A stretch of 64,000 nucleotides of DNA, taken from the NCBI RefSeq assembly GCF_000169175.1, contig NZ_AAWS01000008.1, forward strand, positions 62,001 through 126,000, in the 5' to 3' direction. Of the stretch, positions 1-64,000 are shown piece after piece; the stretch's first letter is position 1, and each line of letters starts with the position of its first letter. The notes under the pieces are model-generated. The model was not told the origin of the DNA. It searched no databases and worked only from the letters and a program-made list of their open reading frames with translations. The stretch comes from Microscilla marina ATCC 23134. GTDB lineage: Bacteria; Bacteroidota; Bacteroidia; Cytophagales; Microscillaceae. The position numbers and the translations under genes were made by a program.

Positions 1-1518
1 GACCTGACCAGAAACGACACTACCAAGATGAAATCGTCGGGGGGGCCTATCACCAAAGACAACACCAGTGTAGAGTATTACGGGACTATTTTTGCGGCTT
101 GCGAATCGCCTTACGAAAAAGGCTTGTTATGGGCAGGTTCAGACGATGGTTTGATGCACGTGAGCCGTGATGGGGGCAAAACCTGGAAAAATGTAACGCC
201 TAAAGGAATGCCTGAGTGGGTGATGATTAACAGCGTAGAGCCTCACCCAACCATCAAGGGTGGTTGCTATATCGCGGGCACGCGCTACAAGTTAGACGAT
301 TTTAAACCTTATTTGTATGTAACTACCAACTATGGCAAAACCTGGAAGAAAATTACCAACGGAATCAAGGACAACCATTTTACCAGGGTACTAAGGGCTG
401 ACCCCAAACGCAAAGGTTTACTGTATGCTGGCACTGAGTATGGCGTGTATATGTCGCTGGACGATGGGGCTAATTGGAAGTCACTTCAGTTGAACCTGCC
501 CCAAGTGCCTATTACTGACCTTGCCATCAAAAACAACGATTTGATTGCCGCTACTCAAGGGCGTGCTTTTTGGATTTTAGACGATTTGACTCCTTTGCAC
601 CAGTTCAACGATGAGGTAAAGAAAAGCACCGCTTATTTGTTCAAACCAAACAGCACTTACAGTGGTGGGGCTTCGCGTGGGGTGAGCATTCGCTATTATC
701 TTAAAGATAAACCGGGCAAAGACCAACCTGTCACATTAGAGTTGATGGATGGCAATGGTAAGTTGATTGCTAAGTACACCACCCAAAAGAATAAGAGTAA
801 AAAACCACGCAAAGAAAATGGGGTAACCGTAAGAAAACTCAAGGTAAAAAAAGGCAGCAACAGCTTTCGCTGGAATATGCGCTATGAGGGTGCCGAACGC
901 TTCAAGGGCATGGTGTTATGGTTTGGTGGCACCAAAGGCCCAAAGGCTGTGCCAGGCAAATACAAGGTGCATCTAACGGCCGCAGGTAAAACCCAAACGC
1001 AGGAATTTGAGATTGTCAAAGACCCACGCATTGAGGCATCGCAGGCCGACCTTGAAGCACAGTTTAAGTTTTTGGTAGAAGTACGTGACAAGCTCACCGA
1101 AACCCACCAGGCAATCAAGCAAATCCGCAAGATGAAAAAAGACATTGGTGGGGTAATGGCTCGCCTGGGTGACAACGACAAAATGAAGGATGTCAAGGAA
1201 ATGGGCAAGGCAATGATCAAGAAGATAAGTACTATAGAGAAGGCATTGTACCAAACCCAAAACCGTAGTCCACAAGATCCCTTGAACTACCCCATTCGCC
1301 TAAACAACAAACTAAGTACACTGGCCACTTATGCTGGCTTTGCCGACAGCAGACCTACCCGTGGCTTGGTGCAGGTAAAAAAAGATCTTACAGCTAAAAT
1401 TAATGTGCAACTCAACAAACTGAAAGGGGTCATCAGTCAGGATGTGCCTAAATTTAACAACTTGGTAGCGCAAAAACAGATTCCGGCAATTATGATTACA
1501 GATGAAGCAAAAGAGTAG
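1..1518 (+). CDS. BNR/sortilin-type beta-propeller protein, C-terminal part (5' end outside window)
   Basis: The frame is open from base 1 (first codons read D-L-T-R-N-D), so the gene starts before the window; 505 residues are visible. Asp-box/BNR-type blades are evident: SRDGGKTWKNV, TTNYGKTWKKI and SLDDGANWKSL. They are typical of the VPS10/sortilin-like proteins often labelled 'glycosyl hydrolase' in Bacteroidota. From about residue 240 a beta-rich, Ig-like segment follows (SIRYYLKDKPG onward), then a lysine-rich helical C-terminus. No type IX sorting domain is visible at the end. No catalytic residue can be assigned, so the hydrolase label is not supported. It is probably an exported propeller, but the signal peptide would lie outside the window. 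A strong hairpin terminator follows the stop codon. Confidence 0.8.
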   Translation, partial: DLTRNDTTKMKSSGGPITKDNTSVEYYGTIFAACESPYEKGLLWAGSDDGLMHVSRDGGKTWKNVTPKGMPEWVMINSVEPHPTIKGGCYIAGTRYKLDDFKPYLYVTTNYGKTWKKITNGIKDNHFTRVLRADPKRKGLLYAGTEYGVYMSLDDGANWKSLQLNLPQVPITDLAIKNNDLIAATQGRAFWILDDLTPLHQFNDEVKKSTAYLFKPNSTYSGGASRGVSIRYYLKDKPGKDQPVTLELMDGNGKLIAKYTTQKNKSKKPRKENGVTVRKLKVKKGSNSFRWNMRYEGAERFKGMVLWFGGTKGPKAVPGKYKVHLTAAGKTQTQEFEIVKDPRIEASQADLEAQFKFLVEVRDKLTETHQAIKQIRKMKKDIGGVMARLGDNDKMKDVKEMGKAMIKKISTIEKALYQTQNRSPQDPLNYPIRLNNKLSTLATYAGFADSRPTRGLVQVKKDLTAKINVQLNKLKGVISQDVPKFNNLVAQKQIPAIMITDEAKE

Positions 1519-1547
1519 TGATTAGCTATCAATTGCAAATAAATTCC

Positions 1548-1583
1548 AAAAAGCCCTGTTTTGATCAAAGACAGGGCTTTTTT
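1548..1583 (+). terminator. Rho-independent terminator after the propeller gene
   Basis: A 12-bp stem, AAAAAGCCCTGT paired with ACAGGGCTTTTT, encloses an 11-base loop and runs into T residues. It lies 29 bp after the stop codon of the propeller gene. Confidence 0.85.
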
Positions 1584-1589
1584 GTTTGG

Positions 1590-1633
1590 TTTGACAATAT
1601 ATAATCAGAAAAACCGCGTAAAAGACCTAATCA
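1590..1633. repeat. Fragment related to the 25576-25737 palindromic element
   Basis: This stretch contains GACAATATATAATCAG and GTAAAAGACCTAAT. Read on the opposite strand, both match the left part of the element at 25576-25737, with a few substitutions between them. Only this part of the element is recognisable here, just before the 109-bp tandem repeats. Confidence 0.55.
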
Positions 1634-1634
1634 G

Positions 1635-1942
1635 CCAGCGAAAGATGCTGTTGTAGACAGTTCAACCCAAAAAACAACTTCCTCGTGTTGGTCTTAAGGC
1701 TTTAGGCAGACCAACACCTGTCAGGCATAAGTGATGTCTTAAGCCAGCGAAAGATGCTGTTGTAGACAGTTCAACCCAAAAAACAACTTCCTCGTGTTGG
1801 TCTTAAGGCTTTAGGCAGACCAACACCTGCCAGGCATAAGTGATGCCTTAACCAGCGAAAGATGCTGTTGTAGACAATTCAACCCAAAAAACAACTTCCC
1901 CGTGTTGGTCTTAAGGCTTTAGCCAGACCAACACCTGTCAGG
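1635..1942. repeat. 109-bp tandem repeat, about 2.8 copies, each with a 10-bp hairpin
   Basis: Copies start at 1635, 1744 and 1852, a period of 109 then 108 bp. They are nearly identical; the third is truncated near 1942. Each unit contains GTGTTGGTCT and AGACCAACAC around a 13-base spacer (for example 1685-1694 and 1708-1717), a perfect 10-bp stem. The unit is non-coding, with no convincing reading frame through it. A related hairpin, CTCTTGGTC/GACCAAGAG with the same TTAAG after the left arm, occurs at 44727-44756. Confidence 0.9.
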
Positions 1943-1975
1943 GAGGAGCATAGTAAAAAAATCACTTAAAAATAC

Positions 1976-2140
1976 CGTCACCGCCTCAGCGAGTATCCCC
2001 ACACGCTGATCGAATCGCCAAAATTTGGATACTGAAAGATGTTTCAGGGATAAAAAAGATAGTAGCCTGACGGCTATGGTGAAGACACACAGGCGAGGGT
2101 GATATTTTTTTAGCTGGGTAGAGTAGGCTTAAGTTACACT
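1976..2140. repeat. Truncated relative of the 49118-49353 inverted-repeat element
   Basis: Bases 2078-2135 contain GGTGAAGACACACA, GGCGAGG and AGCTGGGTAGAGTA followed by CTTAAGTT. The same blocks, in the same order, occur on the minus strand of the element at 49118-49353, with about 40 bp missing between them. No gene is visible from 1519 to 2488; this spacer consists of the terminator, repeats and AT-rich DNA. Confidence 0.6.
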
Positions 2141-2431
2141 GCGCTACGCCTTAAGCCAGCGAAGTTTTGAAAATTTCCAATAATCCAGCAAAAATATAAA
2201 AATCTCTCGCCATTTTTTTACACAAAATTACCCACATCTGAGCAGAAATTTATCTGTGGTTGGTTTCCAACAAAAAAAGCCCTAAAATTGAAACTGAAAC
2301 ACACGACTAAAGAGCATTTCGTCTTGACAGGGTGTTGGTGTTTCTATTTTTTTCAACTAAAGAATTGACATTTTGGAACCTGATCGTAATAACTGTTCGT
2401 TTTCGCGGTGACGCTCTTTATCTGTTGAGAG

Positions 2432-2439
2432 TACTTTTG
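2432..2439 (+). promoter_or_regulatory. Candidate -7 box (TAnnTTTG) upstream of gcvT
   Basis: TACTTTTG fits the Bacteroidota -7 consensus TAnnTTTG and lies 49 bp upstream of the gcvT start codon. No TTG at the expected -33 spacing is obvious, so support is only partial. The same 10-mer, GTACTTTTGC, occurs upstream of the DUF1015 gene at 36200. Confidence 0.3.
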
Positions 2440-2488
2440 CCAAAGCTGGACATTTATTGAATCAAACTCCTTTAGCTTTTATATAATT

Positions 2489-3586
2489 ATGGATTTAAAA
2501 ACCACCGATTTAAAACAAACTGCCCTCAACGACATTCACGTAGCTCTAGGGGGTAAAATGGTAGAGTTTGCTGGCTACTCTATGCCCGTTCGTTATACTT
2601 CAGACAAAGAAGAACACTTTGCGGTGCGTGAAAACGTAGGGGTGTTTGATGTATCGCACATGGGCGAATTTTTGCTCAAAGGCGAAGGAGCGCTAGACCT
2701 TATCCAAAAAGTATCGTCAAACGATGCTTCTAAGCTTTACCCTGGCAGGGTGCAATACTCTTGCCTACCCAACGACCAGGGCGGTATTGTAGATGATTTG
2801 GTGATTTATATGATTGCCGAAAATGAATATTACCTGGTAGTAAACGCCTCTAATGTACAAAAAGACTGGGATTGGATAAGTAAACACAATACTTATGGGG
2901 TAGAGATGACCAACTTGTCTGACCAAACCTCTATGCTTGCTATACAAGGCCCTAAAGCCACTCAAGCCCTACAGTCGCTTACCGACGTAAAACTAGACGA
3001 TATGAAGTTTTACACTTTTGAGAAAGCTACTTTTGCTGGAGTGCCCGACGTTATTATCTCGGCAACTGGCTACACTGGCTTGGGCGGAGTAGAACTATAT
3101 GTTCCTAATGAGCACGCCGAAACTATTTGGAACAAAATATTTGAAGCAGGCAAAGACTACCACATTCAGGCCATTGGCTTGGGAGCACGCGATACTTTGC
3201 GTCTTGAAAAGGGATATTGTTTGTATGGCAACGACATAGATGATACTACCTCGCCACTAGAGGCTGGTTTGGGTTGGGTCACTAAGTTTACCAAAGATTT
3301 TGTAAACTCTGAAGCGCTTAAAAAACAGAAAGAAGAAGGTGTCAAACGCAAGTTGGTAGCTTTTAAGATGGTAGATAAGGGCATTCCCCGCCACGGTTAC
3401 GAATTGCTGGACACCGATGGCAAAAACATAGGCAAGGTAACTTCTGGCTCTATGTCTCCCTCGCTCAATATTGGCATTGGCTTGGGTTATGTAACCAAAG
3501 AACTAAGCAAACCAGGCAATGAAATAATGGTGCAGGTACGCAACAAACAACTTAAGGCTGAGGTGATTAAATTGCCATTCATTTAG
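2489..3586 (+). CDS. gcvT: Aminomethyltransferase (glycine cleavage system T protein)
   Basis: The 365-residue product is full length for GcvT. It transfers the methylene group from the aminomethyl-lipoyl arm of the H protein to tetrahydrofolate and releases ammonia. Family signatures are present: the N-terminal FAGYSMPVRY block, VFDVSHMGEF, the central SATGYTGLGGVELYVP motif, GLGARDTLRLEKGYCLYGNDID, and the C-terminal GKVTSGSMSPSLN segment. The start codon puts the protein at usual family length. gcvH and gcvP are not nearby. The gene appears monocistronic, with a strong terminator after it. Its partner needs lipoate, and lipA/lipB are also in this window near 56-58 kb. Confidence 0.96.
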   Translation: MDLKTTDLKQTALNDIHVALGGKMVEFAGYSMPVRYTSDKEEHFAVRENVGVFDVSHMGEFLLKGEGALDLIQKVSSNDASKLYPGRVQYSCLPNDQGGIVDDLVIYMIAENEYYLVVNASNVQKDWDWISKHNTYGVEMTNLSDQTSMLAIQGPKATQALQSLTDVKLDDMKFYTFEKATFAGVPDVIISATGYTGLGGVELYVPNEHAETIWNKIFEAGKDYHIQAIGLGARDTLRLEKGYCLYGNDIDDTTSPLEAGLGWVTKFTKDFVNSEALKKQKEEGVKRKLVAFKMVDKGIPRHGYELLDTDGKNIGKVTSGSMSPSLNIGIGLGYVTKELSKPGNEIMVQVRNKQLKAEVIKLPFI

Positions 3587-3610
3587 GCGACAAGCTTCAG
3601 ACGACAAGTC

Positions 3611-3648
3611 AAAAACTCCCCCTTTATTTTACTGAAGGGGGAGTTTTT
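3611..3648 (+). terminator. Rho-independent terminator after gcvT
   Basis: A perfect 14-bp stem, AAAAACTCCCCCTT with AAGGGGGAGTTTTT, and a 10-base loop begin 24 bp after the gcvT stop codon. The right arm ends in a T tract. Confidence 0.9.
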
Positions 3649-3751
3649 GTGTATAAATCTAAATCGCCAAGCGGTGACAAGTTATCAACGATGATTTACT
3701 TGATTTACCCACTCAAAAACATTTAATTCCTATACAAGCTAACAACTGAGA

Positions 3752-4471
3752 ATGAAACAATTAGAAGTTTGTCTTACCCCCGACTTACTACAGCATTATT
3801 CGCTGGAAGGCAAGGTGGTAGTAGTAATAGACGTATTCAGAGCAACCACTACCATGGTATCGGCACTTGCCAATGGGATCAGCCGTATTACCCCAGTGGC
3901 TACACTCAAAGAGTGCTCGGCATTGAAAGAAAAAGGTTACCTGACAGCCGCTGAACGCAATGGTAAAAAGCCGGGTGGTTTTGATTTGGGCAACTCTCCG
4001 CTCAACTACCTCAAGCACGATTATTCAGGGCAGCAACTGGCCATGACTACCAGTAATGGTACGCTGGCAATTACCAAATCTATAGCAGCGCACGAAATTA
4101 TTATTGGCGCATTTATTAATATGTCGGCGGTAGTAGCATATTTGCGTGCCCAAAGCCAGGATATTTTACTGCTTTGTGCTGGATGGAAGGGGCGCATCAA
4201 CACCGAAGACAGCCTTTTTGCGGGGGCGGTGGCTCATTTGCTGGCAAACGAAACTGAACTGGCAAACGATTCGGCAGTAGCCGTACAAAGCCTTTACCAA
4301 ACCCACGAAACCAATATGGAGGAGTTTTTGAAAGAAGGCTTACACTTTAACCGTCTGCAGCGCCTGGGGCTAGACGAAGACATCGAGTTTTGCCTGAAAA
4401 AAGATGAGTATAATTTAGTGCCAACGTATAAAAATGGCGTACTCATTGGCGTAGTTTATCACCCACAATAA
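3752..4471 (+). CDS. comB: 2-phosphosulfolactate phosphatase family protein (ComB)
   Basis: The 239-residue protein has ComB-family blocks: VVVIDVFRATTTMVSAL near the N-terminus, AAERNGKKPGGFDLGNSP, AMTTSNGTLAI, LLCAGWKGRINTEDSLFAGA, and a C-terminal region with hydrophobic strands. ComB hydrolyses (R)-2-phospho-3-sulfolactate to sulfolactate. In methanogens this is a step to coenzyme M. In Bacteroidota coenzyme M is not expected, so the physiological role here is open; sulfolactate or sulfonolipid metabolism is possible. No comA or comC homologue lies beside it. A lipoprotein gene follows 12 bp after the stop and may be co-transcribed. Confidence 0.87.
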   Translation: MKQLEVCLTPDLLQHYSLEGKVVVVIDVFRATTTMVSALANGISRITPVATLKECSALKEKGYLTAAERNGKKPGGFDLGNSPLNYLKHDYSGQQLAMTTSNGTLAITKSIAAHEIIIGAFINMSAVVAYLRAQSQDILLLCAGWKGRINTEDSLFAGAVAHLLANETELANDSAVAVQSLYQTHETNMEEFLKEGLHFNRLQRLGLDEDIEFCLKKDEYNLVPTYKNGVLIGVVYHPQ

Positions 4472-4483
4472 ACCCATCAGGAG

Positions 4484-4993
4484 ATGCGCAAATCTTTATT
4501 TTTGTACGCTAAAACATGGGTGTTCTTAGTCTTGGGGTGCTGGCTTAACAGTTGCCAGCCCAAGCAGTTGTCGCCCCAAGCATTTGCCCAAAAGGTGGTG
4601 CAAAACTATCAACAGTTCAAGCCCGATCAAATGGCTGCTTTGTTTACCGATCGTGCTACAGCTATGATGGTTTCAGACCTGATCAATCACTACCCTAATT
4701 ATATCAACAAAAAAAGGGCAGAGAGTGACCAACTGTACCAACAACGCATTGCCCATTGGGTGGCACAAAAACAACAATCTTTTAAAATTAACTGGAAAAT
4801 GGTCAAGTTTGACAAGGTGGTAGTAGATGCCTCGAAACGCTACGGTAAGTCATTACAAACCATTGACTTGCGCATTGTTTTTCGGGGCAAGGTAAGCTTT
4901 CAGCAAGCGGTGAAGCTGATAAAACTAAAGGGTAAGTTGTATTTGTGGCAATTGGGAGGGTTTGACCGTTACCGCCAAGGTAAAAAAGCTTGA
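4484..4993 (+). CDS. Hypothetical lipoprotein
   Basis: The 169-residue protein has a hydrophobic N-terminal signal (residues 12-21) and a lipobox L-N-S-C with the acceptor cysteine at residue 24, so a membrane-anchored lipoprotein is likely. The mature part is basic and helical at first (FAQKVVQNYQQFKPDQMAAL). It then has alternating strand-like segments (KFDKVVVDASKRYG, TIDLRIVFRGKV, KGKLYLWQLGGF) reminiscent of small NTF2-like or DUF4878-type lipoproteins, but I do not recognise the family. It starts 12 bp after comB on the same strand, suggesting one transcript. Confidence 0.7.
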   Translation: MRKSLFLYAKTWVFLVLGCWLNSCQPKQLSPQAFAQKVVQNYQQFKPDQMAALFTDRATAMMVSDLINHYPNYINKKRAESDQLYQQRIAHWVAQKQQSFKINWKMVKFDKVVVDASKRYGKSLQTIDLRIVFRGKVSFQQAVKLIKLKGKLYLWQLGGFDRYRQGKKA

Positions 4994-5159
4994 TAATGAT
5001 TTTATCCAGCCTTGTCTGACTTTCGTCTTATCTTATGCAAAAAAACCTAAAGCCAGTTTTACAATCTGCCATTTTTTCTCTTACCTTGCAATAAATTTTA
5101 CCTCGACAATACTACTCAGTAACTCATGAGGTAAAACACTATTAGAAGAATGACAGGCA

Positions 5160-6668
5160 ATGACTAATTTAAAACAATTACTCCATCATATAGAAGTTAT
5201 CCAAACCAGAGGAAACGCTCCTGAATCTATTGAAAACATTCATTTTGACTCTCGTAAGGTACAAGCCAACGACTTGTTTGTAGCAGTAAAAGGTACACAG
5301 GCAGACGGACACCAATACATTGGGCAAGCGGTAGCGTTGGGTGCCAAAGTCGTCGTATGCGAAACGTTCCCCAAAAACCTGAGCGATTCGGCCACTTATA
5401 TTCAAGTAGCCAATAGCGCCAAAGCGTTGGGCTGGCTGGCGTCTAATTATTATGATCATCCCTCGAAAAAGCTCAAGCTGGTGGGGATTACAGGTACCAA
5501 CGGCAAAACTACTACGGTAACCCTGTTACACCAATTGTTTCGTAAGTTTGGTTACCGGGTGGGATTATTGTCTACCATTCAAAACTACATTGACGATACT
5601 GCCTTACCTGCCCGGCTTACTACGCCCGACCCACTGGAACTCAATCGCCTGATTGCCGAAATGGTAAAAGCAGGGTGTACACATTGCTTTATGGAGGTAA
5701 GCTCGCATGCAGTGGTACAAGAGCGCATTGCTGGGTTGCATTTTACGGGAGCGGCTTTTACCAATATTTCGCATGATCATTTAGACTTTCACGAAACTTT
5801 TGCCAATTATATCAACGCCAAAAAACAGTTTTTTGATCAGCTGCCGCCTACGGCTTTTGCCTTGATAAACGCAGACGATAAACGTGGCATGGTAATGCTG
5901 CAAAATACTGTGGCCAAAACCCAACGCACTTTTGCCCTCAAGCAATTTGCCGACTTTAAGGCAAGGGTGGTAGAGAGTTCGCTGCAGGGGTTGTTTATGG
6001 AGATAGATGATGTGGAGGTGTGGTTTCAGATGATTGGCTATTTTAACGCTTACAACTTGTTGGGCATTTATGCCATTGCAGTACTTTTGGGCGAAGATAC
6101 CACCGAAACGCTTACTTTGCTGTCGGGTTTGCAGTCGGTTCCAGGCAGGTTTGAGAAAATTATTGGCGAATCGGGCGCTACTGGGGTTGTCGACTACTCG
6201 CATACCCCCGATGCCTTGGAAAATGTATTACAAACCATTTTTGAATTGCGTCAAAGCGGACAAAAAATTATTACGGTAGTAGGGTGTGGGGGCAACCGCG
6301 ACGCCAGCAAACGCCCTATCATGGCTCAGATTGCCTGCCAATACAGCGATGTGGTTATTTTTACTTCAGATAACCCGCGAAATGAGCCGCCTATGCAAAT
6401 ACTGGAAGACATGCAGGAGGGGGTCTCTATTGATGATGAACCTAAAACCTCGCTGATTGCAAGCCGAAAGGATGCCATCAGAAAAGCCTGTGAACTAGCC
6501 CAAAAACAAGACATTATTTTGGTGGCAGGCAAAGGACACGAAACTTACCAGGAGATTGCCGGGGTACGTCATCCGTTTGACGATCGGCTAGTGCTTAAGG
6601 CATTTTGCAGTAAAATAGCGCACATAAGTAGCTCATGCTGCTACTACTTAAATTACCCTTACTTGTGA
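5160..6668 (+). CDS. murE: UDP-N-acetylmuramoyl-tripeptide synthetase, meso-diaminopimelate-adding (MurE)
   Basis: The 502-residue Mur ligase adds the third stem-peptide residue to UDP-MurNAc-L-Ala-D-Glu in the cytoplasm. Visible are the N-terminal substrate domain (DSRKVQANDLFVAVKG), the ATP loop GITGTNGKTTT at residues 109-119, the central MEVSSHAVVQERI and FTNISHDHLDFHETF blocks, and DNPR at residues 404-407. DNPR is the signature for meso-diaminopimelate rather than lysine. The closing FDDRLVLKAF is usually near the end of the family; here a cysteine-containing tail of about 20 residues follows. mraY lies 73 bp downstream; ftsI, murD, ftsW and murG are absent around it. Confidence 0.96.
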   Translation: MTNLKQLLHHIEVIQTRGNAPESIENIHFDSRKVQANDLFVAVKGTQADGHQYIGQAVALGAKVVVCETFPKNLSDSATYIQVANSAKALGWLASNYYDHPSKKLKLVGITGTNGKTTTVTLLHQLFRKFGYRVGLLSTIQNYIDDTALPARLTTPDPLELNRLIAEMVKAGCTHCFMEVSSHAVVQERIAGLHFTGAAFTNISHDHLDFHETFANYINAKKQFFDQLPPTAFALINADDKRGMVMLQNTVAKTQRTFALKQFADFKARVVESSLQGLFMEIDDVEVWFQMIGYFNAYNLLGIYAIAVLLGEDTTETLTLLSGLQSVPGRFEKIIGESGATGVVDYSHTPDALENVLQTIFELRQSGQKIITVVGCGGNRDASKRPIMAQIACQYSDVVIFTSDNPRNEPPMQILEDMQEGVSIDDEPKTSLIASRKDAIRKACELAQKQDIILVAGKGHETYQEIAGVRHPFDDRLVLKAFCSKIAHISSSCCYYLNYPYL

Positions 6669-6741
6669 GTGATAACAAACAATAAAAACTAAACGAAAAT
6701 ACCCTTTACGGGAAACGACATCTAAACTACAAGCAAACTCA

Positions 6742-7986
6742 ATGTTATACTACTTATTCGATTACTTAGAAAGCAATTACCAGTTTCCGGGCGCTACTTT
6801 GTTCAAATACATCTCATTTCGGGCAAGTATGACCATTATGATTTCCTTGCTGATTGGGGCAATTTTTGGCAGACGCCTGATCAACCTACTCAAAAAAATG
6901 CAGGTAAAAGAGCAAAGCAGGGTATTGGGTTTGCCAGGCGAAGATAGCAAGCAAGGGACGCCTACTATGGGAGGGCTCATCATTATTGGTTCTATTGTAA
7001 TTCCTACGCTGTTGTTTGCCCGTTTGGACAATGTGTATGTTATTTTGTTATTGATTTCTACGCTTTGGCTGGGTTTCATTGGTTTTTTGGATGACTACAC
7101 CAAGTTGGTAAAAAAGAAAAGAAGCTGGTTGGTTGGCGATCGGGGAATCAAGGGACAGTATAAAATTTTTGGGCAAGTGGGGTTGGGCTTGATTGTAGGC
7201 TTGGTGCTTTACTTTAACGAAAATGTAAAAGTCCGCCAGTATTACAACCCTGCTACTCAAGAGTACAACATATCGGTACCTGTAGATGGCTACCAGGAAC
7301 GGTACAAAGACGTAAAGTCTAATGCTGTAAACGTACCTTTCTTTAAAAACAACGAACTGGACTACGGCAAAATCATTCCGTTTTTGCCCAAAAGCCTTAC
7401 TTGGGTCTTGTATGTGATGGTAGCTATATTTATTATCACGTTTGTATCTAATGGTGCCAATATTACCGATGGGGTAGATGGGCTTGCTGCGGGCACCTCG
7501 GTAATCATAGCGGTTACACTTGCTATATTTGCCTATGTATCGGGCAATGCTATCTTTTCTAAATATTTGGGCATTATGTATATTCCCAATTCGGGCGAAC
7601 TGGTAATTTTTTGTTCGGCACTGATGGGGGCCTGCATTGGCTTTTTGTGGTACAACTCTTACCCTGCCCAGGTATTTATGGGCGACACGGGCAGCCTTTC
7701 GCTGGGAGGGATCATTGCCGTGCTTGCCTTGTCGGTACGCAAAGAGTTGTTGATTCCTTTGATGTGCGGTATTTTCTTAGCCGAAAACCTTTCGGTAATC
7801 ATTCAGGTAAGTTATTTTAAATATACCAAAAAGAGATTTGGCGAAGGAAAGCGCGTCTTCCTGATGGCTCCTTTGCACCATCACTTCCAGAAAAAAGGGT
7901 ATCACGAAGCCAAAATTGTGACCCGCTTTTGGGTAGTGGGTGTCATACTTGCCGTACTTACATTGGTAATGCTTAAGTTAAGGTAA
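6742..7986 (+). CDS. mraY: Phospho-N-acetylmuramoyl-pentapeptide transferase (MraY)
   Basis: The 414-residue polytopic membrane enzyme transfers phospho-MurNAc-pentapeptide to undecaprenyl phosphate, giving lipid I. Family motifs are clear: [52 protein letters not shown], and [12 protein letters not shown] near the C-terminus. The extra periplasmic loop around residues 165-200 ([18 protein letters not shown] and following) makes it longer than the roughly 360-residue enterobacterial enzyme, as is common in Bacteroidota. It follows murE on the same strand and is probably co-transcribed with it. Confidence 0.96.
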
Positions 7987-8139
7987 GAATTGTTTATAGA
8001 AATTATACAGTCAGTTTTTTGAGGCAACAAGTTCTACAGTGTACCCTATTACTTATCGCTAATTTTACTTGATAATCCATTGATTTTATAAAAAAATGCC
8101 AGATTTTTACAGGCGTAAAAAAACTGCGTAAAATCGCTT

Positions 8140-8394
8140 ATGGAAGAGTTGATGAATACCACCAATTTTACCGAAGAAGAGGTAGAGAAAATGATCATAG
8201 AACAATTTGATATTGAAGGGTTTATCATTACCCAAATATCTGATCGTCACTATTATCACCGCGATTTGCCTAAAGGCATACAACTGCTTGATATTCAAAT
8301 AGGTTTTACCTTGCCCAGCAAGCGCAAAGGGGTAAAGTATCGGGTGAAAAACATTCGCAACCTTACTTTGATTGTGCGTGAAGAGCAGCATTAA
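8140..8394 (+). CDS. Small hypothetical protein
   Basis: This is an 84-residue acidic-to-basic protein with no signal peptide or membrane segment. Its composition is ordinary for a soluble protein: an acidic N-terminal helix (FTEEEVEKMIIEQF), then likely strands (FIITQISDRHYYHRD, LLDIQIGFTLP, RVKNIRNLTLIVREEQ). A second ATG lies four codons in. The overlapping minus-strand frame looks less protein-like (phenylalanine- and leucine-rich, no domain). I do not recognise a family. Confidence 0.55.
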   Translation: MEELMNTTNFTEEEVEKMIIEQFDIEGFIITQISDRHYYHRDLPKGIQLLDIQIGFTLPSKRKGVKYRVKNIRNLTLIVREEQH

Positions 8395-8562
8395 CCAATC
8401 CAGAAATAAAATGTAACTTCCCAGGCTGAGTATAGGTAAACCGAGTAATTTTTTAACTGCGATTTTTATAAGTTACTGAAAATCAACGTGATATAAAAGG
8501 GTAGTTACCTGTCGGGGCTTTTAACTCTGGAGCACTCAGTACCACGTCTTGCCCAAACAAAG

Positions 8563-8597
8563 AAAGCCTTGATAGCTCACCAACTATCAAGGCTTTT
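8563..8597 (-). terminator. Rho-independent terminator after cystathionine beta-synthase
   Basis: A perfect 13-bp stem, AAAGCCTTGATAG with CTATCAAGGCTTT, and an 8-base loop lie 26 bp beyond the stop codon of the minus-strand synthase gene. Confidence 0.85.
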
Positions 8598-8622
8598 ACC
8601 TTTTTAGAGAAACAAACCCGTT

Positions 8623-9993
8623 TTAACTTGTCATTGCAGTAAGCAAATCGGCTTGGGTGATGATATGGATTTGGTTTTCATCGTCACGTACCATCAGGGC
8701 AGGGTTGTCTTTGTTGATCAACGATGACAGCACATCTACGGTGTTGTCCATCGCCACAAAGGTAAACGGTTTGTCCATAAAAGTGTCTATGGATTGATTT
8801 TTGATGTCGGGCGACTCTATCAATTTAGCCAAAATCTTAGAGTCACTCAAACTACCTACAATATGTTCACCATCTGTAATCGGAATCTGAGAAATTCCTT
8901 CTTTGGTAATCGTAGAAATAGCGTCAGCCACTTTACAGTTTTTGTCTATAGTAACCAGCTTGCCACTTCCGTTTTTGCGCGATACAATGTGGCGTGCTGT
9001 AGCAAAAGAGCGCTCCTCTAAGAAACCATGCGCACGCATCCACTCGTCGTTGTATACTTTGGCAAGGTAGCGGGTACCATGGTCAGGCAGTATAATCACC
9101 ATTGTGTCCTCTTCTTTGAGGTTTTCACGGGCATACTCCAGGGCACCATATACGGCAGCCCCACACGACCAACCCACAAACAGCCCTTCTTCGCGCGCCA
9201 GGCGTCGGGTCATAATTGCAGAGTCTTTGTCGGTTACCTTTACGAAGGTGTCAATCATGCTAAAATCTACATTTTTAGGCAAAATATCTTCGCCAATGCC
9301 TTCAGTCAGGTAAGGGTAAATCTCGTTTTCGTCAAATTCGCCGGTTTCTTTATATTTTTTAAATACCGAACCATACGTATCTATTCCTACCGATACAATA
9401 TTGGCATTTTGTTCTTTCAAGTATTTAGAGGTACCGCAAATGGTGCCACCCGTACCCACACCTGCCGCAAAATGAGTGATTTTGTGTTCGGTTTGTTTCC
9501 ATATCTCAGGGCCAGTGGTCTCATAATGGGCCACTGAGTTTGACATATTGTCGTATTGGTTGGGATAAAACGAGTTAGGAATTTCCTCGTTGAGCTTGCT
9601 TGCCACTGAGTAATAAGAGCGAGGGTCTTCGGGGGCTACATTGGTGGGGCATACGTGTACTTCGGCACCTACAGCTCTTAGTATATCTATTTTTTCCTGA
9701 GACTGTTTATCGGCCATAGTAAAAATACAACGGTATCCTTTGGCGCAAGCCGCCAGTGCCAGCCCCATTCCGGTATTACCTGATGTACCTTCTATAATGG
9801 TGCCCCCTGGTTTAAGCAATCCGGCTTTTTCGGCATCCTCTACCATTTTAATGGCCATGCGGTCTTTTACTGAGTTGCCAGGGTTAAAGTATTCTACTTT
9901 TACCAATATAGTTCCTTTGATACCCTCAGCTATCTTGCCAAGCTTTACCAAAGGAGTATCTCCTATTGTTTCGATGATGGAATTGTAGTACAT
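8623..9993 (-). CDS. Cystathionine beta-synthase (PLP enzyme with C-terminal CBS pair)
   Basis: The 456-residue protein has a fold-type II PLP domain (residues about 1-320) and two CBS motifs after it (KNCKVADAISTITKEGISQIPIT and DKPFTFVAMDNTVDVLSSL). The Schiff-base lysine is in NPGNSVKDRMA, the phosphate loop is GVGTGGTICG, and EGTSGNTGMGLALAA is the substrate loop. The domain order matches bacterial cystathionine beta-synthase (serine or acetylserine plus homocysteine). A cysteine synthase with a CBS pair is the main alternative. The gene stands alone on the minus strand with its own terminator. The CBS pair suggests allosteric control by an adenosyl ligand. Confidence 0.88.
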   Translation of the reverse strand: MYYNSIIETIGDTPLVKLGKIAEGIKGTILVKVEYFNPGNSVKDRMAIKMVEDAEKAGLLKPGGTIIEGTSGNTGMGLALAACAKGYRCIFTMADKQSQEKIDILRAVGAEVHVCPTNVAPEDPRSYYSVASKLNEEIPNSFYPNQYDNMSNSVAHYETTGPEIWKQTEHKITHFAAGVGTGGTICGTSKYLKEQNANIVSVGIDTYGSVFKKYKETGEFDENEIYPYLTEGIGEDILPKNVDFSMIDTFVKVTDKDSAIMTRRLAREEGLFVGWSCGAAVYGALEYARENLKEEDTMVIILPDHGTRYLAKVYNDEWMRAHGFLEERSFATARHIVSRKNGSGKLVTIDKNCKVADAISTITKEGISQIPITDGEHIVGSLSDSKILAKLIESPDIKNQSIDTFMDKPFTFVAMDNTVDVLSSLINKDNPALMVRDDENQIHIITQADLLTAMTS

Positions 9994-10197
9994 ATAATAA
10001 AGTCTGTTTTATTCTTTATAATTCTTCTGTGATTGTGTTTGTCATATCGTGGTTGCAAAGTTCTATAAATTTTCTAACTTTTAACTATTTTTAAGGGATA
10101 ATTGACAGGAGAGAATACAGATAGCCAAGTACTTGTTTGAAGTCAATGTTTCTAATGTGCTTTTGGGGGTAGATGCGTAGCCCTAAGGAATGGTGTA

Positions 10198-10366
10198 AAA
10201 ATAAAGTTCTATAGTAACGTCAAAATATTTTGTTGTCAGGAGAGGCAGGGCAATATCCAGTGGATGTTGAGCCAGTCCTGCGGGACGGCGTCATAGCAGC
10301 GCTAAGGCAAGTTTTTTTAACGAATTCTGTCAGCGAAAGATGACGTTAAAAATGTAAATTTATTTT
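10198..10366. repeat. Candidate 169-bp inverted-repeat element
   Basis: Outer arms AAAATAAA (10198-10205) and TTTATTTT (10359-10366) and inner arms TAACGTCA (10215-10222) and TGACGTTA (10341-10348) are each perfect inverted pairs at matching distances. The spacer between 9994 and 10508 holds no gene that I can support. No second copy was found in the window, so this is weaker than the other elements. Confidence 0.4.
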
Positions 10367-10440
10367 GGCACTATTACTAAGAGGAGCTAAACTGAAAAGA
10401 AGGGTGAATCGATGAAGGGAAAACCGTGTATAATCAAACA

Positions 10441-10483
10441 AAAACCTCCTTGGTTTCTTGGAAAAAGTAAGCCAGGAGGTTTT
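10441..10483 (-). terminator. Terminator after the STAS-like small gene
   Basis: AAAACCTCCT pairs with AGGAGGTTTT. The further TGG/CC pairing inside is imperfect. It lies 25 bp beyond the stop codon of the minus-strand gene at 10509. Confidence 0.7.
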
Positions 10484-10508
10484 ATAGTTTAAGCGTGAAA
10501 GCGAGATG

Positions 10509-10928
10509 CTAAGCAAAGTCGAGCAACCAGGCGTAGGCAGGTGTTTCTTCTTTGAAATACTTGGTAGTTAAAATTAAATTCCCTGTTTCGTCAAAAGTCT
10601 GGCTTACCGCCAGGTCATTGACAAAATCTCCATTGCTGAGCACAGCAAAGTAAAACTCTTGCCCTACAAATATCTTTTGGAATACGTTTAGGCTGTGCCA
10701 TTCTTGCATTTCGGGACTCATGATATAATGAAACCCACTTAAATTAATTAGCCACTTTTGGGGGATTTTTTGGCGCTCTAATTTGCGTACCAACTGTCCA
10801 AGGTCTTTACGGTATTCATCATCACTCATATCAACCGTGTCTTGGTACCACTCCTGATGCCCTAGTTGTAAGCTTTTCTCTACAGCAATGGATTGATACC
10901 TGCTTTGGTAAATGGTTTCTAACTGCAT
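10509..10928 (-). CDS. Hypothetical protein, possibly SpoIIAA/STAS-like
   Basis: This 139-residue soluble protein has no signal peptide. The pattern is beta-alpha: an N-terminal strand region, the helix DDEYRKDLGQLVRKLERQ, a hydrophobic strand PQKWLINLSGFHYIMSPEMQEWH, a second helix-strand (KIFVGQEFYFAVLSNGDFVNDLAV) and a terminal KEETPAYAWLLDF. An ending of this kind, acidic then A-x-x-W-L, is common in STAS/SpoIIAA-like proteins of Bacteroidota. That is resemblance only; no characterised family is recognised. Confidence 0.6.
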   Translation of the reverse strand: MQLETIYQSRYQSIAVEKSLQLGHQEWYQDTVDMSDDEYRKDLGQLVRKLERQKIPQKWLINLSGFHYIMSPEMQEWHSLNVFQKIFVGQEFYFAVLSNGDFVNDLAVSQTFDETGNLILTTKYFKEETPAYAWLLDFA

Positions 10929-11426
10929 AGTGATTGTTTTTTATTAGCTCAATAATATATTTCATAGCTTGGCAATGCTTGTTACAAACTGGTGATAGTG
11001 CTCCTTGCAAGCCAATATCTGTGTGTACGGAAGGCTTTGTTGGTTGGTTTTATCAGGCAAATGTATGTGTATGCCTAAAGCCGTATAAATCACATTTACT
11101 TAGTTTAATTAAAATACAGGTGGTTGCCATGCATTTTGTGTTTACTTATTTTATTGCCTGTGTTGGTTTTTGTTTTGTAAAATATTATTTAACTTAATTT
11201 TATGCTGTTTTTGTTTGTTATGATTAAATGTAGTATTGTTTTTTTTGATTTAATTTAAATTTTATTCTGTGTAGAAAAATTAAAAATAACCTTCATATTG
11301 TGCAATAAGTGAATTTTAAATGCAAAAATATCAATAAAGAGTAGTTGAGTGTTTTGTTTTTTATCGGAAAACAAGCTTTTTGATGGTGAATTTAGAATAT
11401 CAATATAAAAATTATACAATCAAAAA

Positions 11427-13058
11427 ATGGATACAATTACTACTATGCCGAGCATATTTCCGGCGGCACAAGACATTCCTACCCAATATCAAATCAATGA
11501 ATTTATAGAACAGCGCGAGTACCTGATTGATGGGGAACTTCGCCAGTGGCAGGGACCAATGAACCAGGTGCAGTCGCCAGTATGCATTGAGACAATGGAA
11601 GGCTATCAGCAAAAAATAATTGGTAGCAGTCCCTTGCTTACCTCCAAAGAGTCGCTGGAAGCCCTGACCGCTGCCCACAAAGCATACAATAAAGGACAAG
11701 GCTTTTGGCCTACGCTTAAAGTAAAAGAACGCATTCAATATATGGAGGTGTTTGTAACTGAAATGCAAAAACAACGCGATGAAGTAGTGAAGTTGCTGAT
11801 GTGGGAAATTGGCAAAACCCTGGCTGACTCTACCAAAGAGTTTGACCGCACGGTTACATACATTCAAGACACCATCAATGCCCTGAAAGACCTGGATAGG
11901 CGTTCGTCAAAATTTGAAATAGAAAGCGGTGTCATTGCCCAAATTCGTCGAGTACCTTTAGGAGTTACCCTTTGTATGGGGCCTTACAACTACCCGTTGA
12001 ATGAGACCTTCACCACCTTAATTCCTGCGTTGATCATGGGCAACACGGTGGTGTTTAAGCCTGCCAAGTACGGGGTTTTACTGATCAGACCTTTGCTCAA
12101 GGCTTTTTGTGATATTTTTCCGAAAGGAGTAATTAATATTATCTATGGTCGGGGCAGAGATACGGTAGGGGCGTTGATGGAAACCGGGCAAGTAGACGCT
12201 TTTGCTTTTATTGGCACCAATAAAGGCGCCAATGACCTGAAAAAAATGCATCCCAAACCCCACAAGTTGCGCTCGGTACTAGGACTGGACGCTAAAAATC
12301 CTGGCATTGTACTGCCTGATGCTGATATGGAGAATGCCGTAGCCGAATGTGTTACGGGGAGCTTGTCTTACAACGGGCAACGTTGTACTGCTCTTAAGAT
12401 TCTGTTTGTGCATCGCTCTATAGTAGAAGAGTTTTTAGGTAAATTTACCGAGGCAGTAAACCACCTAAAGCCCGGTATGCCCTGGGACGAAGGGGTAAAG
12501 CTTACCCCATTACCAGAACCTGGCAAAACCGATTATTTGGCAGGGTTGGTAAAGGATGCTGAAAGACACGGGGCACAAGTAGTGAATGCCGGATATGGTG
12601 GAGGCGAGGTAAACGAAACCTATTTTCATCCGGCAATACTTTACCCAGTCAATGACCAAATGCGGGTATACCGCGAAGAGCAGTTTGGCCCGGTAGTACC
12701 AGTGGTGGCTTATGACAACATAGAGGAAGTGATCGCGTATGTGGTCAGCTCTAATTTTGGGCAGCAGGCAAGTATTTTTGGGCGTGACCCTCAAAAGATT
12801 GCCGAGCTCATAGATGAATTGTATCACCAGGTAAGCCGGATCAACATCAATGCACAATGCCAGCGGGGACCCGATGTGTTTCCTTTCAATGGGCGTAAAG
12901 ATTCGGCAGAGGGCACCCTTTCGGTATCTGATGCTTTGCGGGTGTTTTCTATCCGGGCGATTGTAGCCACCAAAGACCAGGAAAGTAACAAAGATATTGT
13001 GCGGAGCATTGTAAAAGAAGGACATTCCAGCTTTTTGCGTACCGATTATATTTTGTAA
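11427..13058 (+). CDS. gapN: NADP-dependent non-phosphorylating glyceraldehyde-3-phosphate dehydrogenase-like aldehyde dehydrogenase
   Basis: The 543-residue aldehyde dehydrogenase family protein probably oxidises glyceraldehyde 3-phosphate to 3-phosphoglycerate with NADP, bypassing ATP formation and giving NADPH. The catalytic cysteine is C320 in SYNGQRCTALK. The cofactor region MGPYNYPLNETFTTLIPALI and NTVVFKPAKYG, and the late motif REEQFGPVVPVV, are intact. At the position where most aldehyde dehydrogenases have the LELGGK glutamate, this protein reads LGLDAKNPG. This appears to be a subfamily trait, but I cannot verify it here. The preceding spacer (10929-11426) is very AT-rich and holds no supported gene; it is a likely promoter region. 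Confidence 0.82.
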   Translation: MDTITTMPSIFPAAQDIPTQYQINEFIEQREYLIDGELRQWQGPMNQVQSPVCIETMEGYQQKIIGSSPLLTSKESLEALTAAHKAYNKGQGFWPTLKVKERIQYMEVFVTEMQKQRDEVVKLLMWEIGKTLADSTKEFDRTVTYIQDTINALKDLDRRSSKFEIESGVIAQIRRVPLGVTLCMGPYNYPLNETFTTLIPALIMGNTVVFKPAKYGVLLIRPLLKAFCDIFPKGVINIIYGRGRDTVGALMETGQVDAFAFIGTNKGANDLKKMHPKPHKLRSVLGLDAKNPGIVLPDADMENAVAECVTGSLSYNGQRCTALKILFVHRSIVEEFLGKFTEAVNHLKPGMPWDEGVKLTPLPEPGKTDYLAGLVKDAERHGAQVVNAGYGGGEVNETYFHPAILYPVNDQMRVYREEQFGPVVPVVAYDNIEEVIAYVVSSNFGQQASIFGRDPQKIAELIDELYHQVSRININAQCQRGPDVFPFNGRKDSAEGTLSVSDALRVFSIRAIVATKDQESNKDIVRSIVKEGHSSFLRTDYIL

Positions 13059-13071
13059 ATAAATGATGCCT

Positions 13072-13103
13072 CAAGGTACAGGTTCCTTCTTACTTGTACC
13101 TTG
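13072..13103 (+). terminator. Hairpin after the gapN-like gene
   Basis: CAAGGTACA and TGTACCTTG form a perfect 9-bp stem with a 14-base loop, 13 bp after the stop codon. There is no strong T run, so termination is only probable. Confidence 0.45.
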
Positions 13104-13177
13104 TTACTTATTGAGTGTGTTTTGTTATTGGTTGTTTATTGCTACCTTGCCTGCACAACTTTAAAATAACTATAGCA

Positions 13178-13807
13178 ATGAAAACCTCCATTTTTTATCC
13201 TGGTTTGGCGGCCTATTTGGCAGAGGTTACTCAAGAGTTTGAACAGATACCTGCCACGCGTCAGCACCAGCTCAAAGAAGTGAGCCAATACATTCGCCAA
13301 AAACTGAATGCAAATCAGCTTGTACAGGTAATAGTGATTTGTACCCACAATTCGCGCCGGAGCCATTTGGGACAAATTTGGCTACAGATAGCCGCTGCTT
13401 TTTATCATATTCAAAGGTTTACTTCCTTTTCGGGAGGAACTGAGTCTACTGCTTTTCACCCCAATGCTGTAACTGCCTTACAAACAGCAGGCATTGAGAT
13501 TGTTTGCCAAAGTGCAGACGAAAACCCTGTATATGAGTGCCGTTATGGTGCCCATTTTCCTACAATAGAAGCTTTCTCTAAAGTGTATACGCACGCCACA
13601 AACCCTACCCAAAGTTTTGCGGCTTTGATGGTATGTACCCAGGCAGACCAGGGTTGCCCTATAGTAACCGGGGCTGAAGCGCGTTTTTCATTGCCTTACC
13701 AAGACCCCAAGGCTTATGACAACACTGCACAACAAAGCGAGCAGTACAACGAAAGGTGTCGCCAAATTGCCCGTGAAATGTTTTTTGTGATGAGCCAGGT
13801 CTTTTGA
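13178..13807 (+). CDS. ArsC/low-molecular-weight protein tyrosine phosphatase-like protein
   Basis: This is a 209-residue protein from the ATG at 13178 (MKTSIFYPG); an upstream GTG would add a poorly matching leader. The phosphatase P-loop CTHNSRR follows the hydrophobic strand VQVIVI, giving the C-x5-R signature of LMW-PTP and thioredoxin-coupled arsenate reductases. SFSGGTESTAFHPNAV matches the family's conserved block. A late CTQADQGCPIVTGAEARF corresponds to the D-P general-acid region; its two cysteines could act in a redox relay. Likely substrates are arsenate or phosphotyrosine. No ars operon genes are adjacent, so arsenate reduction is not established. Confidence 0.8.
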   Translation: MKTSIFYPGLAAYLAEVTQEFEQIPATRQHQLKEVSQYIRQKLNANQLVQVIVICTHNSRRSHLGQIWLQIAAAFYHIQRFTSFSGGTESTAFHPNAVTALQTAGIEIVCQSADENPVYECRYGAHFPTIEAFSKVYTHATNPTQSFAALMVCTQADQGCPIVTGAEARFSLPYQDPKAYDNTAQQSEQYNERCRQIAREMFFVMSQVF

Positions 13808-13945
13808 AAAAAAAACGTTGGGAACGCCAGAAGGAACAAGCCCTAAACTCGGTCTTGATTGAGCATTGGCTTCATCGTAAAAACAGACAACCCCTCACCC
13901 AGCTTTTGCCAGATCAGAGGTTGATTGTACATTAAAAACGATGCG

Positions 13946-15217
13946 CTAATCTTTGAAACTAAAATTCATAATAGGCATTAAACGAAGCAGTAAAGGATTG
14001 TCTCTGACATAATTGAGCAAACCAAACTGAAAACCTTTGAGCTTACGGGCGTAGTTAAAGATACCAATGGTTACCCCTTTTTGCTTACCCTTGATGTGGT
14101 TAAATGCACTAATGGCAAGCCCCTTCATAGTACCTCCATCTACTACATTGAGGTAAGCAGGAGCTATGTGAACACCACGTACATACTTGCCACCTACTAC
14201 CAATGCTGCTGACAGCCCGCTGAGTTTTTTGGCGCCTACGGCTACCCCAGCTATGTTGATCCCCTTTACCTCGTCGCCTGCTCCTATGGCTATTCCGGCA
14301 AGGTTAAGCCCATATACCTGGCTACCCGCAGCTACGGCTATTCCAGCCACGTTTATCCCCACGGTTCTTTCGCCCGAGGCTACTGCAATGGCCGAAGCTG
14401 AGACTCCATATACGTTTTTACCTGCTCCAACGGCAAGCCCACCTAGGTTGATGCCTGCAATATTGTCGCCCGCGCCTACGGCTAAACCGCCTATATTGAG
14501 TCCTTGTGCTTTGTCGCCTGCGCCTATTACCCCAAAACTGGCATTGATTCCACTGACGTTGCCCCCTGAGCCTACGGCTAAACCGCCCAGGTTGAACCCA
14601 GTGATTTCTTTGCCTGCCCCTACAGCAAGCCCGCCTATGTTGATGCCTTGCACTTTTTTTCCGGCACCTGCTGCCAAACCGCCCACATTTATTCCAGTCA
14701 GGTTTTTGCCAGCGCCCAGCCCCAGCCCTCCTATATTTAGCAAGCCACTTACATTGTGCCCGGCGCCTAGCCCCAGTCCACCCAGGTTGACCAAGCCTAC
14801 TACGTTGCGTCCAGCTCCGGCACCCAGCACACCCACGGTTACTCCATATATCGACTCGGTGGCACCTACACCAACTCCCACGGCAATGCCTCTAATGTTG
14901 CGGGCGCCAGTGAGTGGTACGCCTAAGGCCACGCCATTGACGTTGCCTCCTTCGCCCTGCTCCATATCATAGGGTGTCCAGATAGTGGCATTGAGCCCAT
15001 TGACTTTTTGTAGACGGTAGTCACGATAATTTAGTCTAATGCCATTAAACTTTTTAGAATTGCCAAAGCCTATGCCGGTATGCTTGACTGCAAGGTTGAA
15101 ACCGCCTCCGGCATCTTGTGCCAATACCGGCAGGGTAGTCATAGAGAGTAAAGAAAAGAGCACGATCAGGTAGCCTGCCACCACCTGGGTGTGATGCAGT
15201 TGTTTAAATTTATTCAT
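13946..15217 (-). CDS. Glycine-rich LA_2272-type surface repeat protein
   Basis: The 423-residue protein has an N-terminal signal segment (hydrophobic residues about 13-33, ending VLAQ). Residues about 75-320 contain roughly 15 consecutive units of mostly 16 residues. Typical units are GKKVQGINIGGLAVGA and GDNIAGINLGGLAVGA. The pattern of alternating small and hydrophobic residues with an invariant G-hydrophobic-N suggests a beta-solenoid. The C-terminus (GVTIGIFNYARKLKG, FQFGLLNYVRDNPLLL, ending in MNFSF) is like LA_2272-type surface repeat proteins and would suit an outer-membrane or surface location. No catalytic motif is visible. On the opposite strand the repeats create a long proline/threonine-rich frame that is not a gene. 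Confidence 0.8.
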   Translation of the reverse strand: MNKFKQLHHTQVVAGYLIVLFSLLSMTTLPVLAQDAGGGFNLAVKHTGIGFGNSKKFNGIRLNYRDYRLQKVNGLNATIWTPYDMEQGEGGNVNGVALGVPLTGARNIRGIAVGVGVGATESIYGVTVGVLGAGAGRNVVGLVNLGGLGLGAGHNVSGLLNIGGLGLGAGKNLTGINVGGLAAGAGKKVQGINIGGLAVGAGKEITGFNLGGLAVGSGGNVSGINASFGVIGAGDKAQGLNIGGLAVGAGDNIAGINLGGLAVGAGKNVYGVSASAIAVASGERTVGINVAGIAVAAGSQVYGLNLAGIAIGAGDEVKGINIAGVAVGAKKLSGLSAALVVGGKYVRGVHIAPAYLNVVDGGTMKGLAISAFNHIKGKQKGVTIGIFNYARKLKGFQFGLLNYVRDNPLLLRLMPIMNFSFKD

Positions 15218-15515
15218 GGTTTTTATGGTATTTTATATGGTTCAATGTATTTGCCTTTAAGACACCCCACTTGCTGTCAAAGGTTGCTTGAGGCTATAAT
15301 TATTTTCGGTTGAAGGACATAACTGTTTGTTTTTATGGGCTTTAGGTAAGTTGATAATCGATACAAATGGCAATAATTTTGATAGGAAAACCAGTCGCCT
15401 GGTAGCTGCTGTGTTCAAATGGTTACCCAATTTTCCAAACCTCAAAAACATCTAAAGCCACCCTTGGGTTATTCGATAAAGTTTTGGAGTGTATTTAAAA
15501 TTCATTCAATTTAAA

Positions 15516-16010
15516 ATGAAAAAAAGTTATTACTTTCTTTGGTTTCGCCTGCATCAAACCGACCAATACCTTATTTGGGTGCAAGCCGATCACAACTTGG
15601 TTTACCTTGAAACCCCGTCGTTCCTGCCCACTTTTTCCAGCAAAGAAGCATTGAAACAATATGCCCACACAAAACAAATTCAACTAGAAGCCGATCCTCC
15701 TGTATTGCACCACCTGGACCTTGCCCTTGGTTGGTTGTCAAACCCGCAGGCAGACTTCAACTGTTTACAGTTTTTGGCAGCGTGGCATCTCTTTGGCGAC
15801 ATTGCCCGTAGTGTAAACAAGTTTTTTTTGGGCAACCAACAAAAAGATAGGCTCACCAATCAAGTGTATGATAAGTTGTTTGGAGGCAACAACCGACCTG
15901 CCTCAGCTTATGACCCTCACTGGACAGTGACCGAACTCAAAAGGCTTGCTGAAGTGCTTACACAGGGGTTTCAGCTAATGAAAGGGGTAACCAAAGAAAT
16001 AAAAAGGTGA
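15516..16010 (+). CDS. Hypothetical protein
   Basis: This is a 164-residue soluble protein read from the ATG at 15516; an upstream GTG exists but adds only nine residues. It begins MKKSYYFLWFRLHQTDQYLIW with aromatic strand-like segments, then DLALGWLSNPQADFNCLQFLAAWHLFGDIARSVNK. It ends in a basic helix. There is no signal peptide or recognisable domain. The style resembles immunity or accessory proteins, but that is only an impression. It converges on the large protease gene, with a terminator between. Confidence 0.65.
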   Translation: MKKSYYFLWFRLHQTDQYLIWVQADHNLVYLETPSFLPTFSSKEALKQYAHTKQIQLEADPPVLHHLDLALGWLSNPQADFNCLQFLAAWHLFGDIARSVNKFFLGNQQKDRLTNQVYDKLFGGNNRPASAYDPHWTVTELKRLAEVLTQGFQLMKGVTKEIKR

Positions 16011-16106
16011 GCAGTAGGTGTGGGAGATTTTTTTAAATAGCGTTTGCCCAATCCTGGCGATTAGCCAATTTGAGCATCTACTCAGGTAACTTTGTACTTA
16101 TAATCG

Positions 16107-16139
16107 AAAAAAGCCACCTCAAGTTTGAGGTGACTTTTA
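16107..16139. terminator. Bidirectional terminator between convergent genes
   Basis: AAGCCACCTCAA pairs with TTGAGGTGACTT (one mismatch) around a 1-base centre, flanked by A and T runs on the two sides. It separates the + gene ending at 16010 from the minus gene ending at 16199. Confidence 0.7.
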
Positions 16140-16198
16140 ATTTAAGTCAGATGTCAATCAGTGGACTTCATCTATCTATTTATATCAAAGGTCAGCCA

Positions 16199-19100
16199 TC
16201 ACTTCACTACCAGTTGCTGGGTGTATGTCTGTTGGTTTGTGATAATTTGTAGCATATATATTCCCTTGGTCAGGCTATTTAAGCGCAAATTAGCCTTGGC
16301 TTGTTGCATAGTAAAGGTTTGCTTCAAATGACCACTTAAATCTAACACTTTTACCTTTACAACATCACCCAAAGACAAACGATGTGCCTCAGGTAGCTCT
16401 ACTGTAAAGCGTCCGTCCGTTGTTGGGTTAGGGTATACCTTTGCTTGCCTTTGTCGATAGCTTGCCTGAGTAGTTCGCGCCATTTGAGTGCTTACATTGA
16501 GGCTATAATCTTCTACTTCTCCTGTCCAACCATCTCCACAGGCAGTACTTAACGAGCTACCGTAAGAAAGGCGAATACGTATACGGGTGGTGCCTATAGC
16601 CGCATTATTGGGGGCAGTCAAACGTACAGTATAAGGACCAACTCCCTCTACTACTGTGCCTTCGTTGGCATCGTCAAAATCACCGTCTTGGTTCCAGTCT
16701 ACCCATATACTTAGCTTGCTGTCTGTCCAACTAGCACTTGGGGTTACTGTAATATCCTGACTTGAGCCAGGCATGATGTTGGTTGTCTGATCCGTGTAAT
16801 TGGCATATCCACTAGAGGCAGACTCATTATCTATGTTGCCTATTTGCACCCGTGTAATGTGTTCTGTGTTGGTTTGCTGTGCACTTGCCTTGCAATAATC
16901 AGGTAAAGGATTAACACCATCACTTATAATATGCACAGTATAGTCTTCTACCTCACCATGGGCAAAGCTTCCACAGGCAGCACTGGCAGCACCATTGTAC
17001 TTTAGGGCTATGCGCATACGGGTCTTTTTAACTATTCCAGAAGGTACTTCAATATTGCCAGTAACGGTAGTTTTAGTAGCTCCAGAAACATACACAAGTT
17101 CTCCGGCATCGTCAAAATCACAATCTCCGTTAAAATCAATCCATACCTTGAAATATTCGTCATAAGCAGTGCCCGAATAACCTGGTGTAAGCGCTATGGT
17201 TTGGGTAGTACCTGCGTAGAGCGTAATAGTTTTGTCAGTAAAGTCGGTATAGTTAGCCGCACCAGAAGCATTGTCAAAGTCCCCCAGCTTTACCTTGGCA
17301 ATGTGCTCATAGTCAGAACCGTTACTTGTAGCGGCACAATAAGTACAGGTAGTGTCACCAGTGACCGTAATCATTGCAGCTATAGTTTGAGTATGATCAC
17401 CTGTGGCATTGCTTACGGTCAGACTTACTTCATATACCCCCGGAGTATTGTAAGTAATCACGGGGTTTTGCAATGTACTACTGGTAGATGAACCTCCCGC
17501 AAATGTCCAGTTCCAGGCAGTAGGGTTGCCCGTAGAGGCATCCGAAAAACTGATGCTTTCACCTGCATCGATGGTTGTTTTATTTGCCGTAAACTGAGCC
17601 TTGAGTGTAGGCGCTACATATACTGTATAGTCTTCGGTTTCGCCTATGCCATCTGCTCCACACGGTGCCGCATGGTCGGCATAGGCAATCCTTACCCTCA
17701 TACGGGTGCCACCTTCTTTGGCATTGGCAGGTACAGCAACCAATGTATTATAAGGAGCACCTGTTCCGCTTACATCCAGCACTCGTTCATTGGCATCGTT
17801 AAAATCTCCATCCTGGTTCCAATCTATCCACACCCTTACCCTATTGAGGTCCCAGTCTTTGGTGGCACCTATCGACAATGCATATTGATTGTTGTGTAAC
17901 AGGGTAGTACTTTGCGCAGTGTAGTCTTCGTAGCCGTTGGTACCAGAGCCTGAGTTGTTGTTAATGGTATTGAGTTGTACATTGTTGATGTGTACATCAT
18001 CGCGGTTGTGAGAAGCAGTACAATAGTTTCCGTCTACTCCACCACCTTGGCGCACTGTTACATAACCAATGACCTGGTTGCGTCCAGTGACATTGCTTGC
18101 CGTCAAAATTACTGGATAAACCCCCGCAGTAGAGTAGGTGACAGTAGGGTTATTTGCTGTACTGGTGGCAGGGTTACCATTAGGGAACTCCCACAAGATA
18201 TCAGTAGGGTTGCCCAATGATGTATTTTCAAATTTAAGTGCTTCACCCCGGATGGTATAATTTACCTCAGAAGTAAACGATGCCACAGGCGCTTGTTCAA
18301 CTATAGCTTCATTAATCACTACTACCGAGTAATCTTCGGTTTCACCAATAAAATTATCATTACCACAGGCTTGAGGATTTTCGCCTACCCGGTAATTAAG
18401 TCTTACCCGCATGCGGGTAGCAATATCGCGTACTGCGTTGGTGGGCACTTGTATCATTGCCTTTACTTCCTTAAATCGTCCTTTTTGCATCATTACTTGT
18501 TCTCCAGCATCGTCAAAATCACCATCCTGGTTCCAGTCTATCCAGACACCCACCCCTATGTTGTCTGACCTGGTATGCCATGGGGTAACAGTTAGCTGGA
18601 AACTCTGCCCTTGAGTAAGCTCGGTGAGTACCGAGGTGTGGTCGGCATACCCATTGGCAGGAAAACCCTCGGTAGCGTGGTCAATGTTTGCCAGTTGCAC
18701 CCGGCGAATAGACGTGAAGTCATTTTGAGTAGCAGGAGTACAATAGTTTGCGTTGTTTTTGGCATATACCCTAATGTACTCATTGCGACTGGTGGTGTTA
18801 GTAGTACCATTTTGGCTGTTGGCGGTCAAAGCCACATCGTATCTGCCAGCATTTTTATATGCTACTGCAGGGTTAGGTACATTACTTATGCCGGGCGCTC
18901 CCCCAATCAAGCTCCAGGTCCAGTTATTTATCTGACCTACTGATTGATCGATGAACTGCAACTCTGTACCAACTAATACTGCCCTCATGCTTGCCTTAAA
19001 GTTGGCAGCAGCATCTTTGCTTATGTTAGGGTTGCGCAAAGGTCCCGTCACCACAAAGTTAGCTTTGGGTATTCCTCCAGCAAAGCTCACATTGGTAATG

Positions 19101-21409
19101 TAGCCAACAGTGTAGTCGAAGTTATTAAATTTGCTATTGTTGCGTAGGTTCTTCAATAACTCATTCAGAGCGTCACCTGTGCTTTGGGCAGCAGTGGCGT
19201 TGTTGTTGGCAATACCCTTTCCGGTAATGCTCCCGGTAATTTTGAATCTTTTATTGATCATGCTTGTCTCCAGACTTGCCGTTACATCCTGGATTCCAGT
19301 GATTTGGCTAAACTCAGCCTTTACTTCGGATGGCTTGCCCAATATCAACTGAAGGTCGTTCAACCATTTGGTGCTAGGTTCTTTGCCGTTAACAACTTTC
19401 GTATTTACTTGCCCCAAAAAGGTTTGATATTGGCTTTCGTCTGATGACTTAAGTGAGTTTACCAGGTTGTCGAACCCTGCCACGTCATTGCTTCGGGTCA
19501 GCTCAAAAAAGGTTTTCAATTTACTAAAATCATTGGTATACCAATAGTACCAAGCCATGTTGCCATAGTGATAATGGTGAAAGTTGCCACTGGTATAACT
19601 GGTATTGAATAAATCGGTGAGGCTTGGCCAATTACTACCCAAACCACGCACTACATTGGCATTAGAGGCAAGCAATTTTATACCATCGGAAGCAGTAGAC
19701 CCAGAAAAAAACTCAGCCATTCCTTCTTCATACCACACCAGGCGGTTGTTGTCATAAATTTCGTTTTCGCCCCAATAGCCTGGTACCAGATAACGACCTT
19801 GCAAATAATGACAATATTCGTGACGAAAAAGCGACTCCAGCGACAGCGAACTTTCTACTCCTACGGTACGGTCCCAGGTATAAAAAGTAGCCCGACGCTC
19901 TATGTATATGCCCCCATTATTCGTGTCAATGCCATACAAATAAGAGGCGTAGTCCTCGTACTGACTCTTAGAGCCAAACACTACCATGTTCAATGTTTCA
20001 TTTACATCACCTTCCACGGGTTGATCGGTTTGTAACATTTTAAAAAACTGTGCCTGTACCTCTTTAGCCGCATGGTAAAGTTTCTGTACTTCTTTATGAC
20101 CTAAGGGAGTTTTTACCAATAACTTGCCGTCGTCCAGCGAGTACTCATTTGGAAAAAGGTAGCGGTGCAGCTCTTCTTTAAGTGCTTCTTCGCCTTCGCA
20201 AAGCCCATAAGTAGCACAATTGCCATATTGGTTCAAAGCAAGCGTTGCCTTAAACCACTTGATCTCCATGCGAGGGTAAAGGTTGATAATGGAAGCAAGC
20301 TCACCCTCTATCTGACTAATTACCCCAGGAATGTGCGCCATCCGGCTCAACTCCTGCACGGCATTGTTTACCATAAAACCAAGGTTGGGATTGGCCAATA
20401 GTTCAGCGTCTTTACCAACACTGGCCAGTAAAGAAGTCAGTTCAGGATCGTTATCTACGGCTGTCCAAAACTGACTATCACCCTCATTAGGAGCACCACT
20501 GCCACGAAACATCAAAAAGAAAAAACCATTGTATGATCCAACATAAGTTCTTAGCAGTTTATTATCAGAAATCTGTTTCCAGTTATCGTTGATAGTAAGG
20601 TTACGCATTGCTTGTTTTACTACACTCAAAACAAACGGTTGATGGCGGACTCCTTCATAGTCACAGTTAGTAAAGTATTCTTTCAAAACCGACAAAGCCT
20701 CATCGGTCAGGTCAAACAAATGGTTGTTAGACGACAGCGCACCCAATGCCTGGCTGTATAAAGCTTTAGAGGCCGCATCGAGGGTAACATAGTTGGGGTT
20801 ATAAAACTCCTGATAAGTAGCCGCATGCATGTAGATGAGCAAGCCATATATACCACTGGCAAAGGTTCCATCATAGCTTGCTCCCAAATTGTATATTTCC
20901 TGAAAAACTGCCTGAATCTTTTGATTGGAAAACAGGTTCGGTAAATGGTTTCCGATTTCAAACAGTGGGGTTCCCACACAATCGTAATCGCTGTTTGCTT
21001 TCAAAAAGGCAACCAACGCACTGGTACTCAAACCAGCCAATTGAGTGGGGGTATATTGGCAGCCAGTTTCTGTCGTTTCATGATTGTTGGCGGCACCTGC
21101 TGGAGCTATGCTAGACAAGTGAAACGGGCGCTTACGGCTACCTGCCCGACTCATTTTTTGTATATGTTGGCTGGCACGTATTTTCATTGCCTTTTTTTTC
21201 AGATTTTCCCGTATATGTTGTTTGTGGGCGTGCATTCTTGAGCATTGGTGATCATCAACTTGATGAGGCTTCTGGGGAGGGGGAAGTGTTTTGGGTTGTA
21301 CCTTTAGTTGTGCATGGGCATGGCATAGAATACCTATCATTAACAATAAGAGCATTGTTAACTTTTGGGTGGCAGTTTTTACCCATTCTTTTCTTGAGTT
21401 TTGCTTCAT
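16199..21409 (-). CDS. Secreted M9 collagenase-like metalloprotease with PKD, GEVED and T9SS sorting domains
   Basis: This 1736-residue exported protease is read from MKQNSRKEW at 21409, where a signal peptide (core LLLLMIGILCHAHA, cleavage before Q) fits. Upstream ATGs at 21478 and 21532 would put the signal too deep. An M9 N-terminal domain leads to the zinc motif HEYCH (residues 530-534) with the third ligand in WYEEGMAEF (E562, 28 residues after the second His, the spacing of clostridial collagenases). Then come PKD, GEVED, PKD, GEVED, PKD and two more GEVED domains. Each GEVED has a D-W-N-Q-D-G-D or D-F-N-G-D-C-D acidic loop that may bind calcium and ends G-E-x-E-D-Y. The last 80 residues (KVYPNPTTDGRFTVEL, ending QLVVK) are a type A type IX secretion signal. 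The protein is therefore probably surface-attached or released and acts on collagen or similar fibrous protein. Confidence 0.92.
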   Translation of the reverse strand: MKQNSRKEWVKTATQKLTMLLLLMIGILCHAHAQLKVQPKTLPPPQKPHQVDDHQCSRMHAHKQHIRENLKKKAMKIRASQHIQKMSRAGSRKRPFHLSSIAPAGAANNHETTETGCQYTPTQLAGLSTSALVAFLKANSDYDCVGTPLFEIGNHLPNLFSNQKIQAVFQEIYNLGASYDGTFASGIYGLLIYMHAATYQEFYNPNYVTLDAASKALYSQALGALSSNNHLFDLTDEALSVLKEYFTNCDYEGVRHQPFVLSVVKQAMRNLTINDNWKQISDNKLLRTYVGSYNGFFFLMFRGSGAPNEGDSQFWTAVDNDPELTSLLASVGKDAELLANPNLGFMVNNAVQELSRMAHIPGVISQIEGELASIINLYPRMEIKWFKATLALNQYGNCATYGLCEGEEALKEELHRYLFPNEYSLDDGKLLVKTPLGHKEVQKLYHAAKEVQAQFFKMLQTDQPVEGDVNETLNMVVFGSKSQYEDYASYLYGIDTNNGGIYIERRATFYTWDRTVGVESSLSLESLFRHEYCHYLQGRYLVPGYWGENEIYDNNRLVWYEEGMAEFFSGSTASDGIKLLASNANVVRGLGSNWPSLTDLFNTSYTSGNFHHYHYGNMAWYYWYTNDFSKLKTFFELTRSNDVAGFDNLVNSLKSSDESQYQTFLGQVNTKVVNGKEPSTKWLNDLQLILGKPSEVKAEFSQITGIQDVTASLETSMINKRFKITGSITGKGIANNNATAAQSTGDALNELLKNLRNNSKFNNFDYTVGYITNVSFAGGIPKANFVVTGPLRNPNISKDAAANFKASMRAVLVGTELQFIDQSVGQINNWTWSLIGGAPGISNVPNPAVAYKNAGRYDVALTANSQNGTTNTTSRNEYIRVYAKNNANYCTPATQNDFTSIRRVQLANIDHATEGFPANGYADHTSVLTELTQGQSFQLTVTPWHTRSDNIGVGVWIDWNQDGDFDDAGEQVMMQKGRFKEVKAMIQVPTNAVRDIATRMRVRLNYRVGENPQACGNDNFIGETEDYSVVVINEAIVEQAPVASFTSEVNYTIRGEALKFENTSLGNPTDILWEFPNGNPATSTANNPTVTYSTAGVYPVILTASNVTGRNQVIGYVTVRQGGGVDGNYCTASHNRDDVHINNVQLNTINNNSGSGTNGYEDYTAQSTTLLHNNQYALSIGATKDWDLNRVRVWIDWNQDGDFNDANERVLDVSGTGAPYNTLVAVPANAKEGGTRMRVRIAYADHAAPCGADGIGETEDYTVYVAPTLKAQFTANKTTIDAGESISFSDASTGNPTAWNWTFAGGSSTSSTLQNPVITYNTPGVYEVSLTVSNATGDHTQTIAAMITVTGDTTCTYCAATSNGSDYEHIAKVKLGDFDNASGAANYTDFTDKTITLYAGTTQTIALTPGYSGTAYDEYFKVWIDFNGDCDFDDAGELVYVSGATKTTVTGNIEVPSGIVKKTRMRIALKYNGAASAACGSFAHGEVEDYTVHIISDGVNPLPDYCKASAQQTNTEHITRVQIGNIDNESASSGYANYTDQTTNIMPGSSQDITVTPSASWTDSKLSIWVDWNQDGDFDDANEGTVVEGVGPYTVRLTAPNNAAIGTTRIRIRLSYGSSLSTACGDGWTGEVEDYSLNVSTQMARTTQASYRQRQAKVYPNPTTDGRFTVELPEAHRLSLGDVVKVKVLDLSGHLKQTFTMQQAKANLRLNSLTKGIYMLQIITNQQTYTQQLVVK

Positions 21410-21751
21410 TAGCATTGTGAAAAGTTGCTCTCGCTGCCTACCAGTGTGGCGTTTTTTTGATTGATTTAAAGTTAGCATTGTCTTTATTTTAGTTGTGTAG
21501 TATGATTGGATGGTTGCCGTTGGGCTTACCAACTATAAACAAAGTAATACAGGTAAGAATCTTTTCATAAGGCAGGGTTAAATTAGTATATACCTATGCT
21601 ATGATAGTATAAATAAAGGGTGAAATAATCGTATATTTGTACAATAAATTATTGTTTTAAAACAAAAAACTGGGTCGATTAAAAAAGTAAGTGGATAGGC
21701 TAAAAACGACCCAATATGGGTTGAGAACAGGAAAAAAAGGGGTGAAAAAAA

Positions 21752-22888
21752 CTACATCTGAGCAGCTAGTTGTCGCAATTCTTCGGAGTTTCCAAAGCCT
21801 CTGGCTTCTAACCAGGGAATCATTTCGGGTACAATATATTCAAAGGGGTTGTTATATACATTGAGTTTGTGCAAGTGCTCCAGTTGGGTCAACTTTATAG
21901 GGAGCGTTTTGAGTTGATTACCACTGAGCGAGAGACTTCGTAGGTTTTTCATTCCGTTTATTTCAGCGGGCAATACTTCCAGCTGATTGTCGTCTGCCAC
22001 GAGTACTTCTAAAGAATTTAATTTTCCTATACTTTTAGGAAAGCCAGTCAGGCGGTTTACTTGCAAGTGAAGTTCTTTGAGTTTCGACAAGCCTCCTATA
22101 GTTTCTGGAAGAGCCCCCAGTTGATTGTAGGCCAAAAACACCTCTGATAATTGAGCCAGTTGACCGAACGTTTTGGGTAAAACTTTGAGCTTGCTATTTT
22201 CAAAGTTGAGTTGCTGAAGTTGCTTCAACTTGCCTATTTCGTCGGGTAATTTCTTGATCAGAGTGTCTGCCAACGACAAAGTGTTGAGTTGCACGAGTTT
22301 GCCTATAGCAGGAGAAAGGTCTTGTATATCGTTGCCCCCCAAAAATAATTTTTCGAGATGAATAAGCTGCGTTACTTCTTGAGGAAAGGTGGTTAAGAGG
22401 TTATTGTCGAGGTAGAGTACCTTAAGGGCGGTAAGCTGGGCAAAACTCTGTGGCAATGCTGATAAACGATTGCCCCATAGCCACAAATGTTGCAGGTGTT
22501 GCAAATGTCCTATGCTTTCAGGCAAATTTCTCAAACGATTTTTACTCAAGTTCAAAGAGGTGAGGCAACCCAGCTGGTGTATGGTATGGGGCAAAGCCTG
22601 TAATTGGTTGTTGCGTAACTTGAGCTCCTGCAATTGGGTGAGCTGGAGTATTTCTTTAGGCAAAGTACTCCAGGTATTTTGCTCCATTTTTAGTTGGGTC
22701 AAGCGTTGGGTATAGGTTTGTTCAAAACCATACTGTACACAAAGCAAGGGGTGTTTTTGCAAACAAGCAGCTAATTTTGGGCTATAATGCCCACCTGCTC
22801 CCTGGCACAACTGAAAAGCAAGTGTAACGTTTACCTCGTTGTTGCTGTTGAGCAAAGCAATGATTTTGTTTTCGTCAGCGTTGGTCAT
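21752..22888 (-). CDS. Leucine-rich repeat protein
   Basis: The 378-residue protein is read from MTNADENKIIALL; an ATG 11 codons upstream is also possible. An N-terminal domain of about 70 residues (VTLAFQLCQGAGG) precedes about twelve 23-residue leucine-rich repeats of the LQ-L-L-NQL-LP type (for example LTSLNLSKNRLRNLPESIG). No signal peptide is evident, so a cytoplasmic scaffold or binding role is likely. The N-terminal domain resembles that of the LRR protein at 35428 (QALAFELMRGSGV), so the two share an architecture. It lies downstream of the cyclodeaminase-family gene on the same strand, with about 70 bp between. Confidence 0.88.
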   Translation of the reverse strand: MTNADENKIIALLNSNNEVNVTLAFQLCQGAGGHYSPKLAACLQKHPLLCVQYGFEQTYTQRLTQLKMEQNTWSTLPKEILQLTQLQELKLRNNQLQALPHTIHQLGCLTSLNLSKNRLRNLPESIGHLQHLQHLWLWGNRLSALPQSFAQLTALKVLYLDNNLLTTFPQEVTQLIHLEKLFLGGNDIQDLSPAIGKLVQLNTLSLADTLIKKLPDEIGKLKQLQQLNFENSKLKVLPKTFGQLAQLSEVFLAYNQLGALPETIGGLSKLKELHLQVNRLTGFPKSIGKLNSLEVLVADDNQLEVLPAEINGMKNLRSLSLSGNQLKTLPIKLTQLEHLHKLNVYNNPFEYIVPEMIPWLEARGFGNSEELRQLAAQM

Positions 22889-22957
22889 TTTTACTGGTTG
22901 TTGGTTATTATTGGCTATCAAGGCACTATTTTACTGTTTACCAGATGATCAACCAAG

Positions 22958-23941
22958 TTAAACTTCTAGTAATGTGCCCAAATTTAACTCATTGGCTTTT
23001 TGTAAAATATAATGTGCTGCGGTCAGGTCTTGGGTACCTACCCCCACCGATTTGTAAAAAGTAATGTCTTGAGCACTTTTGCGGATGGTTAAACCGGTAG
23101 TGAGTACTTCGCCCAACTCGGCGAGTACGTCTTGTTCGTCAATCAAACCCTCTTGCAAAGGCATTAAAATATCACCCGCTTCCTTCAGGCACGCTTCACG
23201 GTAGTCTACTACTATTCTACTTTTTGCCACCAGTTTGCCCGGAACTTCGCGTAGGTGAGGCTTATAAGTGCCAATAGCGTTTATGTGGGTGCCAGGTTGT
23301 ATGTAGTTGGCATCAAACAAGGGAGTAGAGGCGCTGGTTGTTGTACAAACAATGCTTGCTTCGGCCAATGCTGCCAGATCGTCAGTGGCTTCCAACAGGG
23401 CGCTACAGTGGGCTTGTTGGGCTTGCACAAATGCCTGGGCTTTTGCCAATGACCTGCCAAAAATATACACTTTATTAATGTCACGTACCAGGCACAAGGC
23501 CTCAAGGTGGGTAATGGCATTGGCACCTGTACCAAAAATTGCCAGGGTTTGGGCATCTGGGTTTGCCAATACATCGGTGGCAAGCGCCGAACCTGCCGCA
23601 GTGCGCATGGCGGTCAAATAGGTAGAATCCATGATGGCTTCTGCTTGTCCGTTTTGGGTGTTTATCAATAACATCAAACCTTGAATCAAGGGCAGGTTTT
23701 GGGCGGGGTTTTCTCGAAAAACATTGGCTATTTTAAGCCCCATTTGCTGGTAATCGGGGATGTATACAGGCATCATCAACACATCGGCGTTGGCATCTTT
23801 GATCGCCATTTCAGTTCTGGGGGGTAGTTGCGCCCGTTGTTGATATAGCCAGGTAAAAGATTCGCGCATGGCTTTGATGGCATCTGCCATTGGCAAAGCT
23901 GTCTGTACGTCGTGGCGGGATAATATTCTGATTTTTTGCAT
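22958..23941 (-). CDS. Ornithine cyclodeaminase/mu-crystallin family protein, probable delta-1-pyrroline-2-carboxylate reductase
   Basis: The 327-residue NAD(P)-binding enzyme has the family's MGLKIANVF lysine region, the MDSTYLTAMRTAAGSALA substrate block and the Rossmann loop IFGTGANAITHLEAL. Ornithine cyclodeaminase, ketimine reductase and pyrroline-2-carboxylate reductase share this fold and cannot be told apart by motif alone. The next gene upstream on the strand encodes a 3-hydroxyproline dehydratase-like protein. Its product, pyrroline-2-carboxylate, is reduced to L-proline by enzymes of this family, so that function is favoured by context. It starts 422 bp after the dehydratase stop codon, with hairpins between, so co-transcription is uncertain. 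Confidence 0.85.
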   Translation of the reverse strand: MQKIRILSRHDVQTALPMADAIKAMRESFTWLYQQRAQLPPRTEMAIKDANADVLMMPVYIPDYQQMGLKIANVFRENPAQNLPLIQGLMLLINTQNGQAEAIMDSTYLTAMRTAAGSALATDVLANPDAQTLAIFGTGANAITHLEALCLVRDINKVYIFGRSLAKAQAFVQAQQAHCSALLEATDDLAALAEASIVCTTTSASTPLFDANYIQPGTHINAIGTYKPHLREVPGKLVAKSRIVVDYREACLKEAGDILMPLQEGLIDEQDVLAELGEVLTTGLTIRKSAQDITFYKSVGVGTQDLTAAHYILQKANELNLGTLLEV

Positions 23942-24058
23942 TGTATTTAGCTTGTCTTTTGTGTTGTTTAGCCTATTTGTCCAGTATGCTTTCTAACTAT
24001 CAAATTTGATAGCTACCTATTAGAACAGGGTGTACCTTACTGCAGGGTTTTCTGATAA

Positions 24059-24094
24059 AAGGCTATTTAGGAGAATATACCTCCTAAAAGCCAT
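24059..24094. other. Hairpin in the dehydratase-reductase spacer
   Basis: GGCTATTTAGGAG pairs with CTCCTAAAAGCC with one bulged A. It is followed at about 24100-24135 by GTGTCTTCAC and CGATCGAAA, short blocks shared with the element at 49118-49353. Confidence 0.45.
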
Positions 24095-24227
24095 ATTTCC
24101 GCCTCGGGCAGTGTCTTCACGCCCGATCGAAACTTCGTACTTTACAAGCTTCAGGTTGCTCATTTTTTATAAGAAAGCCCTCTACTTTACTGGTTTAAGT
24201 CTCCGGGCTTTATACCTGACAATAGAA

Positions 24228-24269
24228 GCAAGTTTGTAACTTGCTATTCAACGAAAGTTACAAACTTGC
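24228..24269. other. Perfect 15-bp hairpin in the dehydratase-reductase spacer
   Basis: GCAAGTTTGTAACTT (24228-24242) and AAGTTACAAACTTGC (24255-24269) pair perfectly around a 12-base loop. No T tract follows on either strand, so it could be a processing, regulatory or mobile-element palindrome rather than a simple terminator. Confidence 0.7.
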
Positions 24270-24326
24270 CTCTAATTCGAGGGCTGAAGTTAAAAAAAAA
24301 TCAGCCAGTAGTGTATTGCCTGTGGA

Positions 24327-24349
24327 ACAAGGTACGCCTAGAACCTTGT
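24327..24349 (-). terminator. Small hairpin after the hydroxyproline dehydratase gene
   Basis: ACAAGGT and ACCTTGT form a 7-bp stem with a 9-base loop, 15 bp beyond the minus-strand stop codon. There is no U tract, so its function is uncertain. Confidence 0.35.
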
Positions 24350-24363
24350 CGGCTCCCAAGTAG

Positions 24364-25407
24364 CTAATTAAAAATAAACCCTTCCTTGTGTGCATCCTCT
24401 GGGTCTACCCAAAACTGGTGACTGCCCGTAAGGTATGCCGTACCCGATACTTCGGGAATAATGGCTTTGTAAGTGCCAAAAGTAATTTCGCGGGCTATTT
24501 TTACCGAAAACTGTGAGTCTAAAATACTCTCGATGTACATTTTTTCGCCTACAGCAAGCTCTTGGCGGGCGTGATGAATAGCCGCCCTGCCGCTTACCCC
24601 TGTACCTGTAGGGCTACGGTCTACTTCGCCGTTGGCAAAAATGCACACATTACGACTGTCGGCACTGTCGCCTAATGGTGGAGCTATAAAAATGGTTCCA
24701 TACAAAAAACCAAGGTCTTGCTCAAAAGGATGTTCAATTTTGCGACTTTTCATAATGGCATGTTTTATTTCCATCCCTTTGTCTATCAGTTCCTTGTATT
24801 CGTCTGGGGTACAATTGAGCCCCAGTTGGTCGGCTTGCACGTAAGCATAAAAAGCCCCGCCAAAAGCCAGGTCATACGCAATGGTGCCCAGCCCGGGTAC
24901 TTCTACTTCGGCATCTAACTCTAGCACAAACGAGGGCACATTTTGGAAGTGTACCTCTGTTACCTCATCGTTTTCTATAGTAGCAAAAGCAGTAATAAGC
25001 CCGGCGGGCGTGTCAATTTTTATAGTAGTTACAGGGGTTTGTTGAGGCAACATGCCGGTTTGTAACGCCACTTTAGTAAGGGCAATGATGGCGTGTCCGC
25101 ACATGGTACTATAGCCCTCGTTGTGGATAAACAACACGCCAAAATCTGCTTCGGGCGATACAGGAGGGGTAAGTATACAACCATACATGTCGGCGTGTCC
25201 GCGTGGCTCAAACATAAGCGCAGTACGCAAATGGTCTAAGTTTTCGCGGGCAAACCGCCTTTTCTCTAAAATAGTGTTGCCTGGTAGCTCAGGAAACCCA
25301 TCTACAATAATACGCAAAGGTTCGCCACCAGTGTGGGCATCTATGGTACTTATCTGTTGCCAGTGGCTGGGTGGTTGCCAGGTTGTTTGAGGGGTAAATT
25401 GTTTCAT
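24364..25407 (-). CDS. Trans-3-hydroxy-L-proline dehydratase (proline racemase family)
   Basis: The 347-residue protein is read from MKQFTPQTTW; the open frame extends 24 codons upstream without family similarity. The proline-racemase fold motifs are present: IDAHTGGEPLRI, the first catalytic cysteine C103 in STMCGHAI, and the second site DRSPTGTGVSG. At that second site most racemases and epimerases have cysteine (SPCGTG), but here it is Thr267. The Cys/Thr pair marks trans-3-hydroxy-L-proline dehydratases, such as the human enzyme, which form pyrroline-2-carboxylate. Racemase activity is not expected. A reductase-type gene lies downstream, and an M9 collagenase-like gene a little further. 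Confidence 0.88.
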   Translation of the reverse strand: MKQFTPQTTWQPPSHWQQISTIDAHTGGEPLRIIVDGFPELPGNTILEKRRFARENLDHLRTALMFEPRGHADMYGCILTPPVSPEADFGVLFIHNEGYSTMCGHAIIALTKVALQTGMLPQQTPVTTIKIDTPAGLITAFATIENDEVTEVHFQNVPSFVLELDAEVEVPGLGTIAYDLAFGGAFYAYVQADQLGLNCTPDEYKELIDKGMEIKHAIMKSRKIEHPFEQDLGFLYGTIFIAPPLGDSADSRNVCIFANGEVDRSPTGTGVSGRAAIHHARQELAVGEKMYIESILDSQFSVKIAREITFGTYKAIIPEVSGTAYLTGSHQFWVDPEDAHKEGFIFN

Positions 25408-25537
25408 AGTTTTTCGAAAAAATAAAGTTACCGCAATATCAGGGTAAATTACCTCATAAACTGGTACACAATTAACCAAAGATGTACGATAGGTGATTTA
25501 TTGAGGGTAATCAGTGTGTTTTTTTCGGCACCATAAA

Positions 25538-25575
25538 AAAACACCCAAACCAGCATTTGCCAGATTGGGTGTTTT
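25538..25575 (-). terminator. Terminator downstream of the WG-repeat gene
   Basis: AAAACACCCAA pairs perfectly with TTGGGTGTTTT around a 16-base loop. On the minus strand a run of T follows. It lies beyond the palindromic element that separates it from the WG-repeat stop codon. Confidence 0.7.
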
Positions 25576-25737
25576 AGAGCTTGTTTAAAAATCATTAATT
25601 AGGTCTTTTACGTGCCTTTCCTGATTATATATTGTCAAATTTATCAGCAATAGCGCTGCTATTACTTCAAAATTTGACGCATCTAATCTGAAAACTCATC
25701 ATAAAGTCTCCTATAAACGAAAATTTAAACAAGCTCT
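25576..25737. repeat. 162-bp palindromic element with 14-bp terminal inverted repeats
   Basis: The ends are AGAGCTTGTTTAAA (25576-25589) and TTTAAACAAGCTCT (25724-25737), perfectly inverted. Inside are GTCAAATTT/AAATTTGAC and the central AATAGC-GCT-GCTATT palindrome. A related fragment lies at 1590-1633, and a single end-like sequence (TTTAGAGCTTGTTTAA) lies at about 38636. No coding capacity is visible. Confidence 0.75.
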
Positions 25738-25759
25738 TAGGGGCATTGGTTATCATTGA

Positions 25760-28700
25760 TTATTCTTTGGTGGTTTCACCTATTACAGCAAATCCATTGG
25801 AGAATGGTTTAAGTTTGGTGTACTTAAAAGGAACAACTACTTTACCCTTGGCATTCACAGCTCCCCATTTGCCATTCTTTTTTAGGATAGATAGTTTTTG
25901 AGTAGAAGAATAGTAATCTTCATATTCAAATGGAATCACTACTTTGCCTTTAGTGTTGATCCCTCCCCATTTGTCATTTTTTTTCATGAGGGCTACCCCG
26001 TTTTTAAAAGAACTGCCCCCTTCGTATTGCATCGGAACCGTGAGCACCCCTTTGGCGTTGATAAACCCATACTTACGCGCTTGCTTTACCAAAGCCAACC
26101 CTTCCGAAAACTGTCTGGGGTAATAAGACTGCACTAGAGGGATAATTTCTTCCCCTTGGGTGTTGATATAACCATAGTATTTGCCTTTGCGCACGGCAGC
26201 TTTCCCCTCAGCAAAAGAGTAGGCAAAATCGTATTGAATAGGAATGACCAGCTTGCCTTTTTTGTTGATAAACCCATATTTTTTGTCCTTTCGTACCTTG
26301 GCAAGCCCCGCGATAAAATCAGCTACATAATCATAAGTAGCCGGAATGACTAGCTTATTCTTTTTGTTAATGAACCCATATTTACCGTCTTTCTTTATTC
26401 TGGCGAGTCCCTCTTTAAAACCAGCCGCAAAATCGTATTGGATAGGAATGACTAGCTTGCCTTTTTTGTCGATAAATCCGTATTTTTTATTTTGCTTTAC
26501 GGCAGCAAGCCCCTCCGAAAAGTCGGCGCTATACTGGTATTGAGGCTCTATAACCACTTTGCCCTGTTTGTTAAAGTAGCCATATTTGCCATAACGTTTG
26601 GCTTGTACCCTTATGAGTCCTTCCTGGTATCGCCCTAGGTAATGGTGCTTCGCCGGAATGACTACCTTGCCTTTCATGTCAATTAACCCATATCGTATGT
26701 TGGGCCTTTTGACTTTTTTTCTTACAACTGGTGGGTCTTCAATGACTTTTTTGGTTTTTTGGGTAATTTTAAAGAAACCATTGTCCAGCCTGCGTATCTG
26801 CTTGTAGGCTTGGGTGGTGAGTGTTTTTCCTTTGGTATCTACCACATAATACCCCGAACCATAACTGCCCTTGCTCGCTATAGAGGTTCCTTTTTTAAAG
26901 TTTTCGGTGTAGCGAAAAGTAGGAGGGATGACCATTTTGCCTTTGGTATTGATGGCACCAAACTTATTGCTGCCAAGGTCTTTTACCCAGGCAAGCCCTT
27001 CTGAAAACTCAAATGCAGTAGGGTACTTAAAAGGCAAAATTGTTTTACCTGTTTTGTTGATGTAGCCATACCTGCCATCTTTTTTTACTGCGGCAAGCCC
27101 TTGGCTATACTTGGTGGCGTAATCGTATTGGAGAGGAATCACTATTTTGCCCGTTTTGTTGACGTAACCGTATTTTCCGTCTTTTTCTACCCTACCGAGT
27201 CCTTCCGAAAAGCCTAGATTAAGGTCATATTGAGTGGGTACAATGATGCCTTTTTGGTTGGCATAGCCGTACTTTCTGTCTTTTTTGATTCTAATAATAC
27301 CTTCTTTGGCGGCTGCTACATAGTCGTACTCGCAAGGTACTATGAGCTTGCCTTGGGTATTGACAGCTCCGTATTTTCTGTCTTTTTTCACCCTTATAAT
27401 GCCCTCTTTTACTCCTATCACATAGTCATATTCGCAGGGCACTATGAGTTTACCTTTTTTGTCAATACAGCCATACTTTTTGTTTTCTACTACTTTGGCG
27501 TAGCCATTTTCAAAGGCAGTAACATAACTATAATTAACGCTTAAAACATTTTTGCCGTTCTTGTCTATAAAATAGTACTTACCATCTTTCCTCACCCTGG
27601 CAAGCCCTTCCGAAAACTCGCTTACCGAAGTATAGCCTCCACGAATCACCCATTGTTCTTTGGTGTTGATATACCCCCGTTCACCATTTTTACGCACGGG
27701 TGCCAACCCCTCTTTGCCAAAACTGCCAGCCCAATCATACTCAAATGGGATCGCTACTTCGTGTTTTAGGTTAACAAAGCCGTATTTCCCCCCACTTTTT
27801 TTTCGGGCTACTACCAATCCTTTAGAAGGGGTACCCAAACGGTAGTATTTTGGTGGAATCAGCAATTTGCCCCTGGGGCTAAGTATGCCCTGTGTTGAAG
27901 TAGTAACATATCTTTTGGTGGGGGTTGTCTTGATTGGTTGAGAGACTATACGGGTAACCTTAGAGACTTTTAGTAACCCTTTTTTGCCGTGGTAGTATAA
28001 CCTGTCATACTTAAGGTCAACTACTAACTTACCTTTATTATCTATTGCGCCATACTTGCCTGTTCTTAGCTTTGCTCTTTTTACAATGGCTATCCCATTA
28101 TTAAAGCGGTAGCCTACAGCATAGCCAAAATCCACTACTACTTTACCTTTTTTGTCAATGGCACCATACTTTCCCAAAGGCGTTTTCTTTACCCATGCCA
28201 ACCCCTCATGAAATCTATTGCCATAGTTGTAGTACATGATCGGAATCACCAATTTGCCTTTGGTATCAATGTAGCCCACTTTTCCGTCTTTTTTTACTGC
28301 AGCCAGCCCTTCGCTAAACTCATAGGTGTAATTGTATTGAAACGGAACCACTACTTTGCCAGTTGTATTGATAAACCCCCACTTACCTTCTTTATTTACA
28401 TTTGCCAATCCGTGGCTAAAGTTGCCCGCCTTTTTGTATTGCAAAGGCACCACTACTTTGCCTTGGATGTTGGCAAAACCATACTTTTCGTCTTTTTTAA
28501 CTTTCACCAACAAATCATCATTCACATAGCTTATGTAGTCATATTCGATAGGCAATAATAGCTTGCCTTTTTTATCAATCAAGCCATACTTGCCATTGCT
28601 TTTTACCCTTGCTACTCCTTTTTTAAAGCTATAGCAAAGGCTATAAATGGCAGGAATCACGAGTTTACTTTGTTTGTTGATGTAGCCATACTTACCGTTG

Positions 28701-30106
28701 ACTTTCACATCGGCGAGCCCTTCCGAAAATGGGTAGGCACGATCATAGGTGGCAGGTATTACGAGCTTGCCCTTCTTGTTTATATAACCATAAAAAGAGT
28801 TATCAGTGCGTACTGCGGCAAGCCCATCTGAGAATGAATAGGCTCTTTTGAATTTAAAAGGAATGACTGTTTCATTTTTAAGGTTGATATATCCGTAGAG
28901 TCCTTTTTTGGTTTTTTTGGCCATTATCAACCCTTCCGATACACTGCCTAACCTGGCATAATTGGTGGGTATGAGCATTTGCCCCTTTTTGTTGATCACC
29001 CCATACTCATAAGTGGTGATTACTCGTGGTTTTTTTCTTACCTTACGAGTAGTAGCAATAGGCGTCTCAATGGTTGTCTCGTATTCTTCATTTATTTTTA
29101 CAATCCGAGCCATACCCTCGTGAAAGTGGAGGATGAGGTCATACTTAAAGTCAACAATTACTTTTCCCTTGCGGTCAATTACCCCGTATTGCTTGTCTTT
29201 GCTCACTATAGCATACCCTTCTCTAAAACGCTTCGCTTTTTTGTAGAGGGGTTCAATAATGGTTTTACCGTTTTTGTCAATGGCGCCATAATTGGCCTTA
29301 TGCGATTTTCTTACCCAAGCCAGTCCTTCGCTAAATGATTGTACTCTGGAATAGTCGTTTTTGATAGTGAGGTTACCAGTCAGGTCTATGTAACCGTATT
29401 TAAAATCTTTCTGAACTGCAGCAAGCCCCTCTGTAAATTTTTTGGCGCGGTAGTAGGTAGGCGGAATTACCTCGGTACCGGTTTTATCGATAAAACCGTA
29501 TTTTTTATGCCCTTTTTCTACCAAAGCCAGCCCTTGGTTAAAGTCGCTCACCGAACGATACAAGCGTCCTATAACAATGCGCCCCCCACGGTCTATAAAT
29601 CCGCTTTTTCCGCTTTGGCTAATGGCTGAAAGCCCTTCTTTAAAAGGACGGACATAAGTATATTGGTAATCAATTACTTTGCGCCCACGTTTGTCTATAA
29701 AACCCCAGCGGTAGTCCATACGGGCAGCGGCAAGTCCTTCCGAAAATTTACCTGCCCTTTCGAATTGAAAATCTATTTTTATTTTTCCTTTTTTATCAAT
29801 AAAGCCATACTTGCCATCTTTTTTTACTGCGGCCAGCCCTTCGCTAAAATCCAGGGCTTTATCGAACTGGGGCTTGATCACTTCTCTCCCTTTCTTGTCG
29901 ATAAATCCATATTTTTTGCCTACTTTGATCACCGCCCGACCCTCGGAGAAGTTGCCGGCATAGGCATATTTCATCTTGACAATGACTTTCCCTTTTTTGT
30001 TGATAAACCCATATTCGCGGGCGGGAGGTTGTGCTTGAGCAGCTATAAGGTTGCCAAATAACAGCAAGCTTGAAATAACTAAACTTTTTAATATTAGGTG
30101 TTTCAT
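25760..30106 (-). CDS. Giant exported WG-repeat protein
   Basis: The 1448-residue protein has a clear signal peptide (MKHLILKSLVISSLLLFGN, cleavage after AQAQ). The rest is almost entirely WG repeats. I count about 39 units of the form Y-G-F-I-D-K-K-G-K-x-V-I-P followed by F-S-E-G-L-A. Most are spaced about 23-37 residues apart, with a few interruptions rich in K, R and T (for example near TTIETPIATTRKVRKKPR). WG repeats are thought to form beta-propeller or solenoid folds in exported proteins of Bacteroidota and Leptospira; their ligands are unknown. No C-terminal sorting domain or membrane anchor is seen. The gene appears monocistronic. Confidence 0.92.
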   Translation of the reverse strand: MKHLILKSLVISSLLLFGNLIAAQAQPPAREYGFINKKGKVIVKMKYAYAGNFSEGRAVIKVGKKYGFIDKKGREVIKPQFDKALDFSEGLAAVKKDGKYGFIDKKGKIKIDFQFERAGKFSEGLAAARMDYRWGFIDKRGRKVIDYQYTYVRPFKEGLSAISQSGKSGFIDRGGRIVIGRLYRSVSDFNQGLALVEKGHKKYGFIDKTGTEVIPPTYYRAKKFTEGLAAVQKDFKYGYIDLTGNLTIKNDYSRVQSFSEGLAWVRKSHKANYGAIDKNGKTIIEPLYKKAKRFREGYAIVSKDKQYGVIDRKGKVIVDFKYDLILHFHEGMARIVKINEEYETTIETPIATTRKVRKKPRVITTYEYGVINKKGQMLIPTNYARLGSVSEGLIMAKKTKKGLYGYINLKNETVIPFKFKRAYSFSDGLAAVRTDNSFYGYINKKGKLVIPATYDRAYPFSEGLADVKVNGKYGYINKQSKLVIPAIYSLCYSFKKGVARVKSNGKYGLIDKKGKLLLPIEYDYISYVNDDLLVKVKKDEKYGFANIQGKVVVPLQYKKAGNFSHGLANVNKEGKWGFINTTGKVVVPFQYNYTYEFSEGLAAVKKDGKVGYIDTKGKLVIPIMYYNYGNRFHEGLAWVKKTPLGKYGAIDKKGKVVVDFGYAVGYRFNNGIAIVKRAKLRTGKYGAIDNKGKLVVDLKYDRLYYHGKKGLLKVSKVTRIVSQPIKTTPTKRYVTTSTQGILSPRGKLLIPPKYYRLGTPSKGLVVARKKSGGKYGFVNLKHEVAIPFEYDWAGSFGKEGLAPVRKNGERGYINTKEQWVIRGGYTSVSEFSEGLARVRKDGKYYFIDKNGKNVLSVNYSYVTAFENGYAKVVENKKYGCIDKKGKLIVPCEYDYVIGVKEGIIRVKKDRKYGAVNTQGKLIVPCEYDYVAAAKEGIIRIKKDRKYGYANQKGIIVPTQYDLNLGFSEGLGRVEKDGKYGYVNKTGKIVIPLQYDYATKYSQGLAAVKKDGRYGYINKTGKTILPFKYPTAFEFSEGLAWVKDLGSNKFGAINTKGKMVIPPTFRYTENFKKGTSIASKGSYGSGYYVVDTKGKTLTTQAYKQIRRLDNGFFKITQKTKKVIEDPPVVRKKVKRPNIRYGLIDMKGKVVIPAKHHYLGRYQEGLIRVQAKRYGKYGYFNKQGKVVIEPQYQYSADFSEGLAAVKQNKKYGFIDKKGKLVIPIQYDFAAGFKEGLARIKKDGKYGFINKKNKLVIPATYDYVADFIAGLAKVRKDKKYGFINKKGKLVIPIQYDFAYSFAEGKAAVRKGKYYGYINTQGEEIIPLVQSYYPRQFSEGLALVKQARKYGFINAKGVLTVPMQYEGGSSFKNGVALMKKNDKWGGINTKGKVVIPFEYEDYYSSTQKLSILKKNGKWGAVNAKGKVVVPFKYTKLKPFSNGFAVIGETTKE

Positions 30107-30382
30107 TTAACTATAAACTTTAATAGAGTAAGCGGTTTATACTGATTGTTAAACCAGCTTAAGTAAAAAATTAAAAAATGAGTTGTTAAATATTTGATAA
30201 TTAGGTATATAGCATAAGAACTGATCTGGTCTTTTTAAATGCTTGTGAAAACTACTCATTATTTAAAGATGAAATGAGTTCTTCTAACAAAAAAACGTGT
30301 TTTAGGAATGAACAAAAAATAACGTCTTCCTGATCAATCAGGGCTGTAAGCAGTTCGGTAACTTATTTTTTCACCATTCCTT

Positions 30383-30544
30383 AGTGATCTTTCATAAATA
30401 ATTTGAGCCATTAAAGTGTATCTATTGCCCTCATTCTTCTCAAAAAAAAAGCTTCATAGCTTTGGCTATGCACCGTTTTTTTTGAATTGTCTGAGAACAA
30501 TATATTTTCTTGAATTGGCACATCTTATTTTTTCCAGATCACTT
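30383..30544 (-). repeat. Palindromic MITE-like element, copy A (inverted)
   Basis: The ends AGTGATCT and AGATCACT are inverted repeats. The 162-bp sequence is the reverse complement of, and nearly identical to, the elements at 47499-47658 and 55809-55969. The centre is CATAGC-TTTG-GCTATG flanked by A/T runs. It lies 111 bp upstream of the GAF/PAS sensor gene. The rest of the 30107-30655 spacer is AT-rich and without a supported gene. Confidence 0.88.
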
Positions 30545-30655
30545 AGAAAGATATTTATCATTCTTATTATCTTGTTTTTAGTTATCATGAATGAGTAAGA
30601 CCCTGAAATACTCTACAGTCTGAACGATTCCTTTATAAAATGAACTTGGTTTACA

Positions 30656-33600
30656 ATGTTGGCATCTATTACTTCCAAAATTATTCAAAAACTGAACATA
30701 AAAAAAAACCTCTATGGCAATCAGGACGATTTGCCGAAGGGTAAAGTTGCCAAAAAAGATGTGCAAGATGCCTTGCAAGAGGTCTATAAGCGTGGCGATA
30801 AAGTGATGACCGTGTTCATCGGTTTGCACTTAGTAGTTGCCTTGATCATTGCCCTTATTTTTCAGAATATATGGGCAGAAACCCTCACCGCCGGGCTTAC
30901 TGCAGTAGGATTGTTTGGGTTAAGCGTTACCTTTCGCCCCCGTAAGTTTTTTACCAGGGTAATAGCAGGGATATGTTTGCAGATGTTTGCATTTTTGTTG
31001 TTTTACCAGCTTCAGGTACAGGGGCAGAAAATAGACGAAGGGCGTTTTTTCTTTTTTATTGCCTTTACCATTATGATCGTGTACCAGGACTGGAGGGCAA
31101 TTTGGCCAGGAGCCATTTTTTTGTTTGGGGTCATTACCCTTCCTATTGTGCTGAGTTACGTAGAGCTTTTTACGGGAGCCAATATAGGTAGTTTTCTCGA
31201 CTTTGTAATGGAAACTGAGTTTGTAAAAGCTACCCGTGAGTTGTTTTTTGCCACGGAAGGAAAGCAACAAGTGATTTTATACGATCGCCTCATTGCTTAT
31301 TTTGGTATTTTGAGCATTCAGGTGGTTTTGTGCAGTAGCTGGGCGTATTTTATGCAGATTCAAACCATCAAGGAGATGTTGTCGAAACGTAGCCTGATAG
31401 CACAGCAAAAACAAATAGCTCAAGCCAACGAAGAGCTTGAAAACAATGTGAAAAACAAGACTGAAGACCTGCAACGTGCACTCGAAACCTCACAAACCAC
31501 CGAGGAAGAGCTTCGGCAAAACATGGAAGAGTTGCAAGCTACTCAAGACGAAATGAACGTACAGTCGCGCAAAATCAGAGACAGCCAGGAGGCGATGAAA
31601 AAGGTAGAGCAAGAGTTGCGACAACGCCAGCAAGACATGGAACGCACTCAATGGCTGGAGTCCAATTTGTCTAAGTTTGACGACTTGATGCGCTTAAACT
31701 ACGACAAAAGCCTGGAAGAGTTTACCGATGTGGTTTTACTGAATCTTGCCGATTTATTGAATGGTTCTCAGGCGGCACTGTATGTGTACGACGAAGACAA
31801 AGACCGGATAGAAATGAAGGGTGGCTATGCCTGCACACCTAAAACAGTAAAAAAATCAAGCTTTTATATAGGCGAAGGGGTGCTGGGGCAAATTGTAAAA
31901 ACCAAGAAAACCCACTACCTCGAAGACTTACCCATTGATTCGGCAACGGTGGAGTCTGCCTTGTCAAAAATAAGCAATAAAAGCCTGATTGTGGTACCAT
32001 TGCTCTACAATGAAAAAATTCAGGGAGTACTGGAGCTTGCCAGCCTAAGTGCTATGAGCGAGTTGCATCGCCATTTTTTAGAGCGGTTGGGCAAAAATAT
32101 TGCGTCTATGTTACAAAACATCCGCAGTATGCTACGCACCCAAAAACTCTTGAAACAATCGCGTGAAATGACCGATGAGTTGCAACGCAATACTGCCCAA
32201 ATAGAACAAACTCAATTGGAAATAGAGCGTAGGGCGGCCGAGTTCCAGGCGCAGTTTAATGCCATTAACCTCTCTATGCTGGTGGTAGAATATACCGAGG
32301 AAGGAGAGATCACCCAGGTAAATAAAAAGTTCCTTAAACTATCTAAATACACCAAAGACGAACTCGTTGGGCAGCACCACAGCTCTTTGCTGCCGGTAAA
32401 AGTGGCAGAGTCTGAAGACTACAAACAGTTTTGGCGCAAGGTACACGAAGAAGCTTACCACGAAACTGAGCATAAACTGGTGACTAAAGATGGAGCCACG
32501 TTTTGGTTACGGGCAAACTATTATTGCCTTGCCACCGAACAAAAGAAAAAACCATCGACCAAGCCAATATATGCCTCTGGTACAAAACAACTCCCCACTA
32601 CTTCGCCTCAATCGGAGGGTACCCCGACTACTACCACCCACAGTGCCCCCCCTAGTGTTGTCCGTGACGTGAGCGGTGCGCACTCTATGTCACAAACCAT
32701 TATGATGATTGGCTGGGACATTAGTTTGCAAAAATTGCAAGAGCAGCAAATCAAACAAAACCTGGAAGAACTACAAACCCGTGAGTTGGAAAGTCAACAA
32801 AGCATTAAGCAGATGCAAAAACTGCAGGACGAACTGGAAACCAGGGCAAAAGAGTACCAAGGGCAGCTTCAGGCAATTAACCTGTCTATTGCCATGATTA
32901 ATATGGATAGAGATGGGGTGATTTTGTCCATGAATGACAAGTTTGCCGAGATATTTAATTATGCTAAAAACGATTTGGTTGGGCAACACCACGAGGTATT
33001 GGTAAGAGATGGTTATGCCAAAAGCAAACCTTACCGAAAACTATGGCAACAGTTGTATAAAAATGAGTTTGTAGAAGGGGAGTTCAAAGGAATTACCAGG
33101 GATGAAAAAGTAGTGTGGCTCAGGGGAAGTTATTACCCCATTACCGATGCCCGCAACAATTTGTCTAAGATTTTGGTATTGGCGTATGACATTACCAAAG
33201 AACGGGAGCAAGCCGCTCAGATTAAACAAAACATTGCCGACCTTGAAAAAGTACGCGAAGAGCTTGAGATTAAAACCAATGAGATGAGCGCCCAATTAGA
33301 GGTAGTAAACCTGATCGCAGGAGTAGTGGAGTTAGCGCCTACTGGCGAAATATTAAGTGTCAATGAATTGTTTCTTGAGTTTGCCAAATATGATGGTGTG
33401 GAAGAGCTTGCCGGACAACACCACCAAGTGTTGGTAGATGCTGGTTTTGCCCAGACCAAGGCATACAAAAAGCTTTGGGAAACCTTGGGCAAAGGCGAAC
33501 ACATTGAGGGTATTTATGAGTATTTAGCAAAAGATAAGTCAAAAATAAAACTTCAGGGCAGCTTTTTTCCTGTCAAAAATCAAGAAGGCAAAGTATTTAA

Positions 33601-33664
33601 AATTCTTCACCTCACGCTTGACATTACCACTGATAGCAAGCAAAGAATTGGGGCGGGTGAGTAG
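30656..33664 (+). CDS. Membrane GAF/PAS sensor protein without recognisable output domain
   Basis: The 1002-residue protein has about six hydrophobic segments at residues 55-245 (for example LHLVVALIIALIF, FLLFYQLQV, IFLFGVITLPIVLSYV), then a long coiled coil. A GAF domain (about 345-490, IEMKGGYACTPKTV to VPLLYNEKIQGVLEL) and three PAS domains (about 530-690, 735-850, 880-990) joined by coils follow. The first PAS is split by a serine/threonine/proline-rich insert. The protein ends directly after the last PAS; no histidine kinase, cyclase or methyl-accepting domain is seen. The GAF and coils closely resemble those of the sensor at 58625. A separate signalling partner is likely. Confidence 0.85.
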   Translation: MLASITSKIIQKLNIKKNLYGNQDDLPKGKVAKKDVQDALQEVYKRGDKVMTVFIGLHLVVALIIALIFQNIWAETLTAGLTAVGLFGLSVTFRPRKFFTRVIAGICLQMFAFLLFYQLQVQGQKIDEGRFFFFIAFTIMIVYQDWRAIWPGAIFLFGVITLPIVLSYVELFTGANIGSFLDFVMETEFVKATRELFFATEGKQQVILYDRLIAYFGILSIQVVLCSSWAYFMQIQTIKEMLSKRSLIAQQKQIAQANEELENNVKNKTEDLQRALETSQTTEEELRQNMEELQATQDEMNVQSRKIRDSQEAMKKVEQELRQRQQDMERTQWLESNLSKFDDLMRLNYDKSLEEFTDVVLLNLADLLNGSQAALYVYDEDKDRIEMKGGYACTPKTVKKSSFYIGEGVLGQIVKTKKTHYLEDLPIDSATVESALSKISNKSLIVVPLLYNEKIQGVLELASLSAMSELHRHFLERLGKNIASMLQNIRSMLRTQKLLKQSREMTDELQRNTAQIEQTQLEIERRAAEFQAQFNAINLSMLVVEYTEEGEITQVNKKFLKLSKYTKDELVGQHHSSLLPVKVAESEDYKQFWRKVHEEAYHETEHKLVTKDGATFWLRANYYCLATEQKKKPSTKPIYASGTKQLPTTSPQSEGTPTTTTHSAPPSVVRDVSGAHSMSQTIMMIGWDISLQKLQEQQIKQNLEELQTRELESQQSIKQMQKLQDELETRAKEYQGQLQAINLSIAMINMDRDGVILSMNDKFAEIFNYAKNDLVGQHHEVLVRDGYAKSKPYRKLWQQLYKNEFVEGEFKGITRDEKVVWLRGSYYPITDARNNLSKILVLAYDITKEREQAAQIKQNIADLEKVREELEIKTNEMSAQLEVVNLIAGVVELAPTGEILSVNELFLEFAKYDGVEELAGQHHQVLVDAGFAQTKAYKKLWETLGKGEHIEGIYEYLAKDKSKIKLQGSFFPVKNQEGKVFKILHLTLDITTDSKQRIGAGE

Positions 33665-33767
33665 ACTCGTTGATGGATGCCATGTAGCTTCTTTTTGGCA
33701 CTGAAAATAAACAGCCATCATCACCCATTCAACGCTGTTTGTACCAAAAGAAAGTTAAAAAAAAACA

Positions 33768-34286
33768 ATGAACATCGAAGACGAATTGATTAGAGAAAAC
33801 TCCAAAGAAAATGCCTTGGCTATAGCCAATTACATTGGGGCAGACCCTCACCGTTTTGCTCAATTGATGGCTTTGTTTTTACAAGGTGAATCCCTGGTGG
33901 TGCAAAGGGCTGCCTGGGTACTGTCTAAGTGCGCCGACCAATACCCTGAGTTGCTCACCCCACACCTAAAGTCTATGATAGAAAACCTGCAAGGAGAGGA
34001 GGTGCCCGTAGCCGTGCAACGTAATGCCTTGCGGGTGCTCCAAAATGTAGAGGTGCCAGAAGCATTGCTGGGTACGCTTGCCGAGGTATGCTTTAAATAT
34101 ATGGAAGACCCTAAAGCAGCCATTGCTGTCAAGGTGTTTGCTATGACCAACCTATACAACGTTACCCAAAAAGAACCTGCACTGGCAAATGAACTCAAGC
34201 TGCTAATCAAGTACCAGCTTCCCTATGCTTCGGCAGGGTTTAAGTCGCGGGCAAATAAAATACTGACGGCTTTGAACAAGCAGTAA
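33768..34286 (+). CDS. HEAT-like helical repeat protein
   Basis: The 172-residue soluble protein is entirely helical in appearance, with pairs of helices such as VVQRAAWVLSKCADQYPELL and VAVQRNALRVLQNVEVPEALL, and IAVKVFAMTNLYNVTQKEP. These resemble HEAT/ARM repeats. There is no catalytic motif. It ends 21 bp before the ADP-ribosylglycohydrolase gene on the same strand, so the two may share a transcript and function. Similar small proteins in Bacteroidota are unannotated. Confidence 0.75.
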   Translation: MNIEDELIRENSKENALAIANYIGADPHRFAQLMALFLQGESLVVQRAAWVLSKCADQYPELLTPHLKSMIENLQGEEVPVAVQRNALRVLQNVEVPEALLGTLAEVCFKYMEDPKAAIAVKVFAMTNLYNVTQKEPALANELKLLIKYQLPYASAGFKSRANKILTALNKQ

Positions 34287-34307
34287 TCGTATTGAAAAAT
34301 AGGAATA

Positions 34308-35213
34308 ATGAGGGTAAATGCATATCTTAAGGCATTTGTAAACCACTCATTTAGCCCATGTTTTATGTTAGTAGAATTAGCTATAGGGGATGCCTACGGA
34401 GCACAGTTTGAATTTGCTGACCCCGAATTGGTAGAACAGCACAATCATTTGCAGTATATAGCAGTAAGAGACGACGCCATATCTCCGGGAAGTTATACCG
34501 ACGATACCCAGCAAACAATTGCCATTGCTGAGTTGTTGGTAGAAGGAACAGAATGGACGCCTGAAAATATTGCGGGCAAGCTGGTAGAAGTGTATCACCG
34601 TGATCCTCGCAAAGGATACTCAAGGCGGGTAAAAATCGCTTTGAATGCTTCGGCTAACGGGGCAGAGTTTCTCAAAAATATTGACCCCAACAGCGACACT
34701 AGTGGGGCCGCCATGCGTGCTTGTCCTTTGGGTATTATCCATGACTTGCCCGAATTGGTAGAACGGGTGACTATTCAAGCAAAAGTTTCTCACAATACTC
34801 CATTAGGCATACAAGCTTCTCTGGCTACCGCATTGGCTACCCATTATTGTATTTATGAAATAGGCGAACTCAGTGATTTGGGCGAATTTATTGTAAGTCA
34901 GGTGCCTGGCGATTGGAATGTGGCGTATGATGAGTTTGTGGGGCAAAAAGGCTGGATGAGTGTAAGGGCTGCCCTGACAGTGCTCAGTAAACATGACAAC
35001 CTTGCCGATATGCTCAAGGCTTGCATTGCTTTTACGGGCGATGTAGACACTGTGGCCACTATAGCCTTGGGTGCGGCTTCAAACACTGCCCGGATAGAAA
35101 AAAACCTGCCCGACTGTCTTTACCAAAACCTGGAATCGAGCAACTATGGACTGGAGTACCTACAGGCATTGAACGAACGCTGGCTTGAGCTTAAGGTGGT
35201 GCCTAATTTATAA
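34308..35213 (+). CDS. ADP-ribosylglycohydrolase family protein (DraG/ARH type)
   Basis: The 301-residue protein has ADP-ribosylglycohydrolase hallmarks. GDAYGAQFEF lies near the start; YTDDTQ (metal-binding T-D-D) follows PGSYTD; the second metal motif is FTGDVDTVATIALGAAS. These enzymes remove ADP-ribose from proteins or small molecules, using two magnesium ions. The start at 34308 adds about 20 residues before the domain; an ATG at the MLVELAIGDAYG position would also give a full domain. It follows the HEAT-like gene closely. No ADP-ribosyltransferase (DraT) gene is visible nearby, so the substrate is unknown. Confidence 0.9.
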   Translation: MRVNAYLKAFVNHSFSPCFMLVELAIGDAYGAQFEFADPELVEQHNHLQYIAVRDDAISPGSYTDDTQQTIAIAELLVEGTEWTPENIAGKLVEVYHRDPRKGYSRRVKIALNASANGAEFLKNIDPNSDTSGAAMRACPLGIIHDLPELVERVTIQAKVSHNTPLGIQASLATALATHYCIYEIGELSDLGEFIVSQVPGDWNVAYDEFVGQKGWMSVRAALTVLSKHDNLADMLKACIAFTGDVDTVATIALGAASNTARIEKNLPDCLYQNLESSNYGLEYLQALNERWLELKVVPNL

Positions 35214-35293
35214 ATGTTGTGGCAGTTGTACGCTTACTTTTCAATGACGAGTGGGTTGCCTCCCAAGACAATGTACCCCCCCTATAGAAAAAC

Positions 35294-35339
35294 GTTTCTT
35301 AGCTTTGGTCTCACTTCGCCAAGAACAAAGCTAAGAAAC
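35294..35339. other. Perfect 14-bp hairpin between DraG-like and LRR genes
   Basis: GTTTCTTAGCTTTG and CAAAGCTAAGAAAC pair perfectly around an 18-base loop. It lies 80 bp after the ADP-ribosylglycohydrolase stop codon. There is no T tract. It may act as a transcript 3' end or as a leader structure for the downstream LRR gene. Confidence 0.65.
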
Positions 35340-35427
35340 AACATGGAGCTGGGAAGCAATACAAAAATTCGACTTTTTATTCCGTTTGAAGTATATGAGG
35401 AAGCAAACCTAAACTTAACAATGAGCA

Positions 35428-36117
35428 ATGGAAGAGCAAGAGTACACAAGTAAAATAAAAAGCTTGCTATATAGTATTGACAAGGCAAACCAGGCGTTGG
35501 CGTTTGAGTTGATGCGTGGCAGCGGAGTACCCCCTTTATTAAGTCAGGAACTTGCCGAGAAATATATTATAGAATGTCTTTCCAATGATTTTACCAGCCT
35601 TTTTGCCCACACTGAAAAGCTCAACCTAAGTCGGCAAAAACTCGACACCATTCCCCCTGCCCTGGGCAAATTGCCTAAGCTAAAATTTTTATTTTTACCT
35701 TTCAACAATTTTGATCAACTACCCGCCGAAATGGGCAACTTGAGTAGCCTTAAACGTATTTACCTGGACGGTAATCGTTTGGCAGGATTTCCAGCATCTT
35801 TTACTCAGCTACAAAACCTAGAACGTATATCGCTTGTGGGTAATCGCCTTACTCAAGTTCCCCCCGAGGTGCTTGCCATGCACAACATGCGTTGGTTAGA
35901 CGTAAGCCACAATCAAATCACCCAGTTGCCCGAAGACATAGGTAAACTTAACCAAATGGAGTTTTTAACCTTGAGCTACAATCAAATCACCCGATTGCCC
36001 GACAGCATGCGTAAACTGACCAAGCTGACCAGTCTTTCACTAGAGCATAACCCACTGAGCCAACAAGAGATAGAAAAAATACGTCGCTGGTTGCCCAAAG
36101 CCCAGGTTCGGTTTTAG
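35428..36117 (+). CDS. Leucine-rich repeat protein
   Basis: The 229-residue protein has an N-terminal domain of about 65 residues (ANQALAFELMRGSGVPPLLSQ) similar to that of the LRR protein at 21752. Six or seven 23-residue leucine-rich repeats follow (LKRIYLDGNRLAGFPASF, MRWLDVSHNQITQLPEDIG, MEFLTLSYNQITRLPDSM). No signal peptide is present, so it is probably cytoplasmic. It ends with a charged cap, IEKIRRWLPKAQVRF. The function is unknown; the shared N-terminus suggests a common binding partner for this small family. Confidence 0.85.
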   Translation: MEEQEYTSKIKSLLYSIDKANQALAFELMRGSGVPPLLSQELAEKYIIECLSNDFTSLFAHTEKLNLSRQKLDTIPPALGKLPKLKFLFLPFNNFDQLPAEMGNLSSLKRIYLDGNRLAGFPASFTQLQNLERISLVGNRLTQVPPEVLAMHNMRWLDVSHNQITQLPEDIGKLNQMEFLTLSYNQITRLPDSMRKLTKLTSLSLEHNPLSQQEIEKIRRWLPKAQVRF

Positions 36118-36200
36118 CCCACTGAAAATGAACCCTATAGCGACAATGATGCGTGGTACTTTTTTATTTTGGTCAATCATTAATTTCTGGTAAAAAGTTG

Positions 36201-36208
36201 TACTTTTG
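36201..36208 (+). promoter_or_regulatory. Candidate -7 box (TAnnTTTG) upstream of the DUF1015 gene
   Basis: TACTTTTG matches the Bacteroidota -7 consensus and ends 33 bp before the preferred ATG at 36242. A TTG lies upstream at 36169-36171, but at longer than usual spacing, so the match is partial. Confidence 0.35.
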
Positions 36209-36241
36209 CTGCTTGTAGAAGAACCTTTGTGTAGATCAAGT

Positions 36242-37522
36242 ATGGCAGAAATTTTACCTTTTAAGGCATGGCGTTATAATGAGTTTTTAACTGAAAAGTT
36301 GCTCAGTTTAAGTGCCCCGTTATCCGAAACTATTTTTCAACAACAAGAAGCGGCTCTTTACCAAGAGCCTTACCACAACTTTCATATTGCATCGCCCAGC
36401 GATGCTCCTCCTTTTGAAAACATCAGCCGTAGAATAAGCAACTGGAAATTAGACGGCGTAATACGTCAGGACAACTTGCCTGGTATTTATGTATATTATC
36501 AGTATTTTCAGAGCAAAGGCGATAAAAAGATGTCTTGTCGCAAGGGTTTTGTTTGCCTGATTAGAACCTCCGATTTTGAAGACCAGGTGGTATTGCCTCA
36601 CGAAATGACTGTACCCGCAGCAGTAAAGTTTCGTACAGGGTTGTTGCAGCACACCGATATGCACACTACACCCACCCATGGTTTGTATACCGACGATGAA
36701 GAACTTCTGGAACACTACTTGGACGAAAGCATCGAACATCCAATATACGACATTACTGACGCCCACCAAACCCGTCATGTTGTAAGCATTATTCAAGACC
36801 AACAAGTGGTCAATACGTTTATGCAAATTTTGCGTACCAAAAAAGTGTTTCTGGCAGATGGTCACCATCGGTACGAAAGCTCGCTTAATTATAAAAATAC
36901 CCTTCAAAATAACAACCCCTATCACCAAGGCAATGAGCCATACAATTACCACATGATGTGGCTTACCAATACTGCATCGAGCGACTTGGGCATATTGCCT
37001 ACCCATCGTATGGTGCACCGTTTGCCAAAGGGAATGAGTGAAGCTCAATTATTGAAAAAGCTTGAACAATATTTTGAGGTAACCCTCAAAGAAGACATCA
37101 AACAAGCATTGGGAGCGGCTGCGCCTACCGATAATCTCTGGAAATTTGTCCTTATTTTTAAGAATAGCTCTTATATCTTATCTTTAAAACCCGAAGCGCT
37201 CAACGACTTTGACCTGGAAATACCAGAGGTAGTAAAAAAACTGGATGTGTCGGTGATGCATTATTTTATCTTTGACCGTATCATGGGGTTTCCGTGGAGC
37301 AACCAGTTTGAGTACTTGAGTTTTTCGCAAAACTACCGTGAGTGCATCAAGCAAGTGCAAGAGGGCACCGAACAGTTGGCAGTGCTTACCCGTAAAGTGA
37401 CTTTTGAAGAGATAAAAAATGTGTGCAAAAGTGGAAATACAATGCCAGCAAAAGCTACTTACTTTTTTCCGAAAGTATTGGGAGGGTTGGTGTTTGGGTC
37501 GGTAAAACCAGAGGAGTTTTAA
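36242..37522 (+). CDS. DUF1015 family protein
   Basis: The 426-residue soluble protein is read from MAEILPFKAWRYN; a frame extending 12 codons upstream lacks family similarity and overlaps the candidate promoter. DUF1015 hallmarks are GIYVYYQYF early, EMTVPAAVKFRTGLLQHTDM, and FLADGHHRYESSLNY, the strongest family signature, followed by MMWLTNTASSDLGILPTHR. The molecular function of DUF1015 is not established; the D-G-H-H-R-Y motif suggests a phosphate- or nucleotide-handling site. In other Bacteroidota it often lies near serC/serA; neither is adjacent here. The lipoprotein gene begins 8 bp after its stop. Confidence 0.9.
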   Translation: MAEILPFKAWRYNEFLTEKLLSLSAPLSETIFQQQEAALYQEPYHNFHIASPSDAPPFENISRRISNWKLDGVIRQDNLPGIYVYYQYFQSKGDKKMSCRKGFVCLIRTSDFEDQVVLPHEMTVPAAVKFRTGLLQHTDMHTTPTHGLYTDDEELLEHYLDESIEHPIYDITDAHQTRHVVSIIQDQQVVNTFMQILRTKKVFLADGHHRYESSLNYKNTLQNNNPYHQGNEPYNYHMMWLTNTASSDLGILPTHRMVHRLPKGMSEAQLLKKLEQYFEVTLKEDIKQALGAAAPTDNLWKFVLIFKNSSYILSLKPEALNDFDLEIPEVVKKLDVSVMHYFIFDRIMGFPWSNQFEYLSFSQNYRECIKQVQEGTEQLAVLTRKVTFEEIKNVCKSGNTMPAKATYFFPKVLGGLVFGSVKPEEF

Positions 37523-37530
37523 AAACGTGT

Positions 37531-38172
37531 ATGTGTCATTACTCATTACAAGTAATTCTTGGTGGTTGGCTGACGCTGGTTTGTATACTGTTGACAGGCT
37601 GCAATTCAGCATCGGACAATCGGGAGACAGTACATAAGGTGGGCTCCTGGCAAAAAGTAATTGTGAAAGATAAAAAAGGCAATCGCATTGTAAAGTTTAT
37701 CTGGAACGAGCAGCAAGTATTGATTCAAACCCCTGAAAAACTATGGCAAAGCAAAGACAGTATTGCCCTGATTGAGCGCCCTACTAAAATATACCAAACC
37801 CCTGCAAACACTCCATTGATAGAAACCAACGTCAAAGGGTTAGATATTTTGGCCAAAACCATTTCTCCTCCCTTTTCTCAATGGCGGCTTCGTTTTGTGG
37901 GCGATACAATGCAAGTGTTCAAAGCAAACCAGCACCCACCTGCTTATTGGGTGGTACAGTACAAACTAAACAAATACCGGGTATACCAGGCAGGTAATGA
38001 AGTAGGCAAAACCAAGATAACTAATGGGATAGTAGATGTAGATGGCGTAGGCATTGACCTAAAAATACCAACGCCTACCAACTCTTATGCTTATACTTTG
38101 CTTATGATGTACCAAATACCCAAAATCATTAGGTGTAGCCTGATGGCGGAATTGTTGCTGAAGCAGCTCTAA
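37531..38172 (+). CDS. Hypothetical lipoprotein
   Basis: The 213-residue protein is read from MCHYSLQVIL; a longer frame overlapping DUF1015 would bury the signal. The signal peptide ends in the lipobox LLTGC, so lipid anchoring at the membrane is likely. The mature part is beta-rich with short repeats of charged strands (KVIVKDKKGNRIVKFIWNEQQVLI). It has a TLLMMYQIPKIIRCSLMAELL terminus typical of LURP/tubby-like or DUF-type proteins that end in a hydrophobic helix. The family is not recognised. It lies 8 bp downstream of DUF1015, suggesting one transcript. Confidence 0.7.
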   Translation: MCHYSLQVILGGWLTLVCILLTGCNSASDNRETVHKVGSWQKVIVKDKKGNRIVKFIWNEQQVLIQTPEKLWQSKDSIALIERPTKIYQTPANTPLIETNVKGLDILAKTISPPFSQWRLRFVGDTMQVFKANQHPPAYWVVQYKLNKYRVYQAGNEVGKTKITNGIVDVDGVGIDLKIPTPTNSYAYTLLMMYQIPKIIRCSLMAELLLKQL

Positions 38173-38210
38173 ATAAACATACCCATCACAACTACAACTC
38201 TTAACCTAAT

Positions 38211-38651
38211 ATGATAAGATCTTATACCCAAGCCGATAAAGCTGCTGTGCTACAACTGTTACAAGCCAATACTCCGACGTTTTTTGACCCTTCCGAAGAA
38301 GCCGACTTTGTTCATTACCTGACCAATGAACTAGAAGATTACTTTGTGATCGAACAAAATCATCAGTTGTTGGGCTGTGGGGGAATCAATTACTTGATAG
38401 CAGATAAAACCGCTCGTATTTCGTGGGACATGCTGCACCCTGAAGCTCAAGGAAAGGGGTGGGGGGCAAAGTTGGTGCAACACCGTCTTGATCACATCAA
38501 AACCAAACCTGAGATAGCGACTGTAATAGTGCGTACCAGTCAGCTGGCTTATCAGTTTTACCAAAAGTGTGGTTTTGTGCTACAGGAAGTCACCAAAGAC
38601 TATTGGGCAAAGGGTTTTGACTTGTATTATATGGTTTTAGAGCTTGTTTAA
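38211..38651 (+). CDS. GNAT family N-acetyltransferase
   Basis: The 146-residue protein has the GNAT fold order: an N-terminal IRSYTQADKAAVLQLL, the strand pair YFVIEQNHQLLGCGGIN, and ISWDMLHPEAQGKGWGAKLVQH with the acetyl-CoA loop Q-G-K-G-W-G. The late strands TVIVRTSQLAYQFYQKCGFVLQEVTKDYW complete the fold. The acceptor substrate is unknown. It follows the lipoprotein gene by 38 bp. Its last codons overlap a sequence like the end of the element at 25576. Confidence 0.88.
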   Translation: MIRSYTQADKAAVLQLLQANTPTFFDPSEEADFVHYLTNELEDYFVIEQNHQLLGCGGINYLIADKTARISWDMLHPEAQGKGWGAKLVQHRLDHIKTKPEIATVIVRTSQLAYQFYQKCGFVLQEVTKDYWAKGFDLYYMVLELV

Positions 38652-38723
38652 TAGCTCAATGGCTCGTAAAGTGGGATAGATAATCAACACATTTTGCGAA
38701 CCATTGAACTACCTACCTTTGTT

Positions 38724-38753
38724 TACAGGTTTTATAAGCCTTCAAAACCTGTA
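38724..38753. terminator. Hairpin between convergent acetyltransferase and DUF5916 genes
   Basis: TACAGGTTTT and AAAACCTGTA form a perfect 10-bp stem with a 10-base loop. It lies between the + gene ending at 38651 and the minus gene ending at 38825, where a shared terminator is expected. Confidence 0.6.
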
Positions 38754-38824
38754 GCTGCTTGCTGAGCAGGGTATACTTGTGGCTTATCGCTCGAAGCTTG
38801 TCCCTGTAGGAGCCGCCAACTATT

Positions 38825-40678
38825 TTACCTAAACCACTTCTTCAAATACAAATAATCGAGAAAGTAAATGACCTTAAGCGAAAAAGTATTGCGTTGGGGC
38901 ATTTGCATGACGTTGCGTCTAAAATTATCGGCAAAGGCGTAGTTTTCGGCTATACCAGCGACATGACTCAAGATGGCATTTTTCCAGACAAAGGTTACAA
39001 AACTGCCTGGTGCAAACTGCCAGTTGTACACAAAGTCTAGGTTAAAAGCGTTGAAATTTACATTGTTGTTGCGTATCTCAGTAGACAAATCAGTGATTTC
39101 AGCGGGCATTTGCTGCGACAAATCGCCGTTGGCTTCCAGATTATATAGTTTATCGTATTGTACATCGCTCCAGTAGTGCCTTACCCTTAGCCGGAAGTTC
39201 ATCAAGTGATTGAAGGCATAGTCTAGCACAAAAGTATTAATAGTTTCTTTTACATTTCTTCTGCCATAAATAATGGCATTATTGCCAAACTCATGTTGGT
39301 CGTTCGTTGCATTGGCGTAGCCTCGTTCTTTGCGTCGGGCAATAAAAAACAGGTGATGTTGAAAAGACAAACGGTCGTTTACCCGGTAACGGGGCGAAAT
39401 ACCCACCCAGTTGTCTACCTGATTCCAGGCGGGGCGCGTCCACACCCCCGCATTGCCACTAACGGCAAATTTTTTACGCGAGTCGCTGCTCACCGAAACC
39501 CGCCCTCTCATCCAAGGGAGTTTTTTAAAATATCGCCCTTGCTCAAGTGCCCTGGTAGAAAAATAATCAAAATTATCGACAGGCGAGGCATTTAGGTTTA
39601 GCACAATATTCCAAAAGTTGGTAAAAGTTACCGAAGCATTTGTCCACAGCCCTGCTCCGGTAAAAGTATTGGGTTCATATAGACGATTATGCCAGATGCC
39701 AGTCCACCAGCTAAATCGGTTAACAATGCCTTTGGGCTTAAAGGTCATGTATCCTACTTCCAGCTCGTGGCTTATGTCGTTGGGTGCCCGCAAAAAGCCC
39801 AAGTCGTTGGGGTTGTAGTTGTCGCTTTCTACATTGCGCGAAATGGCATACTGAAAGTTGCCACTGGTTTTGCCAAAGCGTAAGGTGTATTTATGTCCCA
39901 AGTCAGGAATATAGTTGCCAGTAGTAGTGCTTCGGGCGTATTTTTGACTCACCGCCACAAACCCCGACACCCGGTAAGTATTGCGCTTGTTGTTGAGCCT
40001 TACATCGAGTCCATTGACATTGGCGTGTTCAAACCCTCCGGCACGTGCCACATTGGTATTCAAAAAAGTAATGTTGGAGTTGTTGCGCAGATTTTGGTCT
40101 ACCACAAATACACTGTAATTGGTCAGTGGGTCTACCAACACTTCACGGGTTTCGCCCGATTCTTTATTGTATACTTTGGCATAAGATGCCTTGGTCACCG
40201 CATTGAAAACTCCAATACCCAGCCCGCTTTTGGTACGTCCCGATATTTTGGTAGCATTGAGTAACTGGGTTTCTGCCGGCATAAAAGTGGTAGAGTCGTG
40301 GGTGCCCGGGTCTTCTCTGAGTATGCCCTGGCTTTGACCTACCCGCCGCGAATAAAACAAATTACCTTTGCCAAACAACTCCGTTCCTTCGGTAAAAAAA
40401 GGTCGATTTTCTTCAAAAAACACTTCAAAAGGTCCCAGGTTGTTTACCAGGTTATCAGATTGTACTTGGCTAAAGTCAGGTATCAGGCTCATATCCAGGG
40501 TAAAGCTCTCATTAATCCCGTATTTTAAATCCATTCCTCCACCATAAGAATAACTTGTGCCATTGTTGTCGTCTTTGGTGATGGCTCCAGATACATAAGG
40601 CATTAACGACAACCGGGTGGGTGGCTTGATATTGCGGAGCCCCTCAAGCACTCCAAACTGATTGACAAAGCCAGCTAC
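38825..40678 (-). pseudogene. DUF5916 outer-membrane protein, C-terminal fragment (IS-disrupted)
   Basis: The part after the insertion keeps its frame: GFVNQFGVLEGLRNIKPPTRL, the DUF5916 block KYGINESFTLDMSLIPDFSQ, EENRPFFTEGTELFG, then a beta-rich domain ending in aromatic residues (YLYLKKWFR), as in outer-membrane barrels. Together with the N-terminal fragment at 42494-43161 it makes one 823-residue protein, with one target copy (GTAGCT, encoding V-A) counted once. The fragment's first internal ATG is at 40651, but translation from it would lack the secretion signal. Intact relatives are thought to be exported carbohydrate-binding outer-membrane proteins of unknown function. Confidence 0.9.
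40673..40678. repeat. Target site duplication, left copy (AGCTAC)
   Basis: AGCTAC lies immediately outside the left terminal inverted repeat of the IS. The same six bases lie immediately outside the right end at 42494-42499. Confidence 0.9.
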
Positions 40679-42493
40679 CCGACTTTCCGCACCTGTGTAG
40701 CTAAAACCGAGTAATTTATTAAACCACTGTTTATGAGGCGTTTATTCAAGGAGATAGTATTTCCTAACTTCTTGCCCCAGTAACCTAATGACCTTTGTAT
40801 GCATCTCATTCATATTAAGAATGAGCATAGGTTGTTCTTGATTAACCCACAAGCAGTGAATGCCTCTAAAAAACTCGAAAATCCATTTCATTGTGGGTTT
40901 TTGAGTTTCTTTTTTAGTTTGATCCAGGACAAACTCCTTTTCCTGCTGCAGGTTTTTTCTTAATTCTCTCTCCAAAGCTGCATACACCATCAGCGACAAT
41001 GCCATAATCATGAGTATAGCTTCAAGTCTCTCTGGCTTTTTTACAAAGAAGCTATCAGCAAGGAAAGCTTTATCTTTCAAAAACCTAAAACCTTTCTCGA
41101 CATTAGATTGTCCTTTGTAAGCCAGTAGTTTATGTCCATTCCCCCACCTTTGTGCTGTATCATTGGAAGCAATCACAAACTTGCCCTGTTTTTGTCTTAG
41201 TTGTTCATAGTGTGTGAGTTTGGTTAGTGGACACCCTGTAATACGATACCCTATGGTCTGTTTTTGAGCTCCTTTGGGAGGTTTACCTGGTTTTTTAAAC
41301 CCCTTGACTTGTTGAAAATTCAGGTCTTCTATTGACAAGTACTGGCACTTTTTTGAAAATTGTTCCCAGGCTTTTTCTGCATCCTGTTTACAGCTAAAAA
41401 CCTTTTTGCAAAGCTTGATAAAGTCTTGGTGCTCTTCACTGCTTTTTTTTAGGTAACGTTTTTTCAAACTATGAACATCTCGCTTATAACCTGCCTCAGA
41501 AAAGACAACCATCCATTCTTGTCTTACACCTCCATAGCTGTTGCATACTTTCTGGTAGCGGTAGTTTTTCAATTTTTCTTCTGTGAAGAATTGCATATGC
41601 TCTGGCTGTACCTGTAGGAGTAATTCTTGAACAGCAGTAAGCTTGGAAGGAACACGGGTGATCCAATAATGCCGACCTGAGATTTTACCGATGGTTTCCT
41701 CAGTGTATAAGGCACTATCTGCCACCCAACATATAGGCTGACCATTATTCTGCAAACGTTCTACATAATCATCAATGGTTTGACCAAAGCTTGTTTGGTC
41801 ACTTGTATTGCCATGCAAACCTTCCATAAGCAAAGGTATGCCTGAGGAGTTTTCTACTACCAAGTTAAGCATTACCTGATTTAGGTCAGGGCGGTGATCC
41901 CGGCTGTAACCTTGGGTGATGTGAAGGCAAGAAACCTCTGCTTCGTTAAGTTCACTATTATATTGCCCTTCCAACCCAAAACTGGTCGCATCCAAGTGGC
42001 GAAACTCTGAGTCTACTTCTTCTGACAAACCCAGTATTTCATAACTCTGTGCAGCCAAATGGCTGAATAACTCACTTACACCAAAGGCATACAAATCATC
42101 CAAGCAACGACCAAGACGATCATCATTGAACATTTCTGCGCTTAGATTTTCTCCTAATAAGTGAGCAACAGGCTTATCAGAAAAAAAATGAGGACTCAGG
42201 TATAAGCGACGCTCGGCAAAACCTAAACCATTTAAAATCAAGGCTTTGACGCAAGTACCTGTGCTTACTTGATGAAGCCCATTGGTGTTAGGTAAAAGCT
42301 CATCTATTTTAGAGCTCAAGTTTAAACGATCACACATGCCACTTACCAACCCTAAGTGGTCAAGGTTTTTACTTATGGGAAATGATTGCATACCAAAAAG
42401 TAAAACTTTTGGTCGACATAAAAAAATAATGCTTTTGCAATCAAGTGATTACATCAATTATTTGTTTTCCCGAACATACGTGCGGAAAGTCGG
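40679..42493 (-). mobile_element. Complete IS1634-like insertion sequence, 1815 bp
   Basis: The ends are perfect 14-bp inverted repeats: CCGACTTTCCGCAC at 40679-40692 and its reverse complement at 42480-42493. AGCTAC is duplicated on both sides. The element carries one transposase gene in the same orientation as the gene it interrupts. Size, inverted repeats, target length and transposase type all fit IS1634. No passenger gene is present. The intact ends suggest a recent insertion. Confidence 0.94.
40742..42391 (-). CDS. IS1634-like transposase (DDE type)
   Basis: The 549-residue protein has a DUF4277-like N-terminal region (LGLVSGMCDRLNLSSKIDELL, then ALILNGLGF), the RHLDATSF motif with D134, ICWVADSALYT with D225, and NVEKGFRFLKD with E432. 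These form the probable D-D-E triad of the IS4-related IS1634 transposases. It is full length with no frameshift and fits within the inverted repeats, so the element may still be active. The start ATG lies 89 bp inside the right end. Confidence 0.92.
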   Translation of the reverse strand: MQSFPISKNLDHLGLVSGMCDRLNLSSKIDELLPNTNGLHQVSTGTCVKALILNGLGFAERRLYLSPHFFSDKPVAHLLGENLSAEMFNDDRLGRCLDDLYAFGVSELFSHLAAQSYEILGLSEEVDSEFRHLDATSFGLEGQYNSELNEAEVSCLHITQGYSRDHRPDLNQVMLNLVVENSSGIPLLMEGLHGNTSDQTSFGQTIDDYVERLQNNGQPICWVADSALYTEETIGKISGRHYWITRVPSKLTAVQELLLQVQPEHMQFFTEEKLKNYRYQKVCNSYGGVRQEWMVVFSEAGYKRDVHSLKKRYLKKSSEEHQDFIKLCKKVFSCKQDAEKAWEQFSKKCQYLSIEDLNFQQVKGFKKPGKPPKGAQKQTIGYRITGCPLTKLTHYEQLRQKQGKFVIASNDTAQRWGNGHKLLAYKGQSNVEKGFRFLKDKAFLADSFFVKKPERLEAILMIMALSLMVYAALERELRKNLQQEKEFVLDQTKKETQKPTMKWIFEFFRGIHCLWVNQEQPMLILNMNEMHTKVIRLLGQEVRKYYLLE

Positions 42494-42499
42494 AGCTAC
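42494..42499. repeat. Target site duplication, right copy (AGCTAC)
   Basis: AGCTAC follows the right inverted repeat of the IS directly. It matches the left copy at 40673-40678. Confidence 0.9.
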
Positions 42500-43161
42500 C
42501 GAAGGGTCTACCCGGTTCCAGAACGACTCTTCGCGGGTACGTCTTATCTCGCGATAAAAATTGATGCCCCAATTTTGCACCTCTTTTTTAGGAAAACGCA
42601 ACGCAGAGTAGGGGATTTCCAGTTCTACTACCCATCCTTCTTTTGTAATCTTTACTGCACTTTGCCAAACCGCATTCCAGTTATAATCTTCGTTTTGGGG
42701 AGTGTTGAACATATCAAGCTGTACTCCGGCGGCAGTTACCATAAAAAAGAACGCATTTTGGCGGTTATGATAAGTATCCAGTGCAATGCCAAACATATCG
42801 GTATTTTTGCCTCTGCCATCTCTCGGTCCCAGTTCACGCGAAATCTTACCAGGCTCATTGTCATAAAGTTTGGCTGCTACATAAATGGCAAAGTCATCGT
42901 ATACGATTTTTACCCGGGTTTTTTGGGCAGACTTTGCTCCGTTGTTGGGGCGCAGTTGAATAAAATTGCCCTCGAAAAAGTGAGAGTCATTTGACCATAT
43001 TTTTTCATTCAACACTCCGTCTATTCGAGGTCTTTTACTGATTTTGGTGGCTTGTAGCGAATTGGGTTTTTTCTTTTTGGGTGGTTTGCCAAAGCCAGAC
43101 ATACTTGCCAGACACAATGCGCAAACAATGATTAAAAGGAGACGTTTTTTAGACCTGACAT
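42494..43161 (-). pseudogene. DUF5916 outer-membrane protein, N-terminal fragment with carbohydrate-binding-like domain
   Basis: This is the N-terminal half of the gene disrupted by the IS. It encodes a CBM9-like domain (PRIDGVLNEKIW, KIVYDDFAIYVAAKLYDNEP, VVELEIPYSALRFPKKEVQNWGINFYREI) and ends at DPSVA, where the IS begins. The ATG at 43161 is one base out of frame with the coding part. One added A in the run at 43145-43150 would give a leader of M-S-G-L-K-K-R-L-L-L-I-I-V-C-A-L, an excellent signal peptide. A start lesion or a base-call error is therefore possible. The nearest in-frame ATG is at 43117 and would delete most of the signal. Confidence 0.85.
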
Positions 43162-43613
43162 GAGGTTTTTATTGTTTATTGTATGAGTTTAAAATAACAC
43201 CTGTATGACTAAAAGTGAACGAAAACGGACGCTTGTATTACAAAACCGGACACTTTTTAGCCTTATTCGTCATTGACTACAGGTATTTAAGATTCCTTAC
43301 TTTAGATACAGCAGTGGGTTAATGCATTGAAAATCAGTGAATTAATTTTTCGTTTTGTGATGAACAAACTACTGTCTAATGGTTGATTTACTCATAAAAT
43401 GAACAAATGAGAGACTAGACTTTATTTTTGCTAAATTTCACTTTGTTAAAAGGTTGTTAAGGAGTGGGCAAAAAATAACTTTTCGTTTTATAGGCGATTT
43501 TTCATCCTGATATTTTGTTACTTTTAGCCGAAGGTAGAACTCAGCATTTGCGTTGAAAACGCCTGCAATGATAAAAACCGATCCACGAATATGGTCTATT
43601 GTTTATCTCCCTT

Positions 43614-44480
43614 ATGAAACAAACCAAACATTTAATAGAACTTAACATTGCACTGGTGTTTTTGAGCACTTCTGGGGTATTGGGCAAACTAGTCACTACT
43701 ACTCCTGCCTACACTATTTTTTGGCGTTGTGTCATTGCAGCGCTTGCCTTGGCAGGATATGTTCACTTTCAGAAACTCTGGCAAAAGCCTAAAGCCAAAG
43801 AAACCCGTTTTTGGCTTATCAGTGGGGCTTTTTTTGGGCTACACATGATTTTTTATTTTTATGCCATTGGGGTGTCTACTGTAGCCATTGCCTTTATATC
43901 TTTGTTTACTTATCCCATCATTACTACCTTGATAGAGCCACTGTTTTTTAAGCAAAAGTTTGACTGGTTTAACTTGATAAGCGCAGTGCTGATCGCGGTG
44001 GGCATTGTCATTATGACTCCAGAGTTTAGCCTAAAAAACAACACTACACTAGGCGTTTTATTAGGAGTTATTGCAGCGGCTATGCTTGCTCTGCGCAACC
44101 TCATGAGCAAGCGCTACATGCAAGAGCGCAATGTGTCGGGATCGGTGGTTATGTTGTACCAACTCATCGTATCGGTGGTGGTACTCTTGCCCGCCCTGGC
44201 AGGTAATTATGGGCAAAATAGCTGGCAAAATATGGGCTATATCGCATTGTTAGGGGTAGCTACTACTGCTGTAGGGCATACGGTATTTATTAGCAAAATT
44301 CGTTATTTCAAAGCCAGCACCCAAAGTATTATTGCAGGAGTTCAACCCATTTATGGCATTGTGTGGGCGGTTTTGCTCATTGGCGAAAAGCTGCCTTTGC
44401 GTACGGTCATTGGGGGGAGTATCATTATTTTTACAGTATGCCTAGAGAGCCTCAAACAAGTACGCAAAGGCAGGAACTGA
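43614..44480 (+). CDS. EamA/DMT superfamily transporter
   Basis: This 288-residue membrane protein has about ten hydrophobic segments arranged as two five-helix EamA halves (ELNIALVFLSTSGVLGKLV, then IAFISLFTYPIITTLIEP, and the second half GVLLGVIAAAMLALRNLMS with QSIIAGVQPIYGIVWAVLLIG). Such proteins export or import small metabolites. The ATG at 43614 is preferred over an upstream TTG. The substrate cannot be inferred. The spacer before it (43162-43613) has no supported gene. Confidence 0.9.
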   Translation: MKQTKHLIELNIALVFLSTSGVLGKLVTTTPAYTIFWRCVIAALALAGYVHFQKLWQKPKAKETRFWLISGAFFGLHMIFYFYAIGVSTVAIAFISLFTYPIITTLIEPLFFKQKFDWFNLISAVLIAVGIVIMTPEFSLKNNTTLGVLLGVIAAAMLALRNLMSKRYMQERNVSGSVVMLYQLIVSVVVLLPALAGNYGQNSWQNMGYIALLGVATTAVGHTVFISKIRYFKASTQSIIAGVQPIYGIVWAVLLIGEKLPLRTVIGGSIIIFTVCLESLKQVRKGRN

Positions 44481-44562
44481 TCCAGTGGGTACTAAATTCC
44501 TGCGTATATCTTTGGCTTTTTTCACGCAACTATCGCTTAAGTAGGAAAACCCAATTCAGTAC

Positions 44563-44675
44563 TTGACTAACTGGTCTTTCGCAATACGTATTTTTGTTTT
44601 TAAGCGAAAAAATATAGTGTAGAACTAAGGTTGCGTCAGCTGGATTCAGCCTTAGTTTATTGACGTTAAGAATCC
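44563..44675. repeat. Partial copy of the 54311-54668 element (left part)
   Basis: Bases 44563-44675 match 54311-54425 over their length with scattered differences, including the left-end segment (TTGACTAACTGGTCTTTCGC against TTGATTAACTGACCTTTCGC). Both contain an inverted pair, ACTAAGG and CCTTAGT, around a CAGCTG. The right half of the element is missing here. No gene is supported from 44481 to 45270. Confidence 0.7.
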
Positions 44676-44726
44676 TAAATTCTTTGTATGCCTACATCTA
44701 AAAGCCACCACCAAGCTTGTCTCCTC

Positions 44727-44756
44727 CTCTTGGTCTTAAGCGCAGCTGACCAAGAG
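44727..44756. other. Hairpin related to the 109-bp tandem repeat
   Basis: CTCTTGGTC and GACCAAGAG pair perfectly around a 12-base loop that begins TTAAG, like the hairpin in the repeats at 1635-1942. Confidence 0.5.
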
Positions 44757-44921
44757 AGCGGGTAACGATAGCGAAGAACGTGCATTGTGTTGGTCTTGCT
44801 AAAAGCCTTCTAACTAACAAGTTAAGCTATTGAAAATGAGTGTGATGTGAATTTGTTAATTGCCTGTGAACCGAATCTACAGCTTGCTGTGATGAGCTCA
44901 AAGGAGTTAAACAAGGTGTAC

Positions 44922-45090
44922 CTAGTACCTCAACCTCTAAGTAAATGCACTATTTATTTTGGATGAGATTTGTTCTCTGACGAACTTCAAAAATTGAGCA
45001 TAGCCATAGCTACGCGATATTTTTTAAGTAAAGTCAGGGTGCGAATATCGCCGAAATAATGTATCAGGTATTTAGAGGTTGAGGTACTAG
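44922..45090. repeat. 169-bp element with perfect 19-bp terminal inverted repeats
   Basis: CTAGTACCTCAACCTCTAA (44922-44940) and TTAGAGGTTGAGGTACTAG (45072-45090) are exact inverses. Inside, TTGTTCTCTGACGA and GCATAGCCATAGCTACGC resemble the central part of the elements at 30383, 47499 and 55809. This suggests a related but distinct family. There is no coding capacity. Confidence 0.8.
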
Positions 45091-45193
45091 AACCTTGCAT
45101 CTAGTCGCTAGAACCTTGTCGGGGCTTAAGACCACTACAAGTGAGTTTGTATGGGTTTTTAATCAAGTGTTAATGAATTAATTACCATAAAAA

Positions 45194-45213
45194 AAGCCCC
45201 AGTACTGGGGCTT
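45194..45213 (-). terminator. Palindromic terminator after the DUF697 gene
   Basis: AAGCCCCAGTACTGGGGCTT is a perfect 20-base palindrome followed on the minus strand by a T run. It lies about 60 bp past the minus-strand stop codon. Confidence 0.8.
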
Positions 45214-45270
45214 GTATATTGTATATATCACAAGGTGGTGGCAGGTTGCCAATGGCTTGCCGCTACTTAT

Positions 45271-45855
45271 TTAGTTCACCTTGCTCAGTAGTTCTTCTTT
45301 TTTACTGTTAAATTCATCGTCGGTTAACACGCCTGCATCTTTGAGCTTTTTGAGTTTGTCAAGCTTTTTAAATACCTCTGCCTGGTTGCTGGACTTACCC
45401 TCTTTGTGAAGCGTTACTGCATACTCTTTTCCTTTTTCAAACTCCTCTTCGTATTTCTTTTTGCCTTCTTCTACATCAATATCCTCTAAGCCTTGCCCCA
45501 TTTCAAAGTAGTTGAGGAAAACCTTGCCAATGCCATAGGTAGAAGCCCCCGAAAGTATGACCATAGATACTCCACCAATGGCAGAGCCAATAATAGGAAT
45601 ACCCTTGATGGCGCTTGCCGCAAAACGAGCCAGCACACTACCCGAAATGGCAGTTACTATACTTTTGCCTTGGCTTTCGTTATAAGGCACATCATAGTTT
45701 GCGCATAGTTGTTTGAGCATGTCTATCTGAATCATAGTAACTGCAGCAATGTCCAGAATAGGAACAGGTACTGCTCCGGCACCCATTGCCCACAATACGT
45801 GATTGTTGATTACTTGATTAGCAAGTTTTGTAAGGTTTTTCTTTTCTTCACTCAT
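45271..45855 (-). CDS. DUF697-like membrane-associated protein with SHOCT-like C-terminus
   Basis: This 194-residue protein is read from MSEEKKNLTKLA; an upstream frame of 23 codons lacks family similarity. The N-terminal half fits DUF697: VINNHVLWAMGAGAVPVPILDIAAVTMIQIDML, with hydrophobic and glycine-rich membrane-inserting segments around IPIIGSAIGGVSMVI. A charged linker follows (GKKKYEEEFEKGKEYAV). The last 30 residues (LKKLKDAGVLTDDEFNSKKEELL) are a SHOCT-type motif, often a small oligomerisation tail. The function is unknown. Confidence 0.85.
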   Translation of the reverse strand: MSEEKKNLTKLANQVINNHVLWAMGAGAVPVPILDIAAVTMIQIDMLKQLCANYDVPYNESQGKSIVTAISGSVLARFAASAIKGIPIIGSAIGGVSMVILSGASTYGIGKVFLNYFEMGQGLEDIDVEEGKKKYEEEFEKGKEYAVTLHKEGKSSNQAEVFKKLDKLKKLKDAGVLTDDEFNSKKEELLSKVN

Positions 45856-46059
45856 GAGGTAAAATCTATAATGTGATTTTTTATATTTAGTTATATTTTG
45901 CAATATACGCTTTTTCCTGGTCAATAGTTGGTAGTCTGTAAGAGTGTGTCCATTGCCCTTATAACTTTGGCAATTTGCAACCGTTTTAGGTCAGGTTTTC
46001 AAACTCTCCAAATCAAGTTCAGCGCTGTACCTGGTTTTGCCCTATTGTTCGTTTAATAG

Positions 46060-46749
46060 CTACTTCACTACATAAAACCTTCCAAAGTTAACAGTTTCTT
46101 CGCCTTTGATGTTGAGTCGCCAGTAATAAAACCCTGGGGGAAGTGATGTTTTAAAAACCGCCTTATTTTTGGGTAAATCCCAACGTTTGGGCTGGCTTTG
46201 GGTAGCCTTGGTAAACACTTCTAACTCAAGTTTTTGCCCTTTTAAGGAGGCATTGTTCCAGCTAAATACTACTTCTTGCCCTGCCTTGAGTAAAGTATCT
46301 ATAGCAGGCAGGTTTTTTTGAGGCGCTGCTATACCTCGCTGCTGAGCCATTTGTGTATCAAGCACGGGCAGGCGTTGGCTGGCGTATCGCTTTTTTTGCT
46401 GTTGCAGTACTTGAGCGTATCGTTGCTGGTTTTGCCACCAGTTTTTCGAACGGTTCAGTTGCCAAACAACCCACACCCCCGTTACTATCAATACAATTGC
46501 TACTACTGCATATTGCCAGGTACTGCTTACCTGCTTGGTTTGACTGGCTTGTTTGGTAGCCCATACATTTTCTAATTGAGCTTTGATGCCCCCTTTGCCA
46601 AATACCTCGCCAACGAGCCTTAAGTTTTGGTAAAACTCCAGGTCTTGTTGCAGGCTGGCATTCGTAGTGAGCTCTTCTTCAAATGCTTTTTTTTCCGCCC
46701 CTTCCAGCTTGCCGTCTAAATAGGCTAAAATTCTTGTAATATCATCCAT
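46060..46749 (-). CDS. Probable membrane anti-sigma factor partner
   Basis: This 229-residue protein has an acidic N-terminal helical region (ILAYLDGKLEGAEKKAFEEELTT) of the kind found in anti-sigma domains, one membrane helix (residues about 82-98, YAVVAIVLIVTGVWVVW) and a periplasmic beta-rich C-terminus (SLPPGFYYWRLNIKGEE). It lies immediately downstream of the ECF-type sigma factor gene on the same strand (68 bp between), the usual order for such a pair. There is no catalytic site. The assignment rests on position and topology. Confidence 0.72.
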   Translation of the reverse strand: MDDITRILAYLDGKLEGAEKKAFEEELTTNASLQQDLEFYQNLRLVGEVFGKGGIKAQLENVWATKQASQTKQVSSTWQYAVVAIVLIVTGVWVVWQLNRSKNWWQNQQRYAQVLQQQKKRYASQRLPVLDTQMAQQRGIAAPQKNLPAIDTLLKAGQEVVFSWNNASLKGQKLELEVFTKATQSQPKRWDLPKNKAVFKTSLPPGFYYWRLNIKGEETVNFGRFYVVK

Positions 46750-46817
46750 TTTTAAAAGCTTTGTGCTGTAAATATATCGTTAGCAAGTAATTATTAGTGA
46801 TTTAGCAGAGGAAGTAC

Positions 46818-47399
46818 TTAGTTTTGTAAGTCAGGAAATTTGTAATGTTTTGCAAAAGCTTTTCTAAAATAGGGCAAACATACTTTGCTGCGCCTTACCC
46901 TGATATAAGCTTCACTTAACTGGGTTTTTTCGGCAATTTCACGGTCTCTTTTCCTTTCCAAAAAAAACATTCGAATGATGTCAATACAATGCTTCAGCCC
47001 CTTTTGTTTTGCCATATCTTTGAATACATCCTGTACAATTTCATTAAAAGTATTCAGTCTTTCGTACTCGTTCTCTTCAGGCACTAGATTGTTATCTTTA
47101 ATTTCAGTTTTTTTCATTTTTTCGTTCAGCTTTTTGAACCCCTTGCGTTTGATAATGCCATAAATATACCCACCTAGATCTTCCATTACCTTGCCTTTGG
47201 CCAAATTTATAAACAACACAATGACTGTTTCTTGCCAAATATCCTTGGCATCTTCTTTCAAAGTAGCAGATGGGTATTTAATAGAGCGTAAAAATGCTTC
47301 TGTTTTGGGGTAATATAGTTCGTAAGCCTCTTCCCAGGCGTCCTGATCTTTTCTTTTTAGTTTTTCAATAAACCTCTCATAATTCTCTTCCTGCGGCAT
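46818..47399 (-). CDS. ECF-type RNA polymerase sigma factor
   Basis: This 193-residue sigma-70 family protein has a region 2 (DAWEEAYELYYPKTEAFLR, then KDIWQETVIVLFINL) and a region 4 helix-turn-helix (FFLERKRDREIAEKTQLSEAYIRVRRSK). The linker between is shorter than in housekeeping sigma factors, as in the ECF group. A probable anti-sigma gene follows. The partner's membrane helix suggests response to an envelope signal. Targets are unknown. A MITE-like element sits upstream (47499-47658), between this gene and the divergent gene at 47695. Confidence 0.9.
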   Translation of the reverse strand: MPQEENYERFIEKLKRKDQDAWEEAYELYYPKTEAFLRSIKYPSATLKEDAKDIWQETVIVLFINLAKGKVMEDLGGYIYGIIKRKGFKKLNEKMKKTEIKDNNLVPEENEYERLNTFNEIVQDVFKDMAKQKGLKHCIDIIRMFFLERKRDREIAEKTQLSEAYIRVRRSKVCLPYFRKAFAKHYKFPDLQN

Positions 47400-47498
47400 A
47401 AATCAATAGTTGAATAATAAAAAAATTAAAGTATTACCAAAAAAAACGCCTCAAACCTATAACATTTTTCCTCTTCTGGTAACGACTATTTACAAATA

Positions 47499-47658
47499 AG
47501 TGATCTGGAAAAAATAAGATGTTCCAATTCAAGAAAATATATTGTTCTCAGACGATTCAAAAAAAACAGTGCATAGCCGAAGCTATGAAACTTTTTTTTG
47601 AGAAGAATGAGGGTAATAGATACACTTTAATGGCTCAAATTATTTATGAAAGATCACT
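47499..47658 (+). repeat. Palindromic MITE-like element, copy B
   Basis: The ends AGTGATCT (47499-47506) and AGATCACT (47651-47658) are inverted. The 160-bp body is nearly identical to copies A and C, with the central stem CATAGC-CGAA-GCTATG and flanking A8 and T8 runs. It ends 36 bp before the start codon at 47695 and begins 100 bp upstream of the divergent sigma factor gene. Confidence 0.9.
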
Positions 47659-47694
47659 AAGATTATTTTTCGCACATTATTCAATACAGGCTTT

Positions 47695-48126
47695 ATGAAT
47701 CCATCTAAACCAACGAATATCCCTGTTTTAATCATTGATCAAAATCAGCATAAAATCTGTCTGCAACAAAAAAGCACTCGGGTAGAAGTGAGAATGAGCC
47801 CGTTGTGCAAGGCGCTCTATTTTTTGTTCCTAAAACATCCTCAGGGAATCACCTTGTATGACTTACATACTTATGAAAAAGACTTAATGCTTATTTATAA
47901 ACGGATTAGCCGTAGAAACGACTTTGAAGCAATGAAAAAAAGCATTCATAACCTGGTAGACCGCAGCGAAAACTCTTTTCACGAGAAGTGCGCCAGAATC
48001 AAGGCTACATTTAAAAAAGTAGTCCCACTTGAGCTAGTAGACCTGTATTATATTAAAGGTGAACGAGGTGGGGAAAAAAAAATACATTTGCCCAATACGC
48101 AGATTATTTACACCCAGTGCACCTAA
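47695..48126 (+). CDS. Hypothetical protein, possibly winged-helix-like
   Basis: This 143-residue basic protein begins with a strand-like VLIIDQNQHKICLQQKSTRVEV. The helices MSPLCKALYFLFLKHPQGITLYDL and AMKKSIHNLVDRSENSFHEKCARIKATF follow, resembling the winged-helix layout of transcription-regulatory C-terminal domains. I do not recognise a named family, but similar short proteins are widespread in Bacteroidota. It is divergent from the sigma factor gene, and its start is close to a palindromic element. A strong hairpin terminator follows. Confidence 0.7.
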   Translation: MNPSKPTNIPVLIIDQNQHKICLQQKSTRVEVRMSPLCKALYFLFLKHPQGITLYDLHTYEKDLMLIYKRISRRNDFEAMKKSIHNLVDRSENSFHEKCARIKATFKKVVPLELVDLYYIKGERGGEKKIHLPNTQIIYTQCT

Positions 48127-48130
48127 AGAA

Positions 48131-48174
48131 AACCCGGAAAAAGAAGTCTATCAATGGGCTTCTTTTTCCGGGTT
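48131..48174. terminator. Strong 16-bp hairpin terminator between convergent genes
   Basis: AACCCGGAAAAAGAAG and CTTCTTTTTCCGGGTT pair perfectly around a 12-base loop. It lies between the + gene ending at 48126 and the minus gene ending at 48198. Confidence 0.9.
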
Positions 48175-48197
48175 CCATATAGCTTGCTTCACATTTA

Positions 48198-49106
48198 CTA
48201 AGTCATGATAGGCATTAGAAATACGTTAAATACGTACCCCACTTTGCCCTTATATTTTACTTGAATCCAAGTACCCGTATGCTCGCCGATTGTCACCGTT
48301 TTAGACCTGTCTAAAGTAGCGCAATCGTTTACCAACTCTAGCATTGCACCCTCAGGCGCCAACGTTACCTGCTTGCCGTCTTTAGAGGGTTTATCCCTTA
48401 ATGTTACTCCCGACGGAGTGGCTACCTCCATCTCAAGCGGACGCGATGAGCCTGCATACATTCGCACAAATGCATTGACTACATACCCCTCCTTGCCTTG
48501 GTACTTTACCTTGATCCATCGCCCTATCATTCCACCTATGCATTTGGGTTTTTGTTGTATGTCTATATTTTCTACTACCTCTAGTTTGGCATCATAGGGT
48601 GCTATTATTACCTCTTCTGACCCAACATCGGGCTTACTACGCAGTCTTATCCCAGAGGGAGCCGCCACATAAGCCTCTTTTTCGTTGGCAGGGCGGGTAA
48701 ACTTACTTAAGTCTATCTCCTTCTTTTTAGATTTTTGCTCTGCTTCTTGCGAGCCTTCGCTTTCGTTTTCTTGTCCTTTGAGCTTTAAAAAGGCACTAAA
48801 CACATACCCCTCATCCCCTTTCGCTTTTATTTTGTACCAATTGCCTTTTTTGCCTTCTATGGTTTCGGCAGGGCCATTTTTGTCCAATATTTCAACCTCA
48901 CTTTTATCGTCTAATAAGGCTACTTGTTTGCTGTCGCTATTGGGTTTGGCTCTTAGGGTAAGCCCCGAAGGAGCGTTGACCTTAGCGGTAAGTTTGTTTA
49001 CATCATTGTTTACACTGTCCGTACTTTGTCCTTTTTGACTGCCGCCACAGGCTGTCATCAACAGCAGGGCAAACGCCATAAAAATGAAATGATAGGTATA
49101 TTTCAT
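48198..49106 (-). CDS. SH3-domain lipoprotein
   Basis: This 302-residue protein has a signal peptide ending in the lipobox L-M-T-A-C (cysteine 20). Three SH3b-like domains of about 80-95 residues follow. Each opens with a variant of APSGLTLRAKP and closes with GYVFSAFLKL or a similar strand. SH3b domains usually bind peptidoglycan or protein ligands, so an envelope-anchored binding role is likely. No enzymatic domain is present. The 5' end is 11 bp from the edge of an inverted-repeat element. Confidence 0.88.
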   Translation of the reverse strand: MKYTYHFIFMAFALLLMTACGGSQKGQSTDSVNNDVNKLTAKVNAPSGLTLRAKPNSDSKQVALLDDKSEVEILDKNGPAETIEGKKGNWYKIKAKGDEGYVFSAFLKLKGQENESEGSQEAEQKSKKKEIDLSKFTRPANEKEAYVAAPSGIRLRSKPDVGSEEVIIAPYDAKLEVVENIDIQQKPKCIGGMIGRWIKVKYQGKEGYVVNAFVRMYAGSSRPLEMEVATPSGVTLRDKPSKDGKQVTLAPEGAMLELVNDCATLDRSKTVTIGEHTGTWIQVKYKGKVGYVFNVFLMPIMT

Positions 49107-49117
49107 ACAATTTATGT

Positions 49118-49353
49118 TTAAGTTTACTCTACCCAGCTTTTAACTTCGTTGAGCTCAGCACAGTAAAACTGTAGCTTCGGTTTTTTAAAAGTACCTTCCT
49201 CGCCTCGGTTGTGTGTCTTCACCAATTGATAAATCCCGCCATTCGGGGGCGATCGAAACCCTAAAATAAGCCGTTTTTTAAGCTTGTGGGTGAGGTGATT
49301 TGTGAAGACACAAATCAGGGCGAAAAATAGTAGGGTAGAGTAGTTTAAGTTAA
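49118..49353. repeat. 236-bp inverted-repeat element in the SH3/TonB divergent promoter region
   Basis: The ends are TTAAGTTTACTCTACCC (49118-49134) and GGGTAGAGTAGTTTAAGTTAA (49333-49353), imperfectly inverted. TGTGTCTTCAC (49212-49222) and GTGAAGACACA (49302-49312) form a perfect 11-bp internal pair. Related fragments lie at 1976-2140 and about 24100-24135. It occupies most of the space between the two divergent genes. Confidence 0.75.
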
Positions 49354-49482
49354 TAACTTAATAATAATAAAAATTAAGGGGTTTTTCTCAATGCAAAGAG
49401 ATATATCTCAAGAAACTTTACTTGGAAATAAAAGTTTCCAAATGTTGCGGTTCCTCATCCGAATTCTTTATTTTTTTACCCC

Positions 49483-49490
49483 TACATTTG
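49483..49490 (+). promoter_or_regulatory. Candidate -7 box upstream of the TonB receptor
   Basis: TACATTTG matches TAnnTTTG and ends 32 bp before the preferred ATG at 49523. No TTG at -33 spacing is apparent. Confidence 0.35.
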
Positions 49491-49522
49491 CCCCCTCAGT
49501 TGTATCATCCAAACAAAAATTT

Positions 49523-51592
49523 ATGTCAAAAAAAACGCGGTTTCGTTTTTTCGTTCTTTGCTTTTTATCCGTATCATTCACAACCTCGTTTGGCTTTGCG
49601 CAAACACCTGCCGATACCTCGCTTACCAAGCTGTTAGATAGTGTAATAGTAACTGCATCGCGTATGGCAGGCCTGGAACAACAAGTACCCTATGCTTTAA
49701 CAGTTTCTGATGCGTTTTATATGCAAACCGGGCAACGTCAATTATCTATCAACGAAGCATTACAAAACATTCCGGGGTTGGTGGCGCTCAATCCCGACAA
49801 TTTTGCCCAGGACTTGCGGGTGTCTATCCGGGGTTTTGGGGCAAGGGCAGCGTTTGGTATCCGAGGCATCAAGATCATGGTAGATGGTTTGCCCGAATCT
49901 ACTCCCGACGGGCAGGCTCAAGTAGATAACCTCGACTTGGGGGCTTTTCAGCAAATGGAGGTTATCAGGGGGGCAAGCTCCAGTCTCTATGGCAATGCCG
50001 CAGGAGGTGTGATCAGCTTTAGCAGTGAAGCATTGCCGTCCAAGCCTTATGTTGAGCTAGGGCTTACTACCGGGTCTTTTGGTTTACAACGTTCCCAGTT
50101 AAAAACCGGCTGGCAACAAGGCAAGCTGGGCGGTTTTTTGCACGTAGCCCATACCCAAACCAATGGCTATCGGTCGCAAAGTGCCATGCAAAGCACTTTA
50201 CTATACAATCGTTTAGAGTGGAAACTAAACACTCATACCCATCTAAAACTCATTTATAATTATGTGTTTTCGCCCAAGGCAGACGATCCTGGTGCACTTA
50301 CCCGCCCAGAGGCCGATAACCAACGCAGGGCAGCCCGTGACAGAAACGTGATGTTTGCTACCGGAGAGGCAGTAGAACAAGGAAAAGTGGGAGCGATACT
50401 GACCCATCAGTTCAGTCCTCGTCAGCGTTTGCAACTCAAGGGTTTTTTCTTAGACCGTAGCTTTTCTAACCGCCTTCCTTTTGAAAACGGAGGCATTGTT
50501 CAGCTCCGGCGGGCTTATGCTGGCGGTGGTGCCACTTATTATTACCAAAACCAACCAAATAACTATAGAATCAAGGCAGGCATAGACATTGAAAACCAGC
50601 GAGATAACCGACAACGCTACCAAAACCTACAAGGCACCAGAGGGGCGCAAACCCTGTATCAAATAGAAGGCTTTGCCACTACAGGTCTGTTTGTATTACA
50701 AGATATTGAGTTAAGCCCTGTATTTAAAGTTAATTTAGGAACCCGGTATGATGTTATCAAGGTGAGCGCAATCGACCGTTTTTTAAGCAATGGCGATGCT
50801 TCGGGTAATCAATCATTTCGGGTGTTTAACCCCAGCTTGGGTGTGGTGTACAGCTTTGCCCCGTTTGCCCATATATACGCCAATTTGTCTACAAGTTTTG
50901 AGACACCTGCCTTGAGCGAACTATCTGCCAATCCTCAGGCTACAGGTGGTTTTAATCCTGAGCTCACCCCACAAAAAGCGATCAGTTATGAATTGGGAGT
51001 TAAGGGTTTAGCACACAAAAAGCTAAACTATACAGCTGCTTTGTTTTACATTCAGGTACAAAACGAACTACTTCCTTTTGAACTGGCCGCTTTTCCTCAG
51101 CGTATTTTTTACAACAACGCGGGCGCTTCTACCCGCCAAGGCATAGAAACCAGCCTAAAATACCAGTTTGTGCCTGGTGTTTTGCTGGAAGGCAGTTACA
51201 CTTTTTCTCGGTTTGTTTTTGATTCGTTTGTAGCCGATGGTCAAAACTATGCAGGTAAAGTGTTGCCAGGAATTCCCCAACACATGGGCCACCTGGGGGC
51301 ACGGTATATATACCCCAATGGGAGTTATATAGCAGTGAGTGCCCGGTTCAATGGGCGTATATTTGCCAACAATGACAACAGCGTAGTTGACCCTGGTTAT
51401 CAGTTGGTGAACCTAAGGGCAGGCTGGAAAAAGTCATGGAAAAACTGGGCAATTGAGCCTTTTGCCGGGGTAAATAACTTATTGAACATGAGGTATACAA
51501 GTAACCTGAGAATCAATGCTTTTGGCAAACGTTTTTATGAACCAGGTGCTACGATTAATTTTTACGGAGGTGTGCGGGTGAGATTTTTTTAG
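49523..51592 (+). CDS. TonB-dependent outer-membrane receptor
   Basis: The 689-residue protein is read from MSKKTRFRFFVLCFLS; the frame continues 44 codons upstream but without a signal. A signal peptide (ending GFAQ), a TonB-box-like DSVIVTASRM, a plug domain (QLSINEALQNIPGL, RVSIRGFGARAAFGIRGIK, VDGLPESTPDGQAQ, QQMEVIRGASSSLYGNAAGG) and a 22-stranded-type barrel end (INFYGGVRVRFF) are visible. Such receptors import iron complexes, vitamins or sugars using TonB energy. The substrate is not clear. No SusD partner is adjacent, so a siderophore or similar ligand is more likely than a polysaccharide. Confidence 0.92.
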   Translation: MSKKTRFRFFVLCFLSVSFTTSFGFAQTPADTSLTKLLDSVIVTASRMAGLEQQVPYALTVSDAFYMQTGQRQLSINEALQNIPGLVALNPDNFAQDLRVSIRGFGARAAFGIRGIKIMVDGLPESTPDGQAQVDNLDLGAFQQMEVIRGASSSLYGNAAGGVISFSSEALPSKPYVELGLTTGSFGLQRSQLKTGWQQGKLGGFLHVAHTQTNGYRSQSAMQSTLLYNRLEWKLNTHTHLKLIYNYVFSPKADDPGALTRPEADNQRRAARDRNVMFATGEAVEQGKVGAILTHQFSPRQRLQLKGFFLDRSFSNRLPFENGGIVQLRRAYAGGGATYYYQNQPNNYRIKAGIDIENQRDNRQRYQNLQGTRGAQTLYQIEGFATTGLFVLQDIELSPVFKVNLGTRYDVIKVSAIDRFLSNGDASGNQSFRVFNPSLGVVYSFAPFAHIYANLSTSFETPALSELSANPQATGGFNPELTPQKAISYELGVKGLAHKKLNYTAALFYIQVQNELLPFELAAFPQRIFYNNAGASTRQGIETSLKYQFVPGVLLEGSYTFSRFVFDSFVADGQNYAGKVLPGIPQHMGHLGARYIYPNGSYIAVSARFNGRIFANNDNSVVDPGYQLVNLRAGWKKSWKNWAIEPFAGVNNLLNMRYTSNLRINAFGKRFYEPGATINFYGGVRVRFF

Positions 51593-51604
51593 TGTACCAG
51601 CAAG

Positions 51605-52480
51605 TCAGCCCTCAATCTCTGCTAAAAAATCATTCAAAGCCTGGGCTACTTCTTCTGGCAGTTCTTCGTGTACAAAATGCCCCGCATCGAACTCTTTGAC
51701 TGTAATATGCTCAAAACAATCGTCGATGTGCTCCAGAAAAGAAGGAATAATGACAGAGTCGCGTTTGCCATAAACATATAAAGAAGGCATCGTAAACTTA
51801 TGTTCCTCATAAGTTGCCCAGCGTTTTTTGTCTTTGGGCAAGGTGCGGTAGTAGTAGGCACTGGTAGTAGGTGTATCCGGTATTTTAAAAGCACGCAAAT
51901 ATTCTTCTATAGCCTCTTCAGGGAAAAGCCTTTGCTTTGACATACGCAAAAAATAACGCAACCATACTTCTTCGTTACCCTCAATGAGGCGTTCGGGGAG
52001 GTTTTCTTGTTGGTAAAGCAGATGGTACCAATTAGGCAGGTTGTCGTTTTGTAGGTGTGCTTCTCTTGCTTTGAGGTTTCCTTTGAGGTTATTAATTAAT
52101 AAAATATTCATTAAAACCATTGCTTGCACCCGTTTTGGCTGACTGATGGCCATTTCTTGCACTATAGCTCCACCCCAGTCGTGCCCTACCAAAACTACTT
52201 GATTGACCTCCAGTTTATCGAGGATACGCCATATATCGGCAGCCATTTCATTTTTCAGGTAAGCCGGACGTGCCAAGCTACGGTCGCTATTGCCCAACCC
52301 GCGCAAATCGGGGCGGATCAAGCGGTGGTTTTTAGGTAAATAATCCAGCATGGCTTCCCAGCAATAAGAAGTTTCAGGCCAACCGTGCAATAGCACCACT
52401 ACAAGTCCATCTTGTTCGTTGTCTCGGACACTAAAAGCTCCATGACCTGTCTTTACTTCTTTGATAATTGTTTTTGACAT
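51605..52480 (-). CDS. Alpha/beta-hydrolase, epoxide hydrolase/haloalkane dehalogenase-like
   Basis: This 291-residue protein is read from MSKTIIKEV; an ATG nine codons earlier is possible. It has the oxyanion motif LLHGWPETS and a nucleophile elbow GHDWGGAI with aspartate, which is typical of epoxide hydrolases and haloalkane dehalogenases rather than esterases. The late histidine is in FDAGHFVHEELPE, and the third acid probably lies in LYVYGKRDSVI. It stands 12 bp from the convergent TonB receptor end, but on the opposite strand. The substrate is unknown. Confidence 0.88.
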   Translation of the reverse strand: MSKTIIKEVKTGHGAFSVRDNEQDGLVVVLLHGWPETSYCWEAMLDYLPKNHRLIRPDLRGLGNSDRSLARPAYLKNEMAADIWRILDKLEVNQVVLVGHDWGGAIVQEMAISQPKRVQAMVLMNILLINNLKGNLKAREAHLQNDNLPNWYHLLYQQENLPERLIEGNEEVWLRYFLRMSKQRLFPEEAIEEYLRAFKIPDTPTTSAYYYRTLPKDKKRWATYEEHKFTMPSLYVYGKRDSVIIPSFLEHIDDCFEHITVKEFDAGHFVHEELPEEVAQALNDFLAEIEG

Positions 52481-52689
52481 AACCTTATAATACCTCTTTA
52501 GCTTCAAAAGTGTGTGTTAGTAAGTAGTGCTCACTCGCGCATCATATGCTAATTGTATTGTATTTGTGACCGCAAAAATTTAGATCAAGCTCGAAAAACA
52601 CTACTTTCAGCTAATTGATTAGTTTGTAATTAAGTATAAGGAAAAATAGGAAAATAAACCTGTTTCAACAAGTTTATAACAGGGATAAT

Positions 52690-53808
52690 CTATATAAATT
52701 TACCCGCTTGTAATGCTTCTACTACGCTACTTGCCAATTGTACCCCACTAAAAAACAATCCAATGCCCAGTACTTTTTGGCGAGACGAAAGGTTGACAAA
52801 AGCCAATGGAAGAAATGTAACTGACATAAGGGCATAAAAAACAGGATACAAGATAAAACAAACCAGTGCTGGGGTACCCGAAAATACTGATATGCCTAGT
52901 AGCATGACTGCACAACCTACTACACCAATCCAAGCAGCTTTGACCACCGAAAAACGTTGTGCCCATAAGCTCAATGGATAACAAAGTAAGGCAGAAAAGG
53001 CAATTAAAATAGAAGTAAAATAAGAGCTTTTAAAACCAGTAGACTTTAAGAAAGGTAACTTTGCGGCGGTTAAATTAGGAAAAAGCTCAAAGAAGTACAT
53101 GGTGGCGAGCCCCATAAACAAACCTAATAATAACACTACTCCAAAACGCGATGGAGTTTGAGGCTTATCAGTATTTTGATCGTTACCAGTGAGAGGTTTA
53201 AAGCTCCGCACCGTACGTTGCAGCCATAAACCAGCACCAAACACCATTAAACCACCTGCGGCAAAGGTAAGAGGAGCACCAAAAAAAGTAATCAGGTCTA
53301 TGATAGAAGGCTCAATAGAGGCCGCCATGTCAGTGATTACCGCAAAAATAGCCATAATCTGGGGCAGTTTTTCCCTAGGCACAAACATATCCAGGGTAGA
53401 TATAGCCGGGCTATGAAACACGTTCATAAACACCAACCATAGTACAATCATAAGTGGGAAAAGCATACGTATAATACCACCAGGGTTGGCCCATACAGTA
53501 ACTGCTACTACCATAAAAACCATAGAGACAAAGTTGATTCCTATGCCTACCACTGGTATGGGGCGACTGTCTTTGAGGCGTGCTTTGTCAGCAAACCAAC
53601 CAGCAATAGGTGGGGTTACAAACAAAATAAGTCCTTGTACAATGGCGAGTTCAAATACGTACTGGCTAAACCTAAACTGAGTAAGTAGTTCTGGTTGGTA
53701 CTTGTTGTAGGCGACCCAACTAATGACAATTGCCAGGTTGAGGGCGATCAGACTCCACACTTGTTTCCATTGGATATTTTGCGATTGTAAATTGGATGTA
53801 TTACTCAT
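52690..53808 (-). CDS. MFS transporter
   Basis: This 372-residue protein has about ten to twelve hydrophobic helices and the MFS motif region GWFADKARLKDSRP between helices 2 and 3. The helices IVLWLVFMNVFHSPAIST and FVVLLLGLFMG-like segments follow. It is a little shorter than most MFS proteins. The substrate cannot be inferred. It ends 182 bp before the hydrolase start; no clear operon partner is seen. Confidence 0.85.
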   Translation of the reverse strand: MSNTSNLQSQNIQWKQVWSLIALNLAIVISWVAYNKYQPELLTQFRFSQYVFELAIVQGLILFVTPPIAGWFADKARLKDSRPIPVVGIGINFVSMVFMVVAVTVWANPGGIIRMLFPLMIVLWLVFMNVFHSPAISTLDMFVPREKLPQIMAIFAVITDMAASIEPSIIDLITFFGAPLTFAAGGLMVFGAGLWLQRTVRSFKPLTGNDQNTDKPQTPSRFGVVLLLGLFMGLATMYFFELFPNLTAAKLPFLKSTGFKSSYFTSILIAFSALLCYPLSLWAQRFSVVKAAWIGVVGCAVMLLGISVFSGTPALVCFILYPVFYALMSVTFLPLAFVNLSSRQKVLGIGLFFSGVQLASSVVEALQAGKFI

Positions 53809-54310
53809 AAAATAAATGGTAAATGTTTATTTGACAATGAGGGTATCTATATACCCTGTCAGGGTTTGTATTTCTTTATATACTCTACATTACTGAAGAG
53901 TAGGTGCTTATTAATTTTGGTGGAGCTGTAACTTTTCCCTTAGCGGAACAATGACACCTACGCAAAAAAAAAGTAGTTGGATTTTTATAGTTTATCAATA
54001 ACCTGGCAAATTGTGACAAAAAGGAGGTTAAATGTTTTTGTTTTTACTTTTTTTCCATCTTTGGCGTAAAGGTGCAAGCTTCAAGCGACAAGTCCTTAGA
54101 TGCCCACATAACCTCCATTATACAAACCCTTCACAGACAATCAGTAAACCTGTAAAATACTGAAGGTGAGTAGTTTGTGGGTTTGTTGATTAGAAGCCAA
54201 GAACTATTCTCAAGGTTATTTCATTGTTAACTAAATAAAATATGGATTCTTTAGCCACGCCAAAACGTTTGGGATAAGCTTGTTATAACACACTGGGGAC
54301 TAAAAACACA

Positions 54311-54668
54311 TTGATTAACTGACCTTTCGCAGTACGTATTTTTGTTTTTAAGCAAAAAAATACAGTTTAGGACTAAGGTTGCGTCAGCTGGATTCAGCCT
54401 TAGTTTGTTGCCGTTAAGAATCTGTGAAACGAAGCCGTAAAAACAGATCACTGTTTGAGCGAAGCGAGTTTGAGCTGTTTCGGCGTAGTGCAACAGATTT
54501 AGGCGAAACAAACTACAGCTGCGGGTTTTTTGATTACTTTTTTACCTGTAGAAAAAAGTAATGGCTCACAGATACTCGAATCATTGCTTTTTATGAGCAT
54601 ATTTTGCTGAGTGGTATTTTTTCACAGAGAACAAATTTTTGACCTGCGAAAGGTCAGTGATTAACCAA
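54311..54668. repeat. 358-bp element with inverted ends, adjacent to the nitrilase start
   Basis: The ends are TTGATTAACTGACCTTTCGC (from 54311) and its near inverse ending at 54668. CTGACCTTTCGCAG and CTGCGAAAGGTCAG are a perfect 14-bp pair. The inside holds a 115-bp block shared with 44563-44675 and an AT-rich right half. It ends 12 bp before the nitrilase ATG. The spacer from 53809 to 54310 holds nothing I can support. Confidence 0.75.
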
Positions 54669-54680
54669 CATATTTATAGA

Positions 54681-55616
54681 ATGAAAATAAAAGTAGGCAT
54701 TATTCAGCACAGCTCGGTGCATCAAAACCTGGCAGCAAGTGTAGAAAAACTCACCACATTACTAGAGCAAGCTGCCCGGCAAGACCTTCAGATGGTAGTA
54801 GTAGGCGAAGGATGGCTTTCTGGCTATCCGGTATGGTTTGATTATGTACCCGAAGCAGCCCTTTGGGATCATTTACCTACCAAAAAACTATATGCCCGCT
54901 TTCGCGAAAATAGTGTATTGATCGACGGGGCAGAGATGGAGCATATTTGTGCGCTGGCAAAAAAGCATCAGCTAGTGCTGAGTCTTGGAATGAACGAGCG
55001 TGTAGAAAAAGGTTTAGGGGTTGGATCGGTGTACAACAGCCTGGTGTTGATAGATGCCAACGGAGCCATTGTAAACCACCACCGCAAACTAGTGCCTACC
55101 TTTACCGAAAAGCTAGTGCATGCCCACGGTGATGCTGCCGGGCTCAAAGCCGAAGATACCAAAGTAGGCAAGGTAGGAGGCTTAATTTGTTGGGAGCATT
55201 GGATGCCGCTCAATCGTCAGGCATTGCACAACGACGCCGAGCAAATTCATGTGGCAATGTGGCCCAACGTACATGAAATGCATCAGGTGGCAAGCCGACA
55301 ATATGCCTTTGAGGGGCGTTGTTTTGTATTGGCAGCCGGACAAATGCTCAAAGCTAAAGATTTGCCCGAAGAGCTTACCTTGCCCGAAAACCTTGCGGCC
55401 AACCCTGAACAATATATTTTGCGGGGAGGAAGCTGTATCATAGCTCCCGATGGCAGGTACATTGTTCCGCCTGTGTTCGACAAAGAGGAGATCGTGACTG
55501 CCGAAATAGACTTGCAGGAAATGTATTACGAAAAAATGACTTTGGACACCTCAGGGCATTATTACCGCCCCGATATCTTTAGTTTTTCTGTCAATAAAAA
55601 ACGCTCAGGTTTTTAA
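54681..55616 (+). CDS. Carbon-nitrogen hydrolase, nitrilase-like
   Basis: This 311-residue protein is read from MKIKVGIIQHSSV. The frame continues upstream through the right end of the repeat element to a TTG, which is unlikely to be used. The Glu-Lys-Cys triad is visible: E in VVVGEGWLSGYPVW, K in NHHRKLVPTFTEK, and C in VGGLICWEHWMPL. The G-E-G-W-L-S-G-Y-P and C-W-E-H blocks point to the aliphatic nitrilase branch, which converts nitriles to acids, rather than to amidases. Activity on a particular nitrile is not determined. Confidence 0.9.
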   Translation: MKIKVGIIQHSSVHQNLAASVEKLTTLLEQAARQDLQMVVVGEGWLSGYPVWFDYVPEAALWDHLPTKKLYARFRENSVLIDGAEMEHICALAKKHQLVLSLGMNERVEKGLGVGSVYNSLVLIDANGAIVNHHRKLVPTFTEKLVHAHGDAAGLKAEDTKVGKVGGLICWEHWMPLNRQALHNDAEQIHVAMWPNVHEMHQVASRQYAFEGRCFVLAAGQMLKAKDLPEELTLPENLAANPEQYILRGGSCIIAPDGRYIVPPVFDKEEIVTAEIDLQEMYYEKMTLDTSGHYYRPDIFSFSVNKKRSGF

Positions 55617-55808
55617 TGAACCTTTGACCAGTTTTTGCCTGAATTTAGCCTACGGGCACTTGCCAAATTTTATTTGGAATATTTTTTTATATTTGTAAAA
55701 CCAGAACCTGCAAATGGTTGTTAGTTTGGCAATAATGCCATTCCTTTACAGTAACAATAGTATGTTTAAATTTTGTCATTGGAGTTAAAAATTATTTTTC
55801 AGCCCATT

Positions 55809-55969
55809 AGTGATCTGGAAAAAATAAGATGTGCCAATTTAAGAAAATATATTGTTCTCAGACAATTCAAAAAAAACGGTGCATAGCCAAAGGTATGAGG
55901 CTTTTTTTTTGAGAAGAATGAGGGCAATAGATACACTTTAATGGCTCAAATTATTTATGAAAGATCACT
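55809..55969 (+). repeat. Palindromic MITE-like element, copy C
   Basis: The ends AGTGATCT (55809-55816) and AGATCACT (55962-55969) and the body match copies A and B. It carries substitutions in the central stem (CATAGCC-AAA-GGTATG), which pairs less well. It ends 103 bp before the lipA start codon, within the spacer 55617-56072, which holds no supported gene. Confidence 0.9.
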
Positions 55970-56072
55970 TACACAATGTTTAAATGTATTTATAAGTATT
56001 AAAAACACAAACAGGGCATTGAAAAACGATGCGGTTGTTGAACCAATGCCTGACACTAATAGATGAGAAGAT

Positions 56073-56969
56073 ATGAAAGAAACCCAAAATAAAACGACCT
56101 TAAAAGCACCCATTAAGGACAAGCAAACCAAATTGGGTAAACCCAAATGGTTGAAACTTCAAATACCTACAGGCAAAGAGTATTTAAAAGTAGACAAAAT
56201 TGTAGAAGATCATGGTTTGCATACAATATGTCGCAGCGGTAAGTGCCCTAATATTGGCGAATGTTGGGGGAGTGGTACTGCTACACTAATGATTTTGGGT
56301 GATGTATGTACCCGTGCGTGTACTTTTTGTTCGGTAAAAACCGGACGACCTGATACAGTAGACTGGAAAGAACCCATGCGGGTAGCAAAATCGGTGCAGT
56401 TGATGGGGCTTAAGCACGCAGTGATTACATCGGTAGACCGTGATGATTTGAAAGACGGGGGGGCTTCGGTATGGCAAGCGACCATTCAGGCGATCAAAAA
56501 ACTCAACCCGGAAACCACCATGGAGGTATTGATTCCTGATTTTAAGGGCAAGCCCGAAAACATTCAATTAGTAATAGACGCAAAACCCGAAGTGATTTCG
56601 CACAACATGGAAACTGTTCGCCGTCTTACCCGCGAAGTACGCCGCAACTCTAACTACGACCGAAGCCTTTCGGTACTTAAGTTTGTAGCAGAGGCAGGCA
56701 TTCGTGCCAAGTCGGGGGTGATGGTAGGCCTGGGTGAAACCGAAGAAGAAGTACTGGAAACAATGGACGATTTGCGCGCCAACGGGGTAGAAGTACTTAC
56801 CATTGGGCAGTATTTGCAACCTACCAAAGACCACCGCAAAGTATATGAATACATTAAGCCCGAAGTATTTGAACGTTACCGTGTGGCAGGACTTGAGAAG
56901 GGTTTCAGGCATGTAGAGAGCGGACCAATGGTGCGAAGCTCATACCACGCTGAAAAACATGTGCACTAA
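56073..56969 (+). CDS. lipA: Lipoyl synthase
   Basis: This 298-residue radical SAM enzyme inserts two sulfur atoms into protein-bound octanoyl groups. The radical SAM cluster motif C-x3-C-x2-C is in DVCTRACTFCSVKTG. The auxiliary cluster cysteines are in CRSGKCPNIGECWG. Other family blocks are TSVDRDDLKDGGA, EVISHNMETV and GLGETEEEVLETMDDL, and the C-terminal GPMVRSSYHA contains the conserved RSSY. Length is normal. lipB lies 122 bp downstream, but a terminator separates them. Confidence 0.97.
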   Translation: MKETQNKTTLKAPIKDKQTKLGKPKWLKLQIPTGKEYLKVDKIVEDHGLHTICRSGKCPNIGECWGSGTATLMILGDVCTRACTFCSVKTGRPDTVDWKEPMRVAKSVQLMGLKHAVITSVDRDDLKDGGASVWQATIQAIKKLNPETTMEVLIPDFKGKPENIQLVIDAKPEVISHNMETVRRLTREVRRNSNYDRSLSVLKFVAEAGIRAKSGVMVGLGETEEEVLETMDDLRANGVEVLTIGQYLQPTKDHRKVYEYIKPEVFERYRVAGLEKGFRHVESGPMVRSSYHAEKHVH

Positions 56970-57043
56970 AATTACGCCTAATTTAAGGGGGGTAATTGAC
57001 TTATTATCAATGGTTTACTATTACTTAAACCATATATCACAAG

Positions 57044-57071
57044 GCGAGGGATGCAAATCTCTCGCTTTTTT
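57044..57071 (+). terminator. Rho-independent terminator after lipA
   Basis: GCGAGGGAT pairs with ATCTCTCGC (one G-U pair) around a 4-base loop, directly followed by a run of T. It suggests that lipA and lipB are separate transcripts. Confidence 0.8.
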
Positions 57072-57091
57072 TGACTTTTGAATTTTAACCC

Positions 57092-57796
57092 ATGGATAAA
57101 AAAACTGCTACATCACCTACCATTGTTTTTCAAGATTTAGGGCTTATAGATTATAAAGAGGCCTGGGACTATCAGAAAACGGTATTTGAACAGTTGGTGA
57201 CATATAAAAAAAATGCCAAAGATCACCCTAAACAAAGCTTAGTATCACCGGATAACTACCTGTTGTTTTGTGAGCACCCTCATGTATATACATTAGGAAA
57301 AAGCGGCAAGCCCGAAAACCTATTGGTGTCAAAAGCTCAGCTACAAAGCAAAGGCGCTGCTTTTTACCAGATAGATCGGGGAGGAGACATTACCTATCAT
57401 GGACCAGGGCAGTTGGTGGGTTACCCTATATTAGACCTTGAGCGCCTTGGCTTGGGCATTAGGCAATATGTGCACTTAATCGAGGAGGCTATTATTCAAT
57501 CATTGCAGTATTTTGGCATAGCTGCTGCCCGGCTAGAGGGCGCCCCCGGAATATGGGTGGAACAAAGCAGGAAAATATGTGCGTTGGGAGTGCGCGCCAG
57601 CCGAGGCATTACTATGCATGGTTTTGCCTTGAATGTAAATACTAACCTTGATTTTTTTGGATTTATACACCCTTGTGGCTTCGTTGATAAAGGGGTTACT
57701 TCTATAGAAAAAGAGCTTGGAAAGCCACTGGAAATGACTCAACTAAAAGCCATAGTAAAGCAAAATTTGGTAAATCTATTTGGAATAGAAACATAA
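57092..57796 (+). CDS. lipB: Octanoyltransferase (lipoyl(octanoyl) transferase)
   Basis: This 234-residue enzyme moves the octanoyl group from acyl carrier protein to the lipoyl domains of target enzymes. The family's RGGDITYHGPGQLVGYPI motif is intact. The catalytic cysteine is in FIHPCGFVDKGVTSIEK, and the essential lysine is in SRKICALGVRASRGITMHGFALNVN. LipB and LipA together give lipoate for GcvH and the 2-oxo acid dehydrogenases. The N-terminus is about 20 residues longer than in E. coli LipB. It follows the lipA terminator. Confidence 0.96.
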   Translation: MDKKTATSPTIVFQDLGLIDYKEAWDYQKTVFEQLVTYKKNAKDHPKQSLVSPDNYLLFCEHPHVYTLGKSGKPENLLVSKAQLQSKGAAFYQIDRGGDITYHGPGQLVGYPILDLERLGLGIRQYVHLIEEAIIQSLQYFGIAAARLEGAPGIWVEQSRKICALGVRASRGITMHGFALNVNTNLDFFGFIHPCGFVDKGVTSIEKELGKPLEMTQLKAIVKQNLVNLFGIET

Positions 57797-57862
57797 TCAC
57801 GTATTTTCGTACATAACACTGTATTTATAAAGGAATTAGCACCATACACAAAAGACAAAAAT

Positions 57863-58285
57863 ATGTTACCATTCCCAAATTTTGAACAAGTAATAGACAC
57901 CAAAGTAGCCTCTAGTGGACATCGTTATTATGCTTACGGACACATTACAAATATTCGCCTAAAAGAGTTTAGAGAGTGGACAGCCAAAGTAAAAGGTTCA
58001 CAGTCTTATGATGTAGAGATAAAAATTGGTAATGGTTATGTAGAGCATTTCAAGTGTGATTGCTCTGATGGTTGCTTGGGTGAAGTCTGCAAGCATGTAG
58101 TGGCTGTGTTGTATCATATCAAAGAAGATCGCTTGCAAACCGAAGAAGATTTTATTGAGCTGAGCAATGAGGTAAATGGAATGTTGGCGGGTTTGTCGAA
58201 AGAAGATTTGAAAGCCTTTATGGTGGAGTTTGCCACACAAAACAAGAAGTTTCGGGAGCGACTTATGCTAGAGTTTGGTCAGTGA
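57863..58285 (+). CDS. SWIM zinc-finger protein
   Basis: This 140-residue protein has a SWIM zinc-binding motif, FKCDCSDGCLGEVCKHVVAVLY, in the middle (C-x-C, then C-x-H after about eleven residues). The N-terminal part, GHRYYAYGHITNIRLKEFREW, is strand-rich. The C-terminal part is helical (LSKEDLKAFMVEFATQN). SWIM domains bind DNA or proteins. The role here is not known; similar small SWIM proteins often accompany SWF/SNF helicases, but none is adjacent. It starts 66 bp after lipB. Confidence 0.85.
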   Translation: MLPFPNFEQVIDTKVASSGHRYYAYGHITNIRLKEFREWTAKVKGSQSYDVEIKIGNGYVEHFKCDCSDGCLGEVCKHVVAVLYHIKEDRLQTEEDFIELSNEVNGMLAGLSKEDLKAFMVEFATQNKKFRERLMLEFGQ

Positions 58286-58321
58286 AGCATGCTTGATTAA
58301 TGCGTTGAATAATGAAACTTT

Positions 58322-58344
58322 TGCCTGAAGCACTATTTCAGGCA
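58322..58344 (+). terminator. Terminator after the SWIM gene
   Basis: TGCCTGAA pairs with TTCAGGCA around a 7-base loop, followed by TTTTGTTT. It lies 37 bp after the stop codon. The rest of the spacer (58345-58624) is AT-rich and holds no supported gene. Confidence 0.65.
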
Positions 58345-58624
58345 TTTTGTTTGTGCTTGCTTGTATAAATAAAAAAACGTGTCCTTTAACTTTGTACTTG
58401 AAGCAAAACCCTTTGATATGCTGATAACCAATATATTAGCTAAATATATCAGTCGCTGCAAGTGTATGCTTTGCCAACGTTTTGCCACCCTTGCAAAACA
58501 ATATATTACAGCGTCTAATGTTCTGATAAGCACTGTATTGATTACACACACTGAGTAAGTATACCTAATCTGGTAAAAGTAAAATCGCCTGATTTTTTTA
58601 TTAAAAGAAAATTCCTCTGTTTTA

Positions 58625-60805
58625 ATGGTAGTTTGGGACTATTTTAGAGGGGGAAAGCTTGTTGACTATAAGAATGAATTTATGAAAAATATTGAGAACA
58701 CCAATCATTTGAAAAACACCTTTGCAAAAACAGAAGATCAAACATTACAAGACAGACTATGGCTAGATGCTACCCTTCAGTCATTTGACGAGATACTACG
58801 GGGTAGCTATGACAAATCTATAGAAGATTTTGCTGATGCAGTATTGTATCATTTTGCTAAAATCACTCAGGCTTTACGCGGTACTTTTTTTACTGCTAAT
58901 ATTGACAAAGAGTTGCTTGTGGCTACAGGAGGTTATGCCTGTAGGCCAGAACATTTGCCCAAAAAAGAATTTTATTGGGGGGAAGGTTTGGTAGGGCAAG
59001 CCGTAAAAACCCAGGAAACCCTTTACATGAACAATTTGCCCCCTGTCAGCATTACCGTTGATTCATCGCTGGGGCAAGTGCCTGCCGTGGCTTTGCTTAT
59101 TGTTCCCCTAATTTTTAACGAAGAGGCTTATGGAGCCATCGAACTGGTATTTGTTGAAGACCTTCCCGACAAATTTATATTACTTTCTGAGCGATTGAGC
59201 AAAAATATAGCGTCTATGTTGGGGAGTATTCAGAGCAACATCAGAACCAAACATTTGTTAGAAGTATCGCAAGAGCAGGCCACTCATTTGGCAGCTCAAG
59301 AAGAGGAGCTACGCCAGAACATGGAAGAAATGACTGCTACCCAGGAGCACCTCGAAAAGCAAGTACAGGAAACCAACGCCATGAAGCAAGAATTGCTGGT
59401 ACGTGACCAGTTATTGAACAAAATTGCTTTAGTGTCAGAAACCGACCTCAACGGAACCATTACTTACGCCAACGAAAAATTTTCTAAAGTATCTAAATAC
59501 AGTATCGAGGAGCTGTTGGGTAGTCCTCATAATATTGTGCGCCACCCTGAGGTATCGCCAGCGGTGTTCAGAAAAATGTGGGATACTATTCAAAGTGGAA
59601 AAATATTTAAAGGGAAGTTTAAAAATCAGGCAAAAGATGGTACCACTTATTGGGTAGATGCCAGTGTGGCTCCAGTGCTCAACGATGAAGGCGTGCCGGT
59701 GCGTTTTCTTGCCATTAGGTTTGATATCACTGATGAAATGGAGAAAAGGGCAGAGGTGCAACACTTGCTGGAGCAGTCTCAACAGCAACAGTCTGACCTG
59801 GTAACTTCAGAAGAAGAGCTGAGGCAAAACATGGAAGAACTCACTGCTGTACAAACCAACCTTGAGCAACAAATGCGTGCCACCGAACGGGTAAAAGCAG
59901 AACTAGAGGCAAGGGTAAACCTACTCAATAAAGCAGCCCTGATGTCTGAAGCAGACTTATACGGCACGATTACCTACGCCAACGAGAAATTTTGTGAAAT
60001 ATCTGGGTATACCCTTGACGAGTTATTGGGTAAACCCCATAATATTATCCGCCATCCTGATACACCCAAAGAAGTTTTCAAAGAAATGTGGGCAACCATT
60101 AAAGATGGGAGGGTGTTTCACGCCAAGTACAAAAATCGAACAAAAGACAACGATGAGTATTGGGTAGACGCTACTATAGCTCCAGTGCTGGATGCTCAAG
60201 GCAATCTGATTAAATATATTGCGATTCGTTTTGATATTACCGAAGAGATGGAGCGACGCAATAAAGTGCAGCACTTGCTTGAACAGTCGCAACAACAGCA
60301 GTCTGACTTGGTAAACTCAGAAGAAGAGTTACGACAAAATATGGAAGAGCTGCAGGCCATACAAGCTAATCTTGAAGGGCAAATGGAGGAAAATCAAGAG
60401 GTAAAAGCAGCGCTTGAGGCACGCGACAATTTACTAAATAAAGCGGCTTTAGTGTCAGAAGCAGATTTGTATGGAACGATTACTTATGCTAATGAAAAAT
60501 TTTGCAAAGTCGCGCAATACTCTTTGGAAGAACTAGTGGGCAAACCCCATAACATTGTACGCCACCCCGATACCCCCCAAGATATGTTCAGAAACATGTG
60601 GGCAACCATTCAACGTGGCAAAGTATTCAATGCAAAATATAAAAACCAGGCAAGAGATGGCAGTACATACTGGGTAGATGCGACTATTGCCCCGGTGCTG
60701 GATAAAAACGGAAATCCGGTGCGTTATATTGCCATTAGGTTTGATATTACCGAAGAAATGGAAGCCAGAGAAAAATTGATGAAACAAATACCACATAACG
60801 AATAA
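58625..60805 (+). CDS. GAF/triple-PAS sensor protein
   Basis: This 726-residue soluble protein has a GAF domain (residues about 45-200, GGYACRPEHLPKKEFYWGEG to VPLIFNEEAYGAIEL) and three PAS domains. Each PAS reads TYANEKFxxxxxYxxEELxGxPHNIxRHP, as in Aer-type redox/FAD PAS domains. Coiled coils (EEELRQNMEELQAIQ) link them. The coil-plus-PAS unit is a 510-bp (170-codon) tandem repeat beginning at 59301, 59811 and 60321. The protein ends at the last PAS with no output domain. A GTG/ATG for the SpoIIE-phosphatase gene lies 7-10 bp downstream, so the two are very probably co-transcribed. An internal ATG at 58682 may be the true start. Confidence 0.88.
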   Translation: MVVWDYFRGGKLVDYKNEFMKNIENTNHLKNTFAKTEDQTLQDRLWLDATLQSFDEILRGSYDKSIEDFADAVLYHFAKITQALRGTFFTANIDKELLVATGGYACRPEHLPKKEFYWGEGLVGQAVKTQETLYMNNLPPVSITVDSSLGQVPAVALLIVPLIFNEEAYGAIELVFVEDLPDKFILLSERLSKNIASMLGSIQSNIRTKHLLEVSQEQATHLAAQEEELRQNMEEMTATQEHLEKQVQETNAMKQELLVRDQLLNKIALVSETDLNGTITYANEKFSKVSKYSIEELLGSPHNIVRHPEVSPAVFRKMWDTIQSGKIFKGKFKNQAKDGTTYWVDASVAPVLNDEGVPVRFLAIRFDITDEMEKRAEVQHLLEQSQQQQSDLVTSEEELRQNMEELTAVQTNLEQQMRATERVKAELEARVNLLNKAALMSEADLYGTITYANEKFCEISGYTLDELLGKPHNIIRHPDTPKEVFKEMWATIKDGRVFHAKYKNRTKDNDEYWVDATIAPVLDAQGNLIKYIAIRFDITEEMERRNKVQHLLEQSQQQQSDLVNSEEELRQNMEELQAIQANLEGQMEENQEVKAALEARDNLLNKAALVSEADLYGTITYANEKFCKVAQYSLEELVGKPHNIVRHPDTPQDMFRNMWATIQRGKVFNAKYKNQARDGSTYWVDATIAPVLDKNGNPVRYIAIRFDITEEMEAREKLMKQIPHNE

Positions 60806-60815
60806 AATAGTAGTG

Positions 60816-63125
60816 ATGAAGAATCGTGCTTTTTTAAACACCACTATGAAAGTAAATAGAAACAATGGGGGTAAAAATGAATACTCAGACCAGGATATTG
60901 AGGCTTTAAGGGAAGAATTAAAACAACTGCGGCTATTTAAAAAAGCCCAGGAAGCAAAAGAAAAACTTGCACAGCATCTTACAGAAATAAAAGGTTTGCT
61001 TACTCGTAAGCCAGGGCAAACAGTGGAAGCCTGGGCAGATGGTTGGATGGCTAAACTGGTACCCAGAATACAAGGAGTGCAAGCTGCTATGTACATAGTG
61101 ACAGATAACAATACCAATCACTTAGAGTATGTCAGCGGTTTTGCTATTAGTGCCCGTTCACGTCAGACCTTGGCAAGCAGTCAAAATGCATTATTGCAGC
61201 AGGTGGTTAAAACTAAAGAACCTTATGAAGTGCCATTGCTTGCAAATCCTCCAGTGTTACAAGCCGCTGCACATATTCAGCTAGTGCCCAAAACTTTGTT
61301 AATACACCCTTTTACCTATCAGAATGAGGTTCTGGGGGTGGTGGAAGTGTATTTGCTCGAAGCGTTGACCGAACAACAACGCGCATTGATAGCCGATTTG
61401 CAAGATTCTGTAGCTTTGTCTCTGAAGATGTATCGTGATAAAACCAGTTTGAAGGCGAGCCTACATGAGATGCAGCAAACCAAAGACCGGCATCAAAATA
61501 TTTTGGACAATACCCAACAAGCCCTCGCCTTACTCGATCAGCAAGGGCAGGTTTTGGATGCCAACAAAGCTTTTTTTCAATTATTGGACTATTCAAGCAA
61601 GCCCGAAATACTGCCCAGTTTTTTTAAGCATTTGGCAGACGAAGCAGATCATAAACACTTGCAGTTGGTCATCAACAAACTGATGCAAACCGAACACAAT
61701 AGCCAGATTACTTTGCTGAGGTTGGCAAGCGACTATGGAGGCAGAGTGAAATATAAGTTTCATTTTACCAAAATAGCAGTGCCTCACCAAAGTGACTCTA
61801 TTTTGGTACAATTGCTTGGGTACAGCATCATCAACAAAAAACACCAACACACCGAGTTGTCGTTTGAGGTATTGAATGATGCCATGCAAGAAGTGTTTAT
61901 TTTTGATATGCACAGTTTGGAGGTGTTATATGCCAATAAAAGTGCGTTAACAAACATTGAGTTTAGTTTGAAGGGACTCAAGGGGAAACGCTTTGATGAA
62001 CTTCTGCCCCAGTTTAACCAAGACGCCTTAGTAGAAATTATCAAGGTTTTGAGCCAATCTAACAAAGAATTCATTCAGTTTGAAGTCCAGTTGCGTCGGC
62101 AAGACCAATCGCTGTATGCTTCCAACCTCCGCCTGATTATTACCTCCTATAGAACAAAACCAGTAGTGGTGGCAATGGTGCAAGACATTTCGCGAAGAAA
62201 AGAGCTGGAGCGAGACTTATTGTTGCAAGGCGATAAGATTGCCAAAGAGCTTACCCGGAAGGTAAACGAAAAAGAGAAAAAGCTGGAGTGGGAAAAAGCC
62301 CGTACTCAGGAGATCAACCAACAGATTATTCAGCAAAATAAAATAATTGCTGATAAGCGAAAAAACATGCTCGATAGTCTTCAGTATGCCAAAATGATTC
62401 AGGAAAGCATTTTGCCTTCAGAAGCAACCATGCGCAAACACGTCATAGAATCTTTTGTGTATTACAAGGCCAAGGATGTAGTAAGCGGAGATTTTTATTG
62501 GGTGCACGAAAAGCAAGGCAAGGTGTTTTTGGTAGCTGCCGATTGTACTGGACATGGAGTGCCAGGAGCCTTATTGACAATGTTGGGGAGTAATTTGCTA
62601 AAAGAAGTAGTGAAAACATCTGATACTGATGACCCTGCCGATATTCTGGAACAACTAGACAAGGTTATGAGTGAAAGTCTGCAGCACGAAGAGGTTGAAA
62701 ACCGCGATGGCATGGACGTGGCCTTGTGTGTAATTGATAAGCAAAAGCAACGCGTATCGTTTGCAGGAGCCAAAAACCCTTTGATTTATATCAAAAACAA
62801 CGAAGTGCAAAAGATCAGAGGCAGCATTAGAAGCATAGGTTCCTGGGCACACAACCTTCCCCCTTTTGTTACCCACCATATTGCTATAGATCAACCCTCT
62901 ACTTTTTATATTTTTTCGGATGGCTACCAAGACCAGTTTGGGGGCGAAGCAGACAAAAAGTTTATGGTAAGTCAACTAAAGTCACTTTTCAAACAGATTC
63001 ACCTGAAGCCTATGGCGGAGCAAAAACAGTTTGTAACTGATACAATGGATGCCTGGATAGGCAGGAGAAGCCAGACCGATGACATGCTGGTAATGGGGTT
63101 TAAGCTAAGCAGTGATATAGCTTAA
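60816..63125 (+). CDS. PAS domain SpoIIE-type serine/threonine phosphatase
   Basis: This 769-residue protein has an N-terminal coiled coil and GAF-like domain (about 30-215, ending SVALSLKMYRDK), then two PAS-like regions (ILDNTQQALALLDQQGQVLDA, then LNDAMQEVFIFDMHSLEVLYA). A coil and a C-terminal PPM/SpoIIE domain follow. The catalytic acids are in VSGDFYWVHE, VAADCTGHGVPGALLTMLG, RDGMDVALCVI, FSDGYQDQFGG and SQTDDMLVMGF, so it should be active on phosphoserine or phosphothreonine, perhaps of an anti-sigma-factor antagonist. It starts 10 bp after the sensor gene and probably provides the output for it. Confidence 0.9.
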   Translation: MKNRAFLNTTMKVNRNNGGKNEYSDQDIEALREELKQLRLFKKAQEAKEKLAQHLTEIKGLLTRKPGQTVEAWADGWMAKLVPRIQGVQAAMYIVTDNNTNHLEYVSGFAISARSRQTLASSQNALLQQVVKTKEPYEVPLLANPPVLQAAAHIQLVPKTLLIHPFTYQNEVLGVVEVYLLEALTEQQRALIADLQDSVALSLKMYRDKTSLKASLHEMQQTKDRHQNILDNTQQALALLDQQGQVLDANKAFFQLLDYSSKPEILPSFFKHLADEADHKHLQLVINKLMQTEHNSQITLLRLASDYGGRVKYKFHFTKIAVPHQSDSILVQLLGYSIINKKHQHTELSFEVLNDAMQEVFIFDMHSLEVLYANKSALTNIEFSLKGLKGKRFDELLPQFNQDALVEIIKVLSQSNKEFIQFEVQLRRQDQSLYASNLRLIITSYRTKPVVVAMVQDISRRKELERDLLLQGDKIAKELTRKVNEKEKKLEWEKARTQEINQQIIQQNKIIADKRKNMLDSLQYAKMIQESILPSEATMRKHVIESFVYYKAKDVVSGDFYWVHEKQGKVFLVAADCTGHGVPGALLTMLGSNLLKEVVKTSDTDDPADILEQLDKVMSESLQHEEVENRDGMDVALCVIDKQKQRVSFAGAKNPLIYIKNNEVQKIRGSIRSIGSWAHNLPPFVTHHIAIDQPSTFYIFSDGYQDQFGGEADKKFMVSQLKSLFKQIHLKPMAEQKQFVTDTMDAWIGRRSQTDDMLVMGFKLSSDIA

Positions 63126-63233
63126 TGTGTATTTTGTAGACTTGCCAATGATTACATAAAACTATACTGTGCTAAAAAAATAGGGCTAATGGGCTGATTA
63201 CTATATCGTTTGTATATATTTGCGCCTAATTCA

Positions 63234-63755
63234 ATGTTGATGGGCAAACCCATTATTCCAGAAGTGATGGTTTGCAGCCCGAATAAATTTAATAATGGTA
63301 TGATTGAATGTAAACCTAAAGGAAAAGCCATTGTATCGCTCGGTTTGTTTGCCGTGATATGTTATGCTGCCAGTTTATTGTTGTTTTCGGTAGCCGCCAA
63401 AACTACTTTTATTTATGTAGTCATTGTGTTGCTCACTGTATTGGGGCTGATCATAAACTTACGTATGTTTATGACCTACAAGGTGATTACGGTAGGCAAA
63501 GGTAAACTATTTGTAAAACAACCTTACCTCTTTCGCACTAAAACCTATGAGCTGATCAACCTTAAGTTAGTCAATGAAGAAAAAATAAAAACATTCAATG
63601 ATGAGTATAAAGAACTTCTGCTGGAGTTTGATAATGGTAAGCTAAAACTCAACAAGCAAGAATATACAGACTATGAAAGGTTTAAGTCTTATATAGACAA
63701 AAACAAGCCTGGGAAGAAGAAGAATAAAGGAAAGAGTAAAAAGAGTTTGGGGTAA
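63234..63755 (+). CDS. Two-helix membrane protein, hypothetical
   Basis: This 173-residue protein is read from the ATG at 63234 or 63240; an upstream TTG is less likely. It has two adjacent hydrophobic segments (IVSLGLFAVICYAASLLLF and FIYVVIVLLTVLGLIINL). A cytoplasmic-looking strand-rich tail follows (KVITVGKGKLFVKQPYLFRTKTYELINLK), a layout like YcxB or bacterial PH-domain membrane proteins. It ends with a lysine-rich stretch (PGKKKNKGKSKKSLG). The family is not recognised with confidence. A TATATTTG lies just upstream, but too close to the start to be a normal promoter. Confidence 0.7.
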   Translation: MLMGKPIIPEVMVCSPNKFNNGMIECKPKGKAIVSLGLFAVICYAASLLLFSVAAKTTFIYVVIVLLTVLGLIINLRMFMTYKVITVGKGKLFVKQPYLFRTKTYELINLKLVNEEKIKTFNDEYKELLLEFDNGKLKLNKQEYTDYERFKSYIDKNKPGKKKNKGKSKKSLG

Positions 63756-63913
63756 AAAACAAATTGGACAAATTGAAGTGCATAATAACTGATTGTGTGA
63801 AAATTAAGGATAAAAAATATGTGATAAAGTAAGTTAAAGATAAGAAAAATCTAATAAAAAGTGAGTTTTTTCAAAAAAAAGTACATAGACCTATTTAAAG
63901 CATTATTATAATT

Positions 63914-64000
63914 TTATGCCCAATTCTTAAATTCAACAATTAAACTTTCAGGCAAAGTTTGAGTTCCTTCCCAATAGATGCGCACGTGATTTTTGCTGAA
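63914..64000 (-). CDS. C-terminal end of a further gene (partial)
   Basis: The minus strand is open from 64000 to a TAA at 63914. It reads 28 residues including NHVRIYWEGTQTLPE and ending FKNWA. The composition is plausible for coding, and no competing frame is better. The gene would continue beyond the window. No family can be named from this length. The spacer from 63756 to 63913 is AT-rich with no other feature. Confidence 0.5.
   Translation of the reverse strand, partial: FSKNHVRIYWEGTQTLPESLIVEFKNWA

Follow-up and report, generated by a model that had tools for sequence, protein, structure and literature searches.

A putative collagen-related salvage locus in Microscilla marina ATCC 23134: an M9 protease near a predicted 3-hydroxyproline-to-proline enzyme pair

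Does a collagenase-type protease gene of Microscilla marina ATCC 23134 lie by accident near two genes predicted to convert 3-hydroxyproline to proline, or do the protease and the enzyme pair form one salvage locus? The question arises from a 64,000-nt stretch of contig NZ_AAWS01000008.1 (the window), part of a genome of 9.77 Mb in 135 contigs. The favored reading is that the genes probably constitute a small collagen-related salvage locus in which an M9 protease accompanies a 3-hydroxyproline-to-proline pair. For a joint physiological task of the protease and the pair, the chances are considered even.

Gene content and layout of the locus

The original prediction placed the M9, proline-racemase-superfamily (PF05544) and ornithine cyclodeaminase (OCD)-family genes on the minus strand within 9 kb, and the coordinates below bear this out. 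A leucine-rich-repeat (LRR) gene that had been omitted sits between the M9 and OCD genes.

16199-21532, minus strand: predicted secreted M9 (collagenase) metallopeptidase, up to 1777 aa (PF01752, PF08453, TIGR04183)
21752-22921, minus strand: LRR protein, 389 aa from a mechanical TTG start (LRR_14, LRR_8, LRR_4)
22958-23941, minus strand: predicted pyrroline-2-carboxylate reductase of the OCD/mu-crystallin family, 327 aa (PF02423, 2e-65)
24364-25407, minus strand: proline-racemase-superfamily protein, putative dehydratase with C103/T267 (PF05544, 1e-110), ATG at 25407
25760-30106, upstream of the dehydratase gene: WG-repeat protein, 1448 aa with 35 WG repeats

Transcription on the minus strand runs from the dehydratase gene through the OCD and LRR genes to the M9 gene, with intergenic distances of 422, 36 and 219 bases, respectively. 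The M9 and OCD genes are separated by 1.4 kb, and according to a genome search each is the only match to its family in the 9.77 Mb; PF05544 has two matches, the Cys/Thr protein encoded here and a Cys/Cys protein. Because the M9 and OCD genes are single-copy and only one PF05544 protein of the genome is of the Cys/Thr type, the grouping is unlikely to be due to chance, the probability that one gene lies no more than 5 kb from a given position in 9.77 Mb being approximately 0.001 by post hoc arithmetic.

Given the two longer gaps and the intervening LRR gene, co-transcription is doubtful. In a second genome of the genus (G047), the closest to Microscilla marina among those surveyed, the dehydratase-OCD gap measures 213 bases, and its alignment with the gap in the window shows little similarity except just before the OCD start, where 31 of 35 bases are identical. 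A single operon spanning the whole stretch was considered and is unsupported; the 422-base dehydratase-OCD gap is poorly conserved and contains a multi-copy repeat. A Bacteroidota-type promoter pattern had no match upstream of the M9 gene or in the gap preceding the dehydratase gene in the window, and a single match at each of these two places in G047. No Rfam family matched the window at gathering scores. Two repeat elements were observed between genes: a palindromic repeat of about 110 bases (24170-24300) in the dehydratase-OCD gap, with 15 matching pieces genome-wide when both palindrome strands are counted, and, between the WG-repeat and dehydratase genes, an element of about 165 bases that looks MITE-like by eye, having inverted terminal repeats (25560-25745). 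The latter has 58 matching pieces in the genome, and the alignment of this gap with G047 shows little similarity there.

The predicted dehydratase-reductase pair

The PF05544 protein carries M102, C103, Y187, T267 and T269, which verifies the Cys103/Thr267 pair reported originally; the same Cys/Thr pair occurs in 11 of 11 dehydratase-type rows of an alignment (A2) in which the row of the genome's 4-hydroxyproline epimerase is Cys/Cys. The nearest solved structure is a dehydratase (6r76, E 7e-143), the T. litoralis enzyme for which Met, Tyr and Thr residues are named in PMC9309405. In the 6r76 alignment (chain position 21 read as Met1), the Tyr, Thr and Met correspond to Y187, T269 and M102. 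The top NCBIfam model is also a dehydratase (NF045511), scoring 399 bits and thus under its cut-off of 540; the other dehydratase model, NF047722, reaches 252 bits, under a cut-off of 550. Proline racemases and 4-hydroxyproline epimerases belong to the same superfamily, and their models match the protein with 354 and 280 bits, outscoring NF047722, which favors assigning the protein to one of these two activities. This assignment is nevertheless highly improbable, since the second catalytic residue is Thr267 and not Cys, both the top-scoring model and the nearest structure are dehydratases, and the genome encodes a separate Cys/Cys epimerase that scores above its own NCBIfam cut-off.

The OCD protein combines its family match with a GTGANA nucleotide motif at 137, and its nearest solved structure is a Delta1-pyrroline-2-carboxylate reductase (6t3e, E 6e-58). 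All of its NCBIfam matches fall below cut-off: 290 bits of 417 for the 'ornithine cyclodeaminase family protein' model, 250 of 322 for PRK06141 and 127 of 400 for LhpI. That the best of these scores belongs to the cyclodeaminase model speaks for an ornithine/lysine cyclodeaminase or an alanine dehydrogenase working outside hydroxyproline use. Such a function is unlikely in view of the reductase as nearest structure, the conserved pairing of OCD and dehydratase genes described below and the Tyr that, in the structure-match alignment, occupies the position of an Asp in the alanine dehydrogenase 1omo, an Asp presumed here to be catalytic in the OCD superfamily.

Gene order in other Bacteroidota bears on the dehydratase-reductase reading. 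In the order, 10 of 291 genomes gave a dehydratase match at an identity of at least 49%, and in the phylum 29 of 395 did so at 54% or more; the window genome and one other (G010) are included in both counts. The OCD gene neighbors the dehydratase gene in the window and in G047, and outside the genus a same-strand OCD gene lies beside the dehydratase gene or in its cluster at 21 of 36 loci, representing 10 of 22 genera by genus label (5 of 8 loci in the same order and 16 of 28 elsewhere in the phylum); seven of the 21 paired loci come from one genus (g219), and two of the 36 loci (L097 and L111) share a genome. No OCD gene is seen at the other 15 loci, some of which end early at contig ends. 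Within the order, the OCD gene of two of the five pairs is about 2.3-2.6 kb off, within one gene cluster, and in the 16 pairs from the rest of the phylum only 6-46 bases separate the matched stretches, compared to 422 bases in Microscilla. The conserved OCD companion therefore makes 3-hydroxyproline-to-proline salvage well supported. Combined with the active-site residues and the nearest structures, it upholds the step pair of the original prediction, and a dehydratase-reductase function of the two proteins is very probable on the basis of sequence. Agreement is also found with other bacteria, in which neighboring genes of the same two families encode proteins with measured dehydratase and NADPH-dependent reductase activity (PMC4113996); compared to that published pair, the Microscilla locus adds the downstream LRR and M9 genes.

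The M9 protease and its linkage to the pair

The M9 zinc site of the original prediction was found as HEYCH (residues 571-575) followed by EE (602-603), giving the HEXXH...E arrangement within a protein that contains Peptidase_M9 (8e-49) and Peptidase_M9_N (5.5e-18) domains, three PKD stretches, four GEVED stretches and a type IX secretion system (T9SS) sorting tail. A PPC domain is not among the seven Pfam families listed for the protein. Its best solved relative is collagenase ColH (E 2e-68; sequences aligned). Translation more likely starts at an ATG (21478, 21415 or 21409) than at the mechanical TTG, as these ATGs precede a hydrophobic stretch ending in LCHAHA. Directly upstream of the M9 frame is a short ORF (21533-21568, 11 codons and a stop) that is kept in G047 with one residue changed, and no second copy of the M9 leader or the surroundings of this short ORF occurs in the genome.

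M9 proteins are rare in the surveyed genomes. Within the order, 4 of 291 genomes pass the M9 cut-off, namely the window genome, G047, G172 (55 bits) and G165 (29 bits); across the phylum 4 of 395 genomes pass, and just two of them, the window genome and G634, exceed 100 bits. The matches barely over the cut-off, in G165, G508 (31 bits) and G599 (26 bits), were treated as uncertain, and these three genomes gave no match to the dehydratase query at the thresholds of at least 49% (order) and at least 54% (phylum). A contig scan that used three aligned M9 regions as the query returned only two loci, L112 and L113, apparently on the G047 and G634 contigs, respectively; the linkage of M9 proteases with hydroxyproline genes in other phyla therefore rests on published papers.

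When gene order was compared in relatives, only the window genome and G047 showed an M9 gene next to the dehydratase gene. At the 36 Bacteroidota loci outside the genus, tblastn within the fetched stretches (>60 bits) detected no M9 gene beside the dehydratase gene; the M9 proteins of G634 and G172 (71 bits) pass this test, and a more distant M9 could escape it. In G172 the M9-type gene and the dehydratase gene are on separate contigs, and in G634 a strong M9 gene is on a 7.3-kb contig, too small to reveal any linkage, and a 4-hydroxyproline cluster (L101) is on another. The originally proposed linkage between the protease and the salvage enzymes thus stands within the genus and does not extend to the other Bacteroidota loci. 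Because G047 is close to the window genome (the dehydratases are 98% identical), the shared gene order is weak evidence; the LRR gene is also at the same place in G047, with 92% identity. Between the two genomes, dN/dS is 0.048 for the dehydratase, 0.041 for the OCD protein, 0.103 for the LRR protein and 0.112 for the M9 protein (first 833 aligned residues). These low values indicate purifying selection on all four genes, suggesting that each is functional, whether or not they act jointly.

The main alternative is that the enzyme pair salvages 3-hydroxyproline on its own and the M9 gene is an unrelated, separately transcribed neighbor, its nearness being accidental and kept by recent ancestry. 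This reading has a substantial chance of being correct, if slightly short of even. It accounts for a linkage confined to one genus and for the LRR gene in between, and the M9 gene could have a promoter of its own in the 219-base gap that precedes it (before the ATG at 21478, 231 of 272 aligned bases are identical in G047). It is less readily reconciled with the proximity, on one strand, of the only M9 and the only OCD gene of the genome, and with the M9-hydroxyproline links known elsewhere, in Colwellia (PMC7883544) and Streptomyces (PMC6608401). As the linkage is rare, close, on one strand and matched by these published precedents, a functional connection of the protease to the salvage pair appears plausible.

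Published counterparts and the proposed route

A collagen-utilization cluster of Colwellia BB5 combines a secreted M9 collagenase with hydroxyproline genes, one of whose products bears the annotation P5C reductase/ornithine cyclodeaminase (Borchert et al. 2021, PMC7883544). As described there, the cluster spans approximately 21 kb, belongs to the 4-hydroxyproline branch and includes transporter, dipeptidase and isomerase genes; in contrast, the Microscilla locus would represent the 3-hydroxyproline branch only, with export by the T9SS. A scan of nine proteins at 11427-30106 detected no 4-hydroxyproline epimerase, transporter, hydroxyproline dipeptidase or regulator, so the Colwellia-type combination of epimerase, transporter and dipeptidase with an M9 protease is not seen at this locus; the epimerase is encoded on another contig (C69). 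Streptomyces coelicolor likewise has both an M9 protease and hydroxyproline catabolism; there the link is a common repressor, HypR, which acts on the M9 gene SCO5912 and on the 4-hydroxyproline operon SCO6289-6293, located apart from it (PMC6608401). Both the dehydratase-OCD pair and the association of M9 proteases with hydroxyproline catabolism have therefore been published previously, and what is less usual about the present locus is that a T9SS collagenase adjoins the 3-hydroxyproline branch.

The 4-hydroxyproline genes of Microscilla form a row of their own:

5453-12397 of locus L005, contig C69: DHDPS-family, aldehyde dehydrogenase, Cys/Cys epimerase and DAO-family genes

The epimerase scores 608 bits against an NCBIfam cut-off of 376 for 4-hydroxyproline epimerase and, among the matches listed, is the only protein of the row to pass its cut-off; an AraC-family regulator gene lies upstream on the opposite strand. 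The four families are those of the published 4-hydroxyproline route (PMC4113996). Since the genome additionally contains two proline dehydrogenase (Pro_dh) genes elsewhere, the cell should in principle be able to use both hydroxyproline isomers and proline. The location of the 4-hydroxyproline genes counts against the salvage locus, as these genes would be expected to matter more for collagen and are not found at it.

In the proposed route, the M9 protease would leave the cell through the type IX system and, judging from its family, would cut collagen-like protein extracellularly, and hydroxyproline-bearing peptides would then be imported and cleaved by the products of genes outside the locus. 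Dehydration and reduction are established reactions of the two enzyme families at the locus. Based on its residues, nearest structure and conserved pairing, the Cys/Thr enzyme is predicted to dehydrate trans-3-hydroxy-L-proline to Delta2-pyrroline-2-carboxylate, which would convert spontaneously to the Delta1 form; by the same lines of evidence, the OCD enzyme is predicted to reduce this form with NAD(P)H to L-proline. The proline could then be oxidized by the proline dehydrogenases encoded elsewhere, and the separate C69 row would deal with 4-hydroxyproline, which is the main imino acid of collagen. A more specific version, offered tentatively and as somewhat less than an even prospect, is a genus-specific module in which the T9SS-exported M9 protease and the 3-hydroxyproline branch are co-induced by collagen peptides and which was assembled independently of the Colwellia 4-hydroxyproline clusters. 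If the coupling is real, a linkage between collagen breakdown and hydroxyproline salvage would also have arisen in Bacteroidota, there involving the other isomer of hydroxyproline, alongside the published gene linkage in Colwellia and co-regulation in Streptomyces, and collagen would be indicated as a food of Microscilla.

The surroundings of the dehydratase gene in other Bacteroidota were surveyed at 22 of the 36 outside loci, using up to six nearest ORFs of at least 110 aa each (127 of 128 ORFs scanned, leaving out a 1218-aa ORF of L094). Among the first 25 of 152 neighbor families listed, raw counts were 10 for OCD, 5 for M24 peptidases, 4 each for POT transporters, DHDPS-like proteins and DAO, and 3 for proline dehydrogenases; response regulators and two-component propellers, which have no evident hydroxyproline link, also numbered 3 each. 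The POT and peptidase neighbors therefore support an involvement in the use of imported peptides, together with peptidases other than M9, and the loci bearing POT or M24 genes are possibly hydroxyproline-peptide uptake clusters. Peptidase and transporter families near dehydratase genes of Bacilli are also listed in PMC4113996. The occurrence of the dehydratase with OCD, POT, M24 or proline dehydrogenase in some Bacteroidota loci provides a pattern useful for annotation. At individual loci, a POT peptide transporter gene was observed near the dehydratase gene in L090 and L092 and an M24 peptidase gene in L082 and L092; L092 carries OCD, POT, M24 and S9-type genes together next to the dehydratase gene.
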